Shown: one piece after another, positions 1 through 38,330 of the stretch
Layout: each line of letters starts with the position of its first letter
How positions within the stretch are numbered: the stretch's first letter is position 1
Assembly (NCBI GenBank): GCA_937951315.1
Contig: CALFCG010000284.1
Location: 1 to 38,330 of the forward strand
Direction of reading: 5' to 3'
Source: an uncultured cyanobacterium
Lineage (GTDB): Bacteria > Cyanobacteriota > Cyanobacteriia > Thermosynechococcales > Thermosynechococcaceae
Length of the DNA stretch: 38,330 nucleotides
Position numbers and translations under genes: made by a program
The notes under the pieces: generated by a model
What the model was told of the DNA's origin: nothing
Seen by the model: only the letters and a program-made list of their open reading frames with translations
Database searches by the model: none

Positions 1-232
1 AGGTCTAGATTTTTTGTCCTTGTCAGTGGTGTGTCAGTTATTGATGGTTCAGTTGCGATCTCATCTCACATCTTTCCCATGCCTATTATGCCGATGACTT
101 TAACAGCGAAAAAATCGGTAGGGTGAACCATCGGCTCTGACCATCAGCCCTTCATGCCTTTTCTCCAAATGAAGTGAGACAATTCTTGCCAGTGTATTGA
201 TTGGGATCAAGCCCATGATTGTTTAGTGACTT

Positions 233-259
233 GCTCGATGATCGACTGTTAGATCGAGC
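233..259. repeat. Inverted repeat at the 3' end of the transposase gene
   Basis: GCTCGAT at 233-239 is matched by ATCGAGC at 253-259 with a 13-base spacer. The right arm encodes the last residues of the transposase-like gene and the spacer holds its stop codon. It may be a weak 3' hairpin or a remnant of a REP-like element; no T-run follows on either strand. Confidence 0.35.
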
Positions 260-830
260 CTTCAGGGTAGAGCCAATCTGAGGGGCTATCCGGGTGAAGC
301 TTGTCCCAAAGCCAAGCATGGGGATTGCTGCGAATATACTGCCGAAAAATATTGAAGGCAAAATGGTGCGGGATGAGTTGCTGGTCATCTGTGGGCTGCC
401 AGATGGGGCGCTCTTTCTTGCGATGGGAATTGATCCGCTCGGTAACCGTTGCTTTGAACTGATCTATCCAGTCTGAAAGTGTTTGCTGTTTCTTCGTATC
501 AGACGTGGAATGCTGATCGGCGGACTCAGCTACGGTGACGATGCCGTGGATATGATTAGGCATGATAATCCACTGTTGGCAGTCAAGATCCTGGCGATCT
601 TGGGCTGCACTTTGCCATTCATCTTCGACAATAGCCCCAAGCTTGTTTAACAGCATCTGTCCATCCACAATTTCGCCAAATAAGCATTGGCGTTCATGGG
701 TACAGAGGGTAATAAAATATTGGGCGTTTGAGGTTGGGGACGGATTTGCAGTGGTTCTAAGAGCGGGGAGTTGAGGCGTTAGGATCGCAGGCATGAAAGA
801 GGTTGAAGCTCGGGAAGAGGATTTGGACAT
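249..830 (-). CDS. REP-associated tyrosine transposase-like protein (Y1_Tnp/RAYT), probably inactive
   Basis: The 193-residue protein belongs to the HUH single-strand transposase superfamily (IS200-like Y1 / RAYT), which nicks single-stranded DNA through a catalytic tyrosine. Visible family landmarks in order are YFITLCTHERQCLFGEI (38-54), the metal-binding HUH motif MPNHIHGI (90-97, His93 and His95), a WQ pair (144-145), and IRSNPHAW followed by LHPDSP near the end. In the usual family the segment after WQ reads roughly RNYYEHIIR; here the same-length segment reads PTDDQQLIP, so the catalytic tyrosine position holds Asp. Reading neighbouring frames does not restore a tyrosine. The protein is therefore probably a nickase-dead relic or a domesticated DNA-binding protein. 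The start is uncertain; the first 35 residues are Ser/Pro-rich and poorly conserved. It stands alone, with no partner gene. Confidence 0.8.
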   Translation of the reverse strand: MSKSSSRASTSFMPAILTPQLPALRTTANPSPTSNAQYFITLCTHERQCLFGEIVDGQMLLNKLGAIVEDEWQSAAQDRQDLDCQQWIIMPNHIHGIVTVAESADQHSTSDTKKQQTLSDWIDQFKATVTERINSHRKKERPIWQPTDDQQLIPHHFAFNIFRQYIRSNPHAWLWDKLHPDSPSDWLYPEGSI

Positions 831-1134
831 GATTCGGTATCCTAGCTAGGGTTCCCAAATATCATGGAAATCTGAACTGTGCTTTAAAATGTTCACCACA
901 GTTGCTGCTTACAAAGCAAGACTCCTGTTAAGCGTGGAGGTATATCGAGGTCTCTCTAGCTTTTAGGGTGAGAAATGTTAAACATTTTGGGTCTTTTCGT
1001 TTCAATTAAGTTCGATTTTCCGAAAATCTAGCTTAAAAAATGAAATCTAAAGAATCTATTATGTATATAAACTAACAAAGGTAGATTCAGAATTTTGTTG
1101 CTTCAGATACTTCTACTGAGATTAATGACGCCTT
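831..1134. other. Intergenic region between transposase and purN
   Basis: This 304-base divergent gap is AT-rich towards purN and must hold the promoters of both flanking genes. It contains a perfect 10-base palindrome CCTAGCTAGG at 841-850, directly upstream of the transposase start, and a small dyad GATTTTC/GAAAATC around 1013-1027. No open frame with recognisable protein similarity is visible. Confidence 0.5.
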
Positions 1135-1767
1135 ATGTGTGAGAGTTTGGTTTCTCCTGATTATTCTCAGACGGCAATTGATGCCCAAAAACCTCTGAAA
1201 TTGGGAATTATGGCGTCAGGTAGTGGCAGTAATTTTGCTGCGATCGCAACTGCCATTTCCAATAATGTGTTGCCTGCCCAGGTACAGGTGGTTATATACA
1301 ACAATCCTGGGGCCAAGGTTGCCGAACGTGCTCAGGAGCAGGGAATCCCCACGAAGCTGATCAATCATCGTGACTATCAAAGCCGAGAGCGGTTTGATCA
1401 AGAGGTTGTTGCGGCCCTCAAAGCGGCGGATGTCGACTGGGTGATTATGGTGGGCTGGATGCGACGGGCCACTCAGGTGCTTGTTGATGCCTTCCCGCGG
1501 CGGATGCTGAATATTCATCCCAGTTTGTTGCCGAACTTTCCAGGTATTCATGCCATTGAACAGGCGTTGGACTACGGGGTCAAAATATCGGGCTGCACGG
1601 TCCATATTGTGACGCTAGAAGTGGATAGTGGCCCCATTCTGATGCAGGCAGCGGTTCCAGTGTTGCCGGACGATACTGCGGACACCCTCCATGCTCGGGT
1701 TCAGGTGCAGGAGCATCGGATTATTGTGGATGCGATCGCAAAACTTGCCCAAGACCAGGCGACCTAA
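1135..1767 (+). CDS. purN: Phosphoribosylglycinamide formyltransferase (GAR transformylase)
   Basis: PurN transfers a formyl group from 10-formyltetrahydrofolate to glycinamide ribonucleotide in de novo purine synthesis in the cytosol. The 210-residue protein has the phosphate-binding start LGIMASGSGSNFAAI (residues about 24-38), the catalytic Asn-His segment NIHPSLLPNFPG (about 124-135) and the Asp-containing tail EVDSGPILMQ. The length is normal for the family, with about 20 extra N-terminal residues. The ATG at 1135 has only a weak GAG upstream; the next in-frame Met lies inside the phosphate loop and is too late, so 1135 is preferred. It is a single-gene unit, followed 86 bases later by the TerB gene on the same strand. 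Confidence 0.95.
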   Translation: MCESLVSPDYSQTAIDAQKPLKLGIMASGSGSNFAAIATAISNNVLPAQVQVVIYNNPGAKVAERAQEQGIPTKLINHRDYQSRERFDQEVVAALKAADVDWVIMVGWMRRATQVLVDAFPRRMLNIHPSLLPNFPGIHAIEQALDYGVKISGCTVHIVTLEVDSGPILMQAAVPVLPDDTADTLHARVQVQEHRIIVDAIAKLAQDQAT

Positions 1768-1853
1768 AAGCGATAGATTGAGGGCGGGGCCGCTCTGATC
1801 TGCGGATGATCGATACAATGGGCTCACCTTGATTCTGCTTACCAAGCTTCAGG

Positions 1854-4016
1854 ATGCTGAACTGGCTTAAAAAACTGCTTCGAGCGCAACCGCAGCCCAC
1901 CGCTGAGGCAGCATCTACGTCTATTCAACAACGGCCTGAGCCCCTTGCTCTGAGGGAAGCAGACTTAAGGGAATCAGATTTTACTGCAGCTCCCGAGTTT
2001 TCGAGATCATCTGAGACGCGCTGGGTGATGCCTGGAGAGGTGTTGACCCTTGATGACTACACCCTGACCCATGGGATGGTCTACATCGGTGAGACCCTTT
2101 CGGGGATTAGCGAGCATGTGAGTATTGAGCCCTGCCTGATTAATCCTGTGCTCAAGGTTGATTCGGAACAACCGGATCGGGCTGGGGAGTGGATGACCCA
2201 CTGGCCCTCCTATAGCGAAATCCCGTCAGGGTGTCGGGCGGCCTATCTGGAATGGTTGGCGGTAGGTCGCACAGATCCACAGATTCACATTGGATATGTC
2301 TTTTTATTCCTCTATGGTCTGGAGCGTCGTGTCCTGCACGATTTGCGAGAGTCAGGGCAGGACTTTACGGCTGAACTCACGCAAATTATGAACGAGGTGG
2401 AGCGCCTGATGGTGCTTTATGACCAAAGCGAGTCCTTCCTTCGAGATGCAGCCAATTTTCTGGAAGCTTGCTGGCTGTTGCAGTCTCCTCAGGGTTTGGC
2501 ACTCCGACAGCCTTCGGAAGAAAGTATTCCACTGCAGTTGACGCTGGGAAAACTGGCTCAGGTGGGGCAGCCGCTCCCGGCTCTTTGGGCTTTGGCTTGG
2601 GGATTGAGTGCCACGAAAGCTAAATCGGTTGTGGGCAGTCCTGAACTTCAAAGTTTGTTCCGGCTACGCTATCACCGTCAGTTTGGAGAGGGGGTTGTTC
2701 TCGATGGTTCCGGTCCAACGGTCACTCTAATGCGCACCTATCAACCGGCGACGGTTTCCTTTGGAGGGCCGATTGATATTACCGCCGAGCTACCCGAGTT
2801 TACTCAGGCCACCAACCGTCTGGGGACCATTCAGCCCCTGGTTGAGACCTGTGTTGATATTCTCAAGCCCTACCACCGCTGGCTGAGCCGGAATGAAGAA
2901 CTGCAGGGCCATTACGCTGCGGTCCTGCGGCTACCGAGTGAGATTGCTCAACTGCATGAACAACCGCAGGTCACCCAATTTCGTGTCTGGGCAACTGGTT
3001 GTCTGGCAATGCATGAGTTTCAGGTTTTTCCGGCTAAAGACTTGTTGGGGCAATGGTCCTCTGAAGCGTTAGAGAAACTTCCCAAAGCAGATGCTGTTCT
3101 CCTGTCGCAGTTTCTGGAGGCTCAAGGGATTGGCTTGGAACCTGATGTCAGATTTGGGGGCAAACCGTTCAAGGCTAACCAGAATGTGGTTTTGTTTCGG
3201 CTCATTCACGGCGCGATGGCTGAACCCTCTGCCAGCTATGACATTGCCCTACTGCTGCTGCATTTGGCTGCGATGGTGGTGACCTCTGGAGAGAGTGATG
3301 CGGCAGGGATGGCCCATGTGCAGCAGTATTTGGCCTGGACTCCCAGTTTGCAGGAGGCGGAGCGCGATCGGCTATTGGCCCATTTTCAGTGGCTCTGTCA
3401 TAGTAAGCCCACATTGCGGGGGCTAAAGTCTCGACTCTCGAATTTATCTGACGGACGGAAGGTTGCTTTAGCAACCTTCCTAGCCAACGTTGCTAAAGCT
3501 GGGGGGGAGGCCTCGCCGGATGCGGTCGAGACGCTCACGAAACTTTATCCTCTGCTTGGGTTTGAGGTTGAACAGGTTTATCGTCAGCTTCATTCAGCTG
3601 AGCCCTTGATTCCTGCCGTCTCACAAGCCACACCCGTGCCTGAAACTGCTGCCCCTGAGGTTGGGATTGGCTTAAATCTAGACTTAATTCAGCAACGGCA
3701 AGATGAATCCCAGGCTGCCTCGGCTATCTTGTCGGATATTTTTATTGAAGAACCGGCGGTCTCCGAATCTCAAGAAATTTCCCGTGACTTTGGACTAGAC
3801 GAGGCCCATTCGTCTTTTTTGCTGGCCTTAGCGAAACAACCTCAATGGAACCGTGAAGCCTTAGAAAAGATTGCTGCAGGTTTAAATTTGATGCTGGATG
3901 GAGCATTGGAGAATATCAATGAGCTTGCCTTTGACCAATGCGACGAAGCGTTGATTGAAGGTGAAGATCCCCTAGAAGTCGATCCAGATATTCTTGAGCA
4001 GCTTTTGGCTGATTAA
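1854..4016 (+). CDS. TerB_N / TerB / TerB_C domain stress protein
   Basis: This 720-residue soluble protein has the TerB_N signature WPSYSEI...AAYLEWLAVGR...IGYVFLFLYGLERRVL at residues 117-161. A TerB-like helical region occupies roughly 470-590, including AGGEASPDAVETLTKLYPLLGFE. A TerB_C-like end follows at about 610-720, with paired hydrophobic helices and an acidic tail. Proteins of this architecture belong to the tellurite-resistance (Ter) associated families and are thought to act in membrane-linked stress or metal-response complexes; the exact activity is unknown. The first 60 residues are Gln/Pro/Ala-rich and probably disordered. The coding DNA holds two overlapping, mutually exclusive perfect inverted repeats at 3457-3499. 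Its stop overlaps the stop of the convergent DUF4262 gene. Confidence 0.82.
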   Translation: MLNWLKKLLRAQPQPTAEAASTSIQQRPEPLALREADLRESDFTAAPEFSRSSETRWVMPGEVLTLDDYTLTHGMVYIGETLSGISEHVSIEPCLINPVLKVDSEQPDRAGEWMTHWPSYSEIPSGCRAAYLEWLAVGRTDPQIHIGYVFLFLYGLERRVLHDLRESGQDFTAELTQIMNEVERLMVLYDQSESFLRDAANFLEACWLLQSPQGLALRQPSEESIPLQLTLGKLAQVGQPLPALWALAWGLSATKAKSVVGSPELQSLFRLRYHRQFGEGVVLDGSGPTVTLMRTYQPATVSFGGPIDITAELPEFTQATNRLGTIQPLVETCVDILKPYHRWLSRNEELQGHYAAVLRLPSEIAQLHEQPQVTQFRVWATGCLAMHEFQVFPAKDLLGQWSSEALEKLPKADAVLLSQFLEAQGIGLEPDVRFGGKPFKANQNVVLFRLIHGAMAEPSASYDIALLLLHLAAMVVTSGESDAAGMAHVQQYLAWTPSLQEAERDRLLAHFQWLCHSKPTLRGLKSRLSNLSDGRKVALATFLANVAKAGGEASPDAVETLTKLYPLLGFEVEQVYRQLHSAEPLIPAVSQATPVPETAAPEVGIGLNLDLIQQRQDESQAASAILSDIFIEEPAVSESQEISRDFGLDEAHSSFLLALAKQPQWNREALEKIAAGLNLMLDGALENINELAFDQCDEALIEGEDPLEVDPDILEQLLAD
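3457..3499. repeat. Two overlapping, mutually exclusive perfect inverted repeats in the TerB gene
   Basis: GGAAGGTTGC (3457-3466) pairs with GCAACCTTCC (3471-3480) across a 4-base loop TTTA. Independently, GCTTTAGCAAC (3465-3475) pairs with GTTGCTAAAGC (3489-3499) across 13 bases. The two stems share bases, so only one can form at a time. No T-run follows, so neither looks like an intrinsic terminator. Confidence 0.7.
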
Positions 4017-4450
4017 TTTGGAAAGAGCTCTAAAACTGGAAAAAAGTCATGATCATAGAACCAATCAGCGAGCGACAGAAAATCACGGCTCCATTGCTCA
4101 TCGGTGATGGGCTGTAGCTTGACGGGGTAATCCTCTGGTGGTTTTCCTGACGGGTGTTGGATGGCAGGGGGTTGACCGACCTTCACCAGTTTTTGCATAT
4201 CGTCGATCAGTTGCTCGCCTGACTGCTCGGATTGGCTGAAGGTGATAAATTCTGGATGGCCGAAGTGGTGCCATAGCCCCACACTATAGGTGTAACTGGG
4301 ATGCTGATCGTTGCCCTCAACTTTGACGATGTGGCACTTGCGATCGCGAATATCACTCAGGATCTGGATTCGATCTTGGCAATCAAAAGTGGGAGGGTTG
4401 GGAGACTGAGATAATCTTTCAACCCTTTCGTTAAAACTTTTCTTGTTCAT
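4013..4450 (-). CDS. DUF4262 domain-containing protein
   Basis: The 145-residue protein matches the DUF4262 pattern: a central stretch with YTYSVGLWHHFGHPEFITF, a middle helix SGEQLIDDMQKLV, and a C-terminal DWFYDHDFFPVLELF. The function of the family is unknown; members are small soluble proteins found sporadically in bacteria. Many relatives continue past the final Phe-Pro with a Trp/Pro-rich tail, which is missing here because the frame stops at the point where it meets the TerB gene. ATG at 4450 is preceded on the minus strand by a GGAGAG ribosome-binding sequence, supporting the start. It lies 33 bases downstream of the SDR gene stop on the opposite side, all leftward. Confidence 0.75.
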   Translation of the reverse strand: MNKKSFNERVERLSQSPNPPTFDCQDRIQILSDIRDRKCHIVKVEGNDQHPSYTYSVGLWHHFGHPEFITFSQSEQSGEQLIDDMQKLVKVGQPPAIQHPSGKPPEDYPVKLQPITDEQWSRDFLSLADWFYDHDFFPVLELFPN

Positions 4451-4483
4451 GATCTCTCCTGTACTGCGGTGGACGATAAACAG

Positions 4484-5293
4484 CTAAATTTGGGAGGCTC
4501 CAACAGAGCTAAACCTGAGAGCTTGCGCTTTTGGAGCGGTCGCTCGAATGATTCTTTCTAGAATGCCCGGTGCAATGCGGCTACACAACACAGCCAGATG
4601 ACTTTGCCAGCCCACAAGAATTTCTGCAGATTCTTTGTCTAAGCTAGCAACCAAAACCCGAGCTACTGCTGCGGGCGAGGTAGGGATAACCCAACGAAAC
4701 CGTTCCAGATTATGCGCCATATCCGTCTCTGTGAGAGAGGGCAACAGGGCTGTCACTTGGATGTTGTAGTCGGCTAGCTCCCCTCGAAGAGCATGGGTAA
4801 AACCCACGAGGGCAAACTTTGTGGCGGAATAGGTCGCCATGGTGGGTGCAGCCACCTTACCCATCAAACTAGAAACGTTAATGATTCGTCCTTCTCGTCT
4901 GCGAGCCATTCGCCGGGCGAGGAGGTGGGTGATGGTATAGGTGCCCATCAAATTGAGAGCAATTTCTTGCTGCACTTGAGGAAGGCGAGCCTTCAGAAAA
5001 GGTGATTGGTGGGCAACCCCAGCACAATTAACCAAAAGATGAATGGGTCCATCGCGCTGCCAAACCTGCGCTGCAGCGATTCTAACCGCCGGTATATCGG
5101 TTAAATCAAGGGGAAGCGTGATCGCTCTCACCCCCATTGCTGCAATTTCCGCAGCGACTTCATCTAAGCGCTGGTGATTGCGGGCGACTAAGATGAGGCA
5201 CCCAGCACCCTGATGTGCCAGTTCTAGGGCAATAGCTCGGCCAATGCCACGGGATGCTCCGGTAACCAGAGCCGTTTTTCCTTGAATGTTCAT
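4484..5293 (-). CDS. Short-chain dehydrogenase/reductase (SDR)
   Basis: This is a classical SDR, an NAD(P)-dependent oxidoreductase of unknown substrate. Visible motifs are the cofactor-binding TGASRGIG (about 11-18), the NCAG structural motif, the catalytic Ser in NVSSLMGK, and the catalytic YSATK tetrad. An open frame extends to 5443, but the 50 extra residues are unlike the family. The internal ATG at 5293 has GGAGA eight bases upstream and gives a normal 269-residue protein, so that start is chosen. The C-terminal 60 residues, with LVGWQSHLAVLCSRIAPGILER, resemble the membrane-associating tail of DltE/YqjQ-type SDRs. It may be cotranscribed with the DUF4262 gene downstream. Confidence 0.88.
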   Translation of the reverse strand: MNIQGKTALVTGASRGIGRAIALELAHQGAGCLILVARNHQRLDEVAAEIAAMGVRAITLPLDLTDIPAVRIAAAQVWQRDGPIHLLVNCAGVAHQSPFLKARLPQVQQEIALNLMGTYTITHLLARRMARRREGRIINVSSLMGKVAAPTMATYSATKFALVGFTHALRGELADYNIQVTALLPSLTETDMAHNLERFRWVIPTSPAAVARVLVASLDKESAEILVGWQSHLAVLCSRIAPGILERIIRATAPKAQALRFSSVGASQI

Positions 5294-5770
5294 TGCTGTT
5301 ATCTCCAAATATTTAGGACTTGATGTTGTTGGGATGTAAAGAGTGGTTCTGATGGATGGATGTTGATACAAGAACACACAGATTCCCTGCAGTGAAATGC
5401 GCAACACCGATGGCCTTGGGCGTTGACGGTCATGAGAATTCAATTGCTCAAAAATTATTTAAATCTTGGCGAGATAGGGCGGACTGCAGGTTTGCCGCTG
5501 CTAAGCCAATTCAATAGAAATTAACAAACTAAAAGCGAATAGGGGCAAAAATGACATAGAGTTTGATGCTTCTGAAGGTTTGCTAGAGATAACCCACAGA
5601 TTATTCCTTCGACTTGTTGAACTTTATAGACATGCATTGTTCCTGAACCCATTCTGGGTAGAATCGCGTGACAATGCACAAGTTAGCAACCGAGGCAATT
5701 AGATGTTGTAGTTCTTAATACAATGCGACTGTTTTTATTCTGTGCTTATTTTCCTCTCAGAAATTAGGTA
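5294..5770. other. Intergenic region upstream of the SDR gene
   Basis: The 477-base gap lies between the symporter stop and the SDR start. It carries the SDR ribosome-binding site next to 5293 and an inverted repeat at 5633-5678. No gene with recognisable similarity is visible on either strand; the open frame at 5294-5443 is only an in-frame extension of the SDR gene. Confidence 0.5.
5633..5678. repeat. Nested inverted repeat in the symporter/SDR gap
   Basis: TGCATTGT (5633-5640) pairs with ACAATGCA (5671-5678). Between them ACCC (5647-5650) pairs with GGGT (5656-5659) around ATTCT. The structure could be a transcription terminator-like hairpin for the symporter unit or an operator for the SDR gene; there is no T-run, so its role is open. 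Confidence 0.4.
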
Positions 5771-7237
5771 TTAATCGTCAGTTTCTGACGCCTCTTTTAA
5801 CCGCCTTTCTCTCAGTTTCAGAAGAATCTCGGCATGTACGTCTCGGCTGATGGGATAGTAGTAGGTCAAAACGAGGCCGACTATGAGGGCCAGTGTGGGC
5901 AAGGGACCAATCGCTAATCGGATGGCTTGAACTGCAGACGCTGGTTGGATGGGAATAGGTTCCCCGGCTGCTGCTTCTATAAAGCCAGAGGTCTGGAGGC
6001 CTAATCCCACGAAAAATAGTCCTAGGGCGAGGCCAAGCTTTTGCAGCAAAACCATAAAGCCATAGAAAATACCTTCTCTTCGCTGTCCCGTTTGTAGTTC
6101 ATCTAACTCAATAACATCAGGGAGCATGGACCAGGGGATTAGGTATGCTGTCGAGACACCCACTCCGGCCATAGTCGCTAAGCCATACATCAAAACGAGT
6201 TGGCTGGGCTGAAGGAAAAATAGGCCGATTTGGGCAATGATCCAAAGGCTCATGCCCATGAAGTACACGACCTTCTTGCCGAGCCTTTTACTGAGAAGAC
6301 CCCAGACAAAAAGCATGAGCAGGGCTGTTCCCTGGACACCAATGAGAACAAGAGGAACATCAGTTTGCTTAAGTTCCATGACATTGATGACGAAGTAGGG
6401 AATGATGCTGGCAGTGATCTGCACAGCTAGCCAAGAACATAGGTAGATCCCAATCACAAAAAGAAAGGGACGATTACTAAGGGCGATTTTGAGCTGCTCA
6501 AGTAGAGGGATGGCTTTTTCTGTTGGGACTTGTATGCGCTGTGCTTCAAACACAAGCGCGCGTTTTCGAGTGCCCAGCACGCACCAATAGAGGGCAAGTA
6601 TTGAGATGCCACTTGTTAATGCCGCAATCACAAGATACTGGAGTTCTGCTTGTGATTCTGGGATGAGTTCGAAAATTCCTAAGGCCAACCCTAGGGATAA
6701 AAGGCTGCCCCCAATTGAGAAGGCGAAGCGAAAGCTATTGAGCTGAGTCCGTTCATCATAGTCCTGGGTCAGCTCGGGGGTCATAGCTGTGTAAGGCAGG
6801 TTGACCACGGTATAAAAGACCTGGCCGATCGCTCCTATGATGATGTAATAGGTCAAGAGCCACCAAACATTGGGCAGTTCACCCCCAAAACGAGGCAAAA
6901 TCCATAGTAAGAAAGAAAATATTCCAAACGGGAGTGCCCCGTAGAGCAACCAGGGCAAGCGCCGACCCCAGCGCTTAGACTGAGTTTTGTCTGTGAGAAC
7001 GCCCACAATGGGATCGTTTACGGCATCCCAGATTTTGCTCACCAAGAGAATGCTGCCAGCTAATCCTGCCGGAATCCCAGCCACATTGGTGAGGAATACC
7101 AACTGGAAAAAGATCACTAGATTGGCGTTCATCGCGGGACCTAGATCTCCGGCTCCGAAGGCCATCTTGGTCCAGAAGCCCAACGGGCGCTCGTATTCGG
7201 AACGTGCCGTTGGGGGCAGGCCATTGGATGAGGGCAT
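5771..7237 (-). CDS. MFS sugar:cation symporter, GPH (MelB-like) family
   Basis: The 488-residue membrane protein has about twelve hydrophobic segments and the GPH signature near the N terminus: FGAGDLGPAMNANLVIFF, then DAVNDPIVGVLTDKTQSKRWGRR (about 67-92). The RRLPW loop is characteristic. GPH transporters import glycosides, pentosides or hexuronides with Na+ or H+; the substrate cannot be told from the sequence. Length is normal (450-500). The final 15 residues are charged and cytosolic. It lies 64 bases after xseB on the same strand and could be a distal member of that transcription unit, although the functions are unrelated. Confidence 0.88.
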   Translation of the reverse strand: MPSSNGLPPTARSEYERPLGFWTKMAFGAGDLGPAMNANLVIFFQLVFLTNVAGIPAGLAGSILLVSKIWDAVNDPIVGVLTDKTQSKRWGRRLPWLLYGALPFGIFSFLLWILPRFGGELPNVWWLLTYYIIIGAIGQVFYTVVNLPYTAMTPELTQDYDERTQLNSFRFAFSIGGSLLSLGLALGIFELIPESQAELQYLVIAALTSGISILALYWCVLGTRKRALVFEAQRIQVPTEKAIPLLEQLKIALSNRPFLFVIGIYLCSWLAVQITASIIPYFVINVMELKQTDVPLVLIGVQGTALLMLFVWGLLSKRLGKKVVYFMGMSLWIIAQIGLFFLQPSQLVLMYGLATMAGVGVSTAYLIPWSMLPDVIELDELQTGQRREGIFYGFMVLLQKLGLALGLFFVGLGLQTSGFIEAAAGEPIPIQPASAVQAIRLAIGPLPTLALIVGLVLTYYYPISRDVHAEILLKLRERRLKEASETDD

Positions 7238-7301
7238 AGGGGCTTACATCTTTTAGGGGATTGACTCTTCATTGTCCCGTACTGATGTAATTTAGGTGTG
7301 C

Positions 7302-7550
7302 CTAACTCACATCGGAAGGATCGCCCAGTTGTTCCAGTAGAAGGTCAAGCTGGCCTTGGCGATCGCCTAGAAAAGCTTCACATTGCTGTAGATAAGTCAC
7401 AGCCTGGGTAAATTGGTCAAAGACATCTGCTAAATCGAGATCTCCAGCTTCGATCTGATTAATGATGGTTTCAATCTCAGCTACCGTTTGCTCGTAGCGC
7501 CAATCGGCCGGCAGTGCTGTCACATCTATATAGGGTTCAGAGTTAGACAT
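7302..7550 (-). CDS. xseB: Exodeoxyribonuclease VII small subunit
   Basis: The 82-residue acidic helical protein has the XseB core YEQTVAEIETIINQIEAGDLDLADVFDQFTQAV. XseB binds the C-terminal coiled coil of XseA to form exonuclease VII, which degrades single-stranded DNA from both ends. It begins 22 bases after the xseA stop on the same strand, the usual arrangement. Length is typical (70-90). Confidence 0.93.
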   Translation of the reverse strand: MSNSEPYIDVTALPADWRYEQTVAEIETIINQIEAGDLDLADVFDQFTQAVTYLQQCEAFLGDRQGQLDLLLEQLGDPSDVS

Positions 7551-7572
7551 CAGAGGAACGGGGGATAGAGGA

Positions 7573-8799
7573 CTAAAGCTCAGTGACCTGGACTATTGCT
7601 AGTCCGTTGGAAAACTGTAATTTCAAGGTTTGGCCCACCTCAATATCTTCAACCTGACGGACAATGTTTTGATCTGTGGTTCTGACAACGGCATATCCTC
7701 GTCGTAGGACTGCGGTCGGGTCCAGTGCAATCAGCTTTTGTTGTAAAAGCTGATGATGTTTTTGATGAGCGAGTAATCTGCGCTGTACCGCACGACCTAG
7801 CTGTTGCTTGAGCTGTTGAACTGCGGCTTTATCCCTTTCAAGTTGCCGATCTAAGTTCAGTCGATGCAGACGTGATTTTTGGGTCTGTAGCTGATCTTGA
7901 ACACGGTCGAGCTTGCGGGTCAAGGTGACGTAGAGTCTTACGATATGTTCTTCGTGATCGGTCTGGAGGTCGCTAAGGCGAGGTACGGCTAGTTCCGCTG
8001 CTGCTGTGGGGGTGTGGGCATAGGCATCTGCGGCCAGATCTGCAAGCGATTCGTCGCGTTGGTGCCCGATTCCTGATATGACCGGGATTGAACAATCACA
8101 AATGGCTCTGACGACTCGTTCGTCATTGAAGCAGGCCATATCTTCAGAGGCACCGCCGCCCCGCGATAGGACCAAGACGTCCGCACGTCCGTCTTGTTCA
8201 ACTCTTTTTATGGCAGTTGCGATCGCATCTGGTGCCAATTCACCTTGTACATTCGCCGGGGAGAGCAGCACTCTCATTCCTGGATGGCGAGATTTTAGGG
8301 TGCGTTTGATATCCCCCCAGGCCGCTGCTTGGGGAGACGTCACGACCGCAATGGTCTGGGGATATTTTGGAAGTGGCCGTTTTCGCTCAGAATCAAAGAC
8401 ACCTTCGGCAGAGAGACGGTCTCGGAGCTGTCGGTAGCGAAGCGATCTCAACCCTTCACCTGCTGGCAGCACCTGCCACACCATCAGTTGATACTCGCCC
8501 CGTTTGGGATACAGACGAATTCGCCCAAGGACTATGACCTGTTCACCTGGCTCTGGCTGAATGACCAGTTTGTTTCGATAAGACTTCCAGACCACACAGT
8601 GCAAGGTTGCTGCAACATCAGGATCCTGCAATGTAAAAAAGATGCCACTTTTATGCGGATTAGCACTCGAAACTTCCCCTGTAATCCACACCTGGATCAG
8701 TTCTTGATCCTCTTCTAACAGGGTCTGAATGTATTGGGTTAACCCACCGACAGAAATAACTGAAGGCGGTACCAGTAAATTGGGAGAGCCAGAGGTCAT
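7573..8799 (-). CDS. xseA: Exodeoxyribonuclease VII large subunit
   Basis: XseA is the catalytic subunit of exonuclease VII. The protein has the N-terminal OB-fold (VWITGEVSSANPHKSGIFFTLQD), the catalytic core with VVTSPQAAAWGDIKRTLKSRHP and VLSRGGGASEDMACFNDE, then GIGHQRDESLADLAADAYAHTPTAAAEL. A long coiled coil follows from about residue 270, ending in the conserved VLRRGYAVV. The frame opens at 8907, but that would overlap the upstream kinase gene by 37 bases. The Met at 8799 (MTSGSPNLLVPPSVISVGGL) gives 408 residues and matches the family start, so it is preferred. A perfect 10-base hairpin lies inside the gene at 7730-7754. Confidence 0.93.
   Translation of the reverse strand: MTSGSPNLLVPPSVISVGGLTQYIQTLLEEDQELIQVWITGEVSSANPHKSGIFFTLQDPDVAATLHCVVWKSYRNKLVIQPEPGEQVIVLGRIRLYPKRGEYQLMVWQVLPAGEGLRSLRYRQLRDRLSAEGVFDSERKRPLPKYPQTIAVVTSPQAAAWGDIKRTLKSRHPGMRVLLSPANVQGELAPDAIATAIKRVEQDGRADVLVLSRGGGASEDMACFNDERVVRAICDCSIPVISGIGHQRDESLADLAADAYAHTPTAAAELAVPRLSDLQTDHEEHIVRLYVTLTRKLDRVQDQLQTQKSRLHRLNLDRQLERDKAAVQQLKQQLGRAVQRRLLAHQKHHQLLQQKLIALDPTAVLRRGYAVVRTTDQNIVRQVEDIEVGQTLKLQFSNGLAIVQVTEL
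7730..7754. repeat. Perfect hairpin inside xseA
   Basis: ATCAGCTTTT (7730-7739) pairs with AAAAGCTGAT (7745-7754) over a 5-base loop. It lies in the coiled-coil coding part (HQLLQQKLIA). It may be a chance result of repetitive Leu/Gln/Lys codons. Confidence 0.55.
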
Positions 8800-8870
8800 A
8801 GGAGAAAATCGTGAGGAAAAATACTCACGACTACAGCTTAGCGTCTTTGGCTGATTTGTACTATCGGCGC

Positions 8871-9425
8871 CTATTTCCAGCCCACCAATCGCAATATTTC
8901 GTGGCAAGTTTCTGCTGGTGTTTGGGACTTTGTATACACCGTAAACTTGGCAAGTTTGAAATTTGAGGGATGTTTTAATAGATGTTCATTCACAAAGCGC
9001 TGGCCTTCGGATGGATCACCATTCCTCTCGGTTAAGATCGATAGAGATGTGTCTACATCCGGAGACGGCAGTAATAGAATCACGTTGGGGTAAGGGGCCA
9101 TAACCTGTCGTACCGACTCAAATAGCCTGGGATTGTCATATACAGAGTGACCTGCTCCAAAATCAATCACACAATCATTGTGGTTGGCCAATAGCCTTTT
9201 GACTGCGTAGGCTTCAAAGGGTTTCCAGTATTGGCAAACGCCCCAAAAACCTTCCGTTTTGCGTTTGAAGTCCGCCAGTTTTTGGTCATAGCCTATTTCC
9301 TTGTAATACTTCCAGCGCCAATCATCCATTGAGCATTGTGGAAGACTCAACTGCTCTGCCAGAAGTTCACCCACCGTAGATTTACCTGCCCCTATCGGAC
9401 CAATGAGAATGATGTCTGACGGCAT
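8871..9425 (-). CDS. P-loop kinase of the shikimate kinase-like fold
   Basis: The 184-residue protein starts with a Walker A loop IGPIGAGKSTVGELLAEQL (residues 8-26). A beta-strand VIDFGAGHSVY lies where shikimate kinase has its Gly-rich substrate loop, and an LTERNGDPSEG lid-like segment follows. The size matches shikimate kinase (170-190), but the usual substrate Asp-x-Asp and FR...E residues are not seen; the equivalent region reads SMDDWRWKYYKEIGY. It is therefore better called an uncharacterised nucleotide-dependent small-molecule kinase than AroK. It is 71 bases upstream of xseA on the same strand and may share its transcript. Confidence 0.65.
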   Translation of the reverse strand: MPSDIILIGPIGAGKSTVGELLAEQLSLPQCSMDDWRWKYYKEIGYDQKLADFKRKTEGFWGVCQYWKPFEAYAVKRLLANHNDCVIDFGAGHSVYDNPRLFESVRQVMAPYPNVILLLPSPDVDTSLSILTERNGDPSEGQRFVNEHLLKHPSNFKLAKFTVYTKSQTPAETCHEILRLVGWK

Positions 9426-9672
9426 TGCACAGAACTATTTCCAACTAAGTTTTCATATGCCTGAGCGAACTAAATGCAGGATTGCTGTAGTCGCTGCTCA
9501 GCGGTCATTTCTGGATATTAAAGAATTGTTTATCTCCGCACTTTGATAGTAGGTTACTGATTCACTCACATGTAGCCAGATCTCTTGGCACTATTACAGT
9601 CGCCAAGACACTCGACAATGTCCCCTACAATAGAGGCCTATATCTGACCACCGTTATTCTCTTTAAGGTGCA

Positions 9673-10782
9673 ATGGCTTCTGATAAAGCATCCAACTCAG
9701 AAAAAGATAAGGCGCTCGGCGTCGTCTTGAACCAAATCGAACGCACATTCGGTAAGGGATCGATCATGCGCCTTGGGGATGCAGGTCGTATGAAAGTCGA
9801 AACGATCTCAAGTGGAGCCTTAACGCTAGATATTGCTCTCGGGGGTGGCTTGCCTAAGGGACGCGTCATCGAAATCTATGGTCCTGAAAGCTCCGGTAAA
9901 ACAACCCTCGCTCTCCACGCCATTGCTGAAGTACAAAAGTCAGGTGGGGTTGCTGCCTTTGTGGATGCTGAACATGCCCTTGATCCCACCTACGCAGCAG
10001 CGGTTGGGGTTGATATCGAAAATTTACTAGTGGCCCAACCTGACACTGGGGAATCAGCACTCGAAATTGTGGATCAGCTTGTCCGCTCCACTGCCGTTGA
10101 TGTGGTTGTCATTGACTCTGTGGCTGCCCTTGTCCCTCGTGCTGAAATCGAAGGAGAAATGGGGGACTCTCATATGGGTTTGCAGGCCCGTCTCATGAGC
10201 CAAGCCCTGCGCAAAATCACTGGAAATATTGGTCGGACTGGCTGTACCGTTGTTTTTCTCAATCAACTCCGTCAGAAAATTGGGGTGACCTATGGCAATC
10301 CCGAAGTCACCACGGGAGGGAATGCCCTTAAGTTTTATGCGTCTGTACGGCTTGATATTCGAAGGATACAAACCTTGAAAAAGGGAGCAGAAGAATTTGG
10401 GATCAGAGCGAAGGTCAAGGTCGTCAAAAATAAAATCGCACCACCGTTTCGCATTGGCGAGTTTGACATCATTTTTGGCCACGGTATTTCCACATTAGGC
10501 TGTGTTCTGGATATGGCCGAAGAAATGGATGTGATTGTTCGCAAAGGGGCCTGGTACAGCTATAACGGTGAAAATATCGCTCAAGGCCGTGATAAAACTG
10601 TCAAGTTCATGGAGGACACGCCCGAATTTGCCAGTGACATCACTAAATTAGTCCGCGAAAAATTAGCACAAGGGGCAGAGGTCTCAGCCAACTCCGTTGC
10701 ACCTGCCAAACAGGCTAAGAAGGAAGAAGAGTCTGAGGGAGAAGCGAAAACCGAGTCTAAAACGAAAGATAAGAAGAAGTAA
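9673..10782 (+). CDS. recA: DNA recombinase RecA
   Basis: RecA polymerises on single-stranded DNA, drives homologous strand exchange and promotes LexA cleavage. The 369-residue protein shows the N-terminal [23 protein letters not shown], Walker [10 protein letters not shown], the MAW-type VDAEHALD segment, Walker [11 protein letters not shown], loop L1 [14 protein letters not shown] and loop L2 [19 protein letters not shown]. The last 30 residues are a Lys/Glu-rich disordered tail ending KTKDKKK. ATG at 9673 has AAGG five bases upstream. A TACAAT -10-like hexamer lies at 9626-9631 but I see no convincing -35 or LexA box, so regulation is unclear. It is divergent from the kinase gene and probably a single-gene unit. 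Confidence 0.98.
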
Positions 10783-10885
10783 TATCGTCGACTGAGCTGA
10801 CAAAAATACGTCACCATAGGACTAAACTCCTCATGTCTATTTGCCTGTTCTAGACAGACCTGTGTGATTTATTTGGAGACCTCCC

Positions 10886-11296
10886 ATGCCTATCTTCTCG
10901 TTTTCTGGTCAACGCCCGTCCCATTTAGGGGCCACGGGAGGTCAATTGTCTGCCTGTCCGGATTCACCCAACTGTGTGAGCAGCCAATCCCAAGATACAG
11001 CCCATCATGTGGCTGCAATAACCAATGGTGGTGGAGACCAAGGGGCTATCACAAAGCTAAAGCAGGTGATTGAGGCAATGGAAGGGGCCGAAGTTATTAC
11101 GACGACTGATGACTATCTTCATGCTGAGTTCACGAGTAAATTAATGGGGTTTGTCGATGATCTCGAATGTTATCTACCTGCTGACAAATCGATCATCCAA
11201 GTTCGCTCAGCCTCCCGACTGGGCCAGTCTGATCTTGGCGCTAACCGCACGCGCGTTGAAGAGCTACGCAAACGCTTTAATCAACTCAACAGATAA
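10886..11296 (+). CDS. DUF1499 family protein
   Basis: The 136-residue protein carries the DUF1499 signature: CPDSPNCVSS near residue 24, the central HAEFTSKLMGFVDDLECYL, then IQVRSASRLGQSDLGANRTRVEELR at the end. The function of the family is not known; many members are lipoproteins or precede membrane domains, but this copy has no signal peptide or membrane segment and looks cytosolic. GGAG nine bases before ATG supports the start. It lies 103 bases after recA and 15 bases before the interrupted zinc-ribbon gene, all rightward. Confidence 0.88.
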   Translation: MPIFSFSGQRPSHLGATGGQLSACPDSPNCVSSQSQDTAHHVAAITNGGGDQGAITKLKQVIEAMEGAEVITTTDDYLHAEFTSKLMGFVDDLECYLPADKSIIQVRSASRLGQSDLGANRTRVEELRKRFNQLNR

Positions 11297-11311
11297 ATAT
11301 ATAACCTGAAG

Positions 11312-11662
11312 ATGGAGTCTCCAAAGCATAAATGGAGAGGAGTTCCTGGCCTGCATGAGGAAAAATGGCAAGAAATCTTTCAGTTTTCGCAAGAGATACT
11401 GAACCTGACTGCGGCTTGTCCCGTCTGCTCTTCTCAATCACTACATCGCTGGTACTAAGTCGCTAAGTCGCTTGACCGTTTAAGTGGCGGCATCCGATTT
11501 GTTGCATCTGGTGGGTTTTGGGAATGGTGTAGTACCTGTAAAAGTGATGAGCACTCCTCTTGTATTGTTCCTGAATGGTGGTCCTGTGACTTAAAGGTGA
11601 ATCTTCAGGCGCTTACCGCTGCACCCCCTGCCATCGAGAAGGCGATCCAACAGGGATCATGA
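11312..11662 (+). pseudogene. Zinc-ribbon protein gene interrupted by one in-frame TAA
   Basis: The frame from ATG 11312 to TGA 11662 is exactly 117 codons and reads as a coherent protein with a single stop at codon 49 (TAA, 11456-11458). Before the stop it reads EEKWQEIFQFSQEILNLTAACPVCSS...LHRWY; after it, LDRLSGGIRFVASGGFWEWCSTCKSDEH...VPEWWSC. The two CxxC pairs (codons 36-39 and 73-76) form a likely zinc ribbon that is split by the stop. No frameshift is needed. The terminal TGA overlaps the ATG of the next gene as ATGA, which supports it as a true gene position. The stop lies within an 8-base tandem repeat CTAAGTCG x2 (11455-11470). A C-to-T change of CAA to TAA would explain it; sequencing error or readthrough are alternatives. 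Function unknown. Confidence 0.75.
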
Positions 11663-12156
11663 ATGATGAGGATAAGAACAAGCTTGTTCAGCGAATCTAC
11701 AGCGTTTTCAAGCCCATCTCTGATCGACCACCGATGACATTACGGAGCGGAAATGCAGGAGATAGCTATGATTTACCCATTCCCTTTGATTCAGAACTGG
11801 ATCAGCCAATAGATCAGTACCTACAGCAATTTGCGAGCTTTGCGTTGCCTCACCTTGATCCGGTCTCTTGGCGCTATTACTTGCCATACCTGATGGACTT
11901 CGCACTCCGAAATTTCACAGTAGAGGGCTCAGCTCAGTCCGCCTCGTGTATTGAAAGGACACTCTTAACACTCCGTCCTTCAGACCGTGATCTACCAAGG
12001 TTCGCCCTTCTACCCCCAACACAAGAAGCGATTGTGGTTGAGTTTTTAGACTTGATGACCTTTTGTGAAGATTCCGAGTTCCAAGACGCGGCCATGCAGA
12101 CTTTAGAAGAATATTGGATGCCGGGAGCGCTATATCGAGACTCTCCCGGCAAATAA
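11659..12156 (+). CDS. Hypothetical protein, DUF6714-like
   Basis: This 165-residue acidic soluble protein is not firmly recognised. The pattern LDPVSWRYYLPYLMDFALRNF followed by LTLRPSDRDLPRFALLPPTQEAIVVEFLDLM resembles the DUF6714 family, in which a conserved aromatic YYLPxxM helix precedes a C-terminal helical pair. No catalytic motif, signal peptide or membrane segment is visible. The start ATG overlaps the stop of the interrupted zinc-ribbon gene by ATGA, implying translational coupling in an intact ancestor; loss of the upstream reading frame may lower expression here. It ends four bases from the convergent msrB gene. Confidence 0.6.
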   Translation: MNDEDKNKLVQRIYSVFKPISDRPPMTLRSGNAGDSYDLPIPFDSELDQPIDQYLQQFASFALPHLDPVSWRYYLPYLMDFALRNFTVEGSAQSASCIERTLLTLRPSDRDLPRFALLPPTQEAIVVEFLDLMTFCEDSEFQDAAMQTLEEYWMPGALYRDSPGK

Positions 12157-12160
12157 GGGG

Positions 12161-12658
12161 CTAAGCTTCTGCTGGCTCAAATGTTAGAGACACACCGTTC
12201 ATACAATACCGCTGTCCGGTTGGAGCCGGACCATCATTGAAGACATGGCCCAGGTGTCCCCCACAGTTGCTGCAATGTACTTCTGTTCGCACCATGAAGA
12301 GGGAGCGATCGCTTGTTGTGGCCACGGCTCCCTCGATAGGGGCATAAAAGCTAGGCCAGCCAGTACCACTATTGAATTTTGTCTCTGAGGTAAATAAAGG
12401 CTGACCACATCCAGCACAGTCGTAAGTTCCCTCAGAATAATTTTTGTCTAAGGGGCTTGTGCCTGCTCGCTCAGTGCCGTGCTTCCGTAAGACATAAAAC
12501 TGATCGGAGGTCAGTATCTCCTGCCACTCGGCCTCTGTTTTAGTAACAGCAAATTGTTCTTTTGATGCAGCCATGATTGTCGGTTTCTCCAGCAAATTCT
12601 GTGTAAGTGGGATGGCTCCTAAAGAGGTTGCTCCCAGAATAAAGTCTCTTCGTTTCAT
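12161..12658 (-). CDS. msrB: Peptide-methionine (R)-S-oxide reductase with Tat signal
   Basis: MsrB reduces the R form of methionine sulfoxide in oxidised proteins. The 165-residue protein has the family start EWQEILTSDQFYVLRKHGTE, zinc CxxC pairs in YDCAGCGQPLF and HCSNCGGHLGH, and the catalytic cysteine in RYCMNGVSLTF. Its N terminus MKRRDFILGATSLGAIPL is a twin-arginine signal (RRDFI plus a hydrophobic stretch), and mature sequence probably begins after about residue 31. This predicts export of a folded enzyme to the periplasm or thylakoid lumen. It is leftward, 88 bases after the GH13 gene, with a 12-base palindrome in that gap. Confidence 0.95.
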   Translation of the reverse strand: MKRRDFILGATSLGAIPLTQNLLEKPTIMAASKEQFAVTKTEAEWQEILTSDQFYVLRKHGTERAGTSPLDKNYSEGTYDCAGCGQPLFTSETKFNSGTGWPSFYAPIEGAVATTSDRSLFMVRTEVHCSNCGGHLGHVFNDGPAPTGQRYCMNGVSLTFEPAEA

Positions 12659-12680
12659 GTTGTGATAGTGATTTATATGT

Positions 12681-12743
12681 AGCCAATCGATGGCTTCCTA
12701 TACGTATAGCAAAAGTCTATGAGCCTTGGCTAAAAAGTCTATG
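12681..12743. promoter_or_regulatory. Palindrome and direct repeats upstream of msrB
   Basis: The 88-base gap before msrB contains AGCCA/TGGCT flanking ATCGA (12681-12695), the perfect 12-base palindrome CTATACGTATAG (12698-12709), and the 11-base direct repeat AAAAGTCTATG at 12711-12721 and 12733-12743. The arrangement is compatible with an operator about 40 bases before the msrB start; the regulator is unknown. Confidence 0.4.
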
Positions 12744-12746
12744 GGT

Positions 12747-14231
12747 CTAAGCTGAATCGCCTGCGAGTATGCAGCTACTCCGGGCTGGGATGTGCAAGAT
12801 TAGTTTTTGTTCTGACCACTCCATCCGTTCGTCCTTAGACCATTCTATTTGGGCCTGTCCATAGACAATCTGATCGGGCAGAATACCCTCTCCTAATGGT
12901 GTTAGACCTATTGTTGTCGTTGCTGTTGTCTGTCCTATATTGACGGCAACGATCAGAGCTTCGGCTTCTAAAATGCGAGCAAAGACGTAGATATCGCCTT
13001 CTGTGCCGAGGAGTTGATATCGACCGATGCGTAAGGCTCGATAGCGATGACGCAGCTTGATCAGTTGACGATGCTGTTCTAGTAGATTTTGGTCCCATTC
13101 TTCTGGTTCAGGAAAGCTGCGGCGGCTGTCAGGATCTAATCCACCGGGGAGACCCACTTCATCCCCGTAATAAATGCAGGGAGCACCCGGGAAGGTCAAT
13201 TGAAGCAGGGTTGCTAATTCGACCGTAGACTGATCACCTCCAGCAATTGTCAGCAGACGAGCTGTATCGTGACTGGCGAGGGAATTAAGTTGAGTGAGTT
13301 GAATCTCCCAGGGATAAAGAATGAGCAACTCTTGAATTTTATGGCCGTATTCCTCTGCTGACAGAGAAGGGGTGGCGGTGTAAGCCGGGACTTCAACATG
13401 TTGCTGCTCGACTAAGTCTCCACCTGTAAAAGCTATTGTGGGTCCCGTGAATAGATAGTTCATCACGCCGTCGAACTGTTTGCCGTCTAACCACTGACGG
13501 GCATCCTCCCAAACTTCACCGACAATGTATGCCTCGGGGTTAAGGGCCTTGATACGTGTTCGAAATTCTTGCCAAAAGCCAGGTGTCTTAACTTCGTAGG
13601 GGACGTCCAATCGCCAGCCATCAATGCCAAACTCAATCCAATACTCTCCCACTTGCATGATGTACTCACGCACCTGTGGATTATCGTGATTGAACGTCGG
13701 CAATGCACGATTATCGACCCAGCTTATATAGTTCGCGGGCAGTGAACCATCGTAGGCTGAAAGTGGCCAGTCCTGAATCCGAAACCAGTCTACCCAAGGG
13801 GAGTTGGGGCCGTTTTCTAGAATGTCATTAAAAAAATAAAATCCTCGGCTTGCGTGGTTAAAAACGCCATCAAGGACAACTTTGAGCTGACGCTCATGGG
13901 CGGCATCAAGCAGTGCTTTAAAGGCGATATTCCCCCCCAAAATTGGATCGACTTGGTAATAGTCGTGGGTATGGTACCGGTGATTGCAGGCTGACTGAAA
14001 GATTGGTGTCAGATAGAGCGCTGTGATGCCCAGATCTTTGAGATAATCTAGTTTCTCGATGATCCCCCAGAGGTCCCCTCCCTTATAGCCTTGGAACGTA
14101 GGAGGGGCGTGCCAGTCTTCCCAGTCAGCAGTCCAGCGGTGCTCAGCAACGTCTGAACCTCTGGCCATCCGATCTGGAAAAATTTGATAAAAAACGGCAT
14201 GCTTCACCCAAGCGGGCGTTTGAATGTCCAA
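12747..14231 (-). CDS. GH13 alpha-amylase family glycosidase (cyclomaltodextrinase/neopullulanase-like)
   Basis: This 494-residue enzyme hydrolyses alpha-glucosidic bonds. All four GH13 regions are visible: I DGVFNH, II GWRLDVPYEV with the nucleophile Asp, III GEVW with the acid/base Glu, and IV SLASHDTAR with the transition-state Asp. The start AVFYQIFPDRMARG and the GYKGGDLWGI segment are typical of the cyclomaltodextrinase/neopullulanase/maltogenic amylase group. It lacks the N-terminal carbohydrate-binding domain of those enzymes and has no signal peptide, so it probably acts on glycogen-derived maltodextrins in the cytosol. It starts 10 bases after the era stop, so it is probably the last gene of a sepF-proC-era unit. 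Confidence 0.9.
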   Translation of the reverse strand: MDIQTPAWVKHAVFYQIFPDRMARGSDVAEHRWTADWEDWHAPPTFQGYKGGDLWGIIEKLDYLKDLGITALYLTPIFQSACNHRYHTHDYYQVDPILGGNIAFKALLDAAHERQLKVVLDGVFNHASRGFYFFNDILENGPNSPWVDWFRIQDWPLSAYDGSLPANYISWVDNRALPTFNHDNPQVREYIMQVGEYWIEFGIDGWRLDVPYEVKTPGFWQEFRTRIKALNPEAYIVGEVWEDARQWLDGKQFDGVMNYLFTGPTIAFTGGDLVEQQHVEVPAYTATPSLSAEEYGHKIQELLILYPWEIQLTQLNSLASHDTARLLTIAGGDQSTVELATLLQLTFPGAPCIYYGDEVGLPGGLDPDSRRSFPEPEEWDQNLLEQHRQLIKLRHRYRALRIGRYQLLGTEGDIYVFARILEAEALIVAVNIGQTTATTTIGLTPLGEGILPDQIVYGQAQIEWSKDERMEWSEQKLILHIPARSSCILAGDSA

Positions 14232-14241
14232 AACCTATTCC

Positions 14242-15189
14242 CTACTCTGCTTCCACACGATACCCCAAGTCGGCTAAATGTAGCTTGGACTGCCGCCATT
14301 TGGGCTGGACTTTAACATAAAGCTCAAGGTAAATTTTCCCGTCTACCAGGGTTTGCATTTGCTGTCGGGCAGCACTGCCGATTTGTTTGAGCATGGAGCC
14401 CTTTTTCCCGATGAGGATGGCTTTTTGAGAAGGACGCTCTGCATGGATTGTGGCGAGTACCCGAGTGATTTTAGGATCTTCTTTGACCTGATCAATGGTA
14501 ATCGCGACAGAATGGGGGATTTCTTGGCGTGTCTGCAGCAAAATCTGTTCTCGGATCAGCTCACCCATGATGAAGCGTTCGGGTTGATCAGTTACAAGAT
14601 CAGGAGGGTAATAGTAGGGACCTGTGGGCAGATTGTCGATAAATGCAGCTTTCAGCTCTTCTAAGCCTTCTCCTGTTAGGGCTGAAAATTTCTTTAGCGG
14701 CCAGCCCTGCTCTTGGGCGAGGGTTTGGTACTGGGCATCTAAACGCTCCGCTTTCTGATTTTCTTGCTGATCTACTTTGTTCAGTCCCAGAATGATAGGT
14801 GTTTTTATTTGTGTCAATAACTCCAAGATATAGCGGTCACCCCCGCCAGGAGGACTGCAGCTATCAACCATAAACAGCACAACATCAACGGAATTAATCG
14901 CTCGCTGTGCATTCTTGACAATGATCTTGCCCAGTTGATGGTGGGGCTTATGAATGCCTGGGGTATCGATAAAGATCAGTTGGGCTGTTGGGGTGGTGAG
15001 TATGCCTCGAAGACGGTTACGTGTGGTTTGGGCTACCGGTGAGGTAATCGCCACCTTTTGACCCACAAAATGATTCATCAGGGTTGATTTACCCACATTG
15101 GGGCGACCAATCAAACCCACGAAGCCAGAATGGAATTCTGCGGGGGCTGCGGGAATCGCAGTCATTCCAGATAAGGCATCAAGGGACAT
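14242..15189 (-). CDS. era: GTPase Era
   Basis: Era binds 16S rRNA and helps assemble the 30S subunit. The 315-residue protein shows G1 GRPNVGKST, G2 TTRNR, G3 DTPG, G4 NKVD and a C-terminal KH domain with ILIGKKGSMLKQIGSAARQQM. The N terminus has about 20 extra residues (MSLDALSGMTAIPAAPAEFHSG); a start at the second Met (15165) is possible. It begins 11 bases after the proC stop and is closely followed by the GH13 gene, so all appear cotranscribed. Confidence 0.96.
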   Translation of the reverse strand: MSLDALSGMTAIPAAPAEFHSGFVGLIGRPNVGKSTLMNHFVGQKVAITSPVAQTTRNRLRGILTTPTAQLIFIDTPGIHKPHHQLGKIIVKNAQRAINSVDVVLFMVDSCSPPGGGDRYILELLTQIKTPIILGLNKVDQQENQKAERLDAQYQTLAQEQGWPLKKFSALTGEGLEELKAAFIDNLPTGPYYYPPDLVTDQPERFIMGELIREQILLQTRQEIPHSVAITIDQVKEDPKITRVLATIHAERPSQKAILIGKKGSMLKQIGSAARQQMQTLVDGKIYLELYVKVQPKWRQSKLHLADLGYRVEAE

Positions 15190-15200
15190 GAAGTTAGTAC

Positions 15201-16016
15201 CTAATCTCGGGCAGCTAAGGCTTGCGATCGCAAATAAGCAGCTTGTACTGCCTCAATCAATGCCGACCGAAATCCAAATTTTTCTAAGGTTCTGACACCC
15301 GCGATCGTTGTTCCACCAGGGCTCGTGACCTGATCTTTCAGTTGAGCCGTGTGCAATTCCGATTGGGCCAATAACGTCGCTGTACCTTGCACTGTTTGCA
15401 ATGCAAGCTTCCCTGCAATCGCTCTGGGAAGGCCTGCTGCAACACCACCGTCGGTGAGGGCCTCAATTGCGATCGCTACATAGGCTGGTCCTGATCCGGA
15501 GAGTCCCGTAACTGCATCCATCATGGAATCTGGCACCCTCACCACATCACCGACCGCTTGAAACAGCTGTTCGGTTAATGTGACATGATCATCATTAGCA
15601 GAGCAACCGATGGCTAGAGCGGTTATGCCTTCTCCCACTGTCGCAGGCGTATTTGGCATCGCCCGAATCACCGGGTGTCCCTTAAATGCAGACTCAAGCT
15701 GCTCCAACTGCACCCCAGCCAAAATAGAAATGACCAGAGCTGAAGATCCAAGCTGCAGCTGTTGAGCTACAGAAGGGAAAACCTGTGGCTTGGTTGCTAG
15801 CAATACGACGTTTGCTGCTACAACAGACTGATTGTCAAGCGATGACTGTACTTTGTAAGTCTCTCTCCAGTAACTCAAGCGTTCTGGAGAGACATCACAA
15901 ACCAAAATATCTTGGGCGCTATAGAGCTCTTGGGCTATAAGACGAGACAGAATTGCCTCAGCCATTACGCCACCACCAATAACGCCTAGTTTGATGCTCA
16001 CTGTAGACTCACCCAT
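15201..16016 (-). CDS. proC: Pyrroline-5-carboxylate reductase
   Basis: ProC makes proline from pyrroline-5-carboxylate with NAD(P)H. The 271-residue protein has the Rossmann start LGVIGGGVMAEAIL, the RAMPNTPATVGEG substrate loop and the signature GLSGSGPAYVAIAIEALTDGGVAAGL, ending with DQVTSPGGTTIAGVRTLEKFGFRSALIEAV. Length is normal. It starts 42 bases after sepF on the same strand, a neighbourhood common to cyanobacteria and Gram-positive bacteria. Confidence 0.96.
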   Translation of the reverse strand: MGESTVSIKLGVIGGGVMAEAILSRLIAQELYSAQDILVCDVSPERLSYWRETYKVQSSLDNQSVVAANVVLLATKPQVFPSVAQQLQLGSSALVISILAGVQLEQLESAFKGHPVIRAMPNTPATVGEGITALAIGCSANDDHVTLTEQLFQAVGDVVRVPDSMMDAVTGLSGSGPAYVAIAIEALTDGGVAAGLPRAIAGKLALQTVQGTATLLAQSELHTAQLKDQVTSPGGTTIAGVRTLEKFGFRSALIEAVQAAYLRSQALAARD

Positions 16017-16058
16017 CGCTCAGAGAACTGACAAACATCTGAGATGAGTCTCAACAAA

Positions 16059-16643
16059 TTACTGAGCAATCTGATTTAGAGCTGTTGGCTCTGTTTGATA
16101 GGAAGACTGAGTTGGGCGATTGTGGGGTTGAGGAGCCTCATGGACAACGCCAAACTGAGTGCTGACCTGAACGCAGTTTGGTGTGAACAAGAAGATGCTG
16201 TCACCCACACGCTCTTGGTGGCCATCAATTGTGTATGTGGCACCTGCAACAAAGTCAACCGCGCGCTGAGCCTGAGCAGGATCCATCATTGTTAGATTCA
16301 AGACCACTGACTTCCGCTCACGGAGAGCCTGGATGACTTGAGGCATCTCTTCAAAGGCTTGAGGTTCCATCACAAGGACTTCAGTCGCAGAACCCCAAAA
16401 ACGATTGGCTCCAGGCATTCCGACAACATTGTTGAGATTAGTGCTGCTGTTCATCTCGACCCCTTGTGTGATTTCAGGTTGGTTGCTGAGTGGCTCTTGG
16501 ACAGGCCCGTTCTGTATGGATTCTGGCGCATAAAGATCAGCGAAATCTTCACCCTGAATCTCATCGTATTCGCCGTACTCCTCATAACCTTCTGCATCAG
16601 GCATGCCGACAAACTCTTTCAATTTTCCCAACAAAGTACTCAC
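16059..16643 (-). CDS. sepF: Cell division protein SepF (Cdv2)
   Basis: SepF binds FtsZ and anchors the Z ring to the membrane. The 194-residue protein has the N-terminal amphipathic helix [14 protein letters not shown], an acidic linker ([17 protein letters not shown]), and the C-terminal polymerisation domain from about residue 85 ([29 protein letters not shown], then [16 protein letters not shown]). The start codon is GTG at 16643 and has no clear ribosome-binding sequence. The N-terminal helix supports this start. A short inverted repeat GTAGGT-T-ACCTAC lies 113 bases upstream. Confidence 0.95.
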
Positions 16644-17123
16644 AATTTAGGCTCCATCGTAGACAGTGGTTTGCTGAAATAAACTCTTTCAAAGTCGAAC
16701 GCAATCGCGGATGACTTAAGTGGTAGGGGTCTTTACAACCAAGTATTGAGATTGAGTAGGTTACCTACCTTAGCCCAAAGCCTCAGCAGGGAAAACGTTT
16801 ACTAAACTTATCAAGTTAACCTTGACAAACAGCAATGATCAATATCTGGAAAAAGAATAAACAGTTAATGATCAATAATCTGAAAAAAGTAAAATTTTCA
16901 AGTTTGAATTGTACAGTAAAAGCCTGGATTGACTATAGGCTTTGCTTCATTGTAAGCAAACTTCATGCTTCTGTTGAGTAAAATCAAGAAAAGTAAGGAA
17001 GTAGCATCGCCGAAGGTATGTGGAAAGGATGTCACCTTTGGTTGCATTTAACAAGGGCTAGTTCAATTTATTTAAGAAAAATATTGGTTTTAGGGTCTGA
17101 GCAATAAGCTTTGGACCCGAAGA
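16644..17123. other. Intergenic region between pipY and sepF
   Basis: This 480-base gap holds the sepF leader. It includes GTAGGT-T-ACCTAC at 16756-16768, an imperfect direct repeat (AATGATCAATATCTGG at 16834 and AATGATCAATAATCTG at 16867, 33 bases apart), and two adjacent small hairpins at 16919-16943 and 16942-16959. I see no protein-coding frame with similarity. A small RNA is possible but not shown. Confidence 0.5.
16919..16943 (-). terminator. Possible terminator of pipX-pipY
   Basis: Read on the minus strand, AAAGCCT and AGGCTTT form a 7-base stem over 11 bases, followed by TTTTACTG. It lies about 180 bases beyond the pipY stop. A second hairpin TTGCTT/AAGCAA sits next to it at 16942-16959. 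The U-tract is short, so this is tentative. Confidence 0.35.
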
Positions 17124-17804
17124 TTAACGATCCCCGAATAGAGAGCGGCCTACCCGCACCATCGTTGCCCCGGCTTGGATCGCCCATTGAAAATCGCCAG
17201 ACATGCCCATTGAGAGCTCCTGTAGGTTTAGGGCGTGATCAGTCTGCGCTGTGATTTCTTGGGCAAGTGTGTTTATTCCTTCGAATGCCTTCAGCTTCTG
17301 GGGCTCGCTCAACCCGAGAGGCAAAATAGTCATTAGTCCCTGAATGTCTAAGCTTTTACATTCCAAGAGTCCAACTAGATCTTGTTTTAACTCAGAGACA
17401 GACCAGCCATACTTACTGGGATCGTCAAGCATTTTGACCTGTAGGCATAGCTTTGGTCTGTGAGTTTGATTGATCGCTAATTGATCTAAACGGCGGGCAA
17501 GGGACAAGCTATCTACAGAGTGAATCCAAGTACATAGCTCAATGGCCCGCTTTGCTTTGTTGCGCTGCAGATGTCCAATGAAGTGCCAAGTAATATCGGA
17601 TAAATCCTTAAGCTCAGATTGTTTAGCCTCTAATTCTTGGATGCGGCTTTCTCCAAAATCTCTGATCCCCACCTGATAAGCCTGCCGAATTAAAGGCACA
17701 GAAATCTTTTTTGTGACTGCAATTAGCTTTGTCTGTGGGGGTAATTGCTGTGTGACCTTTTCAATGCGTTCTGCAACCGTTAAACCTCTTTCAGGATGGG
17801 TCAT
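17124..17804 (-). CDS. pipY: PLP homeostasis protein PipY (YggS/COG0325 family)
   Basis: The 226-residue protein binds pyridoxal phosphate and buffers vitamin B6 and amino-acid pools; it has no known catalytic turnover. The PLP lysine is in TKLIAVTKK (about residues 24-32), followed by IRDFGESRIQE, WHFIGHLQRNKAKRAI and the C-terminal LSMGMSGDFQWAIQAGATMVRVGRSLFG. Its ATG overlaps the pipX stop by ATGA, the standard cyanobacterial pipX-pipY operon with tight translational coupling. Confidence 0.96.
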   Translation of the reverse strand: MTHPERGLTVAERIEKVTQQLPPQTKLIAVTKKISVPLIRQAYQVGIRDFGESRIQELEAKQSELKDLSDITWHFIGHLQRNKAKRAIELCTWIHSVDSLSLARRLDQLAINQTHRPKLCLQVKMLDDPSKYGWSVSELKQDLVGLLECKSLDIQGLMTILPLGLSEPQKLKAFEGINTLAQEITAQTDHALNLQELSMGMSGDFQWAIQAGATMVRVGRSLFGDR

Positions 17805-18070
17805 TGGAATGTTTGTTGATGAATCGTTCTGAGTTCCTTATAGTCCTCTGGTGAACCAGACCGCCTCAACATCCTCAGTCGACCTTCAACGATAATTCTG
17901 GCTTCATTCCGGCTGACTGCTTGGAATTCAACTTCCTGTTGATCAGTACAAACAATAAAAAATAAGCGCTGTGCATACAACGTTGTATAGAGGATTCGGT
18001 GCGGTTCAATCAGACACAAGCTGAACAGCAGTCCAAAACTTGGATGGCTCAGATACGTTTCGTTGATCAT
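17801..18070 (-). CDS. pipX: PipX, NtcA coactivator and PII partner
   Basis: PipX switches between binding NtcA (activating nitrogen-starvation genes) and PII under nitrogen excess. The 89-residue protein has the Tudor-like N-terminal domain with GLLFSLCLIEPHRILYTTLYAQRLFFIV and two C-terminal helices (SRNEARIIVEGRLRMLRRSGSPEDYKEL). The length is exactly typical. No GTA-N8-TAC NtcA site is visible in the 185 bases upstream; a TATACT hexamer on the minus strand (18153-18158) might be its -10 element. Confidence 0.96.
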   Translation of the reverse strand: MINETYLSHPSFGLLFSLCLIEPHRILYTTLYAQRLFFIVCTDQQEVEFQAVSRNEARIIVEGRLRMLRRSGSPEDYKELRTIHQQTFQ

Positions 18071-18255
18071 GTGTTGTCATCAAGAACTGGGATATGAACC
18101 CCCGCAGAATGTCTGGATAGATTGCTAACAGGAAAATATGGACTGAGAAAAGAGTATAAAAGACTGCAACTCATGATGAGAGTGAAATCCTGATAAGTTG
18201 GACTTATTTTTGTCAAAAGACAAGACGAAATTAATTATACTGGAAACTCGGAAAT

Positions 18256-19647
18256 CTATATATGGCCTGTCATTTGACGTAATGCAATCAGTTGAGCTTG
18301 TGCCTTGTGCAGCGATTCCTGCCATTCCTTTTGAGGGTTGCTATCGGCAACAATTCCTGCTCCGACTTGACCCCAAATCTGCACCAATTGCTTCTGAGAT
18401 GAGGAAAATGTTGCTTGAGGTACCACTAGGAGAGTGCGAATTAAGATATTCAAGTCAAGGTGACCTCTGAAATCTATATATCCACATGATCCATAAAATA
18501 GACTTCGTCTCACGGGTTCTAGCTTCTCAATGATCTCCATACAGCGGACTTTAGGGCAGCCCGTAATCGTGCCGCCAGGAAATACAGCATGAATCAAGTC
18601 AACGACATCATTTTCGGGTGCTAACGTGCCGATAATATTGCTCACCAGGTGCATTACATGGCTGTAGGATTCAATTGTGAGTAGCTCATCTACTTTGACT
18701 GATCCCCACTGGCATACTCGTCCAAGATCGTTCCGCTCTAGATCGACAAGCATGATGTGTTCTGCCTGCTCTTTTTGATTGGTCGATAGTTCTCGAGCAA
18801 GGCGGTGATCTAGCAATGCGGTTGCTCCCCGAGCACGCGTTCCTGCAATGGGCCGGACCTGCGCTTTGGGGCCTTGAAGTTGCACGAGTCTCTCTGGAGA
18901 GCAACTCACAACTGCTCCCCAGGGCGTTTGCCAATAACTTGCGAAGGGCGATGGATTGATTTGGTGAAGATGGCGATAAAGATTCCAGGGATCGAGCCGG
19001 GCTTCGGCCATAAATCGTGTAGAAAGATTGGCTTGAAAGATATCACCCGCCTGGATATGTTCCTGTGCCAGCTCCACCATCTTTACGTAGTCTGCTTGGT
19101 TCGTGAGCATCAAACTTGCTTTTAGCAGGTCTCCGCTGTCGGGAGCCTCTTGCCACTCTGAGCAGAGCAGAAGGGCTTCTAGATCATCCAGCTGGTCCGA
19201 GTGTGTGGTGGCCAACCATAACTCTTGACGGTGGTGATCTAGAACGGCAAAGTTCTCAGGTTCATACCAATAGGCAACTGGAAAAGGCAGGGGATCTCTA
19301 TTGATCAGAGGGAGAGACTCGATTTCCCAAGCCAAATCATACCCAAACCAACCCAGCCAGCCTCCGAGAAAGGGAAGTGATGCAGAAGGAGGGTGACTGT
19401 CAGAGGATTCCTGTTGTCTCTCTCGGAGCCAATGAAGGATAGTACCGATTTGAGGTGTCCAAAGCTGAGGTTGTTGGTTGATCGTCCGAGGAGGGCCAGC
19501 GCAGATAGAATAACGACTCAGCGAAGAGGAAGGACTTTCTAGTAACGTTGCAATATCAAAATTTCGAAACAGGGCCGCAAATATCATTGAGCCCGTTCGC
19601 TTGGCGAGGGGTTGCGATCGCCAATGCCAGGGGAGAAGTTGACCCAT
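18256..19647 (-). CDS. pabB: Aminodeoxychorismate/anthranilate synthase component I
   Basis: The 463-residue enzyme belongs to the chorismate-utilising family. It contains AGDIFQANLSTRF, SCSPERLVQL, the PIAGTRARG motif, EHIMLVDLERNDLGRV and GGTITGCPKVRCMEIIEKLEP near the end. With glutamine amidotransferase component II it would make 4-amino-4-deoxychorismate for folate, or anthranilate for tryptophan. The motif has Ala where E. coli PabB carries a catalytic Lys (PIKGT), so the pabB label rests on overall form and length and not on that residue. It lies 22 bases downstream of the EcfT gene on the same strand. Confidence 0.8.
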   Translation of the reverse strand: MGQLLPWHWRSQPLAKRTGSMIFAALFRNFDIATLLESPSSSLSRYSICAGPPRTINQQPQLWTPQIGTILHWLRERQQESSDSHPPSASLPFLGGWLGWFGYDLAWEIESLPLINRDPLPFPVAYWYEPENFAVLDHHRQELWLATTHSDQLDDLEALLLCSEWQEAPDSGDLLKASLMLTNQADYVKMVELAQEHIQAGDIFQANLSTRFMAEARLDPWNLYRHLHQINPSPFASYWQTPWGAVVSCSPERLVQLQGPKAQVRPIAGTRARGATALLDHRLARELSTNQKEQAEHIMLVDLERNDLGRVCQWGSVKVDELLTIESYSHVMHLVSNIIGTLAPENDVVDLIHAVFPGGTITGCPKVRCMEIIEKLEPVRRSLFYGSCGYIDFRGHLDLNILIRTLLVVPQATFSSSQKQLVQIWGQVGAGIVADSNPQKEWQESLHKAQAQLIALRQMTGHI

Positions 19648-19669
19648 TTAATTCATCGTGCCAGGAGAA

Positions 19670-20623
19670 CTATGTATCAATGCCCATCCAAAATCGCACA
19701 CCCCAAACCACCAAGACGAGAAATAAAGCTACCCAGTCTCGCAAATGAACCTTTAACTGACTCCATTGAACATTGTGTTGATTGGGGGTTGTAAATCCAC
19801 GGACCTGCATTGCACTTGCAATTTGTTCCGCGCGGAGAAAGAGGTTCTCGAGTAAACGATCGGCTAATTGTAGCCAGATCTGCGAAGCTCCCTTCACGCC
19901 TATTTTCTTCCAGTTAATTGCACGCGTACGAACTGATCGCACTAAATTTTGTACTTCTTCTAGGACGAGGGGGATGAAGCGGAGGGCCAATGTTAAAGTC
20001 AGCGTTAATTCTGTAACAGGGACACGCCAACGTCGTAATGGCTTTAGCAACAGCTCTAATGTTGTTGTGATCTCTTCAGGGGCTGTTGTTAACAGGTATA
20101 GAGTTGTTCCATAAATCAGCGTGAACAGCAAGCTTCCTATCCTGAATCCGAGCTCCAGAGATCTTCTCGTAACCTTGACGGGCCCTATCTCAAAAAGAAT
20201 GTAGCGATAGGGGTGTAGTTTAAGGGCCTCGAGGACTGATGGGGTGAGGTGGGGAGCTGCAGGCGTCGTTTCTAACGCTTGAAGTGCAGGTGCGCCAGTG
20301 GCAAAGGTGAGTTCTTGGGTGGGAAGTCGAGGTTGATGCTGGGCTGCTAAGCCATCTGGCATTAAGGTTGTTACCGCAAACACGATGAAACATAGGGCTG
20401 AGAGCAGGCCCATTTGTTGACGCCAGACTCGGAGTGGAACGGCACTACAGGTCAGTAAAAAGAGTAGAACAACGAGTATTAATCGCCATACAAAGCTTGC
20501 TAGTAGTGGAGTTAGCAAAAAGGTCATGAGCCACACAAGCTTGACCCTTGGATCAAGACGATGAAGCCAGGTTATGGGCTCCTCAAGGTATGTACCTATC
20601 GGTAACGATCGGAGTAGATCCAT
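19670..20623 (-). CDS. Energy-coupling factor transporter transmembrane protein EcfT (CbiQ family)
   Basis: EcfT is the membrane scaffold that couples two ATPases to a substrate-binding S component for uptake of vitamins or metals. The 317-residue protein has N-terminal hydrophobic segments (LVWLMTFLLTPLLASFVWRLILVVLLFLL), a central soluble loop, more membrane segments, and the C-terminal coupling helices with the Ala-Arg motifs SVRTRAINW and ASAMQVRGF. It is longer than many EcfT (about 265) because of an extra loop around residues 95-150. No EcfA ATPase or S component lies in the window, so its partners must be elsewhere. Confidence 0.88.
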   Translation of the reverse strand: MDLLRSLPIGTYLEEPITWLHRLDPRVKLVWLMTFLLTPLLASFVWRLILVVLLFLLTCSAVPLRVWRQQMGLLSALCFIVFAVTTLMPDGLAAQHQPRLPTQELTFATGAPALQALETTPAAPHLTPSVLEALKLHPYRYILFEIGPVKVTRRSLELGFRIGSLLFTLIYGTTLYLLTTAPEEITTTLELLLKPLRRWRVPVTELTLTLTLALRFIPLVLEEVQNLVRSVRTRAINWKKIGVKGASQIWLQLADRLLENLFLRAEQIASAMQVRGFTTPNQHNVQWSQLKVHLRDWVALFLVLVVWGVRFWMGIDT

Positions 20624-20761
20624 CCAAGGTTGTCCGGAAAATAGTAATCTCGTTCAAGCGTAACTAGAATTGGTTGTTAGTGGTTGGATTTTTGAGACAA
20701 TTTAGTCCACCTTGGATACCGTTCCTTCCCGACATCAAGAATCGGTCATAACTGCAGAGTC

Positions 20762-21343
20762 GTGATTGTGCACCAATATATTCTGTTTCACAAGCCCTAT
20801 GGTGTTCTCTGTCAATTTAGCGATCAACAGGGGCGAGTCACCCTCAAAGATTACATTTCAGTGCCCGATGTCTATCCGGTAGGGCGATTGGATCGAGATA
20901 GTGAAGGTTTGCTATTGTTGACCAACCATGGCTGGTTACAGCATCGTCTTAGTGATCCTCGTTTTTCTCATCCCCGAACCTATTGGGTGCAGGTGGAACG
21001 CATCCCAACACCTTATGACTTAAAACCATTGGGCCAGGGGATCAAAATTCAAAACTATCTGACTCGCCCAGCTCAAGCCAAGCTTCTCGCGACTGCACCT
21101 GAGCTGCCTCCCCGTGATCCACCCATTCGTGTGCGTCAGACTGTACCTACAGCTTGGCTTGAGATCACGCTCACTGAGGGACGCAATCGTCAGGTTCGCC
21201 GGATGACAGCTGCAATTGGTTATCCAACGCTACGTCTTATCAGGGTGGCCATTGCTTCTCTTTCTTTGGGAGAGCTGCTTCCTGGTCAGTGGAGAAATCT
21301 GGAGCCAGAAGAAATTCTGCAGCTCCGCTCCCAAGTGGAATAG
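20762..21343 (+). CDS. Pseudouridine synthase, RsuA/RluE family
   Basis: The 193-residue protein converts a specific rRNA uridine to pseudouridine. It starts [14 protein letters not shown] and has the catalytic Asp in [19 protein letters not shown], then TYWVQVER and [25 protein letters not shown]. It lacks an N-terminal S4 domain, as RluE (23S U2457) does, so RluE is the closest assignment. The start is GTG at 20762. It is divergent from the EcfT gene. Confidence 0.9.
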
Positions 21344-21349
21344 CTTCAT

Positions 21350-21379
21350 TTCAATCTTTCGAGCAAAGTAAAGATTGAA
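21350..21379. terminator. Perfect 10-base hairpin after the pseudouridine synthase gene
   Basis: TTCAATCTTT (21350-21359) pairs with AAAGATTGAA (21370-21379) over 10 bases, starting six bases after the stop codon. A T-rich run TTATTTTTT follows about 13 bases later (21393-21401). The stem is AU-rich, so it may be a weak terminator or an RNA-stabilising 3' structure. Confidence 0.45.
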
Positions 21380-21531
21380 TCTATGTGGGAGCTTATTTTT
21401 TCGCTCTCCAATCTTGTTGGCATGATTATATCTTTAATGCGTTTGGCCCCTGGTCTTTTTTGGTGATGGGGGTTGCTGTAGTCTACAGAAGAAAACTGTT
21501 AATCTACGGATGGTAAAAAGCACGAGAACCT

Positions 21532-22485
21532 ATGAGTGATCAACTTCCATTAGAAGCGACTCCTGAAGCACTAGGTTCTGGTACCTCGATTGATTCTCCC
21601 AACTTGGAGATTATGGATGAAGAGGATATTACCGAAGTCTTGCCTAGCCAAATCATCGAGGCGGAGGCTGTAGGACAAACAGATGTTGGCAGGGAGCGCC
21701 GGCACAATGAAGATTTCTTTGTGATTAACCAGCAGGTGATCCAGCAAAGTAATCCTAATCGTCATGCTGTCTCATTGAGAGGCCTCTATGTTCTCTGTGA
21801 CGGAATGGGAGGACATGCCAAGGGAGAGGTTGCCAGTGCTCTAGCGACGGAGACGCTGGTTCAGCAGGTTAATCAAAGATGGCACAGTAAGTTGCCGAGC
21901 CGCGATAGCCTTCTAGAGGCGATTTTAGCTGCAAACCAGGCGATATATGTTGCGAATGAAGGCAAGGGAGCTCGATCGAGTCATGATCGAATGGGAACCA
22001 CAATGGTTCTGACCTTGATTCAAGATACTCAGGTTCATTTAGCCCATGTTGGGGATAGTCGAATTTATGCTTTAACGGCAAGCCAAGGCCTAGAGCAATT
22101 GACGGTTGATCACGAGGTGGGCCAGCAAGAAATTAAGAGGGGAATAGAGCCCAGTATTGCCTACGGACGGTCTGATGCTTATCAGTTGACGCAAGCTTTA
22201 GGTCCTCGTCAGAATCGAGAGATTTCACCCGAGATCACCTCTCTCACGATTGCGGAAGACACGTTACTCTTATTGTGCTCTGACGGATTGACCGATCATG
22301 AGTTGCTCAGACGACACTGCTCTTCGCATCTAATGCCAATTTTTGATGATCGCTTGAGTTTGCGGCAAGGTGTGAGTCAGCTCGTTGATCTCGCCAACAA
22401 ATATAATGGGCACGATAATGTAACGGTTTTGGCGATTCGTATAAAGGTGCATCCTCAACAGCAGAATATTCGTTCGGGTCGCTGA
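21532..22485 (+). CDS. PP2C-family Ser/Thr protein phosphatase
   Basis: This metal-dependent phosphatase has the bacterial PP2C motifs DVGRERRHNEDFF (51-63), CDGMGGHAKGE (89-99), HDRMGTTMVL, LAHVGDSRIYAL, LLCSDGLTDHE and GHDNVTVLAI, so all metal-binding Asp positions are present. The 317 residues include an acidic N-terminal extension of about 45 residues. No membrane segment is seen. It is 32 bases upstream of an FHA/pseudokinase gene on the same strand, so the two probably form a signalling pair; the substrate is unknown. Confidence 0.93.
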   Translation: MSDQLPLEATPEALGSGTSIDSPNLEIMDEEDITEVLPSQIIEAEAVGQTDVGRERRHNEDFFVINQQVIQQSNPNRHAVSLRGLYVLCDGMGGHAKGEVASALATETLVQQVNQRWHSKLPSRDSLLEAILAANQAIYVANEGKGARSSHDRMGTTMVLTLIQDTQVHLAHVGDSRIYALTASQGLEQLTVDHEVGQQEIKRGIEPSIAYGRSDAYQLTQALGPRQNREISPEITSLTIAEDTLLLLCSDGLTDHELLRRHCSSHLMPIFDDRLSLRQGVSQLVDLANKYNGHDNVTVLAIRIKVHPQQQNIRSGR

Positions 22486-22517
22486 TCTCTTCTACCTACT
22501 TTTTTACTATTGCAAAT

Positions 22518-23726
22518 GTGATTACGTTAACACTTCTCGGTACTGACTTTGAGCATCAGCAATGGCAGTTTGAAGACTATATAAGTATCAAAGTTGGAAG
22601 AGCCTCTGATAACGATGTACTACTGACTGATGAGCAAGTCTCTCGCTATCATGTAGAGCTGAGTCCAAATAACCCTGGTTCGTCTGATGAGGAATGGAAA
22701 ATTCAGGGGCTTGGAACCAATGGAACGCTTGTTAATGGCAAGTTTATAACTCAGGGGGATGTCTCCCACGGTGATCTGATTCAACTGGGTTTATCGGGGC
22801 CGATGTTGAAGTTTGAACAAACTTTTCAAAAACCTTTGCCTGTTTCCAACATAGAAGTTGATGTTCTTCGCTCACCATCCTTAGAAGATGGATCAGACTC
22901 TTCTGTTCTTTGTAACCATGAGAACAATGAACCCAGTAATCGGTTCTGTATCCACTGTGGTGAACCGCTTACTAGGTTAGGGTTAGAGAGACTGGGGCAC
23001 TATCAGGTGATCCAGACATTAGAGTCCCAGGAGCGAGAGGTTTCTTTTCTTGTTCGAGATATTCGCCAGGGGGGAGCTTTGTGTGTTCTCAGGCGGTTTT
23101 GGCCTGAGGTTTATACACAGGCGCACGATCGCTTTGAGCAGGAAATTCAATGGCTAGGAGCATTGAATCATAATGGTTTAGCTCGGGTCGTTGATTCTTT
23201 CTGTGAGGAGCCTTACCGGTATGTGGTCATGGAGAAAATCTCTGGGCTGACTTTAGAAGAGCGGGTGCTAAAGGAGGAACTTAATGTGTCAATGGCTATC
23301 AAAATACTGCTAGCTATTTGCAATAGTCTCCGCTCCCTCCACTGTCACAATCCACCCATCATTCATCGCAACCTTGCACCAAAGAACATCCTTATTCGTT
23401 CACAGGAACAGAGTGTGGTTCTGATCAACTTCGGCAGTCTCAGAGCTTCTGGGCTAGGGCTGTTGACACCTCCCTCCGTAACTGTTCAATCAGATCTTTA
23501 CAGATTGGGCACTGTCTTGATATTTATGTTGACCGGAAGAAATCCCAGCCAGTATTTTAATGTGCAGCGATTGAGTCACCACATTGAATGGACTGCAGTA
23601 CCGCAAGTGCCCCCTTCACTCCATTCGATTATTGAAAGAATGACACATCCTAATCTTCAACATCGATATCGTACCGTTGAAGAACTCATAAGTATGCTAG
23701 AAGACTTTCAGCTAAAACTGTCCTGA
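22518..23726 (+). CDS. FHA / zinc-ribbon / Ser-Thr pseudokinase protein
   Basis: The 402-residue protein has three parts. An FHA phosphothreonine-binding domain occupies about 1-100 (KVGRASDNDVLL, VSRYHVEL, LGTNGTLVNG). A zinc knuckle follows at 132-149 (LCNHENN...FCIHCGEPL). A protein-kinase fold spans about 160-400. The kinase lacks its catalytic residues: HRD is HRN (283-285, Asp to Asn), DFG is NFG (304-306), the KxxN motif is ALAPKN, and the VAIK lysine is replaced (CVLRR, 189-193). The F-helix SDLYRLGTVLIFMLTGR is kept, so the fold is intact. It is best read as a phospho-dependent scaffold acting with the adjacent PP2C. The start is GTG at 22518. Confidence 0.88.
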   Translation: MITLTLLGTDFEHQQWQFEDYISIKVGRASDNDVLLTDEQVSRYHVELSPNNPGSSDEEWKIQGLGTNGTLVNGKFITQGDVSHGDLIQLGLSGPMLKFEQTFQKPLPVSNIEVDVLRSPSLEDGSDSSVLCNHENNEPSNRFCIHCGEPLTRLGLERLGHYQVIQTLESQEREVSFLVRDIRQGGALCVLRRFWPEVYTQAHDRFEQEIQWLGALNHNGLARVVDSFCEEPYRYVVMEKISGLTLEERVLKEELNVSMAIKILLAICNSLRSLHCHNPPIIHRNLAPKNILIRSQEQSVVLINFGSLRASGLGLLTPPSVTVQSDLYRLGTVLIFMLTGRNPSQYFNVQRLSHHIEWTAVPQVPPSLHSIIERMTHPNLQHRYRTVEELISMLEDFQLKLS

Positions 23727-23740
23727 TATCTTTTCTCTGC

Positions 23741-26005
23741 TTAATCCTTCAGGTGACCATTGGATTGAACAGCTACGTCATTGCCTGAGGATGAGTCATC
23801 AGTATCCTCATGATTTCTTTGGTCGTATGAATAGTAGTAAGCGCTATAGGACGGTTGCTGATCCGCTGTTACTCCATTTGCGATCACACCCAAGAGATTA
23901 TGACCGGGTTGTTTGAGGAGGTCTTTTGATAAAGCAACGCTTCCGGTTTCAGCAACGCCAGGACGGACGACCAGCAGGAGCCCATCCGCCATCCGGCTCA
24001 GGGTGAGTGTGTCGGCCGCTGCGCTTAAGGGGGGCGAGTCAATGATTACATAGCGATATCGCTGGGAGAACTCTTTCAGCAAGTCAGCCATGTGATCTGA
24101 GTCAATTAATGCAGATGGATTGGGGGGTAATACTCCTGCTGTTAGGACATCTACATTGGGTTCACCTTCTTGAATTGCTTCATCTAGAGTTGCTTCACCC
24201 ACGAGTACATCACTGAGGCCAATGCGATTTAGTATTTCCCAAGTTCGATGCTGTACCGGACGACGCAGGTCAGCATCGACTAATAATACTTTTTGACCTA
24301 ATTCTGCCATCGCCATTGCTAAGTTTGCCGATGCGGTTGATTTGCCTTCAGAGGGAATGCCACTGGTCATGACAATCACTTTGAGCGGTTTGTCAGAATT
24401 AAGATACTTGAGATTAGACTGCACCATCCTCACCGCTTCGCTAGGGGGTGAGTTGGGGGTGTCTCGAACGTACAGCTCTCGTTTTACATCTGCGGAGACG
24501 CTCGCTCCCTTCGCTTTGATCTTGCTCTGTACGCCTTCAATGGCAGGAATTACGCCCAACATTGTGTAATCAGAAAACAGGGCTTTGATGTCTTCTAAAG
24601 TTTTCACTGATTTATCGCGGGCATCGAGCAGGAGTGCGACCCCAAAGGCCAGTAAGCTTCCTAAAACGAAGCCTGAGAAGATATACAGCAACTTTCGAGG
24701 AGCAATGGGTTCATCGGGAACCAATGCGGGAGACAGAATCCTAGCATTACCCAGGTTTTGCTGCTCTAGTACTTGAATCTCTTGTAATTTTCTGATCAGG
24801 TTTGCATAAATTTCTTGAGATATTTCAACATCTCTTACGAGCTGACGAAGTTGTTTCTCAAGGGCGGGAATTGCTGCTGTTCGCTGTTGGAAGTTAGCTT
24901 GCGTGTTGCTCAGAGCTAAGGCCACTTGTTCTGCGGCTAAGCGTTCTGATTCAAAGCGTACAAGTTCACTGGTTGCTCGCTGTTGCAGTTCACCAACCTG
25001 GAGTTGTCCCGTTCCAGAGGGGGATGATGCGGCCCCTAATGTTTCTCCCACTCGAGTTTGGAGCGTTGATCTTAGAACGGCTGCTTGATCTTGTAAGTCT
25101 TGTATGATTGGGTTCTCTGGGGTTAAGCGTGTGCCTTCCAATGCCAATTGAGATTCGACTTCTTGCAACTTTTGTAAGACGACTTGAACTCCGGGAGATT
25201 GACTGAGGGTTGTACTCGCTATGGATTGTTGCTTATCTATGCCTAACTGTTGGCGCAGAGAGTTTGATTGTGTTTGAGCCGTGATGGCTCTTCCCTGTGC
25301 TTCATTAATTTTTTCTGCAAGTTTGATAACCGCTTCGACTGCAACTTCAGCTTCTTTATCAATGGATACAACTTGATTTGTTTCTTTGAAGCGGCGGAGC
25401 TGTTCTTCTAGTTTTTCAATTTTCTCTCTTGTTTTAGGCAGTTCTTGATCAATGTATTCTCTGGCTGAGGATGCTTCTAGCCGATTGACGCGTAGGTTAT
25501 CGGCTAAGTAAATCTGCATCAATGTGTTGATAACCAAGGCTGCTTCTGAGGGATCCTCTGATTTGTAAGATAGCTCAATGACGTCACCGGCTCTAGCTTT
25601 CTTAACCGTCAGTTGTTCTTCAAAATCGAATATTCTGAGTGCTTCACCATTGTCGTCCGTTAGCTTTAGCTGTTTTAAGACGGCCTGTAGCACTGGTACG
25701 GATAAAATAGTCTCGATTTCTGTATCAAGGGGACTGCTATCACCCGATAAGGGACTGATCCCACCCAGATCAAGTTCTGTTAAGCCAGATTGAGACTCTT
25801 TAATGCGCAGTGTGCCCTGTGACTGATATATAGAGGGCTTCAAGAATGCAGCCAGGGTCGCAGTCAGGAACACGAGTAGGAAGACGGCTGAAGCCGGTAG
25901 CCAGCGCCTTTTTAAAACAAGCCAATATTTACCTAAATCAATGACTTCTTCTTCAAGCTGATACTCTGCTGGCATAGGACTTACGGTATTACAGTTGCGA
26001 CTCAA
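23741..26005 (-). CDS. wzc: Polysaccharide co-polymerase and tyrosine autokinase (Wzc-like)
   Basis: The 754-residue inner-membrane protein controls polysaccharide chain length and export. It has a Wzz-type domain with membrane segments near residues 36-56 and 440-460, flanking a long coiled coil (about 190-430). The cytosolic BY-kinase domain follows, with Walker A SGIPSEGKST (about 550), Walker A' VLLVDADLRRP and Walker B YVIIDSPP. The Tyr-rich cluster YSAYYYSY near the C terminus is the likely autophosphorylation site. The frame opens with TTG at 26005; an ATG ten codons later (25975) is an alternative. It is the last gene of the leftward polysaccharide cluster and ends 14 bases from the convergent FHA gene. 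Confidence 0.93.
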   Translation of the reverse strand: MSRNCNTVSPMPAEYQLEEEVIDLGKYWLVLKRRWLPASAVFLLVFLTATLAAFLKPSIYQSQGTLRIKESQSGLTELDLGGISPLSGDSSPLDTEIETILSVPVLQAVLKQLKLTDDNGEALRIFDFEEQLTVKKARAGDVIELSYKSEDPSEAALVINTLMQIYLADNLRVNRLEASSAREYIDQELPKTREKIEKLEEQLRRFKETNQVVSIDKEAEVAVEAVIKLAEKINEAQGRAITAQTQSNSLRQQLGIDKQQSIASTTLSQSPGVQVVLQKLQEVESQLALEGTRLTPENPIIQDLQDQAAVLRSTLQTRVGETLGAASSPSGTGQLQVGELQQRATSELVRFESERLAAEQVALALSNTQANFQQRTAAIPALEKQLRQLVRDVEISQEIYANLIRKLQEIQVLEQQNLGNARILSPALVPDEPIAPRKLLYIFSGFVLGSLLAFGVALLLDARDKSVKTLEDIKALFSDYTMLGVIPAIEGVQSKIKAKGASVSADVKRELYVRDTPNSPPSEAVRMVQSNLKYLNSDKPLKVIVMTSGIPSEGKSTASANLAMAMAELGQKVLLVDADLRRPVQHRTWEILNRIGLSDVLVGEATLDEAIQEGEPNVDVLTAGVLPPNPSALIDSDHMADLLKEFSQRYRYVIIDSPPLSAAADTLTLSRMADGLLLVVRPGVAETGSVALSKDLLKQPGHNLLGVIANGVTADQQPSYSAYYYSYDQRNHEDTDDSSSGNDVAVQSNGHLKD

Positions 26006-26285
26006 CCCACTCTCTCACTTTGGGTAAAACGAGCGATGAGCCAAGGTGAGTTAACGATTGCTTGGTGAAGTACTGGTGTGATTCAGGTCTTAATTCTTAC
26101 CAAGTTGATACTGACTGGCCCTTAGTTCAGAGATTTTAGCTCATTTGGGGGCTGTCGGGGAGGATGTTCTATCAAGGATGAATATTACATTTGCGATCGC
26201 AAGCACAAATTTTGCATCTTATGTATAGCAGATCAAACCATCCTGGATGATCATCGCTAGAAGATAAAGATATCTGCGCTCAATT

Positions 26286-26882
26286 CTAGCTGATCACAAC
26301 TCGGCGCAGCGTCTCTAGGATAAGACGGATATCAAAGAATACGCTGGATTGCCTGATGTAAGCCTGATTCAGCTCCAATTTCTTTGGCATAATTTCCTCG
26401 ATGTAAGTTTTCTCTGAATTTGAAGCCTGAGCGAGGAGTTCATTCTCATTCCGAAACTCGATTGAGGCTAAATCAGTGATTCCGGGAAGCACATTTAAAA
26501 CTTGTCGCTGTTCATCAGAATAAAGCTTGACGTATCTTGGGACTTCGGGTCGAGGACCTACGAAGCTCATCTCACCTTTCAACACATTTATCAGTTGTGG
26601 CAGCTCATCTAGTTTGTACTTTCTCAGGAAAGTGCCGACAGAGGTGATCCGTGCATCATTGCTGAGGGTGATTTGCGTTCCCCGCGCTTCCGCGTCGGTA
26701 ATCATCGTTCTAAATTTATAAATCTTGAACTCATGGCCAAACTGGCCCACACGGCTCTGGCGGAAAAAAACAGGTCCTTGATCATCAAGCTTGATACTGA
26801 TGGCAATAATTGCAAATAAAGGGGAAAGAAAAAACAGACCGATTAAAGCAAAGAACAGATCAAAGACTCGCTTCGCCACCAT
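26286..26882 (-). CDS. Sugar-1-phosphate transferase, PglC-type (monotopic)
   Basis: This enzyme transfers a sugar-1-phosphate to undecaprenyl phosphate to begin glycan assembly. The 198-residue protein has one re-entrant N-terminal helix ([25 protein letters not shown]), the basic [18 protein letters not shown] stretch, [28 protein letters not shown] with the catalytic Asp-Glu pair, and the [13 protein letters not shown] ending. It lacks the extra membrane domains of WcaJ/WbaP, so it is the short PglC type. Its ATG shares one base with the stop of the aminotransferase gene (TAATG), so the two are coupled. Confidence 0.93.
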
Positions 26883-28033
26883 TAGATCAGAATCTCCTTG
26901 ACGGCATTAATGACCCACTCTTGGTCTTGGTCTGTCATCTTCGTATAAATGGGTAAGCTGATGGCGTGCTGGTATGTTGAGAGAGAGCAGGGGAAATCAT
27001 CCGGGACTAAGCGGTAGGTCTCGCGCCAGTAAGGATGGAGATGCAGGGGAATATAGTGAATGCTACAGCCAATGCCTTTATCTATCATCTTCTGGATAAA
27101 TTCATCTCTTGTGATATGGAGGCCAGAATCTAAGCGGATTATGTATAAATGCCACGAATGTGTATCACCGGTTAGAGGGTGTGCTGGCAGGGTCAAGGGC
27201 AAGCCCTCAAATGCAGCATCATAACGAGAAGCTAATTCAGTACGCCGCTTTTGAAACCGCCAGGCTTTACCAAGTTGTGGGATGCCTAGGGAAGCAGCTA
27301 AGTCCGTCATGTTGTATTTGTAACCTGGGGCTACAATCTCGTAATACCAAGATGGTTTCGTCGACGTATAACGATCGAAAGCATCACGGTTAATCCCATG
27401 CAGCCGCATAATTCGAGCCCGATCTGCTAGTTCTGGGTTGCGGGTGACAAGCATTCCACCTTCGCCCGTCGTAATTGTTTTGGTTGCATAAAAGCTGTAG
27501 ATCGTTGCTTCACTATCGAGTGAACCAATGAGCTGTTGATGGTAGGTAGTGGGCAGGGCGTGGGCTGCATCTTCGATGACCTTGAGACTGTACTGGCGAG
27601 CAATGGCTAAAATCTTGTCCATCTCACAGGCGAGTCCCGCTAAATGCACAGGTATGATTGCCTTGGTGCGATCTGAGATAGCAGCCTCTATCTGCGTAAC
27701 ATCAATATTTAGCGTGTCAGGATGGATATCGACAAATACAGGATCTGCACCCAAGTAGCGTATGACCTCTGCTGTTGCAGTGAACGTGTGAACGGTGGTG
27801 ATCACCTCATCCCCAGGGCCAATGCCAATCGCTTCTAAGGCTAAATGAAGACCTGCCGTAGCAGAATTGACGGCAACAACTTGAACATCAGCCCCTAAAA
27901 AATCTTTGAACTCCTGTTCAAATTCTTTCGTCTTGGGTCCTGTGGTCAGCCAACCAGAACGAAGGGATTCAACAACCTGATCAATTTCTTGTTCACCAAT
28001 GTCAGGTAAAGCAAAAGGAATAAAGCGGTTCAT
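26882..28033 (-). CDS. PLP-dependent sugar aminotransferase (DegT/DnrJ/EryC1 family)
   Basis: The 383-residue enzyme aminates a keto nucleotide sugar using pyridoxal phosphate. Visible features are [20 protein letters not shown] near the N terminus, [12 protein letters not shown], and [21 protein letters not shown] with the PLP lysine. The C-terminal LYIIRLD and [18 protein letters not shown] belong to the same family. Together with the coupled PglC-type transferase it suggests an amino-sugar at the reducing end of one glycan, as in PglE/PglC systems; the matching 4,6-dehydratase is not adjacent. Confidence 0.92.
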
Positions 28034-28398
28034 TAATAACCTGAAAGAAATTAGTTTATTAACTGCCTAACAGTTTTGACTTGAAAGCTATAGATTTACT
28101 TATGACTCCATCAATTGCTTTAGTCTCTAAACTTTAATCCCTTTAAGAAAAACTCTGGCGAACAGCCTCTGTGAGTTTACGCGTATCCCAAGGATTCCCC
28201 GCAAAAATATTTTTTAACTAAAGTTGGCCTAGCTGAATCTAAGGCTCCCCCATCTCTATCGGTAGCATAGGATCCTATTATACGGACTTTTCGGGAACAC
28301 GTTGGGATCTAGGTTACAACGCTTACCCCAGATTTATTATGGTTTTCCAGTCTCTGTATACTTGCTGAGTGTGACTGGTGATATCATCTCAACTTAAA
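28034..28398. other. Intergenic region splitting the polysaccharide cluster
   Basis: The 365-base AT-rich gap lies between the WecA-type gene and the aminotransferase gene, both leftward. On the minus strand it contains a perfect TATAAT hexamer at 28277-28282. No coding frame with similarity is visible. It probably separates two transcription units. Confidence 0.5.
28277..28282 (-). promoter_or_regulatory. Possible -10 element for the aminotransferase unit
   Basis: TATAAT reads on the minus strand about 245 bases before the aminotransferase ATG. No TTGACA-like -35 is found at 16-18 bases, so this could be an activator-dependent promoter or a chance match. Confidence 0.3.
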
Positions 28399-29397
28399 TT
28401 AAGGCTCAATTTTATTCCTTTTCCAATTATGACTTTGGGTTTTATAGAGAAGATGAAATTCAAAAATACCAATAGCAATGGCTGAAAGAAAGAGACTGAT
28501 CCCTGCGCCTAAAAGACCAAAATAAGATATTAGGATTGTTAGTATAAATGTCATGAAAATGTAAGCGAAAGCGACTTGGTCATGGGACCATCCACCTTGA
28601 TGTAACCTTTGAAAGATGTGCTCACGATGCGCTTGAAAAATGTTTTTGTGCTGCAATAGACGACGGACAAGTGTGTAACTTGCATCGCCCGTAAGCGGTA
28701 GTGTAATTGCCAGGGCTGCCCAGGCTTGGGATGTATGATCTGCGTTACTCATTATTGAAATGGCAACGCTCGCCCCCAAAACAGTGCTGCCAGTATCTCC
28801 CATGAATATTTTGGCAGGAGACCAGTTCCACCAAAGAAATCCGACCAATGCCGCGACGAGCAACCACAATATGGGTTGGTTGAAAAAGAGAGCTAAAAAA
28901 CTGAGCTGAACGGCTGTGCAGCCAGCGACTAAGCCATCTAAGCCGTCCATGAAGTTGAAAAAATTAACGATAGCGGTGAAGCCAATGATCGTTAATAGTG
29001 TGGCGACGACTTGACCTGGAACGCCCAATGAGGTCAGCCACGGTTGAGGAAAAATGCCAAAGGAAAACGTGGCGATGGTCGCTGTTGTGAGCTGGACCAG
29101 GTAACGCAAGGATGCTGGCATGCCCCAAAGATCATCCAAGACCCCGACCAGAGCCAAGGGAATAAGCGTCAACCACATGGGTAAGAGTTGAGGGTCTGGC
29201 GTCTGTGTGAAGGTGGTTATGGCGCTGGTTACAGCAAATGCCAGCACAAAGCCAATGCCTCCCCCCCTGGGCGTTGGCTGAGTGTGGGAGCTACGGTCGT
29301 TGGGAGTATCGATCAGATATTTGGTCCGTTTGATCCCATAAACGCTAACAAGGCTAAGGATAAAAGAAGCTGAAATAAGTAAGATATCTAGGACCAT
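28399..29397 (-). CDS. Undecaprenyl-phosphate N-acetylaminosugar-1-phosphate transferase (WecA/WbpL-like, GT4-type PNPT)
   Basis: This polytopic enzyme (332 residues, about ten membrane helices) loads an N-acetylamino sugar-1-phosphate onto undecaprenyl phosphate. It shows PRGGGIGFVLAF, the Asp pair in NFFNFMDGLDGL, the SPAKIFMGDTGSTVLG loop and the C-terminal HREHIFQRLHQGGWSH. It lies directly after the WbjF-type epimerase, the order seen in WbjF-WbpL pairs, so its substrate is probably a UDP-quinovosamine- or fucosamine-type sugar. The final residues are basic and cytosolic. Confidence 0.92.
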   Translation of the reverse strand: MVLDILLISASFILSLVSVYGIKRTKYLIDTPNDRSSHTQPTPRGGGIGFVLAFAVTSAITTFTQTPDPQLLPMWLTLIPLALVGVLDDLWGMPASLRYLVQLTTATIATFSFGIFPQPWLTSLGVPGQVVATLLTIIGFTAIVNFFNFMDGLDGLVAGCTAVQLSFLALFFNQPILWLLVAALVGFLWWNWSPAKIFMGDTGSTVLGASVAISIMSNADHTSQAWAALAITLPLTGDASYTLVRRLLQHKNIFQAHREHIFQRLHQGGWSHDQVAFAYIFMTFILTILISYFGLLGAGISLFLSAIAIGIFEFHLLYKTQSHNWKRNKIEP

Positions 29398-29426
29398 GAG
29401 TTCCCTGGCTAAGCATCTATTTTTGT

Positions 29427-30413
29427 TTAATTAAATAGAGTCTTTATTCCTTCTTCGAGAGAATAAGGAGCGGACCAATTTAGATGCGAATGAAGTTTGT
29501 GAATATCAACAGATAGAGAGCCAATTAATCGTTCGAGACTCTCTGAGTTGAGGCTAAAAGAACGACCTAAACTAGATTGGATCTGGTCTCCGAGTTTACC
29601 ACTTAGTCGTAGTAAATTGATGGGGACAGGGAAGAGTCTTAGGGATTTATTTCCGTATTGAGCGATATGGCGAATCAAATCGGGTGTGGATAGATCTTGG
29701 CCGTCACTGCATAGAAAAACTTGATTCTCGGCATTGCTATCGGTCAGCGTACGGAGAATAATGTCGACGAGGTTGCCCACATAAATAAAACTCCTTTGGT
29801 TGTGAATCGCACCCAAGGGAAGCGGGAGGCCAGAGTTGATCAGCTTAATCAGCCGCTCCATGTTCCCAGGGTTTCCCGCTCCATACACAAGGGTGGGGCG
29901 CAGGATGGTCCAGTTCATTTGGGTGTTTTGGGATAGCTGAGTTAAAGCTTGTTCCGCCTGCAGCTTGCTGCGTCCATAGGGGGTATCCGGTGTGCAGGGT
30001 GAATCCTCACTCAGTCGTTCCTTGCTAAGGGTCGTCATTGCGCCGATCGAGCTGATGAAGACGAAGTGTTTGACGCCTGCGTTGATACATTGCTTGGCTA
30101 GATTAGTTGTGCCCGCAGTATTGACCTGTAAAAAAGCGGCTTCTGGATCGGCAGAATCATCATTGAGTTGATGAGCACGGGCGGCCAGGTGAATAACAGT
30201 ATCAATATTTTGCAACGCATGTTGCCAGTCTGTTTCACCATCAATTGTTCCCACCTGAATGGGCGTGAGTGGAAGATCGCTCTCGAGGTTGTTTGTGGTT
30301 CGGAGGGCAGCTGTGATCTGCCAATTATCCTGGTGGAGAGCGGGAAGGAGATGGCGGCCCACAAAACCGGTTGCACCTGTCACTAGGACTGATTTACGTT
30401 GAATAGAGGTCAT
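29427..30413 (-). CDS. NAD-dependent nucleotide-sugar epimerase/dehydratase (WbjF/WbpV-like)
   Basis: The 328-residue extended SDR begins SVLVTGATGFVGRHLLPAL (cofactor loop), has the DTVIHLAARAHQL segment and the catalytic Tyr-Lys in TPYGRSKLQAEQAL. It resembles the reductases WbjF/WbpV/WbuJ that make the D-fucosamine or quinovosamine precursor paired with WbpL-type transferases. This pairing is seen here: the transferase gene starts 29 bases downstream. The exact stereochemistry cannot be read from sequence. Confidence 0.88.
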   Translation of the reverse strand: MTSIQRKSVLVTGATGFVGRHLLPALHQDNWQITAALRTTNNLESDLPLTPIQVGTIDGETDWQHALQNIDTVIHLAARAHQLNDDSADPEAAFLQVNTAGTTNLAKQCINAGVKHFVFISSIGAMTTLSKERLSEDSPCTPDTPYGRSKLQAEQALTQLSQNTQMNWTILRPTLVYGAGNPGNMERLIKLINSGLPLPLGAIHNQRSFIYVGNLVDIILRTLTDSNAENQVFLCSDGQDLSTPDLIRHIAQYGNKSLRLFPVPINLLRLSGKLGDQIQSSLGRSFSLNSESLERLIGSLSVDIHKLHSHLNWSAPYSLEEGIKTLFN

Positions 30414-30536
30414 AGCCCTGCCGGTTTGTGATTTCTAGTTGCAATAGTTCTGTCTTCACGGGGAAGTTTTCTGTGAATGGATGTTTTCGGGAGAGGACGT
30501 TGGGGGCTGTGAAGGGAGAAGGTAATAATTTCTTCT

Positions 30537-31439
30537 TTATGGCCAATATTTCTCAAGATCAGGCAAGCTATTTTTTAGGCGGCTGATACTGTTCTCGATT
30601 TTTCGGGTTGTCTCGAGATTCAAGTCCCCTCTGCCTATGTTCGAAGATTCTCCCTCTCTGTACAGGACTTTTTTGATTAACTTTGATCGATGTAACGTTG
30701 ATAGAAGACGGTAGAAGCCATATTTGCGCAGGAAATAGCTTGTCTTTGTGGCAATTTTCGCGAGTGTTCTTGATTTGGGTTGAATGGATGCGTTAACCAC
30801 TTGACCCGCGCTAGGGGGGACAAAGCTGGAATCCACACCCAAAAATGAATAAATTTCTTCGATCACTTGGAGATGATCTTGATTTAATCTCTCATAGATA
30901 AAAATATATATCTGTGATGAATCGAAGGCCTCGAGAAACGGTTGCATCCGCTCGGCCAGCAAGACAGACTCTAGTAAGGTCACTTGATCGGATTCAGCTA
31001 ACTGGTTTTGTTGAAGACGCTCTGAATATCCAGATCCCATAATGCTGCCAATGGGAGTCGCAAGAGCTGATTCGATGTCCTTAAAGACAAGTCCTCGGCG
31101 AATACCAAAGTTGTAGTAAGACGATAGGAGTGCGAATGGATCCCGGAGATTGATGATTAGCTTGATGTTCTTGTCATAGTTCTTGATCTTTTCCGGAATC
31201 GAGGCGTCGAGATAGTAATTGTTGGAAATCTCGCCCGCTGCCAATGTCTGACGGGATTCAAAATGGCTTTCGTACCATTGCTCACCCAATGCATAGTTGA
31301 TGTTAAAGAACTCCGTCTCTTTGACATTCGACATTGTGATGTCAGGATGGCTTCTAAAAACCTCTGCAAGCCAGCTTGTGGCACATCGACCGGGGCCGAT
31401 ATTGATAAATGTTGGCTTGGCGACTGAATTCTCTTGCAT
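30537..31439 (-). CDS. Sulfotransferase domain protein
   Basis: This 300-residue protein has the fold of PAPS-dependent sulfotransferases. The 5'-phosphosulfate loop reads FINIGPGRCATSWLAEVFRSHP (residues 10-31; Arg occupies the usual Lys position). The 3'-phosphate site is KLIINLRDPFALLSSYYNFG with the conserved Arg and Ser. The later IYIFIYERLNQDHLQVIEEIYSFLGVD matches the family end. It most likely sulfates a sugar of the glycan made by the cluster, in the cytosol. It is leftward and 56 bases after the WbuB-like gene. Confidence 0.87.
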   Translation of the reverse strand: MQENSVAKPTFINIGPGRCATSWLAEVFRSHPDITMSNVKETEFFNINYALGEQWYESHFESRQTLAAGEISNNYYLDASIPEKIKNYDKNIKLIINLRDPFALLSSYYNFGIRRGLVFKDIESALATPIGSIMGSGYSERLQQNQLAESDQVTLLESVLLAERMQPFLEAFDSSQIYIFIYERLNQDHLQVIEEIYSFLGVDSSFVPPSAGQVVNASIQPKSRTLAKIATKTSYFLRKYGFYRLLSTLHRSKLIKKVLYREGESSNIGRGDLNLETTRKIENSISRLKNSLPDLEKYWP

Positions 31440-31495
31440 AGGGTCTAAAAAGTGGCTTAAAAAGAGCTGAAGAAGCGGTGTTGAGGCTGACGGCT

Positions 31496-32710
31496 TTAGT
31501 CAGGAGACGAGAGAATCTGGGACCACTTTTGTAGGATGAGCGTCTCCGAGGATTCTGCTTTGGCCTTCTGTAAGGCTGATGTTCTCATCGTTACAAGTTT
31601 TTCGCCGCTATCGGCGAGCTGCACGATGGCATGGGATAGGGCCTCAATGTCGCCGTTGGGGATGCTAATGCCCAGATTTTCCGAGCGAACGGATTCTGCT
31701 AATTGGCTTTCGGGTTCAATGGCCACCAAGAGGGGACAGCCCTGTTCTAGGTAGGTCATGGTTTTGCTGGGGTAGACGTATTGATAGAGTCCTGGCCGAA
31801 GACTGACAAAACCTGCCCCGGCTTGTCGCATGGCAGCCTTTGCCACTTCTACAGGGTAATAACCCACAAACCGAACATTGGCGTTTAAAGTCTGTGCCTG
31901 CTGTTGCAAGCTGGCTTTGGCGACACCGTCTCCCATCATGAGCAGTTCGATGTCGGGTCTGTGTATTAGCTTTCCCATGGCGGCAATGGCGGTATCGAGT
32001 CCCTGAAATCGACCAATGTTGCCGGCAAAGAGCAGGGTGAAACCCTCTGGGGATAATGGAAAGGGGAGGATCTCAGGTGGTTCCTCAGAACCGGGAAGAC
32101 TAAAGTTATTCAGGACTGTGATGTTCATGGACTGTCCACTGGGGCGGTTGTGAAGTGCCTGTTTCATATCCGGAGATAACACCACCACAGGGTTAGCTTG
32201 TTGACAGGTCCAGGTATCGAGTTTCTGTAAAGTATTAAAGATTGCGGGGTTGGAAAATTCACCTGAAATACGTCCAACTTCAGGGTGAATATCCATACAG
32301 TGATAGATAAAGCGACTGCCTGCTAAGCGCGCGGCGGTGGCGGCCGTGACACCGCCAATGACCGGGGGAATGCTGGAGATCATGACCAGGTCATAGCGTC
32401 CGAATAAAATGCGCCAAAAGATTGATAAGCAAAGGCGTAGAGCATTGAGGAGGCGAATGAGCGGGCGACCGGCTTCATTGGGGAGGTTCAGTCTTTTAAT
32501 CTGGACGCCATCGACTTGGTCTTGGGCCGGACGTTTTTCGAGGATGACGTCTTTTTTATAGGAGGGTTGGGAAGAGAGAACTTCTACCTCATGTCCTTCG
32601 TGGCTCCAATGGGCAACGATGCGTCTCAAGAGTGAGGCGTAGGGGGCTGTATCCGGCCAGTAGTAGCGGTGAACCGCCAAAATGCGTTGAGGGGCTGGCG
32701 AATCAGTCAT
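31496..32710 (-). CDS. Glycosyltransferase family 4 (WbuB/WbjE-like)
   Basis: The 404-residue GT-B enzyme has an N-terminal acceptor domain (ILAVHRYYWPDTAPYASLLRRI), the PPVIGGVTAATAARLAG segment, and the donor domain LLFAGNIGRFQGLDTAIAAMGKL followed by PSKTMTYLEQGCPLLVAIEPES (E-x7-E-like). WbuB-type enzymes transfer L-FucNAc from UDP, and this gene lies 19 bases downstream of the L-FucNAc synthesis genes, so it is probably the L-FucNAc transferase. Confidence 0.9.
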   Translation of the reverse strand: MTDSPAPQRILAVHRYYWPDTAPYASLLRRIVAHWSHEGHEVEVLSSQPSYKKDVILEKRPAQDQVDGVQIKRLNLPNEAGRPLIRLLNALRLCLSIFWRILFGRYDLVMISSIPPVIGGVTAATAARLAGSRFIYHCMDIHPEVGRISGEFSNPAIFNTLQKLDTWTCQQANPVVVLSPDMKQALHNRPSGQSMNITVLNNFSLPGSEEPPEILPFPLSPEGFTLLFAGNIGRFQGLDTAIAAMGKLIHRPDIELLMMGDGVAKASLQQQAQTLNANVRFVGYYPVEVAKAAMRQAGAGFVSLRPGLYQYVYPSKTMTYLEQGCPLLVAIEPESQLAESVRSENLGISIPNGDIEALSHAIVQLADSGEKLVTMRTSALQKAKAESSETLILQKWSQILSSPD

Positions 32711-32729
32711 ATTTATTCGATGAACCTCG

Positions 32730-33884
32730 CTATGATTCTGTCCAGTCGTATCGGCTAAACCCGTCCATGTTACGCCAATGTCGGGTTAGTTTTGCTGTCC
32801 CAGTCATGAGACGGACAACGCGCTCGGAGGTGTTGCGGATTTTGTAGGCGTCAGGAATTTCCCGGACTGTGTTGGAAAAGGTCTCTCGGGTTGAGATCGC
32901 AACCCCCACTCCATCAATCAAAACCTGCGGATCTAGTCCAGTTAAAGCAATTGCTCCAGTATCTAGAGCCTCCGGTCGCTCAATCGATCGGCGTAGGGTC
33001 ACGGCAGGGAACTCGAGAATGGAAGCCTCTTCACTAATGGTGCCACTATCAGAAATCGCACATTTAGCATTGAGCTGGAGATGATTATAGTCAAAAAAGC
33101 CAAAGGGCTTCAGAAATCGAATACGCTGATCATCAATTTCTAGCCCCAGCTTATCCAGGCGATCTCGGGTTCGGGGGTGGGTTGAGACCACCACCGGCAA
33201 ATCAAATTGAGTGTTGAGTGCCTGGAGGGCTGCCACCACCTGTTGCAAGTTTTCGCGACTATCGACATTCTCTTCGCGATGGACGCTGACAATGAAGTAT
33301 TCCTGCTTTTTCAAGCCCAAGGTTTCCAATACAGAAGAGTGCTGAATCTGAGTCAGATGATGTTCTAGCACTTCCCGCATGGGCGAGCCAGTTAAGTAAA
33401 TAAAACGATGGGGGAGCCCTTCACTGAGCAGATGCCGACGGGCATGCTCGGTGTAGACCAAATTGAAGTCGGCCGTGTGATCAACAATCTTGCGATTGAT
33501 TTCTTCGGGGACGTTGGCATCAAAACACCGATTGCCTGCTTCCATATGGTAAGTCGGGATCTTCATCCGCTTTGCCATCAGAGTTGCGATCGCACTGTTG
33601 GTATCTCCCAACACCAGCACCGCATCGGGCTGCTCTGCCAACAAGACTTCCTCCGTCTTGATCAAGATTTCACCCAAGCTGCGACCGAGCGAAGAGGTAT
33701 CAACCTTGAGGAAATGATCGGGCTGGCGAACCCCTAACTCTTCAAAGAAGACATCGTTAAGTTCATAGTCATAGTTTTGACCCGTGTGAACCAGTTTGTG
33801 GTCCACCGTCTGATCTAACGCTGCCATGACGCGAGACAGCCGAATAATCTCTGGGCGTGTTCCCAGAATGGTCATGATTTTCAT
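32730..33884 (-). CDS. capG: UDP-N-acetyl-L-fucosamine-forming 2-epimerase (CapG/FnlC/WbjD)
   Basis: The 384-residue protein belongs to the WecB-like 2-epimerases. It shows ILGTRPEIIRLSRVM, VHTGQNYDYELNDVFFEELG, VLGDTNSAIATLMAK and the CapG-type EAGNRCFDANVPEEINRKIVDH. It converts UDP-N-acetyl-L-pneumosamine to UDP-N-acetyl-L-fucosamine, the last step of the pathway. Its ATG overlaps the capF stop by ATGA, so capE-capF-capG are translationally coupled. Confidence 0.93.
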   Translation of the reverse strand: MKIMTILGTRPEIIRLSRVMAALDQTVDHKLVHTGQNYDYELNDVFFEELGVRQPDHFLKVDTSSLGRSLGEILIKTEEVLLAEQPDAVLVLGDTNSAIATLMAKRMKIPTYHMEAGNRCFDANVPEEINRKIVDHTADFNLVYTEHARRHLLSEGLPHRFIYLTGSPMREVLEHHLTQIQHSSVLETLGLKKQEYFIVSVHREENVDSRENLQQVVAALQALNTQFDLPVVVSTHPRTRDRLDKLGLEIDDQRIRFLKPFGFFDYNHLQLNAKCAISDSGTISEEASILEFPAVTLRRSIERPEALDTGAIALTGLDPQVLIDGVGVAISTRETFSNTVREIPDAYKIRNTSERVVRLMTGTAKLTRHWRNMDGFSRYDWTES

Positions 33885-35014
33885 GGCTGGCTCGGCTCCA
33901 CTTGCACGGGCTCGAAGTAAGTATCAGGTGTGTCAGGATCGAAAATCTCGTGACTCCAAAAAAGGGTCATCAGCTCTTCATCACCTGTATTCGTAATGTT
34001 GTGGGTATGAAGGGTGGGCATATCCACATAGACCGGGTGATCGCCAGAGACCTCGAATGTCTCAATATGGTCATCCAGAAGGCGACGGAGACAGATATTG
34101 GCTTGTCCTTTCACCACAAGAAAGCGCTCGACCTTATGGAAGTGATAATGGTTGCCTCTGGTAATGCCTGGTTTAGTCGTAGAGAGAAAAGCCTGTCCGC
34201 CATTGCGGTTCTTCACCGCTTCAAATAGGGAACCTCGGTTATCGGTATGGAGCTTCAGACCTTTCGGGTAAAAGGTTGGATACATGAATGAACGCAGGGT
34301 ATTAAAAAGCTGCAGTTCAAAACGATTCCGTAAATCTGGAATGACATCTTGGCGATAACTTTCATACATGGATGAGAGCTGATCGGCAACCGCTTGCACT
34401 GAAATCTTCTGGCCAGACAGCCTGATCTCACCGGTTTCTTCTTGTTCTAAAACCTTTGTAATCCGGGCGCTAATGTCTTGGGCATGAAGAAGCTCGAGTT
34501 GACCCGCAGAATTGATCTTAAGTGATTCACCTTGGACAAGCTGATGGCAAAAGGTGAATACAACGGAATTATAGAAAGGGCGCCCCCCTTCACCGAAAAC
34601 ATGGGGGAGGACCAGTTCTGTATATTTTGCGTTCTGCTGGGCCCAGTCTGCAAAAATCTGATGCGCCGCAGATTTACCTCGACCATAGGCGTTGTCCTGC
34701 GTTTTATGGACGCTATTGGCATAAATCAGATGAGGAGAAGCCTTGGCCCTTTGTAGTCCCTCAACTAAGCGTTTTGCAATATTGGTATTGCCCGTTTCGA
34801 CCTCTGTCTCTGAGGCACGATTCACGCCTGCCAGATGGATAACGGCTGTGGCATCAGTGAGTGCGTCCACCAGACTTTTATCATCATCAAAAGTTGGATG
34901 GTCCAAGGGTACCAGATGGTCACGGTAGATTTCACTGGCACCCAAATGGCAACGAACATGCCAGCCCAAAAGACCATTTGCTCCCGTGATTACAACTTTT
35001 ACCTTCTTCTTCAT
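33881..35014 (-). CDS. capF: UDP-sugar reductase/epimerase with cupin domain (CapF/FnlB/WbjC)
   Basis: The 377-residue bifunctional enzyme has an N-terminal SDR domain (VVITGANGLLGWHVRCHLG, catalytic NAYGRGKSAAHQIF). A C-terminal cupin from about residue 250 contains FYPKGLKLHTDNRGSLFEAV, RGNHYHFHKVERFLVV with metal-binding His near 285-295, and MPTLHTHNITNTG. It performs 3-epimerisation and 4-reduction to UDP-N-acetyl-L-talosamine-type intermediates. The ATG overlaps the capE stop by ATGA. Confidence 0.94.
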   Translation of the reverse strand: MKKKVKVVITGANGLLGWHVRCHLGASEIYRDHLVPLDHPTFDDDKSLVDALTDATAVIHLAGVNRASETEVETGNTNIAKRLVEGLQRAKASPHLIYANSVHKTQDNAYGRGKSAAHQIFADWAQQNAKYTELVLPHVFGEGGRPFYNSVVFTFCHQLVQGESLKINSAGQLELLHAQDISARITKVLEQEETGEIRLSGQKISVQAVADQLSSMYESYRQDVIPDLRNRFELQLFNTLRSFMYPTFYPKGLKLHTDNRGSLFEAVKNRNGGQAFLSTTKPGITRGNHYHFHKVERFLVVKGQANICLRRLLDDHIETFEVSGDHPVYVDMPTLHTHNITNTGDEELMTLFWSHEIFDPDTPDTYFEPVQVEPSQP

Positions 35015-36030
35015 GACCGATAACCCTGCAATGCGTCTTTAATCTCTGGCAATCGGAGCAGAACCTCTTTCAACTCGGCCTTGGAAAGTTGATAGGTGTT
35101 GTGAGAATGATAGTCTTCGATGTTCGTTTCTTCAACGGCACCTTCAGTAAAGTACTTGCTGTAATTGAGATCGCGGTCATCAATCGAGACACGGTAATAG
35201 TCCCCCATATCTTTAGAACGGCGAAGTTCTTCTGCTGTGACTAGGGTTTCGTAGAGCTTCTCACCATGACGGATCCCAATAACTTTGACCGGATTATCCG
35301 CTTCAAATAAATCCAACAGGCATTCAACCAAAAGCTGAACGGTGCAGGCTGGCGCTTTCTTAATAAAAATGTCTCCCTGCCTGGCATTCTCAAAGGCAAA
35401 GCTGACGAGATCAATGGCATCACTCAACGACAGCATAAAGCGCGTCATGGAAGCTTCTGTAATTGTGATGGGTTGGCCTGCTTTGATTTGCCGAATAAAA
35501 AGAGGAATCACGGAACCTCTCGAGCACATCACATTCCCATATCGCACACAGGATAGGGTGGTGTCACCCTCGCCAAGCTGACGACTGGCAGCCTGAACCA
35601 CCTTTTCCATCATGGCTTTAGAGAGTCCCATTGCATTAATGGGCATGACGGCTTTATCGGTGCTCAGACAAACGACGCTTTTTACGTCGGCTTCAATGGC
35701 AGCATCAATCACATTCTGACTGCCCAAAATATTAGTTTTGACGGATTCGAGCGGGAAAAACTCACAGGAGGGGACCTGCTTTAAAGCCGCTGCATGGAAA
35801 ACGAGATTGACGCCCTTCATCGCCTTGTCAACGGACTTGCGATCTCGAATATCGCCAATAAAGAATTTTAATTCGGGTCTACTGTAGGCAATCCGCATTT
35901 CTTCCTGTTTTGCTTCGTCACGGCTAAAGATGCGGATCTCTTTATAGCCTTGCTGCAACAGGGAGTTAACCATTGTCTTTCCAAAAGATCCAGTTCCTCC
36001 GGAAATGAGAACAGTAGAGTTTATAGACAT
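35011..36030 (-). CDS. capE: UDP-GlcNAc 4,6-dehydratase/3,5-epimerase (CapE/FnlA/WbjB)
   Basis: This first enzyme of UDP-L-FucNAc synthesis is 339 residues long. It has the Rossmann loop VLISGGTGSFGKTMVNSLL, VFHAAALKQVPSCEFFP, the active segment STDKAVMPINAMGLSKAMMEK with Met replacing the usual SDR Tyr (MxxxK, normal for this family), RYGNVMCSRGSVIPLF and the RHGEKLYETLVTAEE tail. It lies 61 bases downstream of the polymerase gene and is tightly coupled to capF. Confidence 0.95.
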   Translation of the reverse strand: MSINSTVLISGGTGSFGKTMVNSLLQQGYKEIRIFSRDEAKQEEMRIAYSRPELKFFIGDIRDRKSVDKAMKGVNLVFHAAALKQVPSCEFFPLESVKTNILGSQNVIDAAIEADVKSVVCLSTDKAVMPINAMGLSKAMMEKVVQAASRQLGEGDTTLSCVRYGNVMCSRGSVIPLFIRQIKAGQPITITEASMTRFMLSLSDAIDLVSFAFENARQGDIFIKKAPACTVQLLVECLLDLFEADNPVKVIGIRHGEKLYETLVTAEELRRSKDMGDYYRVSIDDRDLNYSKYFTEGAVEETNIEDYHSHNTYQLSKAELKEVLLRLPEIKDALQGYRS

Positions 36031-36091
36031 AAATGCAGATCCCCCTAGAAAATCAGTATCTTATCAAATAATTTCAGAAACGGATTAAAGC

Positions 36092-37498
36092 TTACTTGAA
36101 CTGCGGCGAAGCTGAGAGTCTCACCTTGTCACAAAGATATGCGGCATAAATCGCTGCAATATCGAAGATGAAAGAAAACAAACAGGCGCCGAAAGATGAA
36201 TTGAGGGCTAGGATGAATTTTGAAAGTAGAGTGACCCAAAAAATCGGTAAAAATGATCGGGGAATGAAAGGTTTAATCTTTTGAGCAATGAGCCAGTAAA
36301 CGCAGCAGAATATGGGAATAAAGAGAGCTCCAAGAAAGATGCCAAAGTCATAGGAGAGCTCTCCAAACATTCCTGGGGTTACGCCCCCTGCTGCATTGCT
36401 GTTGAGACCAAATATTTCGACTCCAATTTTGGGGCCAATGTCCTTATGGTTGGGGAGCAGTAGGGGGGCAATCCAACCAACGCTATAGAATGTCAAATCC
36501 TTTGCAGAAGCGATCGCAAAATTATAAATCTCACCCAGCTTCATCACATCGAAGAGATAGCGACCCGATAGAATCTTTAAAAAAGCGAGCTGGATCAGCT
36601 GTAAGGAGTCGAGGGACTGAGAAATGGCTGTTCTGAGTGCTGTGATAATGAGTAGCAACATCGCAAACCCCGAAATGATAGGGATTAAGAGTATGTTCCT
36701 CTTGCCTCCCTTCCGCCTTTTCAAGAATCCTAGGATTTGCTGTTTGGCATTCGGCTTTTTCCTTTTACCAGGCTCCTCTTTTTGATTGATATATTCAATT
36801 AAGAGAATTTCTATGACAAATAAGAAGAGATAGGAACGGTTTGACACTAGTAAAGAAGAAAGCAGTATCGTAACCGCTTGCAAGAATAAATAAGGTATCC
36901 CGAAAAAACCAAGCCTTCTAAAATTTAGTCTTCCATAGAGATAGAATATTCTGGAAAATAACGATAATTTAAAGAATATATAGGTGGAAATAGAAAAGGC
37001 GTCATTAAATCTTTTTGCTGAGAAATCAGTCACCAAACTGCTCGGGCCAATGAGGCTGATTAACCCCACTAGAGAGATGAGAGAGAAGAGGCTGGTTAGA
37101 GCAACAAAAGAGAGCTTTATTTCTCTGTCTTGATTATTCCTGCGTGACTTTAGAACAGACCGAATTGAATTCTTGAATCGGCGAGCAAATTGCCAAAAGA
37201 AAAAGTTGAATATTATAAAATATACTGTTGTGATCGTAAGACCGTAAAATATTACGGATTCATTGGAAGCTACGAATTCCTGGATATTATAATCGTAGAG
37301 AACCGCTAAAAGCTCTTCGCTAATGTCATGGAAAACTAAGGATTTAATGATAATTCCAAAAACAAAAAAAGCATAGAATATTAAAAATAATATCCTTAGA
37401 TCAAGGTTTTTGCCAATCGCTTTGATTTGATAGATTGCATAAAATCCTGTTGTGAGAATGCTTGCAGATACGCAGAGGTATAAATCGATTTTATTCAT
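36092..37498 (-). CDS. wzy: Wzy-type oligosaccharide repeat-unit polymerase
   Basis: The 468-residue polytopic membrane protein has about ten to twelve hydrophobic segments and a large loop near residues 310-390 with Gly/Pro-rich FGLNSNAAGGVTPGMFGELSYDFG, typical of O-antigen/repeat polymerases. Sequence conservation in this family is low, so the assignment rests on topology, the loop, and position between flippase and sugar-synthesis genes. It is 13 bases after the flippase-like gene. A Lys/Arg-rich cytosolic loop lies near residue 245. Confidence 0.78.
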   Translation of the reverse strand: MNKIDLYLCVSASILTTGFYAIYQIKAIGKNLDLRILFLIFYAFFVFGIIIKSLVFHDISEELLAVLYDYNIQEFVASNESVIFYGLTITTVYFIIFNFFFWQFARRFKNSIRSVLKSRRNNQDREIKLSFVALTSLFSLISLVGLISLIGPSSLVTDFSAKRFNDAFSISTYIFFKLSLFSRIFYLYGRLNFRRLGFFGIPYLFLQAVTILLSSLLVSNRSYLFLFVIEILLIEYINQKEEPGKRKKPNAKQQILGFLKRRKGGKRNILLIPIISGFAMLLLIITALRTAISQSLDSLQLIQLAFLKILSGRYLFDVMKLGEIYNFAIASAKDLTFYSVGWIAPLLLPNHKDIGPKIGVEIFGLNSNAAGGVTPGMFGELSYDFGIFLGALFIPIFCCVYWLIAQKIKPFIPRSFLPIFWVTLLSKFILALNSSFGACLFSFIFDIAAIYAAYLCDKVRLSASPQFK

Positions 37499-37511
37499 AT
37501 GAATTTCTAAA

Positions 37512-38330
37512 CTAAGAGCCGATTAAACTTTGTCCTTTGGACAGTCGATCCAATGCCGAAACGGCTAAAAACCAGGAGATAGAGCAGATCATGATGGAAA
37601 TCTCTGACAGTAGAATGCTAGAGGTCACAAAATGATGAAAGCTAACCCCTGAAATAATGATGGCCAGAACCATCAGCCCCCCCTGAATGAAATTTAATCT
37701 GATGCTCTCCTCTTGATAAACCAGGAAGGTCCCTGCTCTCTGAAAGAATACGGAGATGAGCGTTATCCCTAGAATGTTTTTGCCATCAATCATGAAGAAT
37801 CGTTCAAATATCGGAAAAAATGAAGTGGCTTGCGCGAATAAAAATATGATAATTAGAATCCCGAATAGGGATATGAAAAAGAACTGATTGTCTGAAAAAG
37901 TTCTTTGACCGATAGTGACGATTTTTTTTGGTTTGACATATTTATATAAGCTGGAAAAGAAAATACTAGCAAAGGCGATAGAGACCGTCTGCGACCAGGA
38001 CGCGGTATTTAAAACTTCTGCGGGAATGTCTGCAAGTCCTAAGATCCATCGGTCTGTTGATGTCCACGATGCCATACAGATGGATATAAACAGCTGCGCG
38101 GCGACAAGTTTTGTTTTCTTTTTCTCTGGGTTGTCTGCAGGAGCAGCATTTGCCTCATAGATATTTTCTCGTCTCAGGAAAAAATAGTAGTAAACATATA
38201 ATGCAATTGATGTCGCACTCAAGGCAACCACAGGACGTCCAATGCTGAGGGCATCGCTACTCAGTCCTTTTAGAAGCGCTGTGATGGCAATGGTGTAGGT
38301 CGCAAATCTAACGACATGGACCTGAATTGT
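37512..38330 (-). CDS. wzx: Polysaccharide flippase-like membrane protein (Wzx), 5' end outside the window
   Basis: The frame stays open from its stop at 37512 to the window edge; the upstream codons beyond the GTG at 38231 read sensibly (VRFATYTIAITALLKGLSSDALSIGRP), so the gene is cut by the edge. At least 273 residues are visible, with about seven hydrophobic segments and the loop STDRWILGLADIPAEVLNTASWSQTVS, similar in layout to Wzx/MOP-superfamily flippases. Placement next to a Wzy-type gene supports transport of the lipid-linked repeat unit across the membrane. Another membrane-protein family cannot be excluded. Confidence 0.68.
   Translation of the reverse strand, partial: TIQVHVVRFATYTIAITALLKGLSSDALSIGRPVVALSATSIALYVYYYFFLRRENIYEANAAPADNPEKKKTKLVAAQLFISICMASWTSTDRWILGLADIPAEVLNTASWSQTVSIAFASIFFSSLYKYVKPKKIVTIGQRTFSDNQFFFISLFGILIIIFLFAQATSFFPIFERFFMIDGKNILGITLISVFFQRAGTFLVYQEESIRLNFIQGGLMVLAIIISGVSFHHFVTSSILLSEISIMICSISWFLAVSALDRLSKGQSLIGS

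Follow-up and report, generated by a model that had tools for sequence, protein, structure and literature searches.

Across cyanobacteria, a PP2C-type phosphatase gene stands next to the gene of an FHA-zinc-ribbon kinase with intact catalytic motifs. In the stretch of DNA analyzed here (the window, 38,330 nucleotides from an uncultured cyanobacterium), the positional orthologue of this kinase has lost its catalytic residues and has retained its FHA domain, its zinc ribbon and an intact reading frame beside an intact PP2C gene. The best reading of this pattern, to which we give a probability of roughly 0.45, is that the sequence encodes a pseudokinase kept as a phosphothreonine reader, which might act together with the PP2C.

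The phosphatase and its degenerate neighbour

The PP2C-type Ser/Thr phosphatase (21532..22485, plus strand) has 317 residues and matches the PP2C Pfam profile with an E-value of 2e-14. Its catalytic and metal motifs are complete (RHNED, DGMGG, GTT, HVGDSR, DH, ALGP, CSDGL, NGHDNVT), and it retains 84 of 89 near-invariant residues. The match to PRK14559 (NCBIfam NF011149; E 2.5e-136, above cut-off) runs from position 356 to 638 of the 642 in the profile: this is the C-terminal catalytic part only, and the N-terminal ~355 positions are missing. In full-length relatives this N-terminal half, which most orthologues have, bears a double zinc ribbon. Short forms of the phosphatase are also found in the loci L034, L038, L108 and L162; in the first three of these lineages the kinase is intact.

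Thirty-two base pairs after the PP2C stop, a GTG start opens the gene for a protein of 402 residues (22518..23726, plus strand), which combines an FHA domain, a zinc ribbon and a kinase fold, in this order, in one chain. The FHA domain (residues 24-91; 22587..22790, plus strand; Pfam E 7e-15) retains the phosphothreonine-binding residues GR, S-R-x-H and NGT..NG, by which it is predicted to be a phosphothreonine reader. It is followed by a single zinc ribbon of the form C-x-H ... C-x2-C (residues 132-151; 22905..22975, plus strand), whose Pfam match is weak and under its cut-off and whose ligands were assigned from the family alignment, and by the pseudokinase domain (22998..23723, plus strand; protein kinase Pfam match, E 2e-17). 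Domain searches found no further domain in the 402 residues, including no COG3899 fusion. The family profile covers the protein over positions 1-393 of 394 (E 1e-150, with the window sequence included among its 12 rows), and a single-sequence search finds relatives at 34-38% identity across most of its length.

An earlier sequence-only reading of this DNA had reported that the VAIK Lys, the HRD Asp and the DFG Asp are lost at once. This observation is confirmed (VLK has become VLR, HRDxKPxN has become HRNLAPKN and DFG has become NFG) but understated, as more kinase motifs are gone than were listed. The catalytic-loop Lys has disappeared together with the HRD Asp, the Gly loop is destroyed (GxGGMG to ESQERE), and the activation segment is 13 residues shorter and lacks the APE motif. 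From the DFG Gly to the αF Asp there are 19 residues; in every other complete member of the family in the alignment this span is 28-33. The αC Glu, the catalytic-loop Asn and the αF Asp survive, and no substitution that would compensate for the lost catalytic residues was recognized. Of the features that mark a Hanks-type Ser/Thr kinase as active, the Gly loop, the VAIK Lys, the HRD Asp, the DFG Asp and APE are all gone, and by every motif the domain is predicted to be a non-catalytic pseudokinase. An AlphaFold prediction of the protein with the relative L029 gave a mean pLDDT of 50 and a pTM of 0.31, a quality too low to be of use, and the pseudokinase call is one made from sequence.

The orthologous operon and the uneven decay of its kinase

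How does this locus compare to others? Upstream of the PP2C gene lies an RsuA-type pseudouridine synthase gene (20762..21343, plus strand), the syntenic marker upstream of PP2C in orthologous loci, and divergently to it TrpE/PabB-like and CbiQ-like (ECF T component) genes (18256..20623, minus strand), found in the same order in L034, L040 and L041. The arrangement TrpE-CbiQ-(divergent)-RsuA-PP2C-FHA kinase is common to the window and several family members, including Acaryochloris, and identifies the window protein as a positional orthologue. On the other side, an exopolysaccharide-type cluster occupies 23741-37498 on the minus strand (Wzz/BY-kinase, sugar transferase, DegT aminotransferase, glycosyltransferases, UDP-GlcNAc 2-epimerase). 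No Rfam regulatory RNA matched within 16000-26500, and a promoter and terminator scan gave results near chance.

The family profile matches in 89 of 242 cyanobacterial genomes, or 111 of 390 with a stricter cut-off, counts that also cover paralogues and some cases in which only the zinc-ribbon kinase part matched; motifs and neighbours were read in about 110 loci. Once duplicates and loci with broken frames had been removed, 71 other loci had a PRK14559-like PP2C on the same strand, immediately or a short way upstream of an FHA kinase. All 71 kinases have intact Lys, αC Glu, HRD, Asn, DFG and PE, and the window is alone among the 72 loci in having a dead kinase beside the PP2C. As a separate observation, L082, L085, L086 and L094 carry a three-gene module in which a zinc-ribbon-FHA gene immediately precedes the PP2C and the live FHA kinase.

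The intact state of these orthologues, together with the positional orthology, marks the losses in the window as derived: judged by the motifs, a kinase that is normally active has died in this particular lineage. The sequence-only reading had held that its proposal would be refuted by orthologues with intact HRD and DFG, as marks of a lone defective copy, and such orthologues are what all 71 loci contain. Its proposal of a non-catalytic reader keeps its footing in the lost motifs, the preserved FHA domain, the intact frame and the intact, adjacent PP2C, yet the state belongs to this lineage and not to the pair. Likewise, the combination it did not know as described is new only in its dead version. 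The live pair is an old and widespread cyanobacterial operon, and FHA kinases were already catalogued in 2005 and 2007.

The decay is strongly uneven. Of the residues with an invariance of 95% or more among intact orthologues, here called near-invariant, the window protein keeps 15 of 15 in the FHA domain, which the earlier reading had called well kept, and 7 of 7 in the zinc ribbon, but 31 of 61 in the kinase domain and a single one of eight in the activation segment. A loss of 30/61 versus 0/22 (Fisher p 7e-6) is not chance, and intact relatives retain nearly all such residues in both parts alike. The kinase-domain branch of the window protein (2.22 changes per site) is the longest of the family, with its FHA branch (1.62) the fourth longest, and the end branch of the whole protein measures 2.92 versus a median of 0.21. 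The terminal kinase/FHA branch ratio has a median of 1.90 in degenerate rows and 0.53 in intact ones, with a Mann-Whitney p of 1e-7 that is too small given that the rows are related; the window's own ratio of 1.37 is matched by a single intact kinase, L034 (1.38).

Despite the long branch, the 402 codons contain no stop; a random sequence of the same composition would be expected to have about 22. Codon-position GC in the kinase half resembles that of neighbouring genes, with periodicity kept and indels in frame. The missing stops and the normal codon GC argue that the protein is maintained, which does not imply any particular role. A search of 29 genomes of the window's family yielded no closer relative suited to a dN/dS test, and the contigs of its own genome contain this single locus.

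Separable parts and recurrent degeneration

Within the window's family the pair occurs in several states. Acaryochloris-like genomes have the PP2C with a live kinase, and in genomes of 2.4-2.8 Mb the kinase is live but its gene and that of the PP2C lie apart. RsuA-PP2C is retained with no recognizable kinase adjoining in G010 (L162), G003 (L163; the contig ends less than 700 bp from the PP2C, and the genome has no family match above paralogue level) and G013 (L164), and G006 (L165) retains a diverged PP2C with no FHA kinase adjoining. Near-invariant PP2C residues number 88/89 in L162 and 84/89 in L163. To judge by these four relatives, the phosphatase does not in general depend on the FHA kinase. 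Two further genomes, G001 and G004 (74% complete), carry an FHA kinase that is degenerate and lack an orthologous PP2C, so that the parts are separable in both directions; an intact PP2C with a dead kinase is found in the window alone. Broken frames were seen in the FHA-kinase genes of two Acaryochloris-group assemblies, L029 and L024 (G017) and L200 (G244), whose kinase motifs are intact; either faulty assembly or recent damage could account for them. G244, with stops in both PP2C and kinase, was left out of the counts, since its kinase motifs are intact and the interruptions resemble frameshifts.

Such uneven decay is also found elsewhere in the family. L031 and L032, which form one clade (100/99), keep 22 of 22 residues in FHA domain and zinc ribbon and 32/61 and 42/61 in the kinase. 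The AU test does not reject a loss common to them and the window (p 0.31), and the TrpE tree does not separate the alternatives, so that the kinase may have been lost once or twice.

A paralogous FHA clade (100/99) likewise combines a well-kept FHA domain with a degenerate kinase domain. It has a member, L030, in the window's genome (L030:4514-7391, equivalent to G000:C212:15513-18390, minus strand), and degenerate FHA kinases of this clade are spread class-wide in cyanobacteria (L030, L111-L123, L229-L235). Among the 21 loci read, a zinc-ribbon-FHA gene lies upstream in 14 and a 6-phosphogluconolactonase (pgl) gene is found in 11, with a PP2C nearby in none. About eight of the 21 members clearly lack the catalytic or the DFG Asp. 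The idea that all members are pseudokinases was rejected: L111, L229 and L230 keep Lys, αC Glu, DFG and the catalytic Asp (HQD/HCD), and may be active non-RD kinases. L105, a live kinase that is sister to the clade, has the order pgl - ZnR-FHA - PP2C - kinase, and four other live loci show ZnR-FHA - PP2C - kinase. These arrangements, of which that of L105 looks ancestral, suggest that a full module, from which the PP2C was later lost, is the probable origin of the clade.

Taken together, a natural series becomes visible. The PP2C occurs with a live kinase, with a dead one (the window) or by itself; a dead kinase also occurs where the PP2C is missing; and the pgl/ZnR-FHA clade is a degenerate paralogous group. 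Bacterial pseudokinases are little studied, and this series lets one ask what FHA kinases do besides phosphorylating. It also bears on how pseudokinases arise, whether as selected readers or on the way to loss of the gene.

Possible reader, possible relic and relation to known systems

What might the dead protein do? In the reading we prefer, its FHA domain would bind a client phosphorylated by another Hanks kinase of the genome. Four such kinases have intact motifs (L003, L005, L007, L008), so phosphothreonine could come from these. The dead kinase fold would then offer a surface for contacts with other proteins. The enzyme likeliest to be affected would be the PP2C encoded beside it, to which the phospho-client would be brought. 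We infer each of these elements, from phosphothreonine binding and the client to direct PP2C contact and the way in which the effect would go. The reader role is favoured by the uneven retention, the intact frame on a long branch, and the same pattern in L031/L032 and the L030 clade; it is weakened by the separable parts, the fast evolution of the FHA domain and the branch ratio matched by an intact kinase. A bolder version appears unlikely to us: the pseudokinase would be a phosphothreonine-dependent targeting subunit of the PP2C, its former antagonist, and cyanobacterial FHA kinases would repeatedly have turned into FHA pseudokinases. If true, an opposing kinase/PP2C pair would have become a one-way phosphatase complex, with FHA-bound clients handed to the PP2C.

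The main rival, that the gene is in the course of being lost, owes its weight to sister lineages in which this loss is complete: G003, G010 and G013 have kept RsuA-PP2C after the kinase gene had gone, as has G006 with a diverged PP2C. A dispensable kinase would decay in its core under relaxed selection, with FHA domain and zinc ribbon lagging behind and no selected role. The long end branch agrees with this, as does the N-terminal zinc-ribbon half missing from the PP2C of the window and some relatives. Yet an unselected frame should be broken, and here stops are absent, indels are in frame and codon periodicity persists; nor would one expect a loss so strongly uneven, or its repetition in two other groups. 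We regard this decay as a serious possibility, though a doubtful one. Phosphothreonine reading could also work the other way, with the FHA protein shielding phosphothreonine from the PP2C or from another FHA reader, as a decoy that tunes signalling. Such a protector or competitor, which we consider rather improbable, would draw on the same data as the reader and on the presence of other FHA proteins in the genome, including L030 and its adjoining zinc-ribbon FHA protein, but these data fit recruitment equally.

Some proteins first named pseudokinases have proved active, and the surviving αC Glu, catalytic-loop Asn and αF Asp might be taken to suggest residual or non-canonical catalysis, by another Lys, metal-independent nucleotide binding or SelO-type transferase chemistry. 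With Gly loop, Lys, both catalytic Asp, catalytic-loop Lys and activation segment/APE all lost, and no compensating substitution, this is very improbable.

A search of the literature open without subscription found no report on the PP2C/FHA-kinase pair or on cyanobacterial FHA pseudokinases. Among the closest systems known are the cyanobacterial FHA-domain Ser/Thr kinases catalogued in 2005 (PMC1262709) and 2007 (PMC2176072), in which, in the available parts of both papers, tlr1128, alr0548, alr4954, Tery_0088 and others make up an early-recruited FHA cluster. These share with the window protein the FHA domain N-terminal to a Hanks kinase, the kept GR/SxxH/NG residues and a class-wide family. 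They are treated there as kinases, whereas the window protein lacks all catalytic motifs; neither PP2C pairing nor dead members are described in those parts. PRK14559, for its part, resembles the window PP2C in the catalytic half and differs in having the N-terminal zinc-ribbon half.

A review lists the bacterial pseudokinase families ActPs1-3, GLW, CP1, DYD and DLHK, which have lost one to three canonical motifs (PMC12599244). It contains no FHA-zinc-ribbon pseudokinase family and mentions FHA for MviN/FhaA only. CP1 pseudokinases occur in cyanobacteria and are linked to COG3899, a fusion that the window protein does not have. In mycobacteria, according to the available part of this review, the pseudokinase MviN is phosphorylated by PknB and then bound by a separate FHA protein, FhaA (PMC12599244). 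This resembles our case in its pairing of a bacterial pseudokinase with an FHA domain in a phosphorylation-dependent assembly; MviN and FhaA are, however, two proteins, and the window has both parts in one chain beside a phosphatase. In the kinase-kinase-phosphatase module KKP, too, a single operon encodes a PP2C together with a Hanks kinase that bears an FHA domain (PMC11341870). Its two kinases act jointly, the FHA domain lies on the C-terminal side of PfkB and the module was found on prophages, while the window has a single dead kinase with an N-terminal FHA domain at a conserved chromosomal locus.
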